DNA from: Pseudoselenomonas ruminantium
Lineage (GTDB): Bacteria > Bacillota > Negativicutes > Selenomonadales > Selenomonadaceae
Assembly (NCBI RefSeq): GCF_900113715.1
Contig: NZ_FOQK01000026.1
Location: 1-47,116, forward strand
Direction of reading: 5' to 3'
DNA: 47,116 nucleotides
The translations under genes were made by a program, and so were the position numbers. Positions 1-47,116 of the stretch are shown here, one piece after another (position 1 is the stretch's first letter; each line of letters starts with the position of its first letter). Below the pieces are notes generated by a model. That model saw only the letters and a list, made by a program, of their open reading frames with translations, had not been told where the DNA came from and did no database searches.

Positions 1-232
1 TATATCCATTAGACATGAATCCGAATAAAATTGCTTTCAGCATGTTGGCCGGGTTGTATCTGATGCGTCCAGTGATATGTTTCGGAACATTTTTCAGATA
101 CTTCTCCAAGTCGATTCCCTCCATGAATCTGTCGAAAACCAACACTGGGTCGCAAATATCCAGATAATCTGAAATATATAGTGGCAAAATTGCCTGTTTT
201 GATTTAGAATAGTTGGTGGTTGAAATTTTCAT
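1..232 (-). mobile_element. IS1182-family transposase, N-terminal part (cut by window edge)
   Basis: The minus strand from the ATG at 230-232 to the window edge is open and encodes about 77 residues. The translation contains SDYLDICDPVLVFDRFMEGI followed by LEKYL and then GRIRYNPANMLKAILFGFM. This matches the N-terminal domain of IS1182-type transposases, in which a conserved RYxPxxMLK block precedes the DDE domain. The catalytic domain lies outside the window, so intactness cannot be judged. The call rests on motif memory. Confidence 0.75.
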
Positions 233-254
233 GTGGTATGTAAATTTTACCATA

Positions 255-296
255 AAAGGCGGTCCGCCGACTCTTTTGAGTCAGCGGACCGCCTTT
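255..296 (-). terminator. Hairpin terminator downstream of the small membrane protein gene
   Basis: The arms 255-273 and 278-296 are inverted repeats of 19 bases with one G-U pair and a 4-base loop. Read on the minus strand the stem is followed by CTTTTA. It would end the 671-336 transcript and also separate it from the IS1182 copy. Confidence 0.7.
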
Positions 297-335
297 GTTA
301 CTAGGGATGTGTTATTTCACAGCCCCTGCTTGCCT

Positions 336-671
336 TCAGTGAAGGAACATGTACCAGACGGCGATGATGCCGCCAGCCACGGTGGCTATTTTCTCTAATT
401 GATCGGTGCTTGTGCTCTGCAGCCAGTCGGTGTTCACATCAATGACATCGAGGCCCTTGCGCACGAGCCAGCGCAGGGCACAGGCCAGCAGATAAGTCAG
501 GGCGATCTTCACCAGCACCATGGCGATATTCACGGCCAGCCCGATGATCAGGCAGACCAGGGCTGCGACGAGCACGATGCCGGCCACCCCCGTCAATATG
601 GTCATGACGGCGCCGCTGACAAGGGAGGCACCGAGAAGGAACACTACCACCAGTATCGCTAGAACTCCCAT
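336..671 (-). CDS. Small integral membrane protein, unknown function
   Basis: The protein has 111 residues when started at the ATG at 671, which has GCGAGG 9 bases upstream; a GTG at 680 is possible but less well placed. The first 65 residues are almost all hydrophobic and alanine/valine/glycine rich, giving two or three membrane segments. A short polar stretch (RWLVRKGLDVIDVNTDWLQ) follows, then a final hydrophobic segment. I do not recognise a family. It starts 15 bases after the UPF0158 stop, so the two are probably cotranscribed. Confidence 0.6.
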   Translation of the reverse strand: MGVLAILVVVFLLGASLVSGAVMTILTGVAGIVLVAALVCLIIGLAVNIAMVLVKIALTYLLACALRWLVRKGLDVIDVNTDWLQSTSTDQLEKIATVAGGIIAVWYMFLH

Positions 672-686
672 AAGGAACACCTCGCT

Positions 687-1100
687 TTACTCCTCATATT
701 CCAGTGCGTTTTCCTCGCACCAGTCGCGGGCAGTCTCGATGAGCTGCGCCTGCAGGTATTTTTCCCAGACCGGCTTCAGCAGCAGATGGCGCACCTGATG
801 GTTGAACCGCGTCACCGCGCCACTGCCCTGCAGGGCATCCTGCAGGCGCTCCCTGACGTCTTCCCGCTCCCGCGAGGCAGCAAAGCCCTGCATGAAGCCC
901 CGCAGGTCCTCATCGATGACATTGGGGACCGGGATGTAGTGCTCCCAGTCCTCTTCAATCGTGAACACATGCTCCAAGGCCTGTTCTTCATCCATATCAT
1001 CAGCCACCACCATGACTTTTCCCTTCGCGATGTCGACATAACTCTGCCGCACATCCGACTGCGCCATAGCGGCCGCTAATTCTTCCAATTTGATCTTCAT
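687..1100 (-). CDS. UPF0158 family protein
   Basis: A 137-residue soluble acidic protein. The start is the ATG at 1100 because GGAGG lies 8 bases upstream; a longer reading to 1157 has no ribosome site. The N-terminal pattern MKIKLEELAAAM, then YVDIAKGKVMVV and a tryptophan-rich segment with YIPVP, fits the UPF0158 family (PF03682), whose function is not established. The C-terminal half (LLLKPVWEKYLQAQLIETAR) is helical. It lies downstream of tyrA behind a terminator and probably forms a two-gene unit with the membrane protein after it. Confidence 0.7.
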   Translation of the reverse strand: MKIKLEELAAAMAQSDVRQSYVDIAKGKVMVVADDMDEEQALEHVFTIEEDWEHYIPVPNVIDEDLRGFMQGFAASREREDVRERLQDALQGSGAVTRFNHQVRHLLLKPVWEKYLQAQLIETARDWCEENALEYEE

Positions 1101-1156
1101 AGTATATCCTCCGTTGTTTTCCTCCTTATTATACGCATAATCGCTGAGAAAAAACA

Positions 1157-1182
1157 AGCCTTCCCGCTAAGGAAGGCTCGCG
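1157..1182 (-). terminator. Terminator of the aroF-tyrA operon
   Basis: AGCCTTCC (1157-1164) and GGAAGGCT (1171-1178) form an 8-bp stem. On the minus strand it is followed by TGTTTTTT, a good U-tract, just after the tyrA stop. Confidence 0.8.
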
Positions 1183-1184
1183 TA

Positions 1185-2081
1185 TCAGTTGGGATCGAAT
1201 TTCTTCGTGGCATTTTCGAGCAGGCTGTCACGCCGCTGCTTCGAGGCAGCAAAGTAGTCGTGCACCGCCTGGCGATCGTGCTGCTCACAGGCCGTGATGA
1301 CTTCGCCGAGGATATGCTGCAGCTCCTTGAGATTGGCTACGATGGCCTCCCCATTGGTCATGCAGATATCGGCCCACATGTCGGCATTCGAGGAGGCAAT
1401 GCGCGTCGTATCGGTAAAGCCGCCGCCGATGAGCTTGATGCACGAGTCCAGGTCGCCGCCTGTGCGGTTGAGCAGCGTGACGAGGGCCGCCGCCGTCACA
1501 TGCGGCACATGGCTGATGACCGACGCGCAGCGGTCGTGGCGCGCAATGTCCAGCGTCGTGAAGTTGGCCCCCGTATGGCGCAGGACGCTCATGAGCTTAT
1601 CGTGGGCCTCCTGTGGCGCCCCCGTGTCCTCGACGATCACATAGGCCTTGCCGACGAACAGGTCCTTCTTGGCCGCCGTGACGCCGCTCTTTTCGCGGCC
1701 AGTCATCGGATGGCCGGCGATATAGTAGACATCCTGGGGCAGGATATCCCGCAGATGACGCCAGATATACTGCTTGGTGCTGCCCGCATCGGTGAGGATG
1801 GCCCCTTTCTTCAGATAGGGCAGGATCTTTTCCACCATCGGCACGATCTGCAGGACCGGCGGGCTCAGAAAGACAATATCGGCGTCTTTGACCACCGCCT
1901 CGATATCCGCCGTCGCATAATCGACAGCACCAAGCTTCATCGCATTATCCATCGAGGCTTGCGTGCGGCAAAGGCCTGTGATGTAGATATCCTCGCCCAT
2001 CTTGTCCTTGAGGCACAGTCCCAGTGAGCCACCGATCAAACCGACGCCGATGATGGCAAGGTTTATCTTCGCCCGGCTCAT
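1185..2081 (-). CDS. tyrA: Prephenate dehydrogenase
   Basis: Oxidatively decarboxylates prephenate to 4-hydroxyphenylpyruvate with NAD(P)+, the committed step to tyrosine. The N-terminal Rossmann fold carries [10 protein letters not shown] (residues 12-21), followed by DAGSTK and the HPM motif in [11 protein letters not shown] that holds the active-site histidine. At 298 residues it lacks the C-terminal ACT domain of many Bacillus-type enzymes, so allosteric tyrosine feedback may be absent and control may rest on the upstream T-box. Its ATG overlaps the DAHP synthase stop by four bases (ATGA), indicating translational coupling. Confidence 0.93.
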
Positions 2082-3091
2082 AATTTCCGGCCCATGACAG
2101 CGGCGATCTTGCCCAAGTCCGCCATCAAGCGGTTGAAGTTCTTCGGCGTCAGGCTCTGGTCACCATCGGAAAGGGCGACCTCCGGATGCGGATGCACCTC
2201 GATGATCAGGCCGTCACAGCCAGCGGCGACAGCGGCGCGGGCCATCGGCTGCACCATCTGCCAGCGTCCCGTGCCATGGCTCGGGTCAACGATGATGGGC
2301 AGGTGGGAGAGCTCCTTGATGGCTGCCACGGCACTGAGGTCGAGGGTGTTGCGCGTGAAGGTCTCATAGGTGCGGATGCCGCGCTCACAGAAAATGACGT
2401 TCTCATTGCCGCCCGCGAGGATGTACTCGGCGGCATTGAGCCACTCGCTGATGGTTGCCGACAGGCCGCGCTTGAGCATGACCGGCTTGTTGACCTTGCC
2501 CAGTGCCTTCAGCAGCTGGAAGTTCTGCATATTGCGCGCACCGACCTGATAGACATCGGCATATTTGCCAACGAGCTCGATATCATCCTTATCGACGATT
2601 TCGGTCACGACCTTGAGGCCCACCTCATCGGCGACTTCGCGCAGCATCTTGAGGCCATCCTCGGCCAGACCCTGGAAGTCATACGGGCTCGTGCGCGGCT
2701 TGAAGGCGCCGCCGCGCAGGAACTGGGCACCGCCGGCCTTGACGGCCTTGGCTGCCTCGCGCAGCTGCTCGATGCTCTCGACCGAGCAGGGGCCGGCCAT
2801 AACGACGAGATTCTCGCCACCGACCTTGACGCCAGCCACATCGACCACCGAGTCCTCCGGATGCCAGGTACGGCTGACGAGCTTGTACTTCTCCGTGATG
2901 CGGACCGTCTTTTCGACGCCTTCCATCATGTTCATCTCGAGATTGGCAATCTTTTTCTTGTCGCCGATGACACCGACAATCGTGACTTCCTCGCCCGTCG
3001 ATACATGGGGCTTGAGACCGGCTGCTTCTATCTTCTTGATGACCTTATCGATATTTTCCTTGGTTGCGCTGGGGCTCATTACAATGATCAT
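2078..3091 (-). CDS. aroF: 3-deoxy-7-phosphoheptulonate (DAHP) synthase, class with N-terminal ferredoxin-like domain
   Basis: Condenses PEP and erythrose-4-phosphate, the first step of the shikimate pathway. Residues 1-70 form the small ferredoxin-like regulatory domain known from the Thermotoga enzyme. The TIM barrel follows, with [46 protein letters not shown] and [11 protein letters not shown]. The start at 3091 gives MIIVMSP with GGAGGG about 8 bases upstream; an in-frame ATG two codons earlier (3097) is too close to that site. Total length is 337 residues. Transcription is predicted to be controlled by the tyrosine T-box immediately upstream. Confidence 0.95.
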
Positions 3092-3158
3092 ATTCATTCC
3101 CTCCAAAATTCTTAGCGATCTTTCACCGAAAACCATTCCGAAATGAAGTATTGCCACC

Positions 3159-3413
3159 AAAAAAGCCCGCCCCTCTACAGGGACGAGCTGATATACCCGT
3201 GGTACCACCCTGCTTGCTGCTGCAAGCCTCTCATTTCGGATACTGACATATCCTAGCCTATGATAACGGTGGCATTCCGGCGCGGCCTACTGCTTGTTCA
3301 GCCTGCTGCTCAGGAGTGTATTTCCATTCAGGTCTCCACGGTGTCTCACCAACCCACCGCTCTCTGCCGAAGCCACTGGATGTACTTCTCTCCGTCTGTG
3401 CATTTCACTTGTT
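3159..3413 (-). promoter_or_regulatory. T-box leader, tyrosine-specific (UAC specifier)
   Basis: Minus-strand leader before aroF. The antiterminator carries AGGGTGGTACCACGG (complement of 3197-3211), the T-box signature that binds the tRNA acceptor end. It is followed by a 9-bp terminator stem GCTCGTCCC/GGGGCGGGC and a run of T (3159-3187). Stem I shows the GAGAG element and, just before the ACTCC distal strand, the specifier loop GGAAATACACTCC, in which TAC reads as a tyrosine codon. Uncharged tRNA-Tyr would allow read-through into aroF-tyrA. The class is certain; the specifier assignment is inferred from its position in stem I. Confidence 0.88.
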
Positions 3414-3420
3414 GGTTAAT

Positions 3421-3449
3421 ACTATAACAGTTCATCAGCGCAATGTCAA
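3421..3449 (-). promoter_or_regulatory. Promoter of the aroF-tyrA operon
   Basis: On the minus strand TTGACA (3444-3449), a 17-base spacer and TATAGT (3421-3426). Transcription would start near 3413, just before the T-box stem I. Confidence 0.8.
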
Positions 3450-3503
3450 CACATTTTGTAAATGTTACTCTGTAAAATCCACTGGTACTACACGTTTATT
3501 CCA

Positions 3504-3956
3504 TCAGACCTTGACCATCGCGATCTCGTCGCAATTCGGGAACTTCGGACAGTCGATGCATTCCTTCCAGACCTTATGCGGCAGTTCTTCCTTCGTGATG
3601 GTCTCGAACCCCAGCGTCTGGAAGAAGCCCGGCTTGTAGGTAAGGGTGAAGACCTTCTCCACCCCCAGCTGCTCGCCCTCAGCGATCAGCCGCTTCACAA
3701 TCTCCGCACCGATGCCCTGCCGCGTCTTCTGGGGCGCTACAGCCAGGGTGCGGACCTCAGCCAGCCGATCCCAGATGATATGCAGGCCGCCCACGCCGGC
3801 AATCGTGCCGTCCTCATCCTCGGCCACGATCATATCGCGCAGCGTCTCATAGAGCGTATTGCGCGAACGGGCCAGCATCACACCCTCTTCCGCATAATCA
3901 GCCACCAGCTGATAGATTGCCTCGATGTCTTTAAACGTCGCCTTACGATATTTCAC
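3504..3956 (-). CDS. GNAT acetyltransferase, short N-acetylglutamate synthase-like
   Basis: A 150-residue GNAT-fold protein. The acetyl-CoA loop is seen as TRQGIGAEIVKRLI (about residues 80-93), preceded by the beta-strand EVRTLAVAP. The N-terminal YAEEGVMLARSRNTLYE and the C-terminal HKVWKECIDCPKFPNCDE, with three cysteines, are typical of the short ArgA-like enzymes (S-NAGS) that make N-acetylglutamate for arginine synthesis. The start is a GTG at 3956 with only a weak ribosome site, so translation may depend on coupling to nth, whose stop lies 36 bases upstream. Substrate is inferred from family resemblance; no arginine genes are nearby. Confidence 0.75.
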   Translation of the reverse strand: MKYRKATFKDIEAIYQLVADYAEEGVMLARSRNTLYETLRDMIVAEDEDGTIAGVGGLHIIWDRLAEVRTLAVAPQKTRQGIGAEIVKRLIAEGEQLGVEKVFTLTYKPGFFQTLGFETITKEELPHKVWKECIDCPKFPNCDEIAMVKV

Positions 3957-3991
3957 TCAACCATCTCATTTCCTTTTCAGTTCTAGTTTCC

Positions 3992-4627
3992 TTATGCCGG
4001 CTCGCTGCTCGGACAGACAGGCGCCAGCGGGCATTCGGTGCAAAGCGGCTTGCGCGCCTTGCAGATCTTGCGCCCATGCCAGATCAGCCAATGATGGGCA
4101 TCCGACCACTTCTCCCGGGGGATGGCCTTCTGCAGGCCATGCTCGACCTCCAGCGGCGTCTTGCCCGTCGCCAGCTTCAGCCGGTTGGCGATGCGGAACA
4201 CATGGGTATCCACCGCGATCGCCGGCTGATGGAAGGCCACGCTCATGACGACGTTGGCCGTCTTGCGTCCGACACCGGGCAACGACTGGAGCGCTTCGAA
4301 ATCTGCCGGCACCTCGCCCCCGTACTGCTCGCAGAGCATCTGGCAGGCCGCCAGGATGTTCTTGGCCTTGTTGCGGAAAAGCCCGCAGTCGCGGATTTCC
4401 TCCTCGAGCTGCGCCAGCCCCAGCGAGAGTATCGCCTCGGGGGTCGCTGCCTTCTGGAACAGCCGCGCCGTCGTCACATTGACGCGCTTGTCCGTGCACT
4501 GCGCCGACAGGATGACCGCAATCAAGAGCTCAAAGGCATTGCGGAAGATGAGCTCAGGCTTGGCCCCGCGATAGAGCCGCTCGAGGATAGCCAGCTGCTC
4601 CTGCTTGATTTTCTTTGTTACTCGCAT
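3992..4627 (-). CDS. nth: Endonuclease III (DNA glycosylase/AP lyase)
   Basis: Removes oxidised pyrimidines and cuts abasic sites in base-excision repair. The helix-hairpin-helix LPGVGRKTANVV holds the catalytic lysine, and VDTHVFRI the conserved aspartate. The C-terminal iron-sulfur loop has the C-X6-C-X2-C-X5-C spacing (CKARKPLCTECPLAPVC). The start at ATG 4627 has AAGGGG about 7 bases upstream, giving 211 residues, the normal length; the upstream TTG at 4642 overlaps that site. Confidence 0.95.
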   Translation of the reverse strand: MRVTKKIKQEQLAILERLYRGAKPELIFRNAFELLIAVILSAQCTDKRVNVTTARLFQKAATPEAILSLGLAQLEEEIRDCGLFRNKAKNILAACQMLCEQYGGEVPADFEALQSLPGVGRKTANVVMSVAFHQPAIAVDTHVFRIANRLKLATGKTPLEVEHGLQKAIPREKWSDAHHWLIWHGRKICKARKPLCTECPLAPVCPSSEPA

Positions 4628-4648
4628 CGCTTTCCCCTTCAAAATACG

Positions 4649-4680
4649 GATAAGCCTTCCCCAGCAGAGGAAGGCTTATC
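4649..4680 (-). terminator. Terminator of the ACT/UPF0210 transcript
   Basis: Perfect 12-bp stem (4649-4660 with 4669-4680) with an 8-base loop. On the minus strand it is followed by CCGTATTTTG, a modest U-tract. Confidence 0.7.
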
Positions 4681-4703
4681 GGATACTAGCTTAGGTTGCC
4701 CGC

Positions 4704-6065
4704 TTAGTTCGTCAGGCTGCGGATCGGCGCCGGGATGCGGCCGCCGCGCGCGATAAACGCCTCCGAGCTGTACTGGTTGCGGACCGGCACGATCGGGCAA
4801 TAGCCCAAAAGGCCGCCATACTCGACCATATCGCCGACCTTCGCCCCCGGTACCGGGATGACGCGGACCGCCGTAGTCTTGTTGTTGATCATGCCGATAG
4901 CTGCCTCATCGGCGATGATGCCGGAAATCGTAGCTGCCGAGCAGTCGCCCTCGATGGCAATCATATCGAGGCCGACGGAGCATACGCAGGTCATGGCCTC
5001 GAGTTTCTCGATCGAGAGGCTGCCCGACTTGATGGCTGCGATCATGCCCTCATCTTCACTTACCGGGATGAAGGCACCCGAGAGGCCGCCGACATGCGAG
5101 GACGCCATAAGGCCGCCCTTCTTGACCGCATCATTGAGGAGTGCCAGTGCCGCCGTGGTACCCGGAGCACCACAGCTCTCGATGCCCATCTCCTCGATGA
5201 TGCGCGCCACGCTGTCGCCGACTGCCGGCGTCGGTGCCAGCGACAGGTCGATGATGCCAAAGGGCACACCCAGGCGCTTCGATGCCTCACGAGCAACGAG
5301 CTGGCCGACACGCGTGATCTTGAACGCCGTCTTCTTGATGGTCTCAGCCACTTCCGTGAAGTCAGCACCCTTGAGGTTTTCCAGCGCATGCTTGACAACA
5401 CCCGGGCCGCTGACGCCGACGCTCACGACCTTGTCCGCCTCGCTGACGCCGTGGAAGGCACCAGCCATGAAGGGATTGTCCCCCGGCGCATTGCAGAACA
5501 CGACGAGCTTGGCGCAGCCCAATGCCTGCGTATCACGCGTGAGCTCCGCCGTGCGCTTGATGACCTCGCCCATCTCGCGCACGCAATCCATATTGATGCC
5601 CGTCTTCGTCGAGCCGAGATTGACCGACGAGCAGACAAGATCCGTCGTCGCCAATGCCTGCGGAATCGAGTTGATGAGCACGCGGTCGCCATGGGTAAAG
5701 CCCTTCTCGACCAGCGCTGAGAAACCGCCGATGAAGTTGACACCGACAGCCTTGGCGGCGCGGTCCATGGCCTCAGCGACCGGTACATACGAATCGGTCT
5801 TGCAGGCATCGGCCGCAATGGAAATCGGCGTTACCGAAATGCGTTTATGAATGATAGGAATGCCATACTCCGCCTCGATATCCTCACCGGTTTTCACGAG
5901 GAACTCTGCCGATTTCGTAATCTTGTCATAGACATTCTGGCAGAACTGGTTGATATTCGGATGCGCGCAGTCACGGAGCGAGATGCCCATCGTGATCGTA
6001 CGCACGTCGAGCTTGTTCTCCGTAATCATGGCATTTGTTTCTAAAATATCATCTATCGTTATCAC
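4704..6065 (-). CDS. UPF0210 (DUF711/PFL) family protein
   Basis: A 453-residue protein matching the UPF0210 family along its whole length: [12 protein letters not shown] near the start, [87 protein letters not shown] and [19 protein letters not shown]. Its biochemical function is unknown to me. It starts with GTG at 6065 (AGGAGG 11 bases upstream), which agrees with the family N-terminus. It is almost always paired with a small ACT-domain gene, as here. The 91-bp gap between the two holds five tandem TGACNNGTCA palindromes. Confidence 0.9.
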
Positions 6066-6097
6066 GTGTCTAAAATCCTCCTAATCGATTCCATCCA

Positions 6098-6160
6098 TTG
6101 ACATGTCAACCTGACCCGTCAACTTGACATGTCATTTGACCGGTCATTTTGACTGGTCAG
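6098..6160. repeat. Array of five tandem TTGAC-NN-GTCAA palindromes
   Basis: Five 12-bp palindromic units lie at 6098, 6111, 6124, 6136 and 6149, a spacing of 12 to 13 bp. All keep the core TGAC-NN-GTCA, while the two central bases vary (AT, CC, AT, CG, TG). The array fills the gap between the ACT-domain gene and UPF0210, and the last unit overlaps the ACT stop codon. Function is unknown; see findings for other copies. Confidence 0.8.
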
Positions 6161-6426
6161 ATATTGTGCATGATGTTGAAGATATCCTCATGCTGGGCCT
6201 TGATGTCCACGTTGATTTCCTGCCCGCGCTCCTTGAGCGTCTTCTGCAGATCCGTGAGCTTGATTTTGCTGCCGCTGATCTCAGCGATCAAAATCATATT
6301 GAAGAACCCATCCATGATATTCTGGTTGATCGACAGGATATTGACATTGTTCTCGGCAAGAATCTGGCTGACCATCGCAATGATACCGACACGGTCTTTA
6401 CCAACGACTGTCACTACAAGTTTCAT
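6157..6426 (-). CDS. ACT-domain protein (UPF0237 family)
   Basis: An 89-residue protein made of one ACT domain: MKLVVTVVGKDRVGIIAMVSQ, then ILAENNVNILSINQNIMDGFFNMILIAEIS, the beta-alpha-beta pattern of small-molecule-binding ACT domains. UPF0237 proteins are conserved upstream of UPF0210 genes and are presumed to be the regulatory partner, although the ligand is unknown. It probably heads the two-gene operon, with the promoter at 6465-6493. Confidence 0.9.
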   Translation of the reverse strand: MKLVVTVVGKDRVGIIAMVSQILAENNVNILSINQNIMDGFFNMILIAEISGSKIKLTDLQKTLKERGQEINVDIKAQHEDIFNIMHNI

Positions 6427-6464
6427 TTACACATTTCTCCTTTTCATTCCTAAGACTACGACTC

Positions 6465-6493
6465 ATTGTGTAAACCATAGAACAATGTGTCAA
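6465..6493 (-). promoter_or_regulatory. Promoter of the ACT/UPF0210 operon
   Basis: On the minus strand TTGACA (6488-6493), a 17-base spacer and CACAAT (6465-6470). The two boxes lie within similar sequences, GTTGACACATT and GTTTACACAAT, which could be paired operator half-sites. Confidence 0.6.
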
Positions 6494-6632
6494 CACAAAT
6501 CATTTTCCCCCATTATACCAATAGAATACTGAAAAACCAAGTATTCCGCGAAAATTCTTTCGAAAAAATCATGTCATATGTCCCCGAATCCGATATAATA
6601 GAGCTATGACTAGTAATCAGGAGGCATCATTT

Positions 6633-7493
6633 ATGGAATATGGTTTTTTCAATGGCGAATTCATCACACTAGATACCGCGAAAGTACAGCTTGAGGACCG
6701 CGGCTATCAATTCGGCGACGGCATCTACGAAGCCACGCGGGTCTACAACGGCAAATGCTTTGCGCTGGACCGCCATCTGGCCCGCTGCCGCCGCTCGCTG
6801 CGCGAGCTGCGCATTCCGATTACCTATATGGATGAGGAACTCACGGCCATCCACTACGACCTCATCCAAAAAAGCGGCATCCAAAACGGCGTCATCTATT
6901 TCCAGATTACGCGCGCCACGGCCCCGCGCACGCATTATTTCCCCGACCAGGTCATCCCGAATCTTTCGATGACCATCCGCGAATCAGAGCCCAACCGCAA
7001 GTGGCAGGAAGACGGCATCGCATGCATGCTGGCCGAAGACATCCGCTGGCTGCGCTGCGACATCAAGAGCCTGAACCTTTTGGGCAATGTATTAGCCAAA
7101 CAGGCCGCGCATGAGAAAGGTCTGCAGGGTGCCATTCAGTTCCGCAAGGATACGGATCTGATTACCGAAGGCTCAAGCAGCAACTTCTTTATCGTCAAAG
7201 ACGGCCTGATTTGGACGCATCCGACTGACAACCTTATCCTCAAGGGCGTCACGCGCTCCATCCTGCTCGAAGAAGTCATCCCGCAGCTCGGCTATACCGT
7301 CGTCGAAAAAGCCTTCACGCCGGAATTTGCCCTAAGTGCGGAGGAAGCCTTCGTCACGAGCACCAGCCTCGAAGTCACACCAGTCGTCAACATCGACGGA
7401 CACACCATCGGCAACGGCACCCCGGGCAAAATCACCCAGAGCCTGCTCCAGGGCTACCGCGAGCTCGTCCAGAAGGAATGCTATAACGCTTGA
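6633..7493 (+). CDS. dat: D-amino acid (D-alanine) transaminase
   Basis: Class IV PLP aminotransferase of 286 residues that interconverts D-alanine and D-glutamate with 2-oxo acids, supplying D-amino acids for peptidoglycan. It matches the Bacillus enzyme closely: EDRGYQFGDGIYEATRVYNG near the N-terminus, IYFQITRATAPRTH, then DIRWLRCDIKSLNLLGN with the PLP lysine, ITEGSSSNFFIVKDG, and FVTSTSLEVTPVV. AGGAGG lies 9 bases before the ATG at 6633. A branched-chain aminotransferase is the alternative, but the sequence around the lysine is the D-alanine type. Confidence 0.9.
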   Translation: MEYGFFNGEFITLDTAKVQLEDRGYQFGDGIYEATRVYNGKCFALDRHLARCRRSLRELRIPITYMDEELTAIHYDLIQKSGIQNGVIYFQITRATAPRTHYFPDQVIPNLSMTIRESEPNRKWQEDGIACMLAEDIRWLRCDIKSLNLLGNVLAKQAAHEKGLQGAIQFRKDTDLITEGSSSNFFIVKDGLIWTHPTDNLILKGVTRSILLEEVIPQLGYTVVEKAFTPEFALSAEEAFVTSTSLEVTPVVNIDGHTIGNGTPGKITQSLLQGYRELVQKECYNA

Positions 7494-7513
7494 CGAAAGG
7501 GATGTGACAGAAC

Positions 7514-8302
7514 ATGCGAACAGGGATTATTCTCGCCGGCGCGCTCCTGGCGGCCTCTTGGGGAACCGGCGCCGCACAGGCAGCAGCCGTTGACGCAGCA
7601 ACAGTACCAGCAGCATCAGCACCTGCAGCACCAGCTGCCAGCAGGGAATACCAGCTCACGGACAAGGCCAGCCCTGCCATACCGGCCGCGCAGCTGCCGG
7701 AAAACACGGCGCGCCCTCAGGACACGCCCAAGGCGTCCCCGGCAGCAGCAGCCAGCACAGCAGAAGCGCCAGCTCCGGATTCCCGCCCCCCAAAGGCAGC
7801 CAGCCAGCCCAAGAACGAGATCGAAGTGCAGTTTGATTATCTGCATCACTGCTATTTCGATAAGCGCTACATCGATAACTACAACCTGCATATCTATAAG
7901 AAATGGAAGCGCATCCATGCCCTCTCCATCTATGGCGGCGTAACCATCACAGGCGCCAGCGGCTATCTGATTGAGGACAGCCAGCCGGACGTACATAAAA
8001 ACAGCGACGCCTTTGGCATCGGCCCTTCCGTTTTGCTGCGCTTCGAAAAACGCATCACGGGCAAGCTCTATGCCGACCTTGACGCGTCAGGCTCCCTGCG
8101 CATCTATGGCAAGGCCCATCCTGCCGGCGGCCGCGCCTTCGACTTTCTCTGGCGCATCGGCCCCCGCCTGACCTACCGCTGCACCGATGACATGGCCATC
8201 AGCCTGGGCTATATGTTTGCCCATATGTCAAACGGCTTCAGCGATCATAACCCGGGCTACAATGCCGCCGGTATTTCCCTGGGCTTCCAGTATCGTTTCT
8301 GA
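7514..8302 (+). CDS. pagL: PagL-like lipid A 3-O-deacylase, outer-membrane beta-barrel
   Basis: A 262-residue protein with a signal peptide (ILAGALLAASWGTGAAQA), a proline/alanine-rich low-complexity linker (about residues 25-95) and a C-terminal barrel of about 165 residues ending in FQYRF, the terminal aromatic expected for outer-membrane insertion. The last 30 residues contain AHMSNGFSDHNPGYNAAGI, matching the PagL active site with catalytic histidine and serine (HxSN) and the following NPG. PagL removes the 3-O-linked acyl chain of lipid A. It lies 20 bases after dat and may share its transcript. The Pro/Ala linker is not part of classical PagL. Confidence 0.82.
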   Translation: MRTGIILAGALLAASWGTGAAQAAAVDAATVPAASAPAAPAASREYQLTDKASPAIPAAQLPENTARPQDTPKASPAAAASTAEAPAPDSRPPKAASQPKNEIEVQFDYLHHCYFDKRYIDNYNLHIYKKWKRIHALSIYGGVTITGASGYLIEDSQPDVHKNSDAFGIGPSVLLRFEKRITGKLYADLDASGSLRIYGKAHPAGGRAFDFLWRIGPRLTYRCTDDMAISLGYMFAHMSNGFSDHNPGYNAAGISLGFQYRF

Positions 8303-8316
8303 CAGGCACCATAAAA

Positions 8317-8376
8317 CAAAAAGGAGCTGCAAAGACGCGGCGGATCGATCCGCCACATCTTTGCAGCTCCTTTCTT
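8317..8376. terminator. Long bidirectional terminator between pagL and nhaC
   Basis: A near-perfect inverted repeat: the arm AAAGGAGCTGCAAAGA is answered by TCTTTGCAGCTCCTTT, with an inner GGCGGATCGATCCGCC stem. T-tracts lie on both sides. It serves the two convergent genes. Confidence 0.85.
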
Positions 8377-9704
8377 TAGGCGCGCTTGGCGCCCATGGCA
8401 ATCCACGCCAGAACGGCGACCGCCAGGAAGAAGGGATACAACAGATACGGTATAATGCTGAGACTTGTGATGCCCGCAATGGCTGACGCAATCAGCAGCT
8501 GCGCACCATAGGGAATGATGCCCTGGGCGATGCAGGAGCAGGTATCGAGCAAGGAGGCACTATCGCGTGCCTCGATGCCATACTCCTCGCTGATGTTCTT
8601 GGCAATCGGGCCGGCGACAACAATCGCCACCGTATTATTCGCCGTAGCCACATCCATCAGCACAGTCAGCAGGCCGATGCCCAGCCGCCCGCCGCGCTGC
8701 CCCTTGAAGTGCTTGCGGATGAAGGCCAAGAGCGCTGCAAAGCCGCCGCCGTCCCGCATGATGGCGCTGATGGAGGCCGCCAGTATCGTGACGATCATCG
8801 TCTCGAACATGCCGTTCGTACCAGCTCCCATAGCCGAGAACGCCTTCGACAGCGACGTCGTCCCCGTGGCGATGCCCAGGACGAAGAACAAGGTGATCCC
8901 TGTACCCAACACCAAGAAGACATTGCGGCCCGTAAGCGCCATGAGGAGAACGAGGAAATACGGCAGGGCCAGCAGCAGCGAATAATCAAACTGCCCCAGG
9001 TCCGCAGGTGCCCCCGACAAGGCCAGCACAAAGAGCACCATGAGCGTAACCACCGCCGCCGGCAGGGCCAGCTTGAGATTCGCATAGAACTTGTCCTGCA
9101 TGCGCGTGCCCTGGGTCCGCGTCGCCGCGATCGTCGTGTCCGAAATGAACGAGAGATTATCGCCAAACATCGCGCCGCCGACCACCGAGCCGACCGTCAG
9201 CGGCAGGCTCAGCCCGGCATTCTGCGCCACCGAAGCGGCAATCGGCACCAGTACCGTGATCGTGCCGACGCTGGTGCCCATCGACATCGAGATCAGGCAG
9301 GCAATGAGGAACAACCCCGGCACGGCAAAGGTCCCCGGTACGAAGTTCAGCAGCAGGTGCGCCGTGCTTTCCACACCGCCAGCGGCTTTGGCAATGCCGC
9401 TGAAAGCGCCGGCCATCAGGAAGATAAACAACATGATCGTGATATTTACATCCCCGATGCTCCTGGCACAAAGCTGGATGTTCTCGATAAAGAGCCGCCG
9501 CCTGTTCTGGACAAACGCCACGATAAGGGCCAGGCCAAAGGCCACGACGACCGACATCACGTAGAAGCCCATCTGCCCTTCCACTGGCTCGATATACTCA
9601 TACCAGATCCCCGCGCCGAGATAAAGCGCCAGAAACACCAATATCGGCAGCAGCGCAATCGCCCGCGCTTTAGGCTGCCCTGTAATCTGTTCCATAGATT
9701 CCAT
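8376..9704 (-). CDS. nhaC: Na+/H+ antiporter, NhaC family
   Basis: A membrane protein of about 442 residues with roughly 11 to 12 hydrophobic segments. NhaC-family blocks include MAGAFSGIAKAAGG, SMSMGTSVGTI, VVGGAMFGDNLSFISDTTIAATRTQG and LLDTCSCIAQGIIPYGAQ, which carry the conserved polar residues of the transport core. It exchanges sodium for protons at the cytoplasmic membrane. The exact start is uncertain among ATGs at 9707, 9704 and 9695; the AAAGG site favours 9704. It follows ktrB-ktrA in the same direction, a cation-homeostasis group. Confidence 0.85.
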   Translation of the reverse strand: MESMEQITGQPKARAIALLPILVFLALYLGAGIWYEYIEPVEGQMGFYVMSVVVAFGLALIVAFVQNRRRLFIENIQLCARSIGDVNITIMLFIFLMAGAFSGIAKAAGGVESTAHLLLNFVPGTFAVPGLFLIACLISMSMGTSVGTITVLVPIAASVAQNAGLSLPLTVGSVVGGAMFGDNLSFISDTTIAATRTQGTRMQDKFYANLKLALPAAVVTLMVLFVLALSGAPADLGQFDYSLLLALPYFLVLLMALTGRNVFLVLGTGITLFFVLGIATGTTSLSKAFSAMGAGTNGMFETMIVTILAASISAIMRDGGGFAALLAFIRKHFKGQRGGRLGIGLLTVLMDVATANNTVAIVVAGPIAKNISEEYGIEARDSASLLDTCSCIAQGIIPYGAQLLIASAIAGITSLSIIPYLLYPFFLAVAVLAWIAMGAKRA

Positions 9705-9777
9705 CATCCTTTGTCTCGAAATAACTGCATACAGCTCCCTATTATACGGCAAATGCTGTTGCCAAGGCAAGGGATGC

Positions 9778-10428
9778 TTAAATCTGGAAATACTTGTGCA
9801 TATCCTCATGACGGCCGATCACCAGGATGGTATCCTCCGCCACCAACCGGGTCTGGGGAGTAATCTCGACGTTGAGCGCCCCCTGCTGCTTGATGCCCAG
9901 CACGTTCACATGGTAATTCTGACGGATCTTGAGCTCCCCGATTGTATGGTTGCACCACTCCGCCGGCATCGGCAGCTCGTAGACCGCATAGCGGTCGCTG
10001 AGCTCAAAGTAGTCGAGCAAATGGTCATAGCCATAGCGGATGGCCGTCCAGCTCGCCAATTGCTTTTCCGGATAAACCGTCTCATCGGCGCCGTTGCGCA
10101 GCAGGAACTTCTCGTGGATGCCGCGCGAGGCGCGCGCCACCACATATTTCGCCCCCATGTCTTTCAGCAGCGAAGTCGTCTCCAGCGAGCTCTGGAAATC
10201 ATCGCCGATGGCCACGATGCACAGGTCGAAGTTGCGGATGCCCAGAGACCGCAGGAACTCCTCATCCGTACTGTCTGCCACCAGGGCATTCGTCACATAG
10301 GGCAGCACCATGTTCACCCGTGCCTCGCTCTTGTCCACTGCCATGATCTCGTGATGCAGTTCATGCAGCTTCTCGGCCACATGGCGGCCATAGCGGCCCA
10401 GTCCGATCAATAGTACCGTTTTCTTCAT
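9778..10428 (-). CDS. ktrA: Potassium uptake regulatory subunit KtrA (TrkA family)
   Basis: A cytosolic RCK protein of 216 residues that gates KtrB. The N-terminal Rossmann domain has GLGRYGRHVAEKL and the nucleotide-binding acid in AVDKSE, and continues to about residue 140. The C-terminal RCK_C (TrkA_C) domain contains NVLGIKQQGALNVEITPQTRL and EDTILVIGRHEDM. It lies 13 bases downstream of ktrB, so the two subunits are made from one transcript. Confidence 0.93.
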   Translation of the reverse strand: MKKTVLLIGLGRYGRHVAEKLHELHHEIMAVDKSEARVNMVLPYVTNALVADSTDEEFLRSLGIRNFDLCIVAIGDDFQSSLETTSLLKDMGAKYVVARASRGIHEKFLLRNGADETVYPEKQLASWTAIRYGYDHLLDYFELSDRYAVYELPMPAEWCNHTIGELKIRQNYHVNVLGIKQQGALNVEITPQTRLVAEDTILVIGRHEDMHKYFQI

Positions 10429-10441
10429 ATTCTCTACTCTC

Positions 10442-11758
10442 CTAGCCTACCGTAATCTTCTCTTCTGGCAGCCGTCCCCGGTTCGGACGGTATTGGTTGT
10501 TCAGCGTATAGATCATCGTCAGCGCCCCCACACGGCCAAAATACATCAGCCCGATCAATATGAGCTGCGACGCGACGCTCAAATGCTCCGTGAGCCCGAT
10601 GGAAAGCCCCACGGTCCCCAGTGCCGAGGAAGTCTCGACCATGCAGTCGATGACCGGGATCGCATCGATCTCACTGATCAGAAAGGTGCTGCCCGCAAAC
10701 AAGCCCAAATACAGCAGGAAAATCGTCACTGCCTGCTGCAGGCTCTGGGGGGCGATGCGCCGCTTGAAGCAGGCGATATCCGTCTTCATGCGCAGCGATG
10801 CCACAGCCGAAGCCATGAGGACAAAGGCCGTCGTGACCTTGACGCCGCCAGCCGTCGACCCCGGCGCACCGCCTGTGAGCATCAAGCCCACCAGGACGAT
10901 GCGCCCGGCCTCCGTCAGCGACTCGATATCCATCGTATTGAAGCCGGCCGTCCGCGGGGTCACAGCCTGGAACAGCGCCATCAGGACCCGCTGGGACAGA
11001 GGCTCTGCCGCCAGATCGCGGAAAAAAAGCAGGGCTGCAGGCAGCAGGATGAGCAGCACCGTCATGCAGAGTATGATTTTCGTCTGCACATGATAATGCT
11101 TCCAGCGCCAGCCCTTGTCAAAAAGGTCCGCCCAAGTGATGAAGCCCAGCCCGCCGGAGATGATGAGGCCGATGATGACCAGATTGACGACGGGATCGCC
11201 CGCATAGGCCATCAAGGAGCCGCCGCCGCGCTCGCCCATGAGGTCGAAGCCGGCGTTGCAGAAAGCCGAGATCGAATGGAAGAAGGCCATCCAGAGCCCC
11301 TCCCCAAGCCCATAATCGCGGCAGAAAACTGGCGCCAGCACTGCGGCGCCTGCCAGCTCCAGACCCACGGTCAGCCGCAGGACAAACCGCAGGATACGGA
11401 CGATGCCGCCGAGCTGGGAGCAGCCCCACGCCTCCTGTATCGTACTGCGCTGACGCAGATCTATCCGCCGCCCCGAAGCCATGGTAAGGGCCACAGCCAT
11501 CGTCACGACGCCCAGGCCGCCGATCTGGATCAGCACCAGGATAACCGCCTGTCCCCAATGCGACCAATAGAGGGCCGTGTTCTCCACGGTGAGCCCCGTA
11601 ACGCACGAAGCCGATACGGTGGTGAACAGGGCTGTCAGCAGCGGTGCCCCCTGGCCGTCATTGGTAGCAGCCGGCAGCATCAGCAAGCCCGTCCCCAAAA
11701 CAATCAGCAGCAGGAAGCTCAAGCTGATTATCTTGAAGGATGACAATCGATTCAACAT
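10442..11758 (-). CDS. ktrB: Potassium uptake channel subunit KtrB (Trk/Ktr family)
   Basis: A 438-residue membrane protein with the four membrane-P-loop-membrane repeats of the SKT superfamily. The selectivity-filter positions are visible as SASCVTGL, SAFCNAGFD, TPRTAGFNT and SSALGTVGLS, each with the central glycine. It conducts K+, usually with Na+ dependence, with KtrA on the inner face. The start at ATG 11758 has AAAGGG about 10 bases upstream; a TTG three codons earlier is less likely. Confidence 0.94.
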   Translation of the reverse strand: MLNRLSSFKIISLSFLLLIVLGTGLLMLPAATNDGQGAPLLTALFTTVSASCVTGLTVENTALYWSHWGQAVILVLIQIGGLGVVTMAVALTMASGRRIDLRQRSTIQEAWGCSQLGGIVRILRFVLRLTVGLELAGAAVLAPVFCRDYGLGEGLWMAFFHSISAFCNAGFDLMGERGGGSLMAYAGDPVVNLVIIGLIISGGLGFITWADLFDKGWRWKHYHVQTKIILCMTVLLILLPAALLFFRDLAAEPLSQRVLMALFQAVTPRTAGFNTMDIESLTEAGRIVLVGLMLTGGAPGSTAGGVKVTTAFVLMASAVASLRMKTDIACFKRRIAPQSLQQAVTIFLLYLGLFAGSTFLISEIDAIPVIDCMVETSSALGTVGLSIGLTEHLSVASQLILIGLMYFGRVGALTMIYTLNNQYRPNRGRLPEEKITVG

Positions 11759-11850
11759 GATAAGCAATCCCTTTCCCTAGAGTCAATCGGCAGAAACATC
11801 TTCTAACCTCTATTAGCATAGACACCCCGGCGGTCTCTGTCAACAAAAAT

Positions 11851-11884
11851 AAGCAGCCCGTAACCAAACCGTTACGGGCTGCTT
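11851..11884 (-). terminator. Terminator of the DUF3793-flavodoxin transcript
   Basis: AAGCAGCCCGTAAC (11851-11864) pairs with GTTACGGGCTGCTT (11871-11884). On the minus strand it is followed by ATTTTTG. Confidence 0.85.
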
Positions 11885-11924
11885 CCCACATTCCTTATTC
11901 ACAAGATTCCCTTAGCATCTTCCC

Positions 11925-12356
11925 TCAGAACTGCGCCGAGAAATCCTTGCCGAGCTGCTGGCAGGCTGCGATGCCGTCGGCATCCGGTGCATTCTCGATG
12001 GCCAGGCCATCATCGAACAGCTTGGCACCATCCTTGCGCGTCCGCTCGGCCCAATCCTGCATCCAGGCACCGCCGCCCCAGCCGTACGAGCCAAACAGCG
12101 CCACTGGCTTGTCCTTCAGCAAGGGCTCCAGCTCCGTGAAGAAGGGCTCGAAGCAGCCTTCCTCCAGCACCTCATCCCCCATTGCCGGGCAGCCCAGCAG
12201 CAGACCATCGTAGCTGCCGACCTCGTTGATATCAAACTGCTCCACCTCGAACAGCTTCGCCTCGCTGCCTGCCTGTGCAGCCCCTTCGGCAATAGCCTCC
12301 GCCATTGCCTGCGTGTTTCCCGTACCCGTCCAATAAATGATTGCCATCTTTGCCAT
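11925..12356 (-). CDS. Flavodoxin
   Basis: A 143-residue short-chain flavodoxin. The FMN phosphate loop is WTGTGNTQAMA (residues 9-19) and the flavin-flanking loops appear as LLGCPAMGDEVLE and FGSYGWGGGAWMQDW. It carries low-potential electrons and commonly replaces ferredoxin when iron is scarce. It follows the DUF3793 gene by 38 bases in one transcript, and a Fur-like dyad near the operon promoter (12981-12997) fits iron control. Confidence 0.93.
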   Translation of the reverse strand: MAKMAIIYWTGTGNTQAMAEAIAEGAAQAGSEAKLFEVEQFDINEVGSYDGLLLGCPAMGDEVLEEGCFEPFFTELEPLLKDKPVALFGSYGWGGGAWMQDWAERTRKDGAKLFDDGLAIENAPDADGIAACQQLGKDFSAQF

Positions 12357-12394
12357 GTAACAATTCCCTCTTTCTTGTCCATTTGCCTGCGGCC

Positions 12395-12961
12395 TCAGAC
12401 CGCACGCACCAGTTCCTCAAAGCGGCGGCCCCGCTCCAGCTCGCTGCAGAAGTGCTGCGAGCAGTCCGTATAGCGGTCGAACAAAGCACGCGTACGCTCC
12501 TCGTTGGCATATACTTTCCAATAGCCGCTGAAGGCGTAATCACGTCCCTTATGCTCAATAAAACCAGCTACATCCTCCGGCGGATAGCCCAGGAACAAGC
12601 CGATCTCATGCGGAAAAGTCTTGCGCAGCCGCATGCGCAGCCGTAAATGCTCCAGCAGTTCAGCCAGCGTATCCTCACGCCGATAGCCGTATGCTTCCAG
12701 CAGCTTCATGGCCTCTGGCTGGCGCAGCTCCTTTGACAATACGCCCGGCCGGTAAAAAAGCAATAAAACATACTCCTCGCCCTCTGACACCCGGAACACC
12801 GAAATTCCCTTGCAGCGGAAACACGTCGTATACGATGCCAGCAGCGCATCGAAATCCTCAAAGCAGCTTTTGCGGAACGACAAGAGATTCGCCGTCTTGA
12901 TTCCCAGCAGCACCGGCGCCGCATGCATGCCGAGCACCTGTTCAAAATCGTCTTTCGCCAA
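12395..12961 (-). CDS. DUF3793 family protein
   Basis: A 188-residue soluble protein of unknown function. It begins near the N-terminus with HAAPVLLGIKTANLLSF, then FRCKGISVFRVSEG, VLLLFYRP and LEAYGYR, and HEIGLFLGYPPEDVAGFIEHKG, a block characteristic of DUF3793. The start is TTG at 12961, since an in-frame stop lies two codons further out and GAGGTG is 8 bases upstream. DUF3793 genes are often beside flavodoxin and iron-uptake genes in anaerobic Firmicutes. Its promoter region is shared, divergently, with the large RNA at 13142. Confidence 0.85.
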   Translation of the reverse strand: MAKDDFEQVLGMHAAPVLLGIKTANLLSFRKSCFEDFDALLASYTTCFRCKGISVFRVSEGEEYVLLLFYRPGVLSKELRQPEAMKLLEAYGYRREDTLAELLEHLRLRMRLRKTFPHEIGLFLGYPPEDVAGFIEHKGRDYAFSGYWKVYANEERTRALFDRYTDCSQHFCSELERGRRFEELVRAV

Positions 12962-12980
12962 CCATCATCACCTCTTGCAA

Positions 12981-13036
12981 ATGATATATATTCTCATTTA
13001 TGTAATCATTATAACGAAAACGTTTCTCAATTGCAA
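12981..13036 (-). promoter_or_regulatory. DUF3793-flavodoxin promoter with Fur-like dyad
   Basis: On the minus strand TTGCAA (13031-13036), a 17-base spacer and TATAAT (13008-13013); the start would be near 13001. Just downstream, 12981-12997 is an ATGA/TCAT-ended dyad that matches 9 of 12 defined bases of the Fur core GATAATNATTATC. The promoter is well supported; the Fur call is tentative. Confidence 0.6.
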
Positions 13037-13044
13037 GCAGAAAT

Positions 13045-13103
13045 TTGACTTGTCAAAATAAGGCGAACTTGACTTGTCAACGTAAAGAAACTTGACTTGT
13101 CAA
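13045..13103. repeat. Three identical TTGACTTGTCAA palindromes between divergent promoters
   Basis: Exact copies at 13045-13056, 13069-13080 and 13092-13103, spaced 24 and 23 bp. The middle copy is centred at 13074.5, exactly midway between the two divergent -10 boxes (61.5 bp from each). This looks like a shared regulator-binding array. Confidence 0.8.
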
Positions 13104-13135
13104 AACAATACAGCGCGATCTGCACGGCAAAAATC

Positions 13136-13141
13136 TATAAT
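13136..13141 (+). promoter_or_regulatory. -10 box of the structured RNA
   Basis: TATAAT at 13136-13141 on the plus strand predicts a start near 13148, at the foot of the RNA's closing helix. There is no recognisable -35 at 13113-13118, so transcription may need an activator bound at the three palindromes (centres about -50, -73 and -97). Confidence 0.55.
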
Positions 13142-13736
13142 AAATTGCAGTTTGTCGATTGGTTCGTGCGGAACGGAATCCCGATAGTACGCTGCTCGGG
13201 GTTCACGGGGTAGTACTTTTTCTGTTTCCGCTAAATGGACCGTACGACCAGAACTACGGACTTAGTTACCTGCTCCCGTCACCAGGTCGCGGCGTACACA
13301 TCGGAGTCTAGCTTATGCGCTTACGGCCCAGTCCTGCTGCGCAGGACAGTCGCTCCAGACAGAAAGAAGCACTACCCCGTTCGCCCCTTTGGTAATGGAA
13401 ATCTGAGATGGTACGAACCGTTTCTCCCGCAGCAAGCACATCGATGTAATTCGTTGCCTATCGCCGGAAAGGAACAGGCTTGTTCCAACATATCGGAGGG
13501 CGAGGGTGGGTACACTTTCTTCGCAGCGGGAGCGACTGCCCGAACGCAGTGAGGGATGGCCCACGGCAGATACTATCTAGAACGACACGATGTATTGGCG
13601 TGCCGCCGGCCTGCCCGGCACATGCAACTAGATACGTACGGAAGCGGAGAAAAAGTGCACCCGCCCCCGCCCAAGCTGAGCTCTATCAAGTTTATTTTAA
13701 GCACGTATTAATCGGCAAACTGCAAGTTTCAGTGCT
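13142..13736 (+). ncRNA. Large structured non-coding RNA, about 590 nt, class not recognised
   Basis: No credible reading frame lies here, yet the sequence folds strongly. The ends pair in a 28-bp closing helix (13142-13169 with 13701-13728; 23 Watson-Crick, 3 G-U, 2 mismatches). A second helix of about 28 bp joins 13198-13225 to 13359-13387. A third of 21 bp joins 13498-13518 to 13652-13672 (18 Watson-Crick, 1 G-U). Local hairpins include 13331-13347 (7 bp), 13471-13486 (6 bp), 13574-13580 with 13628-13634, and 13600-13605 with 13616-13621. G-U pairs favour the plus strand overall. Size and layout recall the giant bacterial RNAs (ROOL, GOLLD, OLE), but I cannot assign it to one. The 3' end probably overlaps the end of the convergent yczE-like gene. 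Confidence 0.72.
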
Positions 13737-14403
13737 CCATATTTTTTCTTCCATAGAGCCATGGCTGACTGATATGTTTGTTGAAGAATTCGATAAGCGG
13801 ACCTGTCCCGCAGGCGAGCACCAGCGTGCCGAGGCCGACGATGCTGCCGCAGGCAAAGCCGATGGTAACGGCGCAGATATCGATGAGCACACGAACCGTG
13901 CGGAAGGACATCCTGCCGTTGGTGCGCGCTGCCAGGATCCAGCCGATGGCATCATAAGGCCCCATACCCAGCCGCGAGCTCATGTAGAAGGAACAGGCCA
14001 GGCAAGTCAGCAGCACGCCGCTCATCAGCAGCAGTCCCCGCAGCAGCAGCGATGGTTCGCTGAACACGGCCAACGGTGCCAGCAGCGCATACCAGAAGTC
14101 TGCGATGATCCCCAGCAGGAACATATTGACCAGGGTCCCCACGCGGATATAACTGCGGTCGAGCCAGAGCACTGGCAGGATGAGCAGCAGATTGAAGATA
14201 ATCACGCAGGTACCATAGCTAAGGCCGGATACATTGGCATAGCCCAGGTTCATGCAGGAAAACGGATCGTTGCCACACAAACTGAACCGCATGAGGACCA
14301 CCGAAAATCCCATGGCCACATGCGCGCCAAGAATTGCCGCGATCCTTCTGCGCATAAAAGATTCTTTCGTTTCTTCCCAAGAAGCCGTTTCTGTCATCCC
14401 CAT
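13729..14403 (-). CDS. YczE/YyaS/YitT-family membrane protein
   Basis: About 224 residues with five or six hydrophobic segments. The family pattern is seen in MGFSVVLMRFSLCGNDPFSC, LSYGTCVIIFNLLLILPV, and SSRLGMGPYDAIGW, where the G-x-GPYD block is typical of YczE-like proteins (COG2364). Function is not established. The start at ATG 14403 has GGAGGAGG at suitable spacing; ATGs at 14409 and 14397 are alternatives. The gene converges on the structured RNA, whose predicted 3' end reaches its stop codon. Confidence 0.8.
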   Translation of the reverse strand: MGMTETASWEETKESFMRRRIAAILGAHVAMGFSVVLMRFSLCGNDPFSCMNLGYANVSGLSYGTCVIIFNLLLILPVLWLDRSYIRVGTLVNMFLLGIIADFWYALLAPLAVFSEPSLLLRGLLLMSGVLLTCLACSFYMSSRLGMGPYDAIGWILAARTNGRMSFRTVRVLIDICAVTIGFACGSIVGLGTLVLACGTGPLIEFFNKHISQPWLYGRKNMEH

Positions 14404-14658
14404 AATCATCCTCCTCCAATATTTCTGCCATTATTGTATTCGCTTTGCCAAAAACAGCGCAAGCGATTTGCTCGTTTCGGGCCATTGTTGCAAAGAAATT
14501 CTTTACCTTTCAAATTTTATGAAACAATGTTTCGAAAGCAACGAATAATTTTTATCTGTTCATTTTTTTCTACATTTTTGCAGGATTTAGGATTGTTTCA
14601 TCTAATTCTGTCAGATAGACTGTTTATGTGAATGAATCAGGAAAGGATCGATGTATTT

Positions 14659-15765
14659 ATGAAAAAGATTTATGCCAAGAAAGCCGCTGGCCGCGTACTG
14701 CTGGCACTTTCGCTTATGACTGCTTCCGTCTGGAGCACGGCTCCCGCCGTGGATGCCGCCAGCCGTGCCGAGGTAGCAGCGATCCATGTGCAGAAGGCCG
14801 CCGACTTCAAGTATTGGAATGACAATTCTCCCACCATCGCCGCACTGACGCAGTTCGTGGAGAATGCTGTGAATCCGGCGAGCAGGGAGTATATTCCGCC
14901 AGAAGCCCGCATCGCTACCTTCGATCTCGATGGCACGCTGTACTGCGAGACAGCCCCCTATTATTTCCAGGAGATGATGTTCCTGCACCGTGCCCTGGAG
15001 GACAAGGACTATCAGGCGTCCCCGGAAATGAAGGCCGTAGCGGAAAAGGCAAAGCCCTATATCATGAACAAGAAGCCGATTCCCGCTGAGCTCAATGCCC
15101 AGATCTCCAAATACACCCATAAGGCCTATATGGGCATGACCCCGGACGAGTACAAGGCTTACGTCAAGAAATTCATGGACACCAACGAAGTCGGCCTTTC
15201 AAACCTCAAGCGCGGCGAGGCTTACTACCTGCCGATGGTAGAGGTCGTTTCCTATCTGGAGTCCAACGGCTTCACGGTCTTCCTGAATTCCGCCTGCGAG
15301 CGGGAAATCCTGCGCTGCCTGGCCGAAGATGTCCTGCACATCCCCTATTGGCATATGATCGGTTCCAATGTCGCCTACACCACTACTGCGATGAAACCTG
15401 GCGAGACGCCGGACAAGCATACCTTCGACAAGACGAAAGACAAGATTGTCCGCACCGATAAGTTCCTCGGCGAGAACGGCAAGACCAGCAAGGCCATCAG
15501 CAATATCGTCGAGATCGGCCAGCAGCCCGTGCTGTCCTTCGGCAACTCCTCCGGTGACGTCGGCATGCTCGAATATACGCTCCAGAACAACCGCTACCCG
15601 AGCATGGCCTTCTTCGTCCTTTGCGACGATACCGAACGCGAGCTAGGCAATCTGGAAAAAGCCAGCAAGCTCAAGGCCACTGCGGTCAAGAATGGCTGGC
15701 ATACCATCTCGATGCATGAGGAATTCAAAACCATCTATGGCGACAACGTAAAACGTACCAAATAA
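14659..15765 (+). CDS. Exported HAD-superfamily phosphatase
   Basis: A 368-residue protein with a signal peptide (KKIYAKKAAGRVLLALSLMT, cleavage near AVDAAS). HAD motif I is TFDLDGTLYCE, with nucleophile and acid/base aspartates. Motif II is probably FTVFLNSACERE, and motif IV is LSFGNSSGDVGML. The long insertion after motif I forms a helical cap of the SerB/haloacid dehalogenase type. It is likely a periplasmic phosphomonoesterase; the substrate is unknown. The start at 14659 is chosen because the signal peptide begins there; an upstream ATG at 14632 would add nine polar residues. Confidence 0.8.
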   Translation: MKKIYAKKAAGRVLLALSLMTASVWSTAPAVDAASRAEVAAIHVQKAADFKYWNDNSPTIAALTQFVENAVNPASREYIPPEARIATFDLDGTLYCETAPYYFQEMMFLHRALEDKDYQASPEMKAVAEKAKPYIMNKKPIPAELNAQISKYTHKAYMGMTPDEYKAYVKKFMDTNEVGLSNLKRGEAYYLPMVEVVSYLESNGFTVFLNSACEREILRCLAEDVLHIPYWHMIGSNVAYTTTAMKPGETPDKHTFDKTKDKIVRTDKFLGENGKTSKAISNIVEIGQQPVLSFGNSSGDVGMLEYTLQNNRYPSMAFFVLCDDTERELGNLEKASKLKATAVKNGWHTISMHEEFKTIYGDNVKRTK

Positions 15766-15786
15766 AAGCATCCATATAGTATAATG

Positions 15787-15816
15787 AAGGTGCCCGGCAA
15801 TTGGCCGGACACCTTT
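15787..15816 (+). terminator. Terminator after the HAD phosphatase gene
   Basis: AAGGTGCCCGGC pairs with GCCGGACACCTT (one mismatch), followed by TTTTAC. Confidence 0.7.
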
Positions 15817-15841
15817 TACTAACTTCAGGAGGGATTTCATT

Positions 15842-16447
15842 ATGAAAGCCGATTGTGCCAACTGTCCATCACATGCCTGCTACACCAAGGGGGTCAACTG
15901 CACGGGTATTGACCGTGAAACGATTCTTGCCGCCTACAGCGAGGAAGAACGCCGCATCATGAAAGCTGCGGCGTATGTCGAGGGCACCTTTTACAGCAAC
16001 ATCACGCGCCTGCAGGAAATCGCCGAATTTGCCAAGGCCATGGGCTATACGAAACTCGGCATGGCCTTCTGCATCGGCCTCAATGCCGAGGCCCGCTACA
16101 TTGCCCGCTACTATGAGCAGCAGGGCTTTGAATTCTTCAGTGTCTGCTGCAAGAATTGCAGCTTCAACAAAAAAGAGCTTGACCTCAAACAGGTCAAGCC
16201 CGAGCTGGCACACGAGGCCATGTGCAATCCCAAGTTCCAAGCCAGGCTCCTGGCGGAAAAAGACACGGAGCTTTTCATCTCCTGCGGCCTCTGCGTGGGA
16301 CACGATGCCATCTTCAACAGCAGCTGCCCCGGCCCCGTCACCACGCTGGCCGTGAAGGACAGGCTGCTGGCCCACAATCCCCTCGGCGCCATTTATTCGC
16401 GCTACTGGAAGCGGAAGCTGGGCATCATGGAAGATGGCGAAGTATAA
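15842..16447 (+). CDS. DUF1847 cysteine-rich protein (probable metal binder)
   Basis: A 201-residue soluble protein with about 14 cysteines arranged in pairs: CANCPSHACYTKGVNC at the N-terminus, FCIGLNAEA, FSVCCKNCSFNK, EAMCNP, SCGLCVGHDAIF and SSCPGPVTTLAVKDR. These blocks match DUF1847, a family annotated as putative metal-binding, with no proven function. A good AGGAGG lies before the ATG. It converges on pstA with a 24-base gap. Confidence 0.85.
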   Translation: MKADCANCPSHACYTKGVNCTGIDRETILAAYSEEERRIMKAAAYVEGTFYSNITRLQEIAEFAKAMGYTKLGMAFCIGLNAEARYIARYYEQQGFEFFSVCCKNCSFNKKELDLKQVKPELAHEAMCNPKFQARLLAEKDTELFISCGLCVGHDAIFNSSCPGPVTTLAVKDRLLAHNPLGAIYSRYWKRKLGIMEDGEV

Positions 16448-16471
16448 GTCCGGCGCGAAAGCGGCCAGCCA

Positions 16472-17320
16472 TCAGCCTGCCCGCCGCTGCCAAAATCTGA
16501 CGGACAGCAGCAGCACCATATTGAACGCCAGTATGATCAATAGCAGCAGGGCACCGATTCCGTCGGCAATGATATCCCGATCGGGGACCAGGCCTGTGCT
16601 CATGAGATACCATAGATGCACCGCCAGTGTTTCTCCCCCCGCCATGACATCGAAATCAAACCTATGGCGCGATACCGTAGTGCCAGCGGTGAAAATCAGG
16701 ATGGCCGTCTCGCCCAAAGCCCGGCCGGCCGTGAGGGTGATGCCCGTGAGGATGCCCGGCAGCGCCTTCGGCAGGATCACCCGCGTGATGGTCTGGAGCT
16801 TTGTCGCTCCGAGCGCCAGACTCGCCTCCCGGTAGGATTTGGGTACCGTACGGGTGGCCTCCTCCGTGACCCGGACCAGCAGCGGCAGGTTCAGCAAGAC
16901 CAGCGTCAAAGCGCCGCCCAGGATGCTGAACCCCAGCCCCAGCACGTTGACAAACAGTATCATGCCAAACAAGCCCAGGACAATCGAGGGCACCGTAGCC
17001 AGGCTTTCTACGGACAGGCGGATGCACTTCGTCAGCTTCGTTTCTTTGGCATACTCAGCCAGATAGATGCCAGCCCCTAACGCCACAGGGATCGAAAGCC
17101 CCAGGGAAAGTGCCAGCATGTAGAACGAGTTGAAAAGCTGCGCCCCCACGCCACCGCCAGCCAGGATATCGCTGGATTTGCCGAGCACAAAGTCCAGCGA
17201 TAAGACTGGCAGGCCCCGATAGAGGATATAGCCAAGGAACACGGCCAACAAGCCAAGGATGGACAGGCCCGCAAGCCATAAGACCACCACGGCCGCTTGA
17301 TTCTGCATTCTTGTATCCAT
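16472..17320 (-). CDS. pstA: Phosphate ABC transporter permease PstA
   Basis: A 282-residue permease with six membrane segments. The ABC-permease EAA loop is EASLALGATKLQTITRVILPKALPGILTG (about residues 185-213), where the ATPase docks. PstA features include VESLATVPSIVLGLFG and LGETAILIFTAGT. The start at ATG 17320 has AAAGGAG upstream; its ATG shares one base with the pstC stop (TGATG). A much longer open frame continues upstream, but it is the antisense-of-frame shadow of pstC. Confidence 0.95.
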   Translation of the reverse strand: MDTRMQNQAAVVVLWLAGLSILGLLAVFLGYILYRGLPVLSLDFVLGKSSDILAGGGVGAQLFNSFYMLALSLGLSIPVALGAGIYLAEYAKETKLTKCIRLSVESLATVPSIVLGLFGMILFVNVLGLGFSILGGALTLVLLNLPLLVRVTEEATRTVPKSYREASLALGATKLQTITRVILPKALPGILTGITLTAGRALGETAILIFTAGTTVSRHRFDFDVMAGGETLAVHLWYLMSTGLVPDRDIIADGIGALLLLIILAFNMVLLLSVRFWQRRAG

Positions 17321-18237
17321 CAGGCAAATCTCCTTTGTCCAAACCGCCGTACCAGAAGAATCATCGCCAGCGAAAGCAGCAGCAGGACAAACGCCATCAA
17401 GAACAGCGCATTGCCCCAGACCGAACCGAAGGGCGTATTGCCCATCTCTACCACGATGTTGCTGGTAAGGGTCGCCGTCGGTGAAAACAGCGACACCGCC
17501 AGCTGGGGTGTGTTGCCAATCAGCATCTGCACCGCCATGGTTTCGCCGATGGCCCTGGCCATAGCCAGCACCACGGCGGTCAGGATGCCTGGTGCCGCGG
17601 CGGGCAGGACAACATGCTGCACAGTCTGCCACCAAGTCGCCCCGAGGGCCAGGCTCGCTTCCTCCAGCGATGGATCCACCGCCTGCAGCGCATCGGTGCT
17701 GATGGATAATATCGTCGGCAGGATCATGACAGCCAATACCAACGAAGCTGCGAGCAAACCAAAGCCCGTCGCCTGCCCAAAGGTTTCGCGCAGCCATGGC
17801 ACCAGCACCACCAGACCAGCATAGCCATAGACCACCGAAGGGATGGCTGTATAGAGATCTATCGCCGGCCGCATGATATGCTGGAGCCACGTCGGTGCCA
17901 CCTTGGCCAGGAAGATCGCCCCCATGAGCCCCAGCGGCGCTCCGATAAGGATGGCCAACGCCGTCGACAAAAAGGAGCCGAGGATGAAAAACAGTGCCCC
18001 GTACTTCCCGGACAACGGGTCCCACTGCCCGGAGAAGAAGAATTCCAGCGGGCTGACCTCGGCAAACGTCTGCAGTCCCTGCTTGCCCACCAAAAAGATG
18101 ATCGCAAAGATCACGATGGACATCACGCAGGCAGCTGCGCCAAAGAACCAGCGCCCGCACGTATCGTAAAACAGTCTGCGCCGATGCCCCTTATCGTTTT
18201 TCTTTGCCGCCATCTGACTGGCTGCTGCCTGTTCCAT
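17320..18237 (-). CDS. pstC: Phosphate ABC transporter permease PstC
   Basis: A 305-residue permease with six membrane segments. The N-terminal cytoplasmic stretch is basic (KKNDKGHRRR). PstC blocks include YTAIPSVVYGYAGL and EEASLALGATWWQTVQHVVLPAAAPGILT (the EAA loop), then RAIGETMAVQMLIGNT. It pairs with PstA to form the inner-membrane phosphate channel and is translationally coupled to it. GGAGG lies just before the ATG. Confidence 0.95.
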   Translation of the reverse strand: MEQAAASQMAAKKNDKGHRRRLFYDTCGRWFFGAAACVMSIVIFAIIFLVGKQGLQTFAEVSPLEFFFSGQWDPLSGKYGALFFILGSFLSTALAILIGAPLGLMGAIFLAKVAPTWLQHIMRPAIDLYTAIPSVVYGYAGLVVLVPWLRETFGQATGFGLLAASLVLAVMILPTILSISTDALQAVDPSLEEASLALGATWWQTVQHVVLPAAAPGILTAVVLAMARAIGETMAVQMLIGNTPQLAVSLFSPTATLTSNIVVEMGNTPFGSVWGNALFLMAFVLLLLSLAMILLVRRFGQRRFA

Positions 18238-18253
18238 AAATTCCTCCCGCCCC

Positions 18254-19120
18254 TCACGCTTTTAATTTATTGATAGGGATGAATCCCAGTTTTTCCACCT
18301 GCGTGTTCTGGAAGTCATCGCTGAGGATATAGTCGATGAACGCCTTGACCGGACCCTCGGGCTCGCCCTTCGTATACATATGGCCATAGCCATAGATGGG
18401 ATATCTCCCCTCGATGATATTCTGCGGCGAGTATTCCACGCCGTCAAACTGCAAGACCTTCACGCTATCATCGGCATAAGGCGCATCCACATAGCCGACA
18501 GCCCCCGGCGTATTGCTGACAGCTGTCCGTACCGCCCCATTGGAGTCCTGGATGATCGCGTTATCCGTAAAGGACTGCCCCGCCAGTACCACTTCGCTGA
18601 TGGCCGCCCGGGAGCCAGAGGATTTGGCCCGATGGATCAGCGTGATGGGCCGGTCCTCGCCGCCGACCTCCTTCCAATTGGTGATCTGGCCCGTCAAGAT
18701 ACCGATGGCCTGCTGCCTGGTGAGATTGTCTACCTTATTCTCTTTATCGGTGATAAAGACAAAGGGTTCCACTACGACCTTATGATCCACCAGCCCCTTG
18801 TCCTTATAGGCAGCAGGCAGATCCACATCGGAGGTGCCAATCTGTACCGCTCCCTCGGCGGCCTGATTCATTCCTGTGAACGAGCCGCCGCCAGCGACAT
18901 TGACCGTCACCTGCTTGTGCTTCTCCTGAAAGGCTTCCTGTGCGGGCTTGAGGAGCGGCAGCAGCGCCGTCGACCCCGAAACGGTGACCTTGCCGGCAAG
19001 CTCTGCCGTTGTTCCCGCCTTGTCCCCCTCAGACTGGGTGCCGCCACAGCCTGCAAGCAGGACTGCCATGCTCATAGCCACCATTCCTAGCGAAATCATC
19101 TGTTTCATTCTGCTGAACAT
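18254..19120 (-). CDS. pstS: Phosphate-binding lipoprotein PstS
   Basis: A 288-residue lipoprotein with lipobox VLLAGC (cysteine near residue 24 of the chosen start). The phosphate-binding fold shows VSGSTALLPLLKPA, GGGSFTGMNQAAEGAVQIGTSD, RAKSSGSRAAISE and NTPGAVGYVD; serines and arginine of these loops hold phosphate. The start at ATG 19120 is set by GGAGGGA upstream. It is the first gene of pstSCA and lies behind a PHO-box promoter. The ATPase gene pstB is not in this operon. Confidence 0.95.
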   Translation of the reverse strand: MFSRMKQMISLGMVAMSMAVLLAGCGGTQSEGDKAGTTAELAGKVTVSGSTALLPLLKPAQEAFQEKHKQVTVNVAGGGSFTGMNQAAEGAVQIGTSDVDLPAAYKDKGLVDHKVVVEPFVFITDKENKVDNLTRQQAIGILTGQITNWKEVGGEDRPITLIHRAKSSGSRAAISEVVLAGQSFTDNAIIQDSNGAVRTAVSNTPGAVGYVDAPYADDSVKVLQFDGVEYSPQNIIEGRYPIYGYGHMYTKGEPEGPVKAFIDYILSDDFQNTQVEKLGFIPINKLKA

Positions 19121-19174
19121 TTTTTCTCCCTCCAACTGATACGATTCCCGAAGGCATATCCTTCGTTCTCCTTT

Positions 19175-19228
19175 ATCCTAGCAGGCTCTCCCTCTCTGAT
19201 TGTTGTGTCTTTGTTAATTCTTTGTAAA
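19175..19228 (-). promoter_or_regulatory. PHO-box promoter of pstSCA
   Basis: On the minus strand three direct repeats TTTACA, TTAACA and ACAACA occur at an exact 11-bp period (19223-19228, 19212-19217, 19201-19206), the PhoP-box pattern of Firmicutes. The -10 TAGGAT (19175-19180) follows the last repeat after 20 bases. The same 20-base distance occurs at the pstB promoter. Confidence 0.85.
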
Positions 19229-19252
19229 AACATGATATGGCCCCAGCCTTTA

Positions 19253-19261
19253 TGCTAGAAT
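19253..19261 (+). promoter_or_regulatory. Extended -10 promoter of phoR
   Basis: TGCTAGAAT on the plus strand is an extended -10 (TGN-TAGAAT). No clear -35 is seen at 17 bases upstream. The start would be near 19268, leaving a 27-base leader. Confidence 0.5.
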
Positions 19262-19294
19262 GGACATAACTCAGAAAAAGGAGGCTGACTTCTG

Positions 19295-21097
19295 ATGTTC
19301 CACTCCCGCATCACCCGCAGATGCCTGGCATCACTCCTCTTGGCGGCCCTTACAGCGCTGACGATCACAGGCCTATATCTGCTCCATTATTTCCACGCCT
19401 ATACCATGAAAAAAGAACAGGACGCCCTCGTACTCAATGCCCAGATCATCGAGCAGATGCTTGCGGCACAGGATTTCCAGGACTCCCATAAGTTCCCCCC
19501 GCTCTTGCAGCAGCTCAGCAATAACACAGGCCTGCGCATCACGATCCTGCGCGTGGACGGCACGGTGCTCGCGGATACCTCGGAACCAGCCGCAACCCTC
19601 GACAACCATTTCCAGCGCCCAGAGGTCCAGCAGGCTTTCGCCCACGAATACGGCACCGCTATCCGTTATAGTGCTACGCTGGGCGAGAACCGCATGTATG
19701 TAGCCATCCCCGTATATGCCGAGGGCAGGCTCATGGGAATCATCCGCACCTCGAACTCCCTGGCGGCTGCCGAAGCCTCCTATCGGACACTGGAGCAGGC
19801 CCTGATCGCCGCCATCTTCCTGTCTATTGCCATCGCCCTCCTCCTGGCCATCTGGCTGGCCAAACGGCAGGTTGCTCCGCTCAGGCGCCTAAGCCACGAT
19901 GCCGCCATCATTGCCCATGGCAACTACGGCCATCGCATCACTTGGCATTCGGAGGACGAATTCGGGCAGCTGATCCAGACCATCAACCTGCTGACCGAAA
20001 ACCTCGGCCGCAGGATTGCCGGGGCACGGGCTGAAGCCGAGAAACTCAGCTTGGTGCTGGAGCAGATGGACAATGCGGTCATGCTCATCGACCAGCAGGG
20101 CCATATCACCGACACCAACCGCAAAGCACAGGAACTGTTCGGCCTTGGAAGCCAGCCGCTGAAGTGCCATAGCATCCACCTGCTGGGCAGTGCCGGACTT
20201 TCCGAGACCGCCCAGCGTGTAAGCCGCAGACAGCAGCCCGAGACCATCACCTATGTGCACAGATCTGGCCAGCAGGCGACAAACGCCAGCCATACCTTCA
20301 CGATTTTCCTGACGCCCTTCCCCGGCAGGGATGCCTCCGAGATCCTGGCGGTCTTCCACGATATCTCCCTGCTGCAGGAAATCAACGAGCGCCAGGCGGA
20401 GTTCATCAGCAATGCCGCCCATGAGCTCAGTACACCGCTGACATCGATTTCCGGCTTTGCCGAAACCCTTTTGGAGGATGACTGCCGCCAGCCGGAGCTG
20501 ACGCAGCATTTTGCCCAGGTCATCTATGACCAGGCCCAGCGCATGAACCGCCTGATCCAGGACCTCCTGCAGCTGGCCCGGCTCGAAACCCTCAGCCAGC
20601 GCCAGGACCTCTGCCTGACGCCTGTTCCCGTACAGGAGGCCATCTGCGCCGTCCTCTCCCAGCTGGCCCCCTCCTTCCAAGAAAAAAAGCAGACGGTCCT
20701 GTTCCCGTCTGCTGAAGATGACTCCTTGAAGGAGCTGCAGGTTGCTGCCATCCCTGAGTTATTCCGCCAGATTCTCCGCAATCTGCTTGAAAACGCCAAC
20801 AAATATACACCGGCCGGCGGCAGGATCAGCATCGGCCTTGAGGCCACACCCCAAAGGCTGGCCATCCGCATCACCGATAATGGCATCGGCATTGCCCCCG
20901 AGCATCTGCCGCGGATCTTTGACCGCTTCTACCGTATCGACAAGGCCCGGGCCCGCAGCACCGGCGGCAACGGCATCGGCCTTTCGCTGGTCCATTACCT
21001 GACGGAGCTCTTCCATGGCTCCATCCAAGCCGAAAGCACCTTGGGCCAGGGCACGACCTTCACCCTGCATTTCCCGCCGTTCAATCCCCAGGCTTGA
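19295..21097 (+). CDS. phoR: Phosphate-regulon sensor histidine kinase PhoR
   Basis: A 600-residue membrane kinase. Order: membrane segment (about 14-34), an extracytoplasmic sensing domain (35-165), second membrane segment (about 167-190), HAMP, a PAS domain (about 245-355), HisKA with NAAHELSTPLTSISGF (phosphorylated histidine 376), and an ATPase domain with NLLENANKYTP, DNGIGI and GNGIGLSLV. It phosphorylates PhoP when phosphate is low. AGGAGG precedes the ATG. It is divergent from pstS and separated from phoP by phoU and pstB. Its last 17 bases overlap the convergent phoU. Confidence 0.92.
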   Translation: MFHSRITRRCLASLLLAALTALTITGLYLLHYFHAYTMKKEQDALVLNAQIIEQMLAAQDFQDSHKFPPLLQQLSNNTGLRITILRVDGTVLADTSEPAATLDNHFQRPEVQQAFAHEYGTAIRYSATLGENRMYVAIPVYAEGRLMGIIRTSNSLAAAEASYRTLEQALIAAIFLSIAIALLLAIWLAKRQVAPLRRLSHDAAIIAHGNYGHRITWHSEDEFGQLIQTINLLTENLGRRIAGARAEAEKLSLVLEQMDNAVMLIDQQGHITDTNRKAQELFGLGSQPLKCHSIHLLGSAGLSETAQRVSRRQQPETITYVHRSGQQATNASHTFTIFLTPFPGRDASEILAVFHDISLLQEINERQAEFISNAAHELSTPLTSISGFAETLLEDDCRQPELTQHFAQVIYDQAQRMNRLIQDLLQLARLETLSQRQDLCLTPVPVQEAICAVLSQLAPSFQEKKQTVLFPSAEDDSLKELQVAAIPELFRQILRNLLENANKYTPAGGRISIGLEATPQRLAIRITDNGIGIAPEHLPRIFDRFYRIDKARARSTGGNGIGLSLVHYLTELFHGSIQAESTLGQGTTFTLHFPPFNPQA

Positions 21098-21785
21098 CCT
21101 GGCCCCGGCTTGCCGGGCAAGCCGGTTTCTTTTGCTGGATGCGCGCTGCCGTTTCCCGGTAGATGACCCATTCGGCGATGTTCACGGCATGGTCGCCGAT
21201 CCGCTCGAGGAACCGGGCGATGAACAGCAGCTGCGTGATGCGCTTCTGCCGCGCCGCCTCCGTCGTCACGAACTCGGACAACGCATAAAACGCACGCGCG
21301 AAGACCTCGTCCATCTTCTTGTCCAGCCTGCGGACCTCATCAGCCAGACAGACATCATGCTCCCGGTAGGCCCGCATCGCCTTGGCCACCATTTCCACCG
21401 CGCAGGCTCCCAGCAGCTGCACCCATTTCATCCGCTCACTGTCCAGCGGCACCGTGACGTTCTGGACGGTCTTGGCGATATCGTAGGCATGGTCGCCGAT
21501 GCGCTCGATATCTGTCGCTATCTTGAAGCCCGCCACAATGACACGCAGATCGTGGGCAATGGGCTGCTGCTTGGCAATCAGCAGGATGCAGCTGTCCTCG
21601 ATATCGACGATCATATCATCCAGGACATCGTCTGCCTGCATCACTTCACAGGCCAGCTCCGCATCTCCCGCCAGCAGGGCTTCCATGGCCAGCTGCACCT
21701 CTGTGCAGGCCTTATCGCCCATCACCGCCACTTTTTCCTGTATGATATCCAGCTCATGGATGTATTCCTTCCGCGTCTGTTCCAT
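21081..21785 (-). CDS. phoU: Phosphate transport system regulator PhoU
   Basis: A 234-residue all-helical protein with two PhoU repeats. Each has the acidic metal-binding stretch: ADDVLDDMIVDIEDSC in the first and ADEVRRLDKKMDEVF in the second, plus the paired arginine/isoleucine helix signatures IERIGDHAYDIA and LERIGDHAVNIAEW. It couples Pst transport to PhoR signalling. The start at ATG 21785 has GGAGG 10 bases upstream; the TTG at 21794 is too close. It begins one base after the pstB stop. Confidence 0.93.
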   Translation of the reverse strand: MEQTRKEYIHELDIIQEKVAVMGDKACTEVQLAMEALLAGDAELACEVMQADDVLDDMIVDIEDSCILLIAKQQPIAHDLRVIVAGFKIATDIERIGDHAYDIAKTVQNVTVPLDSERMKWVQLLGACAVEMVAKAMRAYREHDVCLADEVRRLDKKMDEVFARAFYALSEFVTTEAARQKRITQLLFIARFLERIGDHAVNIAEWVIYRETAARIQQKKPACPASRGQVKPGD

Positions 21786-21786
21786 A

Positions 21787-22536
21787 TCAGCCAAACCTCC
21801 CGGTGATATAATCTTCCGTCTTCCTGTCCTGCGGATTGGTAAAGATCGTATCCGTCACATTATGCTCGATGAGCTTCCCGTTCAGGAAAAATGCCGTATA
21901 GTCCGAAACGCGTGCCGCCTGCTGCATATTGTGGGTGACCATCACGATGGTATAGGCCTGCTTGAGTTCCTGGACCAGTTCTTCGATCTTCATGGTCGAG
22001 ATGGGATCGAGCGCCGAGCAGGGCTCATCCATCAGCAGCACCTCCGGTTCGACGGCCAGTACGCGGGCAATGCAGAGACGCTGCTGCTGACCGCCGGACA
22101 TCCCCATAGCCGGCGCCTGCAGGCGGTCCTTCACCTCATCCCAGAGGGCTGCCCGCCGCAGGCTGCGCTCCACGATCTCATCCAGCCGCTTTTTATCCTT
22201 CAACCCGTGGACACGGCAGCCATAGATGACATTCTCGTAAATGGACAGCGGGAACGGATTGGGCCGCTGGAACACCATGCCCACGCGTTTGCGCAGGGTG
22301 ACGAGATCCGTATCCTCCGCATAGATATTGACGGCATCAAGCTCGATCCTGCCATCGATACGAACGCCGCCAATCAGATCATTCATGCGGTTCAGCGTCC
22401 GCAGGAAGGTCGACTTGCCGCATCCCGATGGGCCGATCAAGGCCACGACACAGTTTTTGGGAATCTCCAGGGACACATCATACAGGGCCTGCTGCTCGCC
22501 ATAATAGAGATTCAGATTGCTTGTCCTCATTTTCAT
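21787..22536 (-). CDS. pstB: Phosphate ABC transporter ATPase PstB
   Basis: A 249-residue ABC ATPase. Walker A is GPSGCGKST, the signature is [15 protein letters not shown], and Walker B is [12 protein letters not shown]. The aromatic A-loop tyrosine lies in [11 protein letters not shown]. It powers PstCA. It is unusual in forming a separate unit with phoU rather than following pstA; it has its own PHO-box promoter. GGAGG lies 8 bases before the ATG. Confidence 0.96.
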
Positions 22537-22571
22537 CTTGGGGCCTCCTCTGTTTTTCGGTTACCCCAAGC

Positions 22572-22611
22572 ATAACAAAAGCGCAACCATGAAATGTTGC
22601 GCTTTTGTTAT
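22572..22611 (-). terminator. Terminator of phoP (bidirectional hairpin)
   Basis: ATAACAAAAGCGCAAC (22572-22587) and GTTGCGCTTTTGTTAT (22596-22611) form a perfect 16-bp stem with an 8-base loop. The U-rich arm itself provides the tract. Confidence 0.75.
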
Positions 22612-22622
22612 ATTCTTGTTAA
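22572..22622 (-). promoter_or_regulatory. PHO-box promoter of pstB-phoU overlapping the phoP terminator
   Basis: On the minus strand TTAACA (22617-22622), ATAACA (22606-22611) and GCAACA (22595-22600) occur at an exact 11-bp period. TATGCT (22569-22574) follows the last repeat after 20 bases, the same spacing as at pstS. Two of the repeats lie in the 3' arm of the phoP terminator hairpin. Confidence 0.75.
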
Positions 22623-22628
22623 GAGTCA

Positions 22629-23309
22629 TCAACACCGCGCGAAGCGGTAGCCTACGCCACGGACTGTCTCGATCCGCTCGGAAAGGCCCGGCCTTTCCCC
22701 CAGCTTCGCCCGCAGATGGCGGATATGGACATCGACAGTGCGGGTGTCACCATAGTATTCATAGCCCCAGATCCGCTCCAGCAGCTCATCCCGGGAAAAG
22801 GCCCTGCCGGGGCTCGTCACCAGAAGTTTCAGCAATTCAAACTCCTTGGGCGTCAAGACGAGTTCTTCCCCCGCCAGCCAGGCCTGATAGGAGGAAAAGT
22901 CCAGCCGCAGGCAGTCGATCTGCAAGGTCTCCTCCTGCGGCCCCTCCTGACTGGAGCGGCGCAAGACCGCTTTCACGCGCGCCATCAACTCGCGGACGGA
23001 AAAGGGCTTGACCACATAGTCATCCGCCCCTAATTCCAGCCCCAAGACCTTGTCGATTTCCTCGGCCTTTGCCGTCAGCATGATGATGGGAATCCTGGCC
23101 GTCCTTTTATCAGCCTTCAGCCGCCTGCACACTTCCAGCCCGTCAAGCCCCGGCAGCATCAGATCCAGCAGGATGAGATCCATGCCCTCCGCCTTTGCCA
23201 ACGCCTCCTGGCCATCCTCCGCCATCAATGCTTCATAGCCATGCTTTTGCAGCTGGAACGCCAGCAGCTCCCGTATGCTCTGTTCATCGTCTACTGCTAA
23301 AACCTTCAT
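22629..23309 (-). CDS. phoP: Phosphate response regulator PhoP/PhoB
   Basis: A 226-residue OmpR-type response regulator. The receiver has VDDE (residues 6-9), the phosphoacceptor D49 in LLDLMLPG, and the lysine in VVKPFSVREL. The C-terminal winged helix has LTPKEFELLKLLV, RDELLERIWGYEY and TVDVHIRHLRAKLG. It should bind the PHO boxes at 19201 and 22595. It starts at ATG 23309 (GAGGTGG upstream) and lies 18 bases after DUF1653, as the last gene of the EamA-YaiI-DUF1653 transcript. Confidence 0.94.
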   Translation of the reverse strand: MKVLAVDDEQSIRELLAFQLQKHGYEALMAEDGQEALAKAEGMDLILLDLMLPGLDGLEVCRRLKADKRTARIPIIMLTAKAEEIDKVLGLELGADDYVVKPFSVRELMARVKAVLRRSSQEGPQEETLQIDCLRLDFSSYQAWLAGEELVLTPKEFELLKLLVTSPGRAFSRDELLERIWGYEYYGDTRTVDVHIRHLRAKLGERPGLSERIETVRGVGYRFARC

Positions 23310-23327
23310 CGGCACCACCTCTTGGCA

Positions 23328-23573
23328 TCATTTGCATTCAAACCGGTATTTCTGCTCTGCCTGGGGATATTTCGCATGATCCACCTCGCTCATGAACATG
23401 GCTAGCGGCCGGCAGAATATGCCATAGTCCCCATAAAGCGCCTGATACACGCAGTACAGCTCCTCCGTTTCGGTATGGATCACCGGGCAGGCGATAATCT
23501 TGTAATCGTTGTGTTTGAAATGCTGCCATATCTCGCCCGCCTGCGGGATTGGCCGCCCATATTGTTTATCCAT
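23328..23573 (-). CDS. DUF1653 family protein
   Basis: An 81-residue protein with GEIWQHFKHNDYKIIACPVIHTETEELYCVYQAL and RPLAMFMSEVD, the full DUF1653 pattern (a small SH3-like fold). Function is unknown. Its start overlaps the yaiI-like stop by eight bases (ATGGATAA), so it is translated in coupling. Confidence 0.85.
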   Translation of the reverse strand: MDKQYGRPIPQAGEIWQHFKHNDYKIIACPVIHTETEELYCVYQALYGDYGIFCRPLAMFMSEVDHAKYPQAEQKYRFECK

Positions 23574-24024
23574 CGCTTTCCTCCATAATCTTTTTCAGCA
23601 ATCCTTCCAGTTTTGCCTGGTACTGTATATTATCTTCCACGGAGCGCTTCCGTGGCCCTTTCCAATGGCTTTTACTCGAGGCACGACGTGCCTTCTTCCC
23701 CAGATGGCGTTCCATCAGCAGCCGCTCGATATTTTCATTGGTATACTGCCAGCCATTCTGGTGAATAGCATACGCCTTCTTGCCCAAAGCCATGGCTGCC
23801 ACTCCATAATCCTGCGTAACCACCAAATCGCCAGACCGGCAGCAATTGACCAGTGCAAAGTCCACCGCATCGGCTCCTGCGCCGATTATCTTTACCTCGC
23901 TATAAGCAGACTGCAGGATGTGATTGGTATCGCATAGCAAAACCACTGGCACCGAATATTTTGCCGCCACTTCTTCTGTTTCCTTGACCACCGGGCAGGC
24001 ATCTGCATCGACAAATATTTTCAT
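23566..24024 (-). CDS. YaiI/YqxD family (DUF188) protein
   Basis: A 152-residue protein of the PIN-like YaiI/YqxD family: FVDADACPVVKETEEVA at the N-terminus, GADAVDFALVNCCRSGDLVVTQDYGVAAMAL in the middle and basic KKARRASSKSHWKGPRKRS near the end. The conserved aspartates (DADACP, VTQDYG) suggest metal-dependent nuclease ancestry, but no activity is established. The start at ATG 24024 has AAGGAG; it overlaps the EamA stop by four bases (ATGA). Confidence 0.88.
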   Translation of the reverse strand: MKIFVDADACPVVKETEEVAAKYSVPVVLLCDTNHILQSAYSEVKIIGAGADAVDFALVNCCRSGDLVVTQDYGVAAMALGKKAYAIHQNGWQYTNENIERLLMERHLGKKARRASSKSHWKGPRKRSVEDNIQYQAKLEGLLKKIMEESDG

Positions 24025-24953
24025 AGCGAAGCTCCTTGTCTTGGATTTGCCAGGGCCAGCTTTTCTGCGGCGGTGGTGTTGCCGCCCCGCATAGCCAGCA
24101 CCACCCCGCTGGCAATAAGGGCAAAACCTGGCGCAAAATAGCTGGTGATTGCCTCGCCGAGCAGGAAATGCCCCAGCAGCGTTCCCACCACCGGCTGGAA
24201 GAACATGAAAAGGCCGCCGATAGAGGCATCCATATAGGTAAGGCCCTTGCTCCAAAGGACAAAGCCGGCAGTCGTGGAAACCACTCCCACATAGAGCACC
24301 GAGCCCCCTATCTCCGGCCGGGCCAGCGCGGCAAGATCCGCTTCAGCAGCCAGCCACCAGAGGCCATAAGGACTCAGCGCCAAAAAGGCAATCAGCACAC
24401 TGTAAAAAGTCAGGGCAAACACCGAATAGCGGCTCAGCAGCTTGAGCAATATGGACATCAGAGCCCAGGTAACGGCGGCAATACTGAGGTAGAGCCCGCC
24501 CAGCAGGCTGCCGCTGCGCATATTATCGGGATCAACCACGATGAGCAGTACCCCAACGGTGGCCAGAACCACCGACAACAAGCGGCTGAGATTGAACCGC
24601 TCATGGAGCAGCAGACAGCCAAAGACCACCATGAACGCCGGGGTAGCTGCTGTTATGACAGACCCCATTTGCGCAGAAGTCAGCATAGTGCCGGATTCCT
24701 GGGTGACAATCGACAAAGTGTTTCCCGTAAGGGCCGAAAGCAGGAGCAGTTTCCAGTCCTTGCGCTCGATCTTCCACGAGATTTTTTGCTGGTACATGAG
24801 AAATACCAAGGGGATAAGCGCCACGCCATACCGCATCCAGACCAAGGCCACAGGCGCAATAACCCCTGTCGTCAGCCGGACGGCGATGAACATGGCGCCC
24901 CAGATACTGCCCGCCAGTGACAACAGTACCGAACCGATAAGCAGATTACGCAA
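24021..24953 (-). CDS. EamA/DMT-family transporter
   Basis: A 310-residue membrane protein with ten hydrophobic segments in two EamA repeats (about 10-140 and 150-290). Repeat features are SIWGAMFIAVRL, LVWMRYGVALIPLVFL and, in the second half, FFQPVVGTLLGHFLLGEAI. Such proteins export or import small metabolites; the substrate cannot be read from sequence. The start is TTG at 24953, preceded by AAAGGAGG at ideal spacing; a longer frame to 25058 would run through a hairpin. Confidence 0.85.
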   Translation of the reverse strand: MRNLLIGSVLLSLAGSIWGAMFIAVRLTTGVIAPVALVWMRYGVALIPLVFLMYQQKISWKIERKDWKLLLLSALTGNTLSIVTQESGTMLTSAQMGSVITAATPAFMVVFGCLLLHERFNLSRLLSVVLATVGVLLIVVDPDNMRSGSLLGGLYLSIAAVTWALMSILLKLLSRYSVFALTFYSVLIAFLALSPYGLWWLAAEADLAALARPEIGGSVLYVGVVSTTAGFVLWSKGLTYMDASIGGLFMFFQPVVGTLLGHFLLGEAITSYFAPGFALIASGVVLAMRGGNTTAAEKLALANPRQGASL

Positions 24954-25023
24954 TAGATTCCTCCTCCTTTGTTCCTCGATTATAACGCGTTGCTGGTATA
25001 AAGTAAATCCAGCCCACAGAAAC

Positions 25024-25068
25024 AGCCGGCAGGTTGACCAGTCAATCTGACTAGTCAACCTGCCGGCT
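25024..25068 (-). terminator. Hairpin containing two TTGAC-NN-GTCAA units, after the MBL-flavodoxin gene
   Basis: A perfect 15-bp stem (25024-25038 with 25054-25068). Within it lie palindromes TTGACCAGTCAA (25034-25045) and CTGACTAGTCAA (25047-25058), 13 bp apart. On the minus strand only a weak U-tract (GTTTCTG) follows, so termination is probable but not certain. Confidence 0.6.
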
Positions 25069-25098
25069 TACAGAGAACTGCCACGAGCAGATATCGCG

Positions 25099-26436
25099 TC
25101 AGGCCAGCCAGGCTGTCAGTTTCCCCATGCGCTCCCCATAGGCCACGAACAGATCCCTGAAAGATCCGATATCCTGGCTCATGCCCACAGGGCCGAGATG
25201 GATGATTGGCTTGCCATAAGCCTTGCCCCCCGAATAAGTCATCATGCCCTGCACCATCATGAACGTCAGCATTTCCCGGATCGCATTTTCCCCGCCACCG
25301 TGGATATACTGCTCCGTGGCAAAGGCTCCGCCCACTTTATAGGCCAGATCCAGCTTGGAGCCTTTCTCCTCGAGCCAGGTTTTCATTTTAGCGGTGACCG
25401 AAGCCATATAGGTAGGCGAGCCGAGGATAATAAGGTCTGCCTTTTCGATATATTCCGCATCCGCCTCATCGATATGAAAACAAGCAGGCTGCAGGCCAGC
25501 CCTTTGCACGCCTTCGGCGATAAAGGCGGCCGCCTTCTCCGTGGTATGCGTGCGCGAATCATAGAGGATGGCCGCCAACAATGGCACCCCCTCCTCCTGT
25601 CCGCTGCAGATTGCCGAGCCGGCAGCAAAAGTATCAAGATACATGGGCCAAACACCAGAGCTATGGCACGCATCCAGGGAACAATGGCACAGATTGAAAT
25701 ACGCTACGCCAAGATTTTTAAGCTCTTTAACGGTTTGACTGACACACGCCTCGCTGGCCCCTGCCAGATGAATGCCGCCAACCACACGAAGGACTTGCTT
25801 TCCCGTCCGCTCCTTGACAGCTGCCACCATATTCACAATTCCCCTATGGGAGCATCCTACGACCATGCAGAGGCCATTTCCCTCCTCCAGCAGCAGGCAG
25901 ATCTCATCGGTAAAGGAATCCGGTTCCTTCGCTGCCCCACGCACGAATTTTTCAGGGATATGCTCAAAGTCCGTCGTTCGCGCAAAACCAGTGAAGAGGG
26001 TTGCATGATTGTCCAGCCTTATCATATCCTGGCATTCGCGCTGCTCGATACCCCAGGCAGCCAGATCGTCCGCCGTAAAGCCGCAGCCCTTATACAGGTA
26101 TTCATCCTTCTCCCGATCATAGGAATACTTCTCCTGCCAGAAATCCGGGCCGGTATAAAGCACCTTGGGTTTTACGTGCGCCAGCAGCGCAGGGAACCCA
26201 CCCGCATGGTCATAATGGGAGTGGCTCAAGGCGACAAAATCCACGGCAGATAGGTCTACGCCCATCTTCTCCGCATTGCGCCAGGCCGCCCCGGTATGCC
26301 CGCAGTCAAAGAGGAACTTGCTCTCCGGGGTCTCGACGTAAAAGGAAAGGCCATGCTCCCCCTCCAGTTCCCAAGGCTTTTCCTCCACCCAATCATCAAT
26401 CAGGACCCTTAACGTATATTTTGCTTCATATGCCAT
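25099..26436 (-). CDS. Metallo-beta-lactamase-fold hydrolase fused to flavodoxin-like domain
   Basis: A 445-residue two-domain protein. Residues 1-265 are an MBL-fold domain with LSHSHYDHAGG (the HxHxDH zinc site), FDCGHTG before it, VVGCSHRGIVNM, VVGGIHLAGA and a cysteine/histidine-rich LCHCSLDACHSSG. This arrangement resembles the dihydropterin ribofuranosylaminobenzene phosphate synthase-like MBL group. Residues 280-445 are flavodoxin/FMN-reductase-like: AILYDSRTHTTEKAA (phosphate loop), LIILGSPTYMASVTAKMKTWLEE and VGGAFATEQYIHGGGENA. The layout recalls flavodiiron proteins, but the MBL branch and metal motif differ. The start at 26436 has GGAGG 8 bases upstream. Its redox role is inferred. 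Confidence 0.8.
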   Translation of the reverse strand: MAYEAKYTLRVLIDDWVEEKPWELEGEHGLSFYVETPESKFLFDCGHTGAAWRNAEKMGVDLSAVDFVALSHSHYDHAGGFPALLAHVKPKVLYTGPDFWQEKYSYDREKDEYLYKGCGFTADDLAAWGIEQRECQDMIRLDNHATLFTGFARTTDFEHIPEKFVRGAAKEPDSFTDEICLLLEEGNGLCMVVGCSHRGIVNMVAAVKERTGKQVLRVVGGIHLAGASEACVSQTVKELKNLGVAYFNLCHCSLDACHSSGVWPMYLDTFAAGSAICSGQEEGVPLLAAILYDSRTHTTEKAAAFIAEGVQRAGLQPACFHIDEADAEYIEKADLIILGSPTYMASVTAKMKTWLEEKGSKLDLAYKVGGAFATEQYIHGGGENAIREMLTFMMVQGMMTYSGGKAYGKPIIHLGPVGMSQDIGSFRDLFVAYGERMGKLTAWLA

Positions 26437-26622
26437 GACAAATGCCTCCAATGGTAAATCAATATGTAAACATCATAAAGCATACGCCCAAAGCTGTCCA
26501 GCTCAGGACTTCTGCCACCCTCCGCGAATATCTTTGCTTTTCTCTTCCCGCTTCATTCCACTCCCTAACATCGCTATGCAGATCCTGCCAAGGGTCCAGG
26601 CAAGATTCCTGCCTCAGCTGAT

Positions 26623-26634
26623 TTGACATGTCAA
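26623..26634. repeat. Single TTGACATGTCAA palindrome upstream of the SMR promoter
   Basis: Exact copy of the recurring palindrome, centred about 56 bp before the predicted start of the SMR transcript. Confidence 0.7.
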
Positions 26635-26649
26635 AAAATCAAATCACGG

Positions 26650-26678
26650 TTGACATCCATCAGCCTATTTGCTAGAAT
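26650..26678 (+). promoter_or_regulatory. Promoter of the SMR transcript
   Basis: TTGACA (26650-26655), a 17-base spacer and TAGAAT (26673-26678). The start would be near 26685, giving a leader of about 134 nt. Confidence 0.85.
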
Positions 26679-26684
26679 CAATAC

Positions 26685-26806
26685 TCGTATCGGACGGCAA
26701 GCAATCGCCTGCTTGCCAGATAAGGTGTCCATAGACACACACCGGAACGGGTTATTCAGGCCAGATAAGATCGCATTCTTATCTGGCCTTATTTTTTTTT
26801 CGAAAG
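26685..26806 (+). promoter_or_regulatory. Structured leader with terminator before the SMR gene (candidate riboswitch)
   Basis: The leader has an 8-bp hairpin GGCAAGCA/TGCTTGCC, a small GTGTC-CATA-GACAC hairpin, and an 11-bp terminator GGCCAGATAAG/CTTATCTGGCC followed by TTATTTTTTTT. GCCAGATAAG occurs twice, in the first hairpin's 3' side and in the terminator's 5' arm, so either copy could pair with the terminator's 3' arm. That allows two exclusive folds. I do not recognise the guanidine-I consensus. A ligand-sensing or attenuation role is inference. Confidence 0.55.
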
Positions 26807-26818
26807 GATTTTAAACAC

Positions 26819-27148
26819 ATGCTAAAAGGTTATCTTCTGCTCGCCATCGCTATCGCCCTGGAAATTGTTTCCACCTCTATGCTGAAAGCCTCCTGCGGTT
26901 TTACCAAACTAATGCCCAGCGTTGCTTTCATAGCGGGAATGGGAACCTGTTTCTACATTTTTTCCAAATCCTTGCTGCTGCTCCCCCTGGGCATTGCCTA
27001 TGCAATATGGGCTGGCGTCGGCACAGCTCTTACGGCGCTGGTGGCGGTATTTATCTGGCATGAACAGATGGACCTTACCACCGGCTTGGGCATCTTGTTC
27101 ATCATCATAGGAGTGATCCTGTTAAACATCCGCAGCATCACCAGTTGA
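26819..27148 (+). CDS. Small multidrug resistance (SMR) family efflux protein
   Basis: A 109-residue protein with four membrane helices. The first helix carries the essential glutamate in ALEIVSTSMLKAS, and GIAYAIWAGVGTALTALV is the EmrE/QacE block, as opposed to the Gdx guanidinium subtype. It works as an antiparallel dimer, exporting cationic drugs in exchange for protons. No SMR partner gene is adjacent, so it should be a homodimer. The mRNA begins with a leader containing a terminator. Confidence 0.9.
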   Translation: MLKGYLLLAIAIALEIVSTSMLKASCGFTKLMPSVAFIAGMGTCFYIFSKSLLLLPLGIAYAIWAGVGTALTALVAVFIWHEQMDLTTGLGILFIIIGVILLNIRSITS

Positions 27149-27299
27149 TAGCGGCACATCATCCCAGCCAGGACGCCCCATAGTGCCCTGAATCGGCAAC
27201 TCCCTAGACCTCGTCTCCCCGTGCTAAGTTCCCTTAAAGCAGCCTCTTCTTTTATTTCATATTCTCCCACCAGCACGCAAGGTTCTGTTTTTTCCCACG

Positions 27300-27474
27300 G
27301 GCCAGAACGGCCTTCCAGGAAGGTACCGAGGCAGCCCGCAAGGATATTTTAGTAGAGCAGCGTGCCCGCCTGCAGGAACAGCTGGAAACCTTGCAACCCA
27401 CCATTGAGCGGCTGGATTACAAGATTACCCATTACGATGAAATTCTCAAGTGCTCGGAAAAACTCAAATCTTAA
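27300..27474 (+). pseudogene. C-terminal remnant of a MerR-family regulator
   Basis: From about 27300 to the stop at 27472-27474 the plus strand reads FQEGTEAARKDILVEQRARL, then QEQLETLQPTIERLDYKITHY and a short tail. This is the dimerisation coiled coil typical of MerR-family regulators (…RLDYKI.YY). The N-terminal DNA-binding domain is missing, there is no start codon or ribosome site, and the upstream 150 bases carry no recognisable coding. A hairpin terminator follows at 27499. The subfamily resembles regulators of aldehyde/aldo-keto reductase genes. Confidence 0.7.
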
Positions 27475-27498
27475 TCCCCATATCCCCAAAATGCAGAA

Positions 27499-27538
27499 AA
27501 ATGGTGCCAACCGCAAAGTTAGCACCATTTTTCTTTTT
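27499..27538 (+). terminator. Terminator after the MerR remnant
   Basis: AAATGGTGCCAAC (27499-27511) pairs with GTTAGCACCATTT (27518-27530), followed by TTCTTTTT. Confidence 0.85.
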
Positions 27539-27635
27539 GCATCACTCAAAAGCCAGACCATCAAATCAGATTTTTACATCTTCTGCTGAAGCCTTGATTT
27601 CCTCACCGCCATTGCCCATGGCACAGCATATCTAA

Positions 27636-28040
27636 CTATTTCGGAAGTTTGGCCTGCTCCTCACGCAACCATTGAAGCCGCTGCTTCTCCCTGTTAATCG
27701 CCTGACGTAAAATCAGAGAATGACCATAGTGTTTCGCCTGTTCCGCTTCCCATGCGAACAGAGCTTCCCACCTCGACTCCAAATATTGCAGCTTTTCCTC
27801 GTGACGGGCTATTTCCTGAGCAAATAACTCCTTCACCAAAGGATTTCTGGCATCATTCAGTAAATACAGCTTCATGGAAAACTCATCTCTGGTTGGGGGC
27901 AGAGCATTTAAAGGCTCACTCAGCCAAGCCGATAATTCCTGTTCTCCTTGAGGCAGGATTTTATAGTAAGTTTTGGTCATTTTCTGTCCCACAGTATCCG
28001 CATGGGAAGCAATAAGGCCGCTACTTTGATGCCAGCTACA
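27636..28040 (-). pseudogene. PadR-family regulator lacking its DNA-binding domain
   Basis: The frame reads GLIASHADTVGQKMTKTYYK, then ILPQGEQELSAWLSEPLNAL, and ends in a long helical Vir_act_alpha_C-type domain (EEKLQYLESRWEALF). This is the end of the winged helix and the C-terminal dimerisation domain of PadR regulators. The first 50 or so residues with the recognition helix are absent: the frame runs directly into the 5' region of the divergent esterase gene. It is probably non-functional as a DNA binder. Confidence 0.7.
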
Positions 28041-28073
28041 ATCGCCTGAAAAAATAATATCGGAGGTAAGAGC

Positions 28074-28919
28074 ATGAAACTTTTTCAATTGAGAAAACTT
28101 ATTACCGCTTCACTGTTAACCATGGGGCTGATGACCATAGGCACGGGAGTCAGCCTTGCCCAAAGCAAGGATTTGAGCATTCAAGGTGACCATGGTAAAC
28201 TTTCCGCTATACTTCAGACTCCTGATGGAGCAAAGGATTACCCACTGGTGATTATCTGCCATGGTTTTACTTCTAACAAGGATACGGAGCTGATACATAC
28301 GCTTGCCAATAATTTAGAAAAGAATGGCATTGCCAGCCTCCGTTTTGACTTTAACGGCCATGGCAAAAGTGAAGGCCTCTTCCAGGACATGACGGTACTC
28401 AATGAAATCGAGGATGCTAAAAAGGTTTATGATTACGCTGCCAAACTCCCCCATGTGACATCCATTTCCCTGGCAGGCCATTCCCAAGGCGGCGTGGTGG
28501 CCAGCATGACTGCGGGTATTCTTGGCACCGAAAAAGTCAAAAGCCTGGCTCTAATGGCACCGGCAGCTGTACTGCGAGATGATGCCATTCGCGGGATTTG
28601 TATGAATGCTCATTATGACGCTAATAATCTCCCAGAAACTATTCCTCTCTATAACAACCTTCAACTAGGCAAAAATTATGTTCTGACCGCCCAGACGCTC
28701 CCAATCTACGAAACAGCAGTCAGGTACCAGGGGCCTGCCTTCATGATTCACGGCACTGGGGATGTCATCGTCCCCTACACTTACAGCCAGCGGTATCACA
28801 GAATTTATTTCAATGGCCAGCTAAAGCTTGTTCCCGGAGAAGACCATGGCTTTACCCATGATATCAAAGGTGCTTGCCAAGCAGTAACTGACTACTTTGT
28901 TACACAACTAAAAAAATAA
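28074..28919 (+). CDS. Exported alpha/beta hydrolase, cinnamoyl/feruloyl esterase-like
   Basis: A 281-residue protein with a signal peptide (ITASLLTMGLMTIGTGVSLA). The hydrolase motifs are ICHGFTSNKD (oxyanion loop), GHSQGGVVASM (nucleophile serine), HGTGDVIVPY (aspartate) and GEDHGFTHD (histidine). The set and length match the rumen/lactobacillus cinnamoyl esterases (Est1E, LJ0536) that release ferulate from plant cell wall. Substrate is inferred by motif similarity. CGGAGG lies before the ATG. Codon use is more A/T-rich than in the mannan or pst genes, suggesting acquisition. Confidence 0.82.
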   Translation: MKLFQLRKLITASLLTMGLMTIGTGVSLAQSKDLSIQGDHGKLSAILQTPDGAKDYPLVIICHGFTSNKDTELIHTLANNLEKNGIASLRFDFNGHGKSEGLFQDMTVLNEIEDAKKVYDYAAKLPHVTSISLAGHSQGGVVASMTAGILGTEKVKSLALMAPAAVLRDDAIRGICMNAHYDANNLPETIPLYNNLQLGKNYVLTAQTLPIYETAVRYQGPAFMIHGTGDVIVPYTYSQRYHRIYFNGQLKLVPGEDHGFTHDIKGACQAVTDYFVTQLKK

Positions 28920-28981
28920 AACTACAATGGATACCTATTCAGATACCTTTTATATCATGCAAAAATAAATATTAATAAACA

Positions 28982-29013
28982 TGGGCTGATGCAAAGAATG
29001 CTTTGCATCAGCC
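28982..29013. terminator. Hairpin after the esterase gene
   Basis: GGGCTGATGCAAAG pairs with CTTTGCATCAGCCC, a perfect 14-bp stem. On the plus strand no U-tract follows; on the minus strand the downstream sequence is U-rich. The rest of 28920-29125 shows no gene. Confidence 0.6.
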
Positions 29014-29125
29014 CACTCATTATGCTTAGTTCTAAAAATGTGCCTGTATGTTCTGATTATCAAAATAAAATGGCGTAGACATATATCATTCCAGACGATG
29101 TGCCATATTATAAAACATCATTTTC

Positions 29126-29518
29126 TCAGGACTGACTGGTCAGCAATTTTCTGCCCCAATCAGACTGACTGTTCCGGTAGAGAAACAAGGCAAAGATACC
29201 GCTGAAGAGGCTGGCTATCGGCGGCATCAGCTCTCCGCCCTCATTCTGACTGAAAAGTTCTGCCATATACGGCCCGGCCAATTCCATAAAGAAGAACGCG
29301 GCCACTGCCATAACGAACGATGCCCAAAGGATGCGGCGGAAAATGGCCTTGAGCCGTGCCTTCTCCCCTGCCCCATGACAATAACTCAAGGCAGGCTGCA
29401 ATGAGTCACAAAGGCCGAAGTTCAGCATACCGATGATGCTGTCCACATACATGACGATGGCAAAGGCGGCCACCGCTGAAGTCCCGCCGCATTTGAGCAG
29501 GAAAAAATTCAGCATCAT
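29126..29518 (-). pseudogene. MATE-family transporter fragment
   Basis: The 130-residue frame contains NFFLLKCGGTSAVAAFAIVM, then GMLNFGLCDSLQPALSYCHG and AELFSQN, the second-half helices of a MATE exporter (usual length about 450). It ends in an unrelated tail after FLYRNSQSD and has no own ribosome site. Both N-terminal half and last helices are missing. The palindrome CTGACTGGTCAG (29132-29143) lies at its end. Confidence 0.7.
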
Positions 29519-29661
29519 TCCTGCATGACAGGCTCGCCCAGGGTCGCAAAGTTCTCACTGGCAAAGAGACCGTTGTTGCTTTCAAGGTAAAATTCCAGCT
29601 TGCGCGCATGAAGCCAGTCTACGACACGGCGGCTCTGCTCCGGCGTAAGCAGCTGATTCAT
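29515..29661 (-). pseudogene. Fragment of a Cof-type HAD hydrolase
   Basis: The frame reads MNQLLTPEQSRRVVDWLHAR followed by KLEFYLESNNGLFASENF, which matches the cap-domain region of Cof-like HAD phosphatases. It is bounded on one side by the MFS fragment and on the other by the MATE fragment, with no room for the HAD core motifs. Confidence 0.6.
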
Positions 29662-29858
29662 GAGATACCGATGCACAAGAGCAGCATCCCCAGCACATCC
29701 TCGCCGATAGCCAGTCTTTCCCTTAGCAAGGGGACCAGTGGCGCCCAGGACGCTGCCCCGAAGCCGCCGATAAAGAACAATGCCCGCGTGGCGTGCTGCC
29801 GCATTTTCCCTGCTGCATACCGTTCTTTGACTTTTGACCGGTCCATTTTCTCGTTCAT
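29658..29858 (-). pseudogene. MFS transporter N-terminal fragment
   Basis: The frame starts at ATG 29858 with GAGG 8 bases upstream and reads MRQHATRALFFIGGFGAASW, then APLVPLLRERLAIGEDVLGM, the first helices of an MFS exporter. It stops after 66 residues at the join to the HAD fragment. Confidence 0.65.
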
Positions 29859-29941
29859 GCCATTGCCTCGTTTCGTTCAAATAGTTCCAGATAATCCCCT
29901 GCTAAAGCATGGCTGTCACGCCGATAGTCTTCGCAGCAGCC
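29855..29941 (-). pseudogene. Short C-terminal coding remnant coupled to the MFS start
   Basis: Between an in-frame TAA (29942-29944) and the TGA at 29855-29857 the minus strand reads CCEDYRRDSHALAGDYLELF and six more residues. Its stop overlaps the MFS ATG by four bases (ATGA), the usual sign of an operon, so this is probably the tail of a lost upstream gene. I do not recognise the family. Confidence 0.35.
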
Positions 29942-29997
29942 TTACTAGAAAGCCCCGTCTTTTAAAGCTGCGGGCAGGAAATAAATCTATATTATAA

Positions 29998-30027
29998 AAC
30001 CCTGACTGCATTTTTCAACAGTCAGGG
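29998..30027 (-). terminator. Terminator of the CMD-cupin/metallophosphoesterase transcript
   Basis: ACCCTGACTG pairs with CAGTCAGGGT around a 10-base loop; on the minus strand TTTTATAAT follows. Confidence 0.85.
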
Positions 30028-30033
30028 TCAGCG

Positions 30034-31314
30034 TTATTTTGCTTTTGTCACTTTCACCGTATCGATCACCTGTCCATCGGGCAGGAAACATTTGACCGTT
30101 ATCGCTTCGTCCGTCACCTGCATGGTAAGGTAATTGTCCGTTTCGGGCTGGGGCGCCACTACCTCATCCAGCTGATGGTCAATCCATAAGCCGGGATAAC
30201 GCACATTGCCGGCTACGCCCGTCAATATATAAAGAGGTCCCTTACTATCCCGCTTAAAGCTTTTGATATGTCCCCGGTTGCGGTAGGTATGCAGATGGGC
30301 AGTAAAGACAATATCAATGCCCAATTCATCAAACAGCGGCATGAAATTCCTGCCTAAATCCGAAATTCCTTCCTGCCGTTCCGGACGTTTGTGGATGCGG
30401 TATTGCAAGACATCCTTATGCACCAGCACGATTTTCCATTTCTTGCGGCTCCTGCCAGCATCTTCCCGCAGCCAGCTCAGCTGCTCTGCCATAAGGCCCG
30501 GCTTGAACGCCTCGGTTTCGTCCCACTGGCTGTTGAGCACCATGAAATGCACATCGCCATAGTCAAAGGAATAATAGTAGCGGGAAAAATCCCGGCTGTT
30601 GTTTTCCGGCACTACGAAATAATGAAGATAGGCCTCTGGCAGCCGCACCTTCCAATTCTGGTCATAGGTTTCATGATTGCCCATCAAGGGCACAAAGGGA
30701 ATGCGGTCAATCATGCCATTTACCCCATGGAACCAGGCCTGCCATTGCGTATGGTCTTCGCCATTGTCCACGATATCGCCCATATTGATAAAGAATGCCG
30801 CCTGCGGATTGCGCTGGGCAGCATTTTGCGCTAATGCCTCCCAATCGCTATAATCGCTGGACTGGGAATCGGGGAATAGCAGGCATTCAAAATCTCCTGT
30901 CCCCGCCGTATGCAACGTATGCCAGCCGCTGGCAGCCGTATCCGTCACCACACGGTACTCATAATCCGTATCGGCCTGCAGTTCCTGCAGGTTCGCCAGA
31001 TATTGATTGTTCTTCACGCCATCGTCAGTGAAGAAATCCTCCAGCGCAGGAACGAGCTGAGCCTCCGCCTGCCCCTTAACACGGTATTCGATGGCCGGAT
31101 TTACCAGGACATCCTCCGCCTGCCACATGATGGTCCGGCTATGGGCAGCATCGGCAGTGATAAGCTGCCGCAAAAACTGCGCATCCAAGTCCCCGGTCAG
31201 ATTGCGGACACTATTAGCCGCCTTGCGGTACCAGGTGCTCTTGGCGAAAAACATGCCACCCGCCAGCAGCGTCAAAGCCCCCAGTCCTCCCGCAATAAAA
31301 GTCCTTCTCTTCAT
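30034..31314 (-). CDS. Exported metallophosphoesterase, purple acid phosphatase-like
   Basis: A 426-residue protein with a twin-arginine-like signal (MKRRTFIAGGLGALTLLAGG). Residues 50-140 are a fibronectin-like domain as in purple acid phosphatases (SRTIMWQAED…YEYRVVTD). The calcineurin-like core follows with INMGDIVDNGEDHTQW (metal site), LMGNHETYDQNW, VLVHKDVLQYR and FTAHLHTYRNRGHI (metal histidines). It should cleave phosphate esters outside the cytoplasm. It lies 23 bases after the CMD-cupin gene in the same transcript. Confidence 0.88.
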   Translation of the reverse strand: MKRRTFIAGGLGALTLLAGGMFFAKSTWYRKAANSVRNLTGDLDAQFLRQLITADAAHSRTIMWQAEDVLVNPAIEYRVKGQAEAQLVPALEDFFTDDGVKNNQYLANLQELQADTDYEYRVVTDTAASGWHTLHTAGTGDFECLLFPDSQSSDYSDWEALAQNAAQRNPQAAFFINMGDIVDNGEDHTQWQAWFHGVNGMIDRIPFVPLMGNHETYDQNWKVRLPEAYLHYFVVPENNSRDFSRYYYSFDYGDVHFMVLNSQWDETEAFKPGLMAEQLSWLREDAGRSRKKWKIVLVHKDVLQYRIHKRPERQEGISDLGRNFMPLFDELGIDIVFTAHLHTYRNRGHIKSFKRDSKGPLYILTGVAGNVRYPGLWIDHQLDEVVAPQPETDNYLTMQVTDEAITVKCFLPDGQVIDTVKVTKAK

Positions 31315-31337
31315 CGGCTCCCTCTTTTCCTATAACT

Positions 31338-32225
31338 TTACGGCAGTTTGTTGTATTCCTGCGCCGCTACAGGTTCGCACCATTCGTTAGAAGTATTCTC
31401 GCCCGGCACTTCCACAGCGATATGCTGGAAAGCAGAATCCTTGGCCGCGCCATGCCAATGCTTGACATTCGCGGGGATATGCACGACATCGCCGGTCTTC
31501 AGTTCCTGCGCAGGCTTGCCCCATTCCTGATACCAGCCGCGTCCGGCCGTGACCAGGAGCATCTGCCCGCCGCCCTTGTCGGCATGATGGATATGCCAGT
31601 GATTGCGGCAGCCCGGCTCAAAGGTCACATTGCCGATGACCACCTGTTCCGTAGAAATCATATGGAGATAGCTCTTGCCGTCAAAATACTGGGCATAGTT
31701 GACATTTTCGCTGCCGACGGGGAACATGCTGGTTTCCTTGATGGCTTCCAAATCCATCGTATCGCTTCCTTTGCGCTCTGTATCCTTAGCTGCCGGTTCG
31801 TTATAGACCTCTTTTGCCAGATTGAAGGCAGCCCAGGCCTTGGGCCAGCCAGCATAGAAGCCCAGCTGGGTAATGACTTCTGCCATTTCCGCTTTGGTCA
31901 CACCATTCTTCTTTGCCGACTGCAGATGATATTTGAGTGAGCTGTCCACCATGCCGCTGGCCACCAAGGCCGAAACCGTCACGATACTGCGGTCATGCAA
32001 GGAGAGTATGTCATTTTTCGACCAAACCTCGCCAAAGAGGATATCGTCATTATAGCGGGCAAAATCGGGAGCAAACTCACCAAGCTGCTGCCGTCCTGCC
32101 GTCTGGGTTACTTTCACTGCGATACGTTTGTTGTTATTTGCCATTGCTGCTGCCTCCACCGTCAAAAAATTCGCTGACATAGCAGTTGCGGCTGCCAGCC
32201 CTGCCGCGATGATTCTTTTCTTCAT
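31338..32225 (-). CDS. Exported carboxymuconolactone decarboxylase-cupin fusion
   Basis: A 295-residue protein with signal peptide (IIAAGLAAATAMSANFLTVE). Residues 50-140 are a CMD domain (DILSLHDRSIVTVSALVA, then QLGFYAGWPKAW), without the AhpD CxxC pair. Residues 180-285 are a cupin with metal ligands NHWHIHHADKGGG, GRGWYQEWG, GDVVHIPANVKHWHG. Such CMD-cupin proteins accompany aldo/keto reductases in redox clusters; the reaction is unknown. It is preceded by a promoter with the 19-bp spacer and dyad typical of MerR activation. Confidence 0.88.
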   Translation of the reverse strand: MKKRIIAAGLAAATAMSANFLTVEAAAMANNNKRIAVKVTQTAGRQQLGEFAPDFARYNDDILFGEVWSKNDILSLHDRSIVTVSALVASGMVDSSLKYHLQSAKKNGVTKAEMAEVITQLGFYAGWPKAWAAFNLAKEVYNEPAAKDTERKGSDTMDLEAIKETSMFPVGSENVNYAQYFDGKSYLHMISTEQVVIGNVTFEPGCRNHWHIHHADKGGGQMLLVTAGRGWYQEWGKPAQELKTGDVVHIPANVKHWHGAAKDSAFQHIAVEVPGENTSNEWCEPVAAQEYNKLP

Positions 32226-32284
32226 CCTGGTCTCCTTTTCCTGCTTCTTTCACACATCAAGGAACTGTCCCTGACTTCCGTTCT

Positions 32285-32315
32285 AATCTAGCACTTGAAG
32301 CTTACTTCAAGTCAA
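32285..32315 (-). promoter_or_regulatory. MerR-type promoter of the CMD-cupin operon
   Basis: On the minus strand TTGACT (32310-32315), a 19-base spacer and TAGATT (32285-32290). The spacer region holds the dyad ACTTGAAGCTTACTTCAAGT (perfect 8-bp arms, 32293-32312 in plus-strand sense). A 19-bp spacer with a central dyad is diagnostic of MerR-family activation. Confidence 0.82.
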
Positions 32316-32364
32316 GCAAAAATTTCATCTGCTTTCATAACGCCGTTGTTCAGCTTCTTCTGCG

Positions 32365-33069
32365 TTATTTCCTGCTTCTGCCCAAAACGATTCCGCCCAG
32401 CACATAAAGTCCCAGCATCCCCGCCAGTAGCAGTACATAGATGCCACCCGGCTGATTGGCCGCCTCTGTCGCAAAGATGTGCTTCATCAGCAGCCGGTCG
32501 CCTGCGCGGTTCATGAACGAACCCCATACGCCAGCCACCAGCACAAAAGCGGCCAGTGTGCCAGCCAGCAGCCGTCCGGCCATTTTCGGCAATGACCAGT
32601 TTATGCGCTTCTGCCATTGTCTTTTCCAGCCTTGCCAATGCAGGCCCCAATGCAGGCCACTCAAGATCAGCAGCGCATACGGCAGCGAAACATGATATTG
32701 ATGCAGGGCAATGCTGCGCTGCACGGCCAGCGGCATCACATCTTTGAGCAGATAGTTGGAAATCCCCAGACCGGACAGGATAGTTACCAGCACCCCCAGG
32801 ATAAGCAAACCATCGATGACCGTTCCCAAAAGCCGCCCGAAGCTCCAGCATCCCTGCCGCAAATTCTTGAGCCAGCTGCGGTTCTGATACAAATGCAGCA
32901 GGACCAGCAGCAGCCAGGCCACGCCCAGGATTTCATGCAGCAGTTTGGGAATATAATGGAAACTCATCACCGCAATAAACACCACAGGCAGGCATGTTGT
33001 CACCACTAAGCGCCCCGGCACAGTCAATGCGCCTCTGCCGGTGACTTTCAAACACTCGCGTCTATTCAT
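32365..33069 (-). CDS. DUF4405 cytochrome b561-like membrane protein
   Basis: A 234-residue membrane protein with five to six helices. Histidines spaced for haem ligation occur in FHYIPKLLHEILG, LVLLHLYQNR, SIALHQYHVSLPYALLILSGLHWGLHW. This matches DUF4405-type proteins, thought to bind b haem and pass electrons across the membrane. The N-terminal MNRRECLKV is basic. It starts 54 bases after the aldo/keto reductase stop and is probably cotranscribed with it. Confidence 0.78.
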   Translation of the reverse strand: MNRRECLKVTGRGALTVPGRLVVTTCLPVVFIAVMSFHYIPKLLHEILGVAWLLLVLLHLYQNRSWLKNLRQGCWSFGRLLGTVIDGLLILGVLVTILSGLGISNYLLKDVMPLAVQRSIALHQYHVSLPYALLILSGLHWGLHWQGWKRQWQKRINWSLPKMAGRLLAGTLAAFVLVAGVWGSFMNRAGDRLLMKHIFATEAANQPGGIYVLLLAGMLGLYVLGGIVLGRSRK

Positions 33070-33122
33070 ATACACCACTTCCGTAACGAAAAGCTTTTCC
33101 CCTTCTCATATGCTGGATAAAC

Positions 33123-34166
33123 TCACTGCATCCCCTGGGGCGCATTTTTCATCCAGACCTGCTCTTTTTTATTGCCACTTTCTGTATTCTGTGCCATTAC
33201 CCCCACCAGCTTATGCGGGATATAGCATTCTTCCAGATAAGCAATATCTGCTTTTGCAAGCTCCAATTCTACCGCCTTGACCGCGCCATCGATATGATGG
33301 CGCTTGGTCGCCCCGGCCACCGGTGCCGTTACCTTCGTCAGCAGCCAGGCCAAAGCGATTTCCGTCATGGATACGCCATACGTATCGGCAAGCTCTGCCA
33401 CGCGCAGGATGATTTTTTCATCAGCTTCAGCCGTGCCATCGTATTTGAGCTTGGCATAACTATCCTCAGCAAGACGCTTGGACATTTCCCCGGGCCTTCT
33501 AGCCAGCCGGCCGCTGGCCAGCGCACTGTAAGGCGTCATGGCAATGTTGTCCTCGGCGCATAATTTTGCCATCTCCCGTTCTTCCTCGCGGAACAACAGA
33601 TTGTAATGGTTCTGCACCGACACAAACGGAGCAAAACCTTCCTTTGCCGCCAGCGCATTGGCCTTGGCCAGCTGATAGGCATAGCAGTTGGCAATGCCGA
33701 TATAGCGGACTTTGCCCTCCTTCACCTGCTGCGTAAGACCATCTAAGATATCATAAATATCGGTCTGATAATCCCACATATGGTAGATATACAGATCCAC
33801 ATAATCCATACCCAAATGCTGCAAACTCATATCCAGCTGTTTGGCAATATGTTCCTGACCGGTCACACCAGCTTTGATTTCCTGCGTACTGCGGGGCAGG
33901 AATTTTGTCGCGACCACCACCTCGTCCCGCGAGGCATAATCGCGCAGCGCTCTGCCCAGATATTCCTCGCTGGTGCCGTTCTGATAGGCAATGGCCGTAT
34001 CAAAGAAATTTATCCCCTGCGCCAAGGCATGCTTGATTATCTCCCGGGTGGCAGTTTCGTCCACCGTCCAGCTATGCTGTCCCGCAGCTGCATTGCCAAA
34101 ACCCATGCAGCCTAAGCAAATGCGGGATACTTCCAAATCCGTGTTACCGAGTTTCGTATATTGCAT
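33123..34166 (-). CDS. Aldo/keto reductase
   Basis: A 347-residue NADP(H)-dependent oxidoreductase. The catalytic tetrad is visible: aspartate and tyrosine in FFDTAIAYQNGTSEEYLG, lysine in VVVATKF, histidine in DLYIYHMWD. Cofactor-binding ends are MTPYSALASGRL and VAGATKRHHID. The start at ATG 34166 gives the standard MQYTKLGNTDLEVSRICLG; GGAGGG lies 10 bases upstream. A longer frame to 34376 runs through the promoter. A strong promoter with two similar dyads precedes it. Confidence 0.92.
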   Translation of the reverse strand: MQYTKLGNTDLEVSRICLGCMGFGNAAAGQHSWTVDETATREIIKHALAQGINFFDTAIAYQNGTSEEYLGRALRDYASRDEVVVATKFLPRSTQEIKAGVTGQEHIAKQLDMSLQHLGMDYVDLYIYHMWDYQTDIYDILDGLTQQVKEGKVRYIGIANCYAYQLAKANALAAKEGFAPFVSVQNHYNLLFREEEREMAKLCAEDNIAMTPYSALASGRLARRPGEMSKRLAEDSYAKLKYDGTAEADEKIILRVAELADTYGVSMTEIALAWLLTKVTAPVAGATKRHHIDGAVKAVELELAKADIAYLEECYIPHKLVGVMAQNTESGNKKEQVWMKNAPQGMQ

Positions 34167-34289
34167 TGCCACACACCCTCCAACGTTCCATGACTGAGCT
34201 CCTAAAGCACCGGCAGCAAGGATTTCCTCCCGCCGTACGGGCCTTTCCTCTGCAAAAATCCTAGGTAGCGGATTCCTGCCTGTGTAAAA

Positions 34290-34348
34290 TGACACTGTGT
34301 AACTTTTCTTGTTGCTTGTATTATATAAATAAAATGACACTATGTCAA
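34290..34348 (-). promoter_or_regulatory. Consensus promoter of the aldo/keto reductase with two operator-like dyads
   Basis: On the minus strand TTGACA (34343-34348), 17 bases and TATAAT (34320-34325). The plus-strand dyads TGACACTATGTCA (34335-34347, over the -35) and TGACACTGTGTAA (34290-34302, about 10-22 bases after the start) share 11 of 13 bases. This is the layout of a repressor bound at two sites. Confidence 0.7.
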
Positions 34349-34363
34349 TATTGTTGCCAAAAA

Positions 34364-34391
34364 ATTTGACCGTCATGTCTAACGGTCAAAT
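34364..34391 (-). terminator. Terminator of the DUF362 gene
   Basis: ATTTGACCGT (34364-34373) pairs with ACGGTCAAAT (34382-34391). TTTTTT follows on the minus strand. Confidence 0.85.
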
Positions 34392-34403
34392 CTTTGCTGC
34401 CCA

Positions 34404-35528
34404 TCAATTACCGTCCGGCACCCAGGTACCCTTGACGCCCTTTACCGCCTCGGCAGCCGTGATGACTTTGTCCCCATTATCAATATCAATCAGCTGATAG
34501 CGGTCATTGCCCATGCCCATTTTCTTCATATAGGTCAGCTGACGCATGCTATGGCGTGATTCCATGCGCTCCACCAGGTCATGCCTGCTTTCTTCGGGCA
34601 GCGCATAAACACAGTCGACACAGGCCTGGTCAGCGGCCAGGATATCGAGCGATGCCACAATGCCAATATCCGGCGTGACCACAGGCTGGGCCGAGGTTCC
34701 CGCACAGTCACAGTCCACACTCATATTGCGCATGACATTGATAAAGGCGATTTTATCCTTGAAGTGGCTGACTACAGCCTGCGTCGACTCAGTCATGCGC
34801 TCCATGAATTCCTCGTTATTGACGCCCCATTGGGAGCCCGAGTCCCCGGCATGAATCATCTTCTTGCCGATTTTGCCATCGGCGCAGCCAATGCCCAGAT
34901 TCTTATTGGAACCGCCAAAGCCGCCCATCGCATGGCCTTTGAAATGCGTCAGCGTCAGCAGCGAATCATATGCCAGCATATTCTTGCCCACGGACATCTC
35001 CGTAAACCACTTGCCGTTGGGCACCGGCAACATTGCTGTCCCCTCGGCATCCGTGATATCCACCGTGGTGAAAGCCGTCCAGCCATTGACCTGCAAAGTT
35101 TGCCGGTGTTTTTCTGTCGTATCGCGGCCTCCGCCATAATAGGTATTGGTCTCGATGATGGTGCCTGCCGGCAGACGCTTCTGCAAAAGTTCCTTTACCC
35201 AGGGGCGCGGAATGATATTCGGGCCCTGCGGCTCGCCGGTATGCAGCTTGATGGCCACTTTGCCGCCCAGATCTTTTTTGACGCGGTCATAGATTTGCAA
35301 AAGCCCTGCCGCTGACAAGTCACGGGTAAAGTAAACCACTGACTCTGCCCCCTGCCGTTCCTGATAGGGAACATAACGTTCACCGCCGGTACCGGCCACC
35401 TTTTGCTTCCCATCCGGCTTTTTTACTGCCGTATCGGCCGCCAATGTCGCACAGCCCGGCAGCGCTGCGAACGCCACGGCCATACCAGCCAGCTTCACAA
35501 AATTCCTGCGCGTCATGTTTCTCTTCAT
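34404..35528 (-). CDS. Tat-exported DUF362 lipoprotein
   Basis: A 374-residue protein. The N-terminus MTRRNFVKLAGMAVAF is a twin-arginine signal, and LPGCATLA a lipobox, so it should be a folded, cofactor-bearing lipoprotein. The DUF362 domain spans about residues 60-340: RDLSAAGLLQIYDRVKKDLG, KLHTGEPQGPNIIPRPWV, FKGHAMGGFGGSNKNLGIGC and DILAADQACVDCVYALPE, with VDCDCAG. The extra 2Fe/4Fe ferredoxin cysteines of some members are not obvious. The start at 35528 has GGGAGG. A MerR-type promoter drives it alone. Confidence 0.88.
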   Translation of the reverse strand: MKRNMTRRNFVKLAGMAVAFAALPGCATLAADTAVKKPDGKQKVAGTGGERYVPYQERQGAESVVYFTRDLSAAGLLQIYDRVKKDLGGKVAIKLHTGEPQGPNIIPRPWVKELLQKRLPAGTIIETNTYYGGGRDTTEKHRQTLQVNGWTAFTTVDITDAEGTAMLPVPNGKWFTEMSVGKNMLAYDSLLTLTHFKGHAMGGFGGSNKNLGIGCADGKIGKKMIHAGDSGSQWGVNNEEFMERMTESTQAVVSHFKDKIAFINVMRNMSVDCDCAGTSAQPVVTPDIGIVASLDILAADQACVDCVYALPEESRHDLVERMESRHSMRQLTYMKKMGMGNDRYQLIDIDNGDKVITAAEAVKGVKGTWVPDGN

Positions 35529-35591
35529 CACTTCATCCTCCCTGCTATATTCTACGGCTTTCTGCTCGATCATATGTATTCCCTTGTTTTT

Positions 35592-35622
35592 ACTCTACTA
35601 CTTAAAGCTTACTCCAAGTCAA
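35592..35622 (-). promoter_or_regulatory. MerR-type promoter of the DUF362 gene
   Basis: On the minus strand TTGACT (35617-35622), a 19-base spacer and TAGAGT (35592-35597). The dyad region ACTTAAAGCTTACTCCAAGT differs at two positions from that at 32293, so both promoters should respond to one MerR-family regulator. Confidence 0.8.
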
Positions 35623-35737
35623 GCCCTTCCCTATATTTTTATCCGCCAGTAATCCTGCACCATTTGCTTAAAATCCTAGCGACCGTAGAAATATTTCGCC
35701 ACACCGGAATCCGATACCTGCCGCCAAACAGCAAAAA

Positions 35738-35771
35738 GCGGTTCACAAACCCCAAAGAGTTTGCAAACCGC
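35738..35771 (-). terminator. Terminator of manA
   Basis: GCGGTTCACAAAC (35738-35750) pairs with GTTTGCAAACCGC (35759-35771) with two G-U pairs; on the minus strand TTTTTG follows. A second C/G-rich hairpin lies at about 35788-35812. Confidence 0.8.
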
Positions 35772-35822
35772 CTGTCAATAATTGCCGTCCCCACTTATGG
35801 AAATGGGGGCAGCTTATACGCG

Positions 35823-36788
35823 TTATAATTTGCTTAAAATAAACTCTGCCTGTCCCTGCAGCTGATATCTTCCCAAGCCAGCCGGCACAAAGACCGTCCT
35901 TCCTTTTGCCACTTTGAGAGACGCATCATTTACGGTAAGCGACAAAGTGCCATCCAGTACCGTCAGGCAATGGAAGGAATCCTCGCCAGCGCACATAGTG
36001 CTGTCTCCCTGCAGACTGCCATGATATACTTTGAAATACTTGCATTCCGCCAATAATCTGATATCCATATCCGGGAACAGGTCAATATCCACCGTATTTC
36101 CCGACACAGCCTGCGGCACTTCGAGCTTGGTTACCGCCAAAGCTTTATCGATATGCAATTGACGCGGCTTGCCATCTTTGCCTACGCGCCCATAGTCATA
36201 GACACGATACGTCAGGTTAGAGCTTTGCTGTACCTCATAGATCAGGATTCCACTGCCAATGGCATGCAGCGTACCTGCCTTGATGAAGAACACATCCCCT
36301 TTATGCACGGGGACTTTGTTGCAGACCTCCAGCAGCGTATTATCCGCAATGCGCTGCTCGAATTCTTCTTTGCTGATTTTCTGCTGAAAACCATAGATAA
36401 GGCTTGCATCGGGTTCTGCATCGACCACATACCACATTTCCGTCTTGCCCTGCTCGCCTTCTTCCCGCAGCGCATACTCATCGTCCGGATGAACCTGTAC
36501 CGACAAATCCCCCTTGGCATCGATGAATTTGATCAGCAGCGGGAAATAATCCCTATCCTGCGCCTTGCTTCCGAGCACAGCCTTCCCCGCCCCGGCCAGA
36601 AATGCCGCCAGGGTTTCGCCTTTATGCGCACCGCTATCGATTACGCTCAATCCTGCCTCATGGCAGGAAAGTTCCCAGCTTTCTGCCACGATATCCAAAT
36701 CGGATTCCTTGCCGTATTCGTTCTTCAAACGGTTGCCGCCCCAAAGATAATCCTTCAACGGTGCTTTTAAAAGCATAGGTTCCAACAT
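35823..36788 (-). CDS. manA: Mannose-6-phosphate isomerase, class I
   Basis: A 321-residue zinc-dependent cupin isomerase converting mannose-6-phosphate to fructose-6-phosphate. Seen: LKDYLWGGNRLKNEYGK at the N-terminus, WELSCHEAG, PLLIKFIDAKGDLSVQVHPDDEYA (zinc and active-site residues), GKTEMWYVVDAEP, KGDVFFIKAGTLHAIGSGILIYEVQQSSNLTYRVYDYGR. Length fits the short Bacillus type. It follows GntR1 by 30 bases. In this locus it would feed mannose units from mannan into glycolysis. Confidence 0.96.
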   Translation of the reverse strand: MLEPMLLKAPLKDYLWGGNRLKNEYGKESDLDIVAESWELSCHEAGLSVIDSGAHKGETLAAFLAGAGKAVLGSKAQDRDYFPLLIKFIDAKGDLSVQVHPDDEYALREEGEQGKTEMWYVVDAEPDASLIYGFQQKISKEEFEQRIADNTLLEVCNKVPVHKGDVFFIKAGTLHAIGSGILIYEVQQSSNLTYRVYDYGRVGKDGKPRQLHIDKALAVTKLEVPQAVSGNTVDIDLFPDMDIRLLAECKYFKVYHGSLQGDSTMCAGEDSFHCLTVLDGTLSLTVNDASLKVAKGRTVFVPAGLGRYQLQGQAEFILSKL

Positions 36789-36818
36789 CAATACATCACT
36801 CCATTTTCTAAATTACCT

Positions 36819-37529
36819 TCAACGAATGCTCACCGAACGGAAATTGCTATAATCGCCACGATGGCGGGCAATCGAATACTCAAATGGGCGGCCATCATCC
36901 AAAAAGGCCACCTGTGTGACTTCCAGCAGCGGCAGTACGCCTTCTATCTGCAGCTGCTCGCGTTCTTCATCCGTAGGCATTACAGCGCGCACTGTGCGAT
37001 GCGCCGATTGAATCTTATAGCCCAAATCCTTCTCGATATAACTGTAAATCGATTTTTCCAGCGTCTGCCGCTTGAGGCCTGCAATCAGCTGGATCGGCAT
37101 CTGTGTGTATTCCACCACCACAGGCCGGTCATCCAGCAATCTCACTCGGATAATATCATAGACAAAATCATCCACAGCCAATTGCAGTTTAGCTGCCACC
37201 TCAGCCGTAGGATGGATGATCTCGAATCGCAAGATTTTCGAAGCGACCTTGCGGCCCTTGAACGTCGCCGCGAAACCAGAAAACTGGTTTGCCATGCTCA
37301 GTTCTTTCACATCTTCGTCCTTGAGCGATTTTACAAAAGTTCCCGACCCGCGCCGTTTGACTACCAGTCCCTGTTTAACCAATTCATCGACAGCCCGTTT
37401 TATCGTTATGCGGCTAACGCCATATTGCTGGCACATTTCTTTTTCCAGTGCCAGCTGCTCCCCTGGAGTATATTTGCCTTGTTGTATATCCTCTCTAAGT
37501 TCTCTGGCGATTGCCTCATACTTTAACAC
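36819..37529 (-). CDS. GntR-family regulator with UTRA domain (copy 1)
   Basis: A 236-residue regulator. The winged helix is residues 1-70 (ELREDIQQGKYTPGEQL, SRITIKRAVDELVKQGLVVKRRGSGTFV). The UTRA effector domain follows (about 90-230) with VYDIIRVRLLDDRPVVVEYTQMP and SAHRTVRAVMPTDEE, the type that binds sugar phosphates. The start is GTG at 37529, since AAGGAGG lies 9 bases upstream. It forms a unit with manA. It is a close paralogue of the regulator at 38999, with the same C-terminal RPFEYS-ARHRGD block. Confidence 0.92.
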   Translation of the reverse strand: MLKYEAIARELREDIQQGKYTPGEQLALEKEMCQQYGVSRITIKRAVDELVKQGLVVKRRGSGTFVKSLKDEDVKELSMANQFSGFAATFKGRKVASKILRFEIIHPTAEVAAKLQLAVDDFVYDIIRVRLLDDRPVVVEYTQMPIQLIAGLKRQTLEKSIYSYIEKDLGYKIQSAHRTVRAVMPTDEEREQLQIEGVLPLLEVTQVAFLDDGRPFEYSIARHRGDYSNFRSVSIR

Positions 37530-37636
37530 GACTGCCGCCCTCCTTACTTCTATATGCATATATTATATAGCGAAATGCTTAAAAGTACAAACGAGCGCAG
37601 ATTCGCGGCTTGATTCAGATGTCCCATAATGAGTCA

Positions 37637-38983
37637 TCAAAAACTGAACAGCAAGTTTGTGAAATAGGCAGTACGATGTGCATTATTATCATACGCTTCA
37701 TTTATCGCTGTACCATTAAATAAATAACCCTGTATTTGGATATTTTTCGTGAAATGATACCAAAGACTGGCCTCAAAACCTTTGCGGCCTGGTTTTTCAC
37801 TGCCATTGACTACACTGCTCATAATAAGGGCATCCGATCCAAGATACCGGTAGCCTATAGAACCGCCGAATTTTTTATTTCCCCAGGGACTGCCATTATA
37901 TACCAGCTTAACATCGTAGGCTTTATTCTGATAATGCTGATTGCCATGCGAATAAAAACCGGTCATTTCCAAATTATCCGTCAGGCGCTGGCGTAAATTT
38001 ACGGCCACTATGCCCAAATGACTGTCACCATAGGCGACTGGTGAATGCAGATTATAGTAGCCTAAGCCTGCCATCGTATCCTTCGTAAAACGATGCTCTA
38101 CAGACACGCCCCAGACTCGCAGCTTTTGATCCTTGAAACCCGTTTCTGTGCCCCCCGCACCTGTGCCAACGTATTCAAAATCTCCGCAATCCCCATGACG
38201 GCGAAACGCATCGGACCAGACCGAGGACATATCCGATACCTTCTCATGCAGATTGCCACCATAGGCTTTTAGCGTACTTTTTCCCACCTGATAGTCTAGT
38301 TCCAGGCCTTTTGTTCTGGCATTGCCTACAACTCCATCCTGTAACCCAGGCGTAAACAGCCCCAGCGTAGCTGTCGTGCCCTTAACCAGCGGCCCTTTAG
38401 CATACAAGTGATAAATCATATTGGATACTTTTGCCTGGGAAGCTCCGTATGCATCCGAGAATTCTTTCTCACTGTTCCAGCCATCATTGCCTCCCCACTT
38501 CGTATCAATACCGGCATGAACATTCCACGTATCATTAACTGCCGCATCTACATTGAGGAACAATTCTTTTTCCCACCAAGTATGCTCATCACTGTTGCCT
38601 CTCATGGCTTTTTGGGCAAAAACGCCACTCCATTTTACCCGGTCTGCATTCCTTTCCAGATTGGCGACTTTAACCCCAAGATTCTCAAGTTCCGCACTAA
38701 ACTCTGCTGATAATTTCTCTAACAACATCTTATCCTTGCCACTGCTATTTTTTGCCCGGGCTCTTGCCACCATCTGCGCCATTTCATACCGGGTAATATT
38801 ACGGCTGCCCTGAAAGTCTTTATCGCCATAACCTTCAATGATACCATCTGCTGCCAACTGTGCTACAGCATCATAAGCCCAATGATCTGCCGGAACATCT
38901 GCGAAAGGATTGGCTGCCGCAAAACAGTTTACTGTCAATCCCATTCCTATGGCAAAAGCCGTTAAAAAACATTTTTCCTTCAT
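37637..38983 (-). CDS. SLH-domain outer-membrane porin (OmpM-like)
   Basis: A 448-residue protein. Signal peptide at 1-24 (…VNCFAAA); one SLH domain at about 25-75 (NPFADVPADHWAYDAVAQLA, ITRYEMAQMVARARA); a short coiled coil (LEKLSAEFSAELENLGVKVANLE); then a beta-barrel of about 330 residues ending in FTNLLFSF with terminal phenylalanine. In Negativicutes such proteins tether the outer membrane to peptidoglycan through the SLH domain and act as porins. Placed between the two regulators and next to mannanase, it probably admits manno-oligosaccharides. Confidence 0.92.
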   Translation of the reverse strand: MKEKCFLTAFAIGMGLTVNCFAAANPFADVPADHWAYDAVAQLAADGIIEGYGDKDFQGSRNITRYEMAQMVARARAKNSSGKDKMLLEKLSAEFSAELENLGVKVANLERNADRVKWSGVFAQKAMRGNSDEHTWWEKELFLNVDAAVNDTWNVHAGIDTKWGGNDGWNSEKEFSDAYGASQAKVSNMIYHLYAKGPLVKGTTATLGLFTPGLQDGVVGNARTKGLELDYQVGKSTLKAYGGNLHEKVSDMSSVWSDAFRRHGDCGDFEYVGTGAGGTETGFKDQKLRVWGVSVEHRFTKDTMAGLGYYNLHSPVAYGDSHLGIVAVNLRQRLTDNLEMTGFYSHGNQHYQNKAYDVKLVYNGSPWGNKKFGGSIGYRYLGSDALIMSSVVNGSEKPGRKGFEASLWYHFTKNIQIQGYLFNGTAINEAYDNNAHRTAYFTNLLFSF

Positions 38984-38998
38984 ATTATTTCTCCCCCA

Positions 38999-39718
38999 TT
39001 ATCTTACCGACACTGCCTTAAAATCCATCTTGTCACCCCGGTGGCGGGACAAGGAATATTCAAACGGACGGCCATCGGATAAGAATGCAGTCTGCTGTAC
39101 CTCCAATACTGGCATTTTTCCCGTTATGCCCAAAAGTTCCTGTTCCATCTCCGTAGGCATAACAGCTCTCACGGTACGATGCGCGAACTGGATATGCATC
39201 CCCAGAGTCCCTTCGATATAACGGTAAAGCGAATCTTTTAAATGCTTTTCCTTCAAGCCAGTAATGAGATCCATCGGCATCTGTGTGTATTCGATGACCA
39301 CCGGTTCGCCATCTGCACAACGCAGACGCTGGATATCGTAGACAAAATCATCCGGGGAGATTTTCAACTGCCCAGCCACTTCCACGTCAGGATGGATTAT
39401 CGCAAAGTGCAAGACCTCCGTATGTATCTTGTGCCCGGAATAATATTCCGAGAAGCCCCCGAATTGAGAAAACTTACTGCGTTTGCTTACGGCACTGTCG
39501 TCGACGGCCTTGACAAAAGTTCCTGCTCCCCGGCGCTTTACTACCAATCCATCACGAACCAGTTCATCTATCGCATGTTTGATGGTTATACGGCTGACGG
39601 CAAACTCGGTACACAAATCCTTTACCAGGGGCAGTTGACTGCCAGGCAGATAATCGCCCTTACGGATAGCTTCGCGGATTGTGTCAGCGATCTGCTGGTA
39701 TTTTGCCCCGCCGCTCAT
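38999..39718 (-). CDS. GntR-family regulator with UTRA domain (copy 2)
   Basis: A 239-residue regulator with winged helix (IREAIRKGDYLPGSQLPLV, SRITIKHAIDELVRDGLVVKRRGAGTFV) and UTRA domain (FVYDIQRLRCADGEPVVIEYTQMP, FAHRTVRAVMPTE). By eye about half its residues equal those of copy 1. Its start overlaps the mannanase stop by four bases (ATGA). The UTRA ligand may be a phosphorylated manno- or gluco-disaccharide made by the PTS; this is inference. Confidence 0.92.
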   Translation of the reverse strand: MSGGAKYQQIADTIREAIRKGDYLPGSQLPLVKDLCTEFAVSRITIKHAIDELVRDGLVVKRRGAGTFVKAVDDSAVSKRSKFSQFGGFSEYYSGHKIHTEVLHFAIIHPDVEVAGQLKISPDDFVYDIQRLRCADGEPVVIEYTQMPMDLITGLKEKHLKDSLYRYIEGTLGMHIQFAHRTVRAVMPTEMEQELLGITGKMPVLEVQQTAFLSDGRPFEYSLSRHRGDKMDFKAVSVR

Positions 39719-41058
39719 TTCACCGTACCTGCCTGCAATTTCTTATAGTCCGTATTGCCATCGGCAAAGATACTGGCCGGTTCGTTATAAAAGCTTGTAA
39801 ATTCATCTATCATCTCATGCCCGCGCTTATCATCCACCATGTAGGGCATAAAGAAATTATGTTCCTCTTTGTCAAAATTGGCCCATACCATATAATAAGC
39901 AGCCTTATGTTCCCGGCAGATTTTTCCGGCCTTGGAAAACCACTTTTTATCCACATTATCCCGTACAGCCAGACTGCCACCTCTGCGCACACCGGCTTCT
40001 GTAAGGGCAATGACTTTATGCCGCTCCTGCCCCAGTTTTTCCATAACCGCCAACGTTTGGGAAAGATTCTTATACCAGCTGCCGCTTTGATCATCATCAT
40101 AGCTATCCACACCGAATATATCCACATAATCATCGCCAGGATAACGGTCCAGATAAGCAGCCGCATCCGCAAAGGGGCCATTGGGCGAATACGCATAGAG
40201 GAAATTATGTACGCCTTTCACATCGCGCATATATTCTGCCGTATATTTCCACAATGCCAAGAAATCATTGCTGCTGATATTGCTGCCCCCCCACCAGAAC
40301 CAGCTTCCATTATGTTCATGCAGCGGGCGGAAAATCACTGGGATATGCTTATCCTGCAGACACAGCGCAAAGTTTGCCACCATATCCAGATAAGCACGAT
40401 AAACTTCATTGAGGTCTCCCCCCGGCAGAATCCTTTTTCCTACATCGCCGGTCAAGACATTAGGGCTATAGCCTTGAAAATCGTAAGCACCATTCACGCG
40501 CGGCTTTTTCGCTACGACCGCAAAATTCGGCATGTGCATCGATAAGGTGATGATTGCCCCCTGCTTGTCAGCATTTTCCGCAATCTCCACGAGTTTATCC
40601 GTATACGTCACACCAGCTGCCTTTTCTGCAGCCGTTACTTTCAACTCATCCCCCGTAAGCGATAACGAATCCATGCCCACGACACCCGCGATGCTGCCGG
40701 TCACATCCTTGCAGTCAGACTCGCTGCCGCTATCCACCCGAAACATCTTGTGGTGCGTGTCATTCTGATGGCCGTAGATGACTTTCCCTGCCTGCGGAAC
40801 AGCCAACAGATACCGATAGAGCCTGGCTGCCTCTGGCGTCAGCTGTTTATCCACCACCTTATTGGTAAGCGGAGCCAAATTTTCCACTTGCGCCACCGTC
40901 AGCGCTTCCTTTTGGGCTTTGCCATGATCTGGCAGCACGCTGCGCTGCACATACGCTTTATCCTGCGGATTATCCAGCACACTGGCGTGTCCCACACCGG
41001 CAAATACTGGCATGCTCAAGGACAAGCCGACCGCCAGCGCCAACAATCTTTTTTTCAT
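39715..41058 (-). CDS. Exported endo-beta-1,4-mannanase, GH26
   Basis: A 447-residue enzyme with signal peptide (LALAVGLSLSMPVFAGVGHA). The GH26 barrel begins near residue 80 (VIYGHQNDTHHKMFRVDSGSESD). The acid/base glutamate is in IFRPLHEHNGSWFWWGG and the nucleophile in VIALTEAGVRRGG; other conserved pieces are ITLSMHMPNF and YVDIFGVDSYDD. It cuts internal beta-1,4-mannosidic bonds in mannan or glucomannan. No carbohydrate-binding module is seen, so it is probably periplasmic or cell-attached. AAGGAG precedes ATG 41058. Confidence 0.92.
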   Translation of the reverse strand: MKKRLLALAVGLSLSMPVFAGVGHASVLDNPQDKAYVQRSVLPDHGKAQKEALTVAQVENLAPLTNKVVDKQLTPEAARLYRYLLAVPQAGKVIYGHQNDTHHKMFRVDSGSESDCKDVTGSIAGVVGMDSLSLTGDELKVTAAEKAAGVTYTDKLVEIAENADKQGAIITLSMHMPNFAVVAKKPRVNGAYDFQGYSPNVLTGDVGKRILPGGDLNEVYRAYLDMVANFALCLQDKHIPVIFRPLHEHNGSWFWWGGSNISSNDFLALWKYTAEYMRDVKGVHNFLYAYSPNGPFADAAAYLDRYPGDDYVDIFGVDSYDDDQSGSWYKNLSQTLAVMEKLGQERHKVIALTEAGVRRGGSLAVRDNVDKKWFSKAGKICREHKAAYYMVWANFDKEEHNFFMPYMVDDKRGHEMIDEFTSFYNEPASIFADGNTDYKKLQAGTVK

Positions 41059-41079
41059 CAAGAAACACTCCTTCCGCTA

Positions 41080-42480
41080 CTACTCCGTAAAGCCATTATG
41101 GGCAGCCAAATCCTTGAACCAGTATGCAGACTTTTTCAACGTCTTCTGCTGATTGGCCAAATCCAGCGCAATCAGGCCATAGCGGTTCTTATAGGCATTG
41201 GACCACGACCAGCAGTCAATGGGGGTCCAAAGATGGTAGCCGAAGCAATTCGAGCCTTCGGCAATCCCCCGATGCAGCCACGCCAGATGCTCTTTTATAA
41301 AATCGATCCGGTAATCATCGGCAATCGTGCCGTCTGCCTGCCGGAATTTTTCCTCGCCTTCCACGCCCATACCGTTTTCGGATACGTACCAGGGAATATT
41401 GCCATAATTGTCCCGGATGTTGATGGCAATATCGTAGATTGCCTGCGGATAGATTTCCCAGCCGCGATACGGATTCATGCGCCGGCCTGGCATTTCATAC
41501 GGCGCAAAATACTTCTCCGGCAGCCAGCCTTCTGAATCATCAAAAGCCGTCTGCGCCTGCGCCCGGAAAGGCTGATAGTAGTTCACACCCAAAAAATCAA
41601 CGGTATTCCTTTGGAGCAAGGCCAGTTCCTCCGGCGTACTTTCCCAAAGCACACCATCCTTGCGCAGGATTTCCACCAGCTTCGGCGGGAAAACGCCTTT
41701 GACGGCCGGATCAAGGAATGCCTTGTTCTTGAACGTTTCAGCAAACGCTGCTGCTGCCAGATTTTCGGCGGCATCAGACCGCGGATAGGCAGGGGTCAGG
41801 TTGATTACGATACCAATGCGCCCGCCCTGTTTTTCGCACGCCGACTGACGGAAGCGCTCAATCGCCATCGCCGAAGCCAAATTGAGATTATAGATGCATT
41901 GCACGGCCTTTTTCCCATCGACCTGCAGCGGATAATGGAACCGATACAGATACTCGCCTTCGGCTACTACCATCGGCTCATTGAAAGTCGTCCACTCCTT
42001 GACCCGGTCGCCAAAAAGCGCAAAGCACGTTTCGGCAAAATCAGCAAAAAGCACAGCAACCTTCTTATTCGTCCAGCCGCCATATTTTTCATAGAGCGCA
42101 TAGGGCAGATCGAAATGATGCAGGTTAATGATCGGACGGATGCCCTGGCGCAGGAATTCATCGATGACTTCGTTATAGAAGCGCACACCATCGGCATCCG
42201 GTTCGCCGGTTTCCAAGTCCTTTATGAGACGTGACCATTGGATGGACGTACGGACAGAATTCAAGCCGGCCTGCTTCATCAGGGCAATATCCTGACGGAA
42301 ATCATTGTAGAAATTAGAAGCCACATTGGGGCCAACGCCGGCAAAAAATGCCTCTGGCGCCTGATCATACCAGTAATCGAAGAGATTCCGGTGGGCCTTA
42401 TGGAACCGCCCCTCCGACTGGGGGCCGGACGTAGCTGCCCCCCACCAAAAATTCTCTGGGAATTGATACTGCTTGGCCAT
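41080..42480 (-). CDS. GH1 glycosidase, probable 6-phospho-beta-glucosidase/mannosidase
   Basis: A 466-residue cytoplasmic barrel enzyme without signal peptide. The N-terminal signature is FPENFWWGAATSGPQSEG, the acid/base glutamate is in EWTTFNEPMV, and the nucleophile in WYVSENGMGV. The loop WTPIDCWSWSNAYKNRYG near residue 420 is the region that binds the sugar 6-phosphate in PTS-linked GH1 enzymes. Here the lysine precedes an asparagine (KNRY rather than xKRY). It lies 4 bases after IIA, consistent with splitting a PTS-phosphorylated disaccharide. Confidence 0.9.
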   Translation of the reverse strand: MAKQYQFPENFWWGAATSGPQSEGRFHKAHRNLFDYWYDQAPEAFFAGVGPNVASNFYNDFRQDIALMKQAGLNSVRTSIQWSRLIKDLETGEPDADGVRFYNEVIDEFLRQGIRPIINLHHFDLPYALYEKYGGWTNKKVAVLFADFAETCFALFGDRVKEWTTFNEPMVVAEGEYLYRFHYPLQVDGKKAVQCIYNLNLASAMAIERFRQSACEKQGGRIGIVINLTPAYPRSDAAENLAAAAFAETFKNKAFLDPAVKGVFPPKLVEILRKDGVLWESTPEELALLQRNTVDFLGVNYYQPFRAQAQTAFDDSEGWLPEKYFAPYEMPGRRMNPYRGWEIYPQAIYDIAINIRDNYGNIPWYVSENGMGVEGEEKFRQADGTIADDYRIDFIKEHLAWLHRGIAEGSNCFGYHLWTPIDCWSWSNAYKNRYGLIALDLANQQKTLKKSAYWFKDLAAHNGFTE

Positions 42481-42483
42481 AGA

Positions 42484-42804
42484 TTACCCCTTCTTCACAT
42501 CTTCATACAAATCAACCATCAATTTTGCCATGTCCCGCACCGCCAGCGAAGTCATGAAATGATCCTGGGCATGAATCAGCAGGATGCTTTTCTCGACCGG
42601 CTGCCCATCACACTCTGCGCTCATCATCGCCGTCTGGATATCATGGGCCTTGCCGATTTCCTGCCCCGCTGCTTCAATCGCTTTTCTTGCCTTTTCAATA
42701 TCATGGTCTTGGGCCAATGCCTGTATCGCTTCAATCACCGCTGAACGCCCCGTCCCCGAATGCAAGATCAGCTGCATCGATTGTTCTACTGTCTTTTCGT
42801 CCAT
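42484..42804 (-). CDS. PTS lactose/cellobiose-family IIA component
   Basis: A 106-residue all-helical phosphocarrier. The phosphorylated histidine is H78 in SILLIHAQDHFMTS, and HDIQTAMMSAE is the preceding conserved block. It receives phosphate from HPr and passes it to IIB. The start at the second ATG (42804) has GGAGG 7 bases upstream and overlaps the IIC stop. Confidence 0.95.
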   Translation of the reverse strand: MDEKTVEQSMQLILHSGTGRSAVIEAIQALAQDHDIEKARKAIEAAGQEIGKAHDIQTAMMSAECDGQPVEKSILLIHAQDHFMTSLAVRDMAKLMVDLYEDVKKG

Positions 42805-44126
42805 CATTCTTCCTCCGTATCCTTGATTTTATTGCCGGCAATGACAAATGGTGCATAGATGCAGATATCCATCGCCAGCCACACCAGCTGCAAAATGCCG
42901 CCAGCCAGCGATCCTGTCCCGATCGTACCGCCAAAGAACAGGGGCATCGTCCAGGGTACTACATATTTGAAGATAGGTACGAGCCCTGCCGAAACAGCCA
43001 GCCAGCCCACGATAGTATTGGCGAGCGGCGCCAAAATATACGGAATCAGCAAAAGCGGATTCAACACGATAGGCAAACCAAAAGCAATCGGTTCCTGAAT
43101 ATTGAAGAGCATCGCCGGAAAGCCAACCTTGGCCACTGCCCGCCAGCTGTCACGCTTGGAGAAGAGGAAAATGGCAATAAGCAGCCCCAGCACATGCATA
43201 AGCCCCGCTTCAAAGAAACCATTGGAGAAAATATAGGCCGCATCGCCCGACTGATTGGCCAGCTGCGCCGGCATATAGACCATATTCTGGATGGCTGCAG
43301 TCACATTATGCCCATGAATGCCAAACCACCAGAAGAACCAAACAATCCCCTGATAGAGCAGCGAGAAACCAATGCCCTGCGAAAAGCCCATCAGCGGTGC
43401 CTGAATCAGCGCATAAATCAAATCATTGAGCGCCTTGCTGCCCATAAACTCCATCTGTGCCAAGAACGTCGAAAACAGCGTAAACGTAAATAAGGTAATG
43501 AACACCGGCATCAGCACGGCAAAGGAATTGGCTACTGCCGGCGGCACGGTATCCGGCATCTTGATCGTAAGCTTCTTGTTCTTCGATAGATTGATGAACA
43601 TTTTCGAGGACACCGTAGCTACGATAATTGCCGTAAGCACCGCTTTATTGCCAAAATATGACAAGTCAAAGGCACCAACATCGCCTACGCTCTGCGGTGT
43701 GACAATGATAAAAGCCCCCAAGGCCGTCAAGGCATTGGCAAAGGGATCGCCGCCCCAGATTGTCCCCAGCCGATAGGCAAAAGCTGCCACCAGCAGGAAA
43801 GAGAACACGCCGAAACCTACTGTCACGACGTTATTGCATAACCCTTGGATGACCTGCATGCTATGCACAAACTGCGAATTCTTATAGGCATCACCAGCAG
43901 TATCCAGCCCGGTAAAAGCTGCGCCTAAGTTAAGACCATTGGCTCCCATCACCGTTCCCCAGGGATCTAAAAGAACCCACTGAACGATGCCAAAGAAAGA
44001 ACCAACGATAATGAACGGCAGCAGCATGGAAAACGCATCCCGCATTGCCAGCAAATACTTATTGCCGGAAATACGCGCAGCCAGCGGCATCATTACCCGT
44101 TCAAAACCAGAAATCACTCCGCTCAT
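42804..44126 (-). CDS. PTS lactose/cellobiose-family IIC permease
   Basis: A 440-residue membrane transporter with about ten helices. Family landmarks: ISGNKYLLAMRDAFSMLLPFIIVGS near the start, VTPQSVGDVGAF, WFFWWFGIHGHNVTAAI (substrate-site region) and FNIQEPIAFGLPIVLNPLLLIPYI, the conserved NxxEP loop. It translocates beta-linked disaccharides. Context points to mannobiose or mixed gluco-manno-disaccharide. AAGGAG lies within the end of the IIB gene. Confidence 0.95.
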   Translation of the reverse strand: MSGVISGFERVMMPLAARISGNKYLLAMRDAFSMLLPFIIVGSFFGIVQWVLLDPWGTVMGANGLNLGAAFTGLDTAGDAYKNSQFVHSMQVIQGLCNNVVTVGFGVFSFLLVAAFAYRLGTIWGGDPFANALTALGAFIIVTPQSVGDVGAFDLSYFGNKAVLTAIIVATVSSKMFINLSKNKKLTIKMPDTVPPAVANSFAVLMPVFITLFTFTLFSTFLAQMEFMGSKALNDLIYALIQAPLMGFSQGIGFSLLYQGIVWFFWWFGIHGHNVTAAIQNMVYMPAQLANQSGDAAYIFSNGFFEAGLMHVLGLLIAIFLFSKRDSWRAVAKVGFPAMLFNIQEPIAFGLPIVLNPLLLIPYILAPLANTIVGWLAVSAGLVPIFKYVVPWTMPLFFGGTIGTGSLAGGILQLVWLAMDICIYAPFVIAGNKIKDTEEE

Positions 44127-44133
44127 GATCCGC

Positions 44134-44442
44134 TTACTCCTTTCCCAGCAACTGCAATGCTTTTGCTAATACTTTATCGCCACGGATCATTCCATAGTCC
44201 TGCATATTGATGACCTCCACAGGGCATCGTCCTGCAAGGATTTTCTCCACATCGCCTTTCATATGGCGGATCTGTGGTCCCAGCAGCACAACATCCGCTT
44301 CCGCTGCCCTTTGATCCAGCACCTCCACGCTGAACGCCTCAATATGCGTATCCGCCAAGGACTTAGCCGCTGCAGCCTCCTGCATTTTCTTCACCAGAAT
44401 CGAAGTCGACATACCTGCATTGCAAACCAAAAAGATGTTCAT
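44134..44442 (-). CDS. PTS lactose/cellobiose-family IIB component
   Basis: A 102-residue protein with the phosphocysteine C7 in FLVCNAGMSTSILVKKM and the following VVLLGPQIRHM. It accepts phosphate from IIA and gives it to the sugar bound by IIC. It is the first gene of the long minus-strand operon IIB-IIC-IIA-GH1-GH26-GntR2-porin, with GGAGG before the ATG. Confidence 0.95.
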   Translation of the reverse strand: MNIFLVCNAGMSTSILVKKMQEAAAAKSLADTHIEAFSVEVLDQRAAEADVVLLGPQIRHMKGDVEKILAGRCPVEVINMQDYGMIRGDKVLAKALQLLGKE

Positions 44443-44505
44443 GTTTATTCCTCCTCTATAAACTTTATGTAGGAATTTTTTATCGTTTCATCTTCCTACG
44501 CCCTT

Positions 44506-44534
44506 ATTATATTATTAGTCAATCCCTTTGTCAA
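44506..44534 (-). promoter_or_regulatory. Promoter of the mannan/PTS operon
   Basis: On the minus strand TTGACA (44529-44534), 17 bases, TATAAT (44506-44511); start near 44499. The leader has a 7-bp inverted repeat GTAGGAA/TTCCTAC (about 44469-44500). TAACTTTTGTTA (near 44547-44558), upstream, is a possible GntR operator. Confidence 0.75.
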
Positions 44535-44595
44535 TAAAAGATATAACTTTTGTTACTCATTTATATTACATTATCACTTTTCATTATATCCTTTG

Positions 44596-44625
44596 TTGAC
44601 ATCACGCCCTCTCTGTAACTATAAT
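44596..44625 (+). promoter_or_regulatory. Promoter of the divergent esterase gene
   Basis: TTGACA (44596-44601), an 18-base spacer and TATAAT (44620-44625) on the plus strand. Confidence 0.78.
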
Positions 44626-44678
44626 GAATCTGATAATGGCATAGCTTACCCTTATTTTTCTGAAAGAAGGTATTTTAT

Positions 44679-45707
44679 ATGATGGTTCGGAAAATCCCTG
44701 CCAATGCTTCCGGAATCCAGTATTTTGGCCGCTGGGAAAAGTCTCCGGCAGCCTGCCGGTGTGCACAAGGAGCTACCTATATTAAAGCGAATTTCACCGG
44801 CCATTTGCTTATGGCCGATTTAATAGATCCTGGAAATTGGTGGCGAGTCAGCATCGATGACAGTCCATTTCGGCGTTTCCGTCCGCAAGGAGAAAACACC
44901 CTGTTAGTGGAAAATCTCGCTGCCGGCAAGCATAAGGTTCTCCTGGTACGTTCCACCGAAGGCTATATGGGCATCAGCGAGTTTCGCGGTTTTTCGCTTG
45001 CGCCTAACGAAACAATGCTCCCACCTGCTCCGCCCAAGGCACGCAGCTTGGAATTCATTGGCGATTCCATTACCGCCGGCGCAAAAAATGACGGTCCGCC
45101 CGATGCCCCCTACGATGATATTGAAGACAACGATATGGCCTACGGCCCGCAGCTGGCCCGAATGCTCAATGCTGAATACAGCGTATTGGGCAAATCTGGC
45201 GAAGGTGTCATCCACAACTGGGATGAAGACTGGCCTGGTCATGGGGTCCATACTGCCGATCGCTATCCCTGGACATTTTATAGTGATAAAAAATCTCCCG
45301 CCCATCATCTTTGGAATCCGCAAAACTTCCCCATAGATGGTATCCTTATCTCGCTCGGTACGAATGATTTTGGTGACGAGGAACATCCGCCTGCCCGCGA
45401 AGATTTCATTTGCGGCTATAAAAATCTTCTGCAAACAGTCCGGCAAATAAATCCCCACACCCCCGTCATCGTCATCGAGCCTGTCCCCAGTTGGCTGCCC
45501 CCCGAAGCACGCCACTGGATAAAAGCAGCCGTAAACGAATGCCAAGCCCTTGGAGATAACAATCTCTATTTCATCCCCCTGAACGAGGAAAAACCGTTGC
45601 TGGAAGCTAACGATTATGCAGGTGACAACACCCATCCCCTACAAAACGGGTCAAAAAAAATTGCCCTTTATCTAAAGGACAAAGTTGCCGAAATCCTTGG
45701 CTGGTAA
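44679..45707 (+). CDS. SGNH-fold acetyl esterase, CE2-like
   Basis: A 342-residue protein without signal peptide. Residues 1-115 are a beta-sandwich (GIQYFGRWEKSP…TYIKANFTGHLL…), as at the N-terminus of carbohydrate esterase family 2. The SGNH domain has block I LEFIGDSITAG (nucleophile serine), block III LISLGTNDFGD, and block V GDNTHPLQNGSKKIA (catalytic Asp/His). CE2 enzymes remove acetyl groups from xylan or mannan sugars. Here it is cytoplasmic and divergent from the mannan operon, so it should act on imported acetylated oligosaccharides. Confidence 0.85.
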   Translation: MMVRKIPANASGIQYFGRWEKSPAACRCAQGATYIKANFTGHLLMADLIDPGNWWRVSIDDSPFRRFRPQGENTLLVENLAAGKHKVLLVRSTEGYMGISEFRGFSLAPNETMLPPAPPKARSLEFIGDSITAGAKNDGPPDAPYDDIEDNDMAYGPQLARMLNAEYSVLGKSGEGVIHNWDEDWPGHGVHTADRYPWTFYSDKKSPAHHLWNPQNFPIDGILISLGTNDFGDEEHPPAREDFICGYKNLLQTVRQINPHTPVIVIEPVPSWLPPEARHWIKAAVNECQALGDNNLYFIPLNEEKPLLEANDYAGDNTHPLQNGSKKIALYLKDKVAEILGW

Positions 45708-45747
45708 GCCGGCACGCCAGACCACTTTTCTATTTTGGCGCAAAACA

Positions 45748-45785
45748 AAAACAGGTTCTGCTTTGTTGCAGAACCTGTTTTCATA
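45748..45785 (+). terminator. Terminator of the CE2-like esterase gene
   Basis: AAAACAGGTTCTGC (45748-45761) pairs with GCAGAACCTGTTTT (45768-45781), a perfect 14-bp stem ending in a T-run. Confidence 0.9.
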
Positions 45786-45807
45786 TATTTGCTTCGATCG
45801 TATCGTT

Positions 45808-46072
45808 TTATTTTTGCCGCGAATAAAGGCAAAACCGGCACCACAGAGCATTGCCCAAGAGCAATGCAGCTACCAGCCAAAAAAGATTACGGATGCCGAT
45901 ACTGGCAAAACCTGCGGCAGAGAATATAGCACCGGGCTGGATTGTCGACGCCAAGCTCGGCAATATAAAGCGGCAGGATTGGTGCCATCTGACTCATGCC
46001 AACAGATACGATAAACGATGCAATACAACATATAAAAAGATTTTTCTTCCATAACAGCGTGGTCGATGCCAT
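45808..46072 (-). pseudogene. MFS transporter with large internal deletion
   Basis: From ATG 46072 the frame reads LLWKKNLFICCIASFIVSVG, then MSQMAPILPLYIAELGV, the first helix of an MFS exporter. After about 45 residues the MFS sequence jumps, in another frame, to GAIFSAAGFASIGIRNLFWL, then VAALLLGNALW and a stop at 45808, which is the last helix of such a protein. Roughly 300 residues are missing at the junction. A Fur-like site precedes it. Confidence 0.7.
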
Positions 46073-46094
46073 AAAAAGCGCCTCGCTTGTAAAT

Positions 46095-46118
46095 GATATG
46101 TCTTATTATCATTATAAC
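46095..46118 (-). promoter_or_regulatory. Fur-like site and -10 before the MFS remnant
   Basis: On the minus strand GTTATAATGATAATAAG contains TATAAT (46111-46116) overlapping a near match to GATAATGATAAT. The same GTTATAATGAT and a following ATATCATTT occur in the DUF3793-flavodoxin promoter at 12985-13015. Tentative. Confidence 0.4.
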
Positions 46119-46186
46119 ATGCGCAGCAAATCCAACGATTAAGACATTTGCCAGTCCCCCAAGAAACAACTTATTCGGCCTCCATA

Positions 46187-46882
46187 TCAACGCCCTTTCT
46201 TAGGCTTTGCCAATGCAAAGCTTTCGTCAATTCTTTGCTGAAGCTCCCTCATCGGTATACTGCCATCCAGACATATGGTATACCAGTATTTCCGATTCAT
46301 ATGCCAGCCCGGGAAATACCGCTCTCCATCTACTAAGGCGGCCACCTGCTCTGCCGTACCATGCAGATTCATGATACGGATAGGCTGGCTGCCGCCAATG
46401 CCGATTTTGCTGGGATGCACCTTCATAAAGAGCGCATACCATTTCTGCGACAAATGCGAACGGATAACCGCCGCGTCCATGTCCTTCCACGGATATTCGA
46501 GTTCATCGCCATAAGCAGTCTGCACATACTGCAAAAGCTCCTCTACATACGGTCCATGAAAACTGCCATGCTCGCCGCAGGATGCACCAATGCGGTCAAG
46601 GATTGCCCGATAAGCAGCCCGGACTTCGCCTACAAAAGCTCCCTGTGCATTTTCCACCAGATGCAGCACATAAGGCTCCTCTGACTCCGTGTCCATCAGC
46701 AAAGTGGACACAGCACCATCTATGCTTACCTTTACATGCAGCCTAAAACTGCCTGCCAGCAAATCTTCTGCGTAGAAATATGCATCTCCATCACGGCGAA
46801 AGCCAAAAGGCTCCAGCTTATCTGCCAGCAGTTTTGGCATTTCCCCGGCCGCCAGCTCATACCAGACATCAGACTTTCTCAT
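46187..46882 (-). CDS. YjbR/MmcQ-family protein with extra N-terminal domain
   Basis: A 231-residue soluble protein. Residues about 125-225 match the YjbR/MmcQ fold (CyaY-like): ELEYPWKDMDAAVIRSHLSQKWYALFMKV, RIMNLHGTAEQVAALVDGERYFPGWHMNRKYWYTICLDGS. Residues 1-115 form a second domain (DKLEPFGFRRDGDAYFYAED, SFRLHVKVSIDGAVSTLLMDT) seen with some YjbR proteins; I cannot name its function. The start at ATG 46882 has GGAGG; a reading from 46906 is longer but lacks a site. Confidence 0.85.
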   Translation of the reverse strand: MRKSDVWYELAAGEMPKLLADKLEPFGFRRDGDAYFYAEDLLAGSFRLHVKVSIDGAVSTLLMDTESEEPYVLHLVENAQGAFVGEVRAAYRAILDRIGASCGEHGSFHGPYVEELLQYVQTAYGDELEYPWKDMDAAVIRSHLSQKWYALFMKVHPSKIGIGGSQPIRIMNLHGTAEQVAALVDGERYFPGWHMNRKYWYTICLDGSIPMRELQQRIDESFALAKPKKGR

Positions 46883-46909
46883 TGACGCCTCCTTCTTGCT
46901 TGACATAAT

Positions 46910-46956
46910 AAAAGGTCTTCTATGACTTGTTAATAGTTTATCATAGAAGACCTTTT
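46910..46956. terminator. Perfect 16-bp hairpin between the YjbR gene and the IS3 end
   Basis: AAAAGGTCTTCTATGA (46910-46925) and TCATAGAAGACCTTTT (46941-46956) pair perfectly with a 15-base loop; T-runs lie on both strands. On the minus strand it precedes the YjbR gene by 28 bases, so it could end a transcript coming from the right, perhaps from a gene displaced by the IS. Confidence 0.7.
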
Positions 46957-46971
46957 GATTCGATAGGATAT

Positions 46972-47116
46972 TGTAGAGACCCCCATAAGTTAGACCAAGG
47001 AATCTAACTTATGGGGGTCTTTTTATGGCAAAATATAGTGCAGAATTTAAATGTAAGGTAGTCCAAGAGTATTTGAATGGACATATAGGATATACTGCCT
47101 TAACAAAAAAATATGA
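46972..47116 (+). mobile_element. Left end of an IS3-family insertion sequence with OrfA start
   Basis: The element appears to begin near TGTAGAGACC (46972). A 17-bp inverted repeat follows (46978-46994 with 47003-47019) and a T-run, then the ATG at 47025 of a frame reading MAKYSAEFKCKVVQEYLNGH, then IGYTALTKKY to the window edge. This is the N-terminal helix-turn-helix of IS150/IS3-type OrfA. The hairpin may block transcripts entering from outside. The right end is not in the window. Confidence 0.75.

Follow-up and report, generated by a model that had tools for sequence, protein, structure and literature searches.

A site in the regulator's own promoter is common, if not universal, among MerR activators. 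Class III formaldehyde dehydrogenase is the hallmark target of NmlR, and the operator of Bacillus subtilis AdhR is CTTAAAG-N4-CTTTAAG. PMC9909328 describes spacers of 19-20 bp as typical of MerR targets, names adhC and estD as the targets of H. influenzae NmlR, and presents SoxR as a MerR-family redox activator whose C-terminal loop holds a [2Fe-2S] cluster. B. subtilis AdhR requires Cys52 and controls the gamma-CMD gene yraC, according to PMC4776306. Of two related structures, PMC5045206 names 3gpv as NmlR of B. thuringiensis and identifies 3gp4 as the Listeria MerR-family protein LMOf2365_2715.

The window, i.e. the whole 47,116-nucleotide stretch of Selenomonas DNA analysed here, contains two promoters of the shared form TTGACT-N19-TAGANT with a dyad within the spacer (Table 1). 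A sequence-only reading had attributed 19-bp spacers and nearly identical dyads to them, which we confirmed: two changes separate the 20-base cores, as claimed, and the two sites are identical at 26 of 31 positions, the next-best 31-mer of the window reaching 19. Self-complementary positions amount to 16/20 in the dyad of site 1 and 12/20 in that of site 2, and 29 20-mers of the window reach at least 16/20, so the dyad was dropped as sole evidence. The signal that is not due to chance is the site pair together with the genome scan described below; the dyad alone is weak. A gapped pattern that fits site 1 but not site 2 has a single occurrence in the window and was seen in 0/100 shuffles. The promoter scanner accepts spacers of 16-18 bp only and is blind to 19-bp sites; it returned 8 promoter-like sites versus 7.0 expected, so that its single 12-of-12 match is suggestive at most.

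Table 1. Features of the window and of contig C25.
Feature	Position	Strand	Remarks
3' fragment of merR gene	27312..27475	+	roughly last 50 codons
Calcineurin-like phosphoesterase gene, 426 aa	30034..31314	-	starts 24 bases after CMD-cupin
CMD-cupin gene, 295 aa	31338..32225	-	PF02627 + PF07883; first target, promoter 1
MerR-type promoter 1	32285-32315	-	TTGACT-N19-TAGATT; upstream of CMD-cupin gene
Promoter 1, -35 box	32310-32315	-	TTGACT; 19-bp spacer
Promoter 1, -10 box	32285-32290	-	TAGATT
Promoter 1, dyad	32293-32312	-	ACTTGAAGCTTACTTCAAGT
DUF4405-like membrane protein gene	32365..33078	-	downstream of aldo-keto reductase
Aldo-keto reductase gene	33123..34166	-	between the two targets; start 34166 by eye
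Pair of TGACACTRTGTMA boxes	34287..34347	.	45 bp apart, over aldo-keto reductase promoter
DUF362 gene	34404..35528	-	ORF extends to 35573; second target, promoter 2
MerR-type promoter 2	35592-35622	-	TTGACT-N19-TAGAGT; upstream of DUF362 gene
Promoter 2, -35 box	35617-35622	-	TTGACT; 19-bp spacer
Promoter 2, -10 box	35592-35597	-	TAGAGT
Promoter 2, dyad	35600-35619	-	ACTTAAAGCTTACTCCAAGT
merR gene, intact, 124 residues	C25:105535-105906	-	another contig than the window
Site in merR promoter	C25:105945-105975	-	outside the window contig

A scan of the whole genome for further TTGACT-N19-TA dyad sites, as the sequence-only reading had proposed, revealed seven sites at up to 3 mismatches and 0 with the reversed pattern. 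ORFs chosen mechanically (the longest ORF starting within 320 bases) begin 12-63 bases past the seven sites. In line with that reading, both window promoters would belong to a regulon, one that extends beyond the two. Without the -10 box the scan gave 8 matches versus 4 for the reversed control. The weak matches C19:23954 and C31:59616 (3 mismatches each) were taken as chance, as the reversed pattern gave 4 matches, and so was C10:79361 (3 mismatches), for which it gave 2. The C31:59616 match falls within a coding frame that looks CheA-like by eye.

A search of the genome with PF13411 detected three matches, on C51, C11 and C25, in agreement with the claim that the window holds no intact MerR gene. 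The reading had depended on a MerR gene elsewhere in the genome whose own promoter carries a site of this kind; gene and site are both present on C25. The encoded protein has the N-terminal winged helix-turn-helix of the MerR superfamily (PF00376, 56.3 bits with a cut-off of 28.2; PF13411, 50.9 with a cut-off of 21.6), and its predicted sites show the arrangement that goes with this superfamily, a 19-20 bp spacer that holds a dyad and separates the -35 from the -10 box. With 124 aa and only MerR and MerR_1 detected in Pfam (E<=0.001), it has a short C-terminus without a metal or ligand domain. Its best NCBIfam match is NmlR (NF041849) with 141.4 bits, below the equivalog cut-off of 175 bits; CueR reaches 51.6. 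Cys44 and Cys52 are invariant in 11/11 aligned sequences, and Cys52 lies at the position (52-54) where the NmlR/AdhR group has its cysteine. Among its five top-scoring PDB sequences, four are NmlR entries; we take 5e01, 5d90 and 5d8c to be H. influenzae NmlR. Judged by these comparisons, the predicted regulator is closest to NmlR/AdhR.

As MerR-protein DNA sites can resemble each other, the sites could instead be those of another PF13411 match, either the 285-aa frame on C51 or the 86-aa frame on C11. We consider this very improbable: 0/7 sites lie on C51 or C11 and one lies in the promoter of the C25 gene, and in 19 genomes of the genus the orthologue of this gene likewise has a site in its promoter at <=2 mismatches. 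A twentieth genome (G014) has a more degenerate merR promoter site, TTGACT-N19-TACACT, recognised by eye.

The window also carries a MerR C-terminal remnant, placed by the sequence-only reading at 27300-27474. It is real: a tblastn-type match aligns it at 68% with residues 70-116 of the C25 MerR. A Pfam search of the remnant found no family, and a search for the missing N-terminal part in 26701-27600 gave alignment scores of 20-33 only; since no DNA-binding part was found, the fragment is no working regulator. It is closer to another merR lineage (41/46 residues) than to the C25 MerR (32/45), and the segment holding it shares about 98-99% identity with two other Selenomonas species. An exchanged segment was preferred to a decayed local regulator as the explanation.

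Sites were found in 22/22 Selenomonas genomes searched, one to nine in each, and the reversed control gave 0. The whole-genome listing comprises 131 sites at <=1 mismatch, of which 93 are distinct in the fetched loci (identical contexts counted once); only part of the 131 could be classified, because classification was limited to these loci. At <=2 mismatches the fetched loci contain 115 sites, one of them at a locus end without an ORF. In 115/115 sites the -10 box ends in T, a position outside the scan pattern. When the same loci were scanned with the dyad only, TTGAC stood at the expected offset in 89/179 cases, compared with two cases at the other offsets tested; for TANNNT, the 19-bp position accounted for 90/179 cases and the next offset for 14. 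The corresponding figures for 79 named merR loci are 59/124 and 58/124. This set derives from the best 80 of 585 loci, each with one of two peptide patterns; as one pattern holds the Cys52 region, the frequency of Cys52 in it was not used. At 40/79 named loci, a few of which have little upstream sequence, the 250 bases upstream of merR contain no site at <=2 mismatches.

Among the matches listed for 60 relatives, a listing complete for the genus, sites occur in 39/44 genomes with a MerR match (E<=1e-12) and in 0/16 without (Fisher p 1.4e-10, kinship ignored). No site at <=1 mismatch was listed for five genomes with a related MerR, four of which (G029, G036, G045, G051) have close MerR relatives (E<=1e-30); ten genomes without such a close relative have sites among the matches listed. 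G009 (assembly 88% complete) has 5 sites and G020 (81% complete) has 6, but neither has a MerR orthologue; an assembly gap may explain the absence. Outside the genus, the association at E<=1e-30 comes to only 9/13 versus 8/25 genomes with sites (p 0.04, among the matches listed). The near-palindromes so common in the window would allow the dyads to be sites of a non-MerR repressor or activator that happen to sit in long-spacer promoters. The 19-bp geometry at the fetched Selenomonas loci and the co-occurrence with MerR are hard to explain in that way, and we consider this reading very improbable.

The further genome sites and the site in the promoter of merR support the MerR-type reading of the two promoters. 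Very probably, both serve as operators and promoters for a MerR activator of NmlR/AdhR-like type whose gene lies on C25. Our comparisons show the sites, their spacing, the site in the merR promoter and the co-occurrence; binding by the C25 protein, the inducer and the biological purpose are inferred. A MerR dimer would bind at the dyad in the spacer, whose length of 19 bp would leave the promoter weak until the regulator is activated; the activated regulator would then kink the DNA and re-phase the boxes, a distortion step taken from established MerR work. Besides its own gene, the regulator would control six other transcription units, among them DUF362 and the unit of CMD-cupin and the phosphoesterase that follows.

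The phosphoesterase gene is probably co-transcribed with CMD-cupin from promoter 1, and its homologues have their own site in 10 Selenomonas genomes (fetched loci, as for all counts of target homologues). A CMD-cupin homologue of 292-301 residues, the CMD-family target expected of the NmlR/AdhR group, lies behind a site in 10 genomes; in 5 more, a 139-residue frame matches the cupin half only. DUF362 homologues have a site in 7 genomes, the window genome included. The DUF362 gene probably starts at ATG 35528, with GGGAGG upstream, rather than at 35573 (by eye), and its product has a twin-arginine-like N-terminus by eye. In the fetched loci, with ORFs chosen in the same mechanical way, 14 gene clusters besides merR lie behind sites, named from one or two scanned members each or by sight; the targets include CMD-cupin, DUF362, flavodoxins, FMN reductases, a DXS-like enzyme, phosphoesterases and hydrolases. 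Signal-like N-termini were seen by eye in CMD-cupin, DUF362, flavodoxin and phosphoesterase. For the DXS-like, phosphoesterase, alpha/beta hydrolase and MBL-fold targets, a role in redox processes is not obvious.

Given the conservation of Cys52 and the presence of reductases, flavodoxins and a CMD protein among the targets, the likely trigger is a thiol-reactive electrophile or oxidant that Cys52 would detect; electrophile or redox stress would then be the signal. An aldehyde is less secure as trigger, because no class III formaldehyde dehydrogenase passes the TIGR02818 cut-off in the 22 genomes. Weaker matches occur in 9/22, none near a listed site, the best in the window genome reaching 52.9 bits (cut-off 543.95); the model may miss AdhA-type enzymes, because a control search passed the cut-off in only 3/14 genomes. 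No thiol-dependent formaldehyde dehydrogenase (adhC/adhA) was recognised among the 14 clusters. A real MerR regulon might also answer to another signal, perhaps from the envelope or a metabolite, with a structural Cys52. The lack of a class III dehydrogenase match above the cut-off, the DXS-like enzyme and hydrolases, and the several targets that look exported or membrane-linked would suit such a signal. We regard it as unlikely, if worth keeping in mind, since the closest known relatives are described as responsive to formaldehyde, methylglyoxal and thiol stress, and a CMD target is shared with AdhR.

Between the two targets, the aldo-keto reductase gene has its own consensus promoter with a 17-bp spacer. 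A box pair similar to the one over this promoter lies upstream of a TetR gene on C25, and the gene seems to be under different, TetR-type control. The DUF4405 Pfam match of the membrane protein downstream is sub-threshold (18.4 bits versus 26.7).

As the same switch precedes two window genes and five others, the most likely regulator included, it appears to serve a small gene set, probably for chemical stress, in a rumen bacterium; the general type is known and the member list unfamiliar. A keyword search of the open-access literature found no description of such a regulon among the matches listed, and in a text search for the motif none of the 20 papers listed, out of 2768, dealt with the subject by title. 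Somewhat doubtfully, we suggest an anaerobe branch of NmlR/AdhR-like regulators without formaldehyde dehydrogenase, in which an exported and cytoplasmic set (CMD-cupin, DUF362, lipoprotein flavodoxins, FMN reductases, DXS-like, phosphoesterase, MBL-fold, alpha/beta hydrolases, DUF3737) would act against plant- or host-derived electrophiles such as rumen quinones, wired with the TetR/aldo-keto reductase circuit. Placing DUF362, DUF3737, CMD-cupin fusions, Flavodoxin_4 proteins and DXS-like enzymes under one likely regulator across a genus gives these families a functional context and provides a candidate sensor of chemical stress in rumen anaerobes.

Compared with the known systems, the C25 regulator shares with SoxR the MerR family, and a SoxR model is absent from its nine NCBIfam matches. 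The Listeria protein 3gp4 is the best PDB sequence match (E 9.4e-29, residues 2-113); however, the alignment shows Gln where the Selenomonas protein has Cys52. NmlR is similar in its short C-terminus and as best NCBIfam match, whereas its H. influenzae targets adhC and estD were not recognised at the Selenomonas sites. The AdhR operator is close to the CTTGAAG-N4-CTTCAAG of these sites. PMC4776306 assigns adhA and yraA to AdhR as well; in contrast, no alcohol-dehydrogenase gene was recognised at the fetched Selenomonas sites. AdhR (YraB) of B. subtilis resembles the Selenomonas system in being a MerR protein with an essential Cys52 and a CMD-family target (PMC4776306).

Both the CMD-cupin and the DUF362 gene, encoded on the minus strand of the window, are preceded by a TTGACT-N19-TAGANT promoter whose spacer contains a dyad. 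The paired promoters with 19-bp spacers described in the sequence-only reading are thus present: they are identical at 26 of 31 positions, against 19 for the runner-up 31-mer anywhere in the window. The phosphoesterase gene behind CMD-cupin is probably transcribed from promoter 1. MerR proteins are described as binding the stretch that separates the boxes in promoters with 19-20 bp spacers, and as activating these promoters via DNA kinking (PMC9909328); the layout found here fits this mode of activation at every testable point.

A search of the genome (3.11 Mb, 52 contigs) with the pattern TTGACTTNRAGTNNNCTYNAAGTNNTARANT, allowing up to three mismatches, revealed seven sites; the reversed pattern gave none. 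They lie 12 to 63 bases upstream of the start of the script-chosen ORF; two are those of CMD-cupin and DUF362, and the others are located on two further contigs, C8 and C25. The proposal that the two window promoters define a small regulon holds in that both appear to belong to one, which is larger than assumed. The predicted merR gene with a like site in its own promoter exists on C25. Scanning without the -10 box yielded eight matches compared with four for the reversed control. Six of the eight are among the seven sites, and all six carry a -10 box at 19 bp; the other two look like chance matches.

Coordinates of features in the window and on contigs C8 and C25 (L012, fetched locus on C25; by eye, named by reading)
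Feature	Location	Strand	Remark
merR 3' end	27312-27475		
MatE-family match, PF01554	29126-29518		130-aa frame, apparently incomplete; profile positions 14-127 of 161
Phosphoesterase gene	30034-31314	minus	start 24 bases past CMD-cupin
CMD-cupin gene	31338-32225	minus	preceded by promoter 1
Two TGACAC-type boxes	34287-34347		over aldo-keto reductase promoter
DUF362 gene	34404 to about 35528	minus	preceded by promoter 2
GntR-like regulator frames	36819-37559, 38999-39718		similar to each other; by eye
Porin-like frame	37637-38983		between the GntR-like frames; by eye
TGACAC-type box pair	C25:100729-100786 (L012 about 2730-2787)		upstream of TetR gene
TetR gene	C25 (L012:2817-3443)		gene end 4.1 kb from merR end
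Site, flavodoxin	C25:103073		
Site, merR gene itself	C25:105945	minus	
Site, alpha/beta hydrolase	C25:109776		
Site, NADPH-FMN reductase-like protein	C25:111092		
Site, DXS-like enzyme	C8:47257		then flavodoxin and MBL-fold protein

Sites with at most one mismatch were detected in all 22 Selenomonas genomes (1-9 per genome; reversed control 0). Grouping 115 sites within fetched Selenomonas loci by the first downstream gene, with family names resting on scans of one or two members each, gave merR (21 sites in 19 genomes), CMD-cupin or cupin (15 in 15; ten proteins with 292-301 residues and five with 139, the latter corresponding to the cupin half alone), DXS-like (13 in 11), flavodoxin (12 in 12), phosphoesterase (10 in 10), FMN reductase (9 in 8), MBL-fold (8 in 8), DUF362 (7 in 7), alpha/beta hydrolase and DUF3737 (each 5 in 5), aldo-keto reductase with a 4Fe-4S domain (4 in 4) and cyclophilin-like proteins (2 in 2). 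The phosphoesterase has its own site in its ten genomes, whereas in the window it is placed behind CMD-cupin instead. Singletons were a DUF4405-like and an ATP-pyrophosphatase-like protein in one genome, G015 (names assigned by eye; the ATP-pyrophosphatase-like case is perhaps a chance match), and an aldo-keto reductase in another, G021. At this last locus (L190, G021:C94) the site lies 308 bases ahead of the gene with TGACAC boxes between, and no DUF362 frame was chosen there; DUF362 has possibly been lost from this genome. Genomes G017 and G013 each carry a pair of same-family merR genes, every copy with a site in its promoter.

The final -10 base, absent from the search pattern, is T in all 115 sites. 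A search with the dyad only showed TTGAC at the expected offset in 89 of 179 dyads and twice at other tested offsets, and TANNNT at the 19-bp position in 90 of 179 (runner-up offset: 14 dyads); a ceiling of about half is expected, since a near-symmetric dyad often counts one site twice, once per strand. The same offsets dominate (59 and 58 of 124) in 79 named merR loci from Firmicutes and others, drawn from the best 80 of 585 and preselected by one of two peptide patterns; 17 cases have a 20-bp spacer. These loci contain 84 sites at up to two mismatches, against none reversed, and 7, 22 and 39 of the 79 have one no more than 250 bases upstream of merR at 0, 1 and 2 mismatches, respectively. 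In Pelosinus propionicus (L144:4705) a like site precedes an iron-type alcohol dehydrogenase-like frame (named by eye) by 35 bases, an arrangement that would suit an aldehyde-reducing role outside Selenomonas.

Of 60 genomes (sites at up to one mismatch, raw counts ignoring kinship), 44 contain a MerR match at E<=1e-12, and sites occur in 39 of these versus none of the 16 others. Restriction to close MerR relatives (E<=1e-30) gave 29 of 33 versus 10 of 27, and outside the genus 9 of 13 versus 8 of 25. The operator may be common to more distant NmlR-like proteins too. G052 has a site oriented towards a MerR gene of 29% identity at a distance of 45 bases; G044 and G041 each have one no more than 50 bases upstream of a MerR gene of 34-35% identity, but pointing away from that gene. 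G009 and G020 have sites and no MerR orthologue was found in their assemblies, which are 88% and 81% complete. In G014, where the orthologue is present, there is only a degenerate TTGACT-N19-TACACT, not picked up at two mismatches.

The merR remnant in the window is closer to the G008 lineage (41/46 identical residues) than to the genome's own MerR (32/45). Positions 27312-27720 are 99.0% identical to G001 and 98.0% to G013, and the following hydrolase stretch 98.3% (28014-28979 to G013, 28141-29231 to G001); in both genomes a complete merR gene adjoins the same hydrolase. Because 27312-29231 is about 98-99% like G001 and G013 while its flanks resemble G002 (82-98% before 26531, 97.9% at 29664-40273), the simplest reading would be exchange between Selenomonas lineages of a segment with only the 3' end of merR. 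The segment, comprising this end and an alpha/beta hydrolase, ends with a 127-base piece 93% identical to G013.

The aldo-keto reductase gene lying between the two window targets is preceded by the promoter TTGACA-N17-TATAAT, which matches at 12 of 12 positions. TGACAC-type boxes were found in 16 of 22 genus genomes (66 in total, reversed control 0); by our count, 28 close pairs account for 56 of these boxes. Their layout is ordinary repressor-like, unlike that of the 19-bp sites, and looks like a separate TetR circuit beside the MerR regulon.

The MerR protein encoded on C25, with 124 residues, would bind the sites. Cys44 and Cys52 are invariant in its alignment with ten relatives (54-93% identity); Cys52 would be the sensor, and electrophiles or oxidants the likely signal. 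The main rival, a non-redox signal, we consider rather improbable. No class III formaldehyde dehydrogenase scored above the cut-off in the 22 genomes, nine of which gave weaker matches, and keyword searches of an open-access library returned no description of a regulon of such content among the matches listed.

The mechanism as such is already known. The closest PDB sequences to the regulator are 3gp4, 5e01, 5d90, 5d8c and 3gpv. Its best NCBIfam match is NmlR with 141.4 bits, yet below the cut-off of 175, followed by CueR (51.6 bits); by sequence we class it as NmlR/AdhR-like. According to a review (PMC4776306), members of the NmlR clade conserve Cys52, which corresponds to Cys54 in H. influenzae, and a C52A AdhR strain given formaldehyde does not make the adhA transcript. 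AdhR, which likewise has Cys52, targets adhA, yraC and yraA (PMC4776306); yraC encodes a gamma-CMD, and CMD-cupin is among the genes with sites here.
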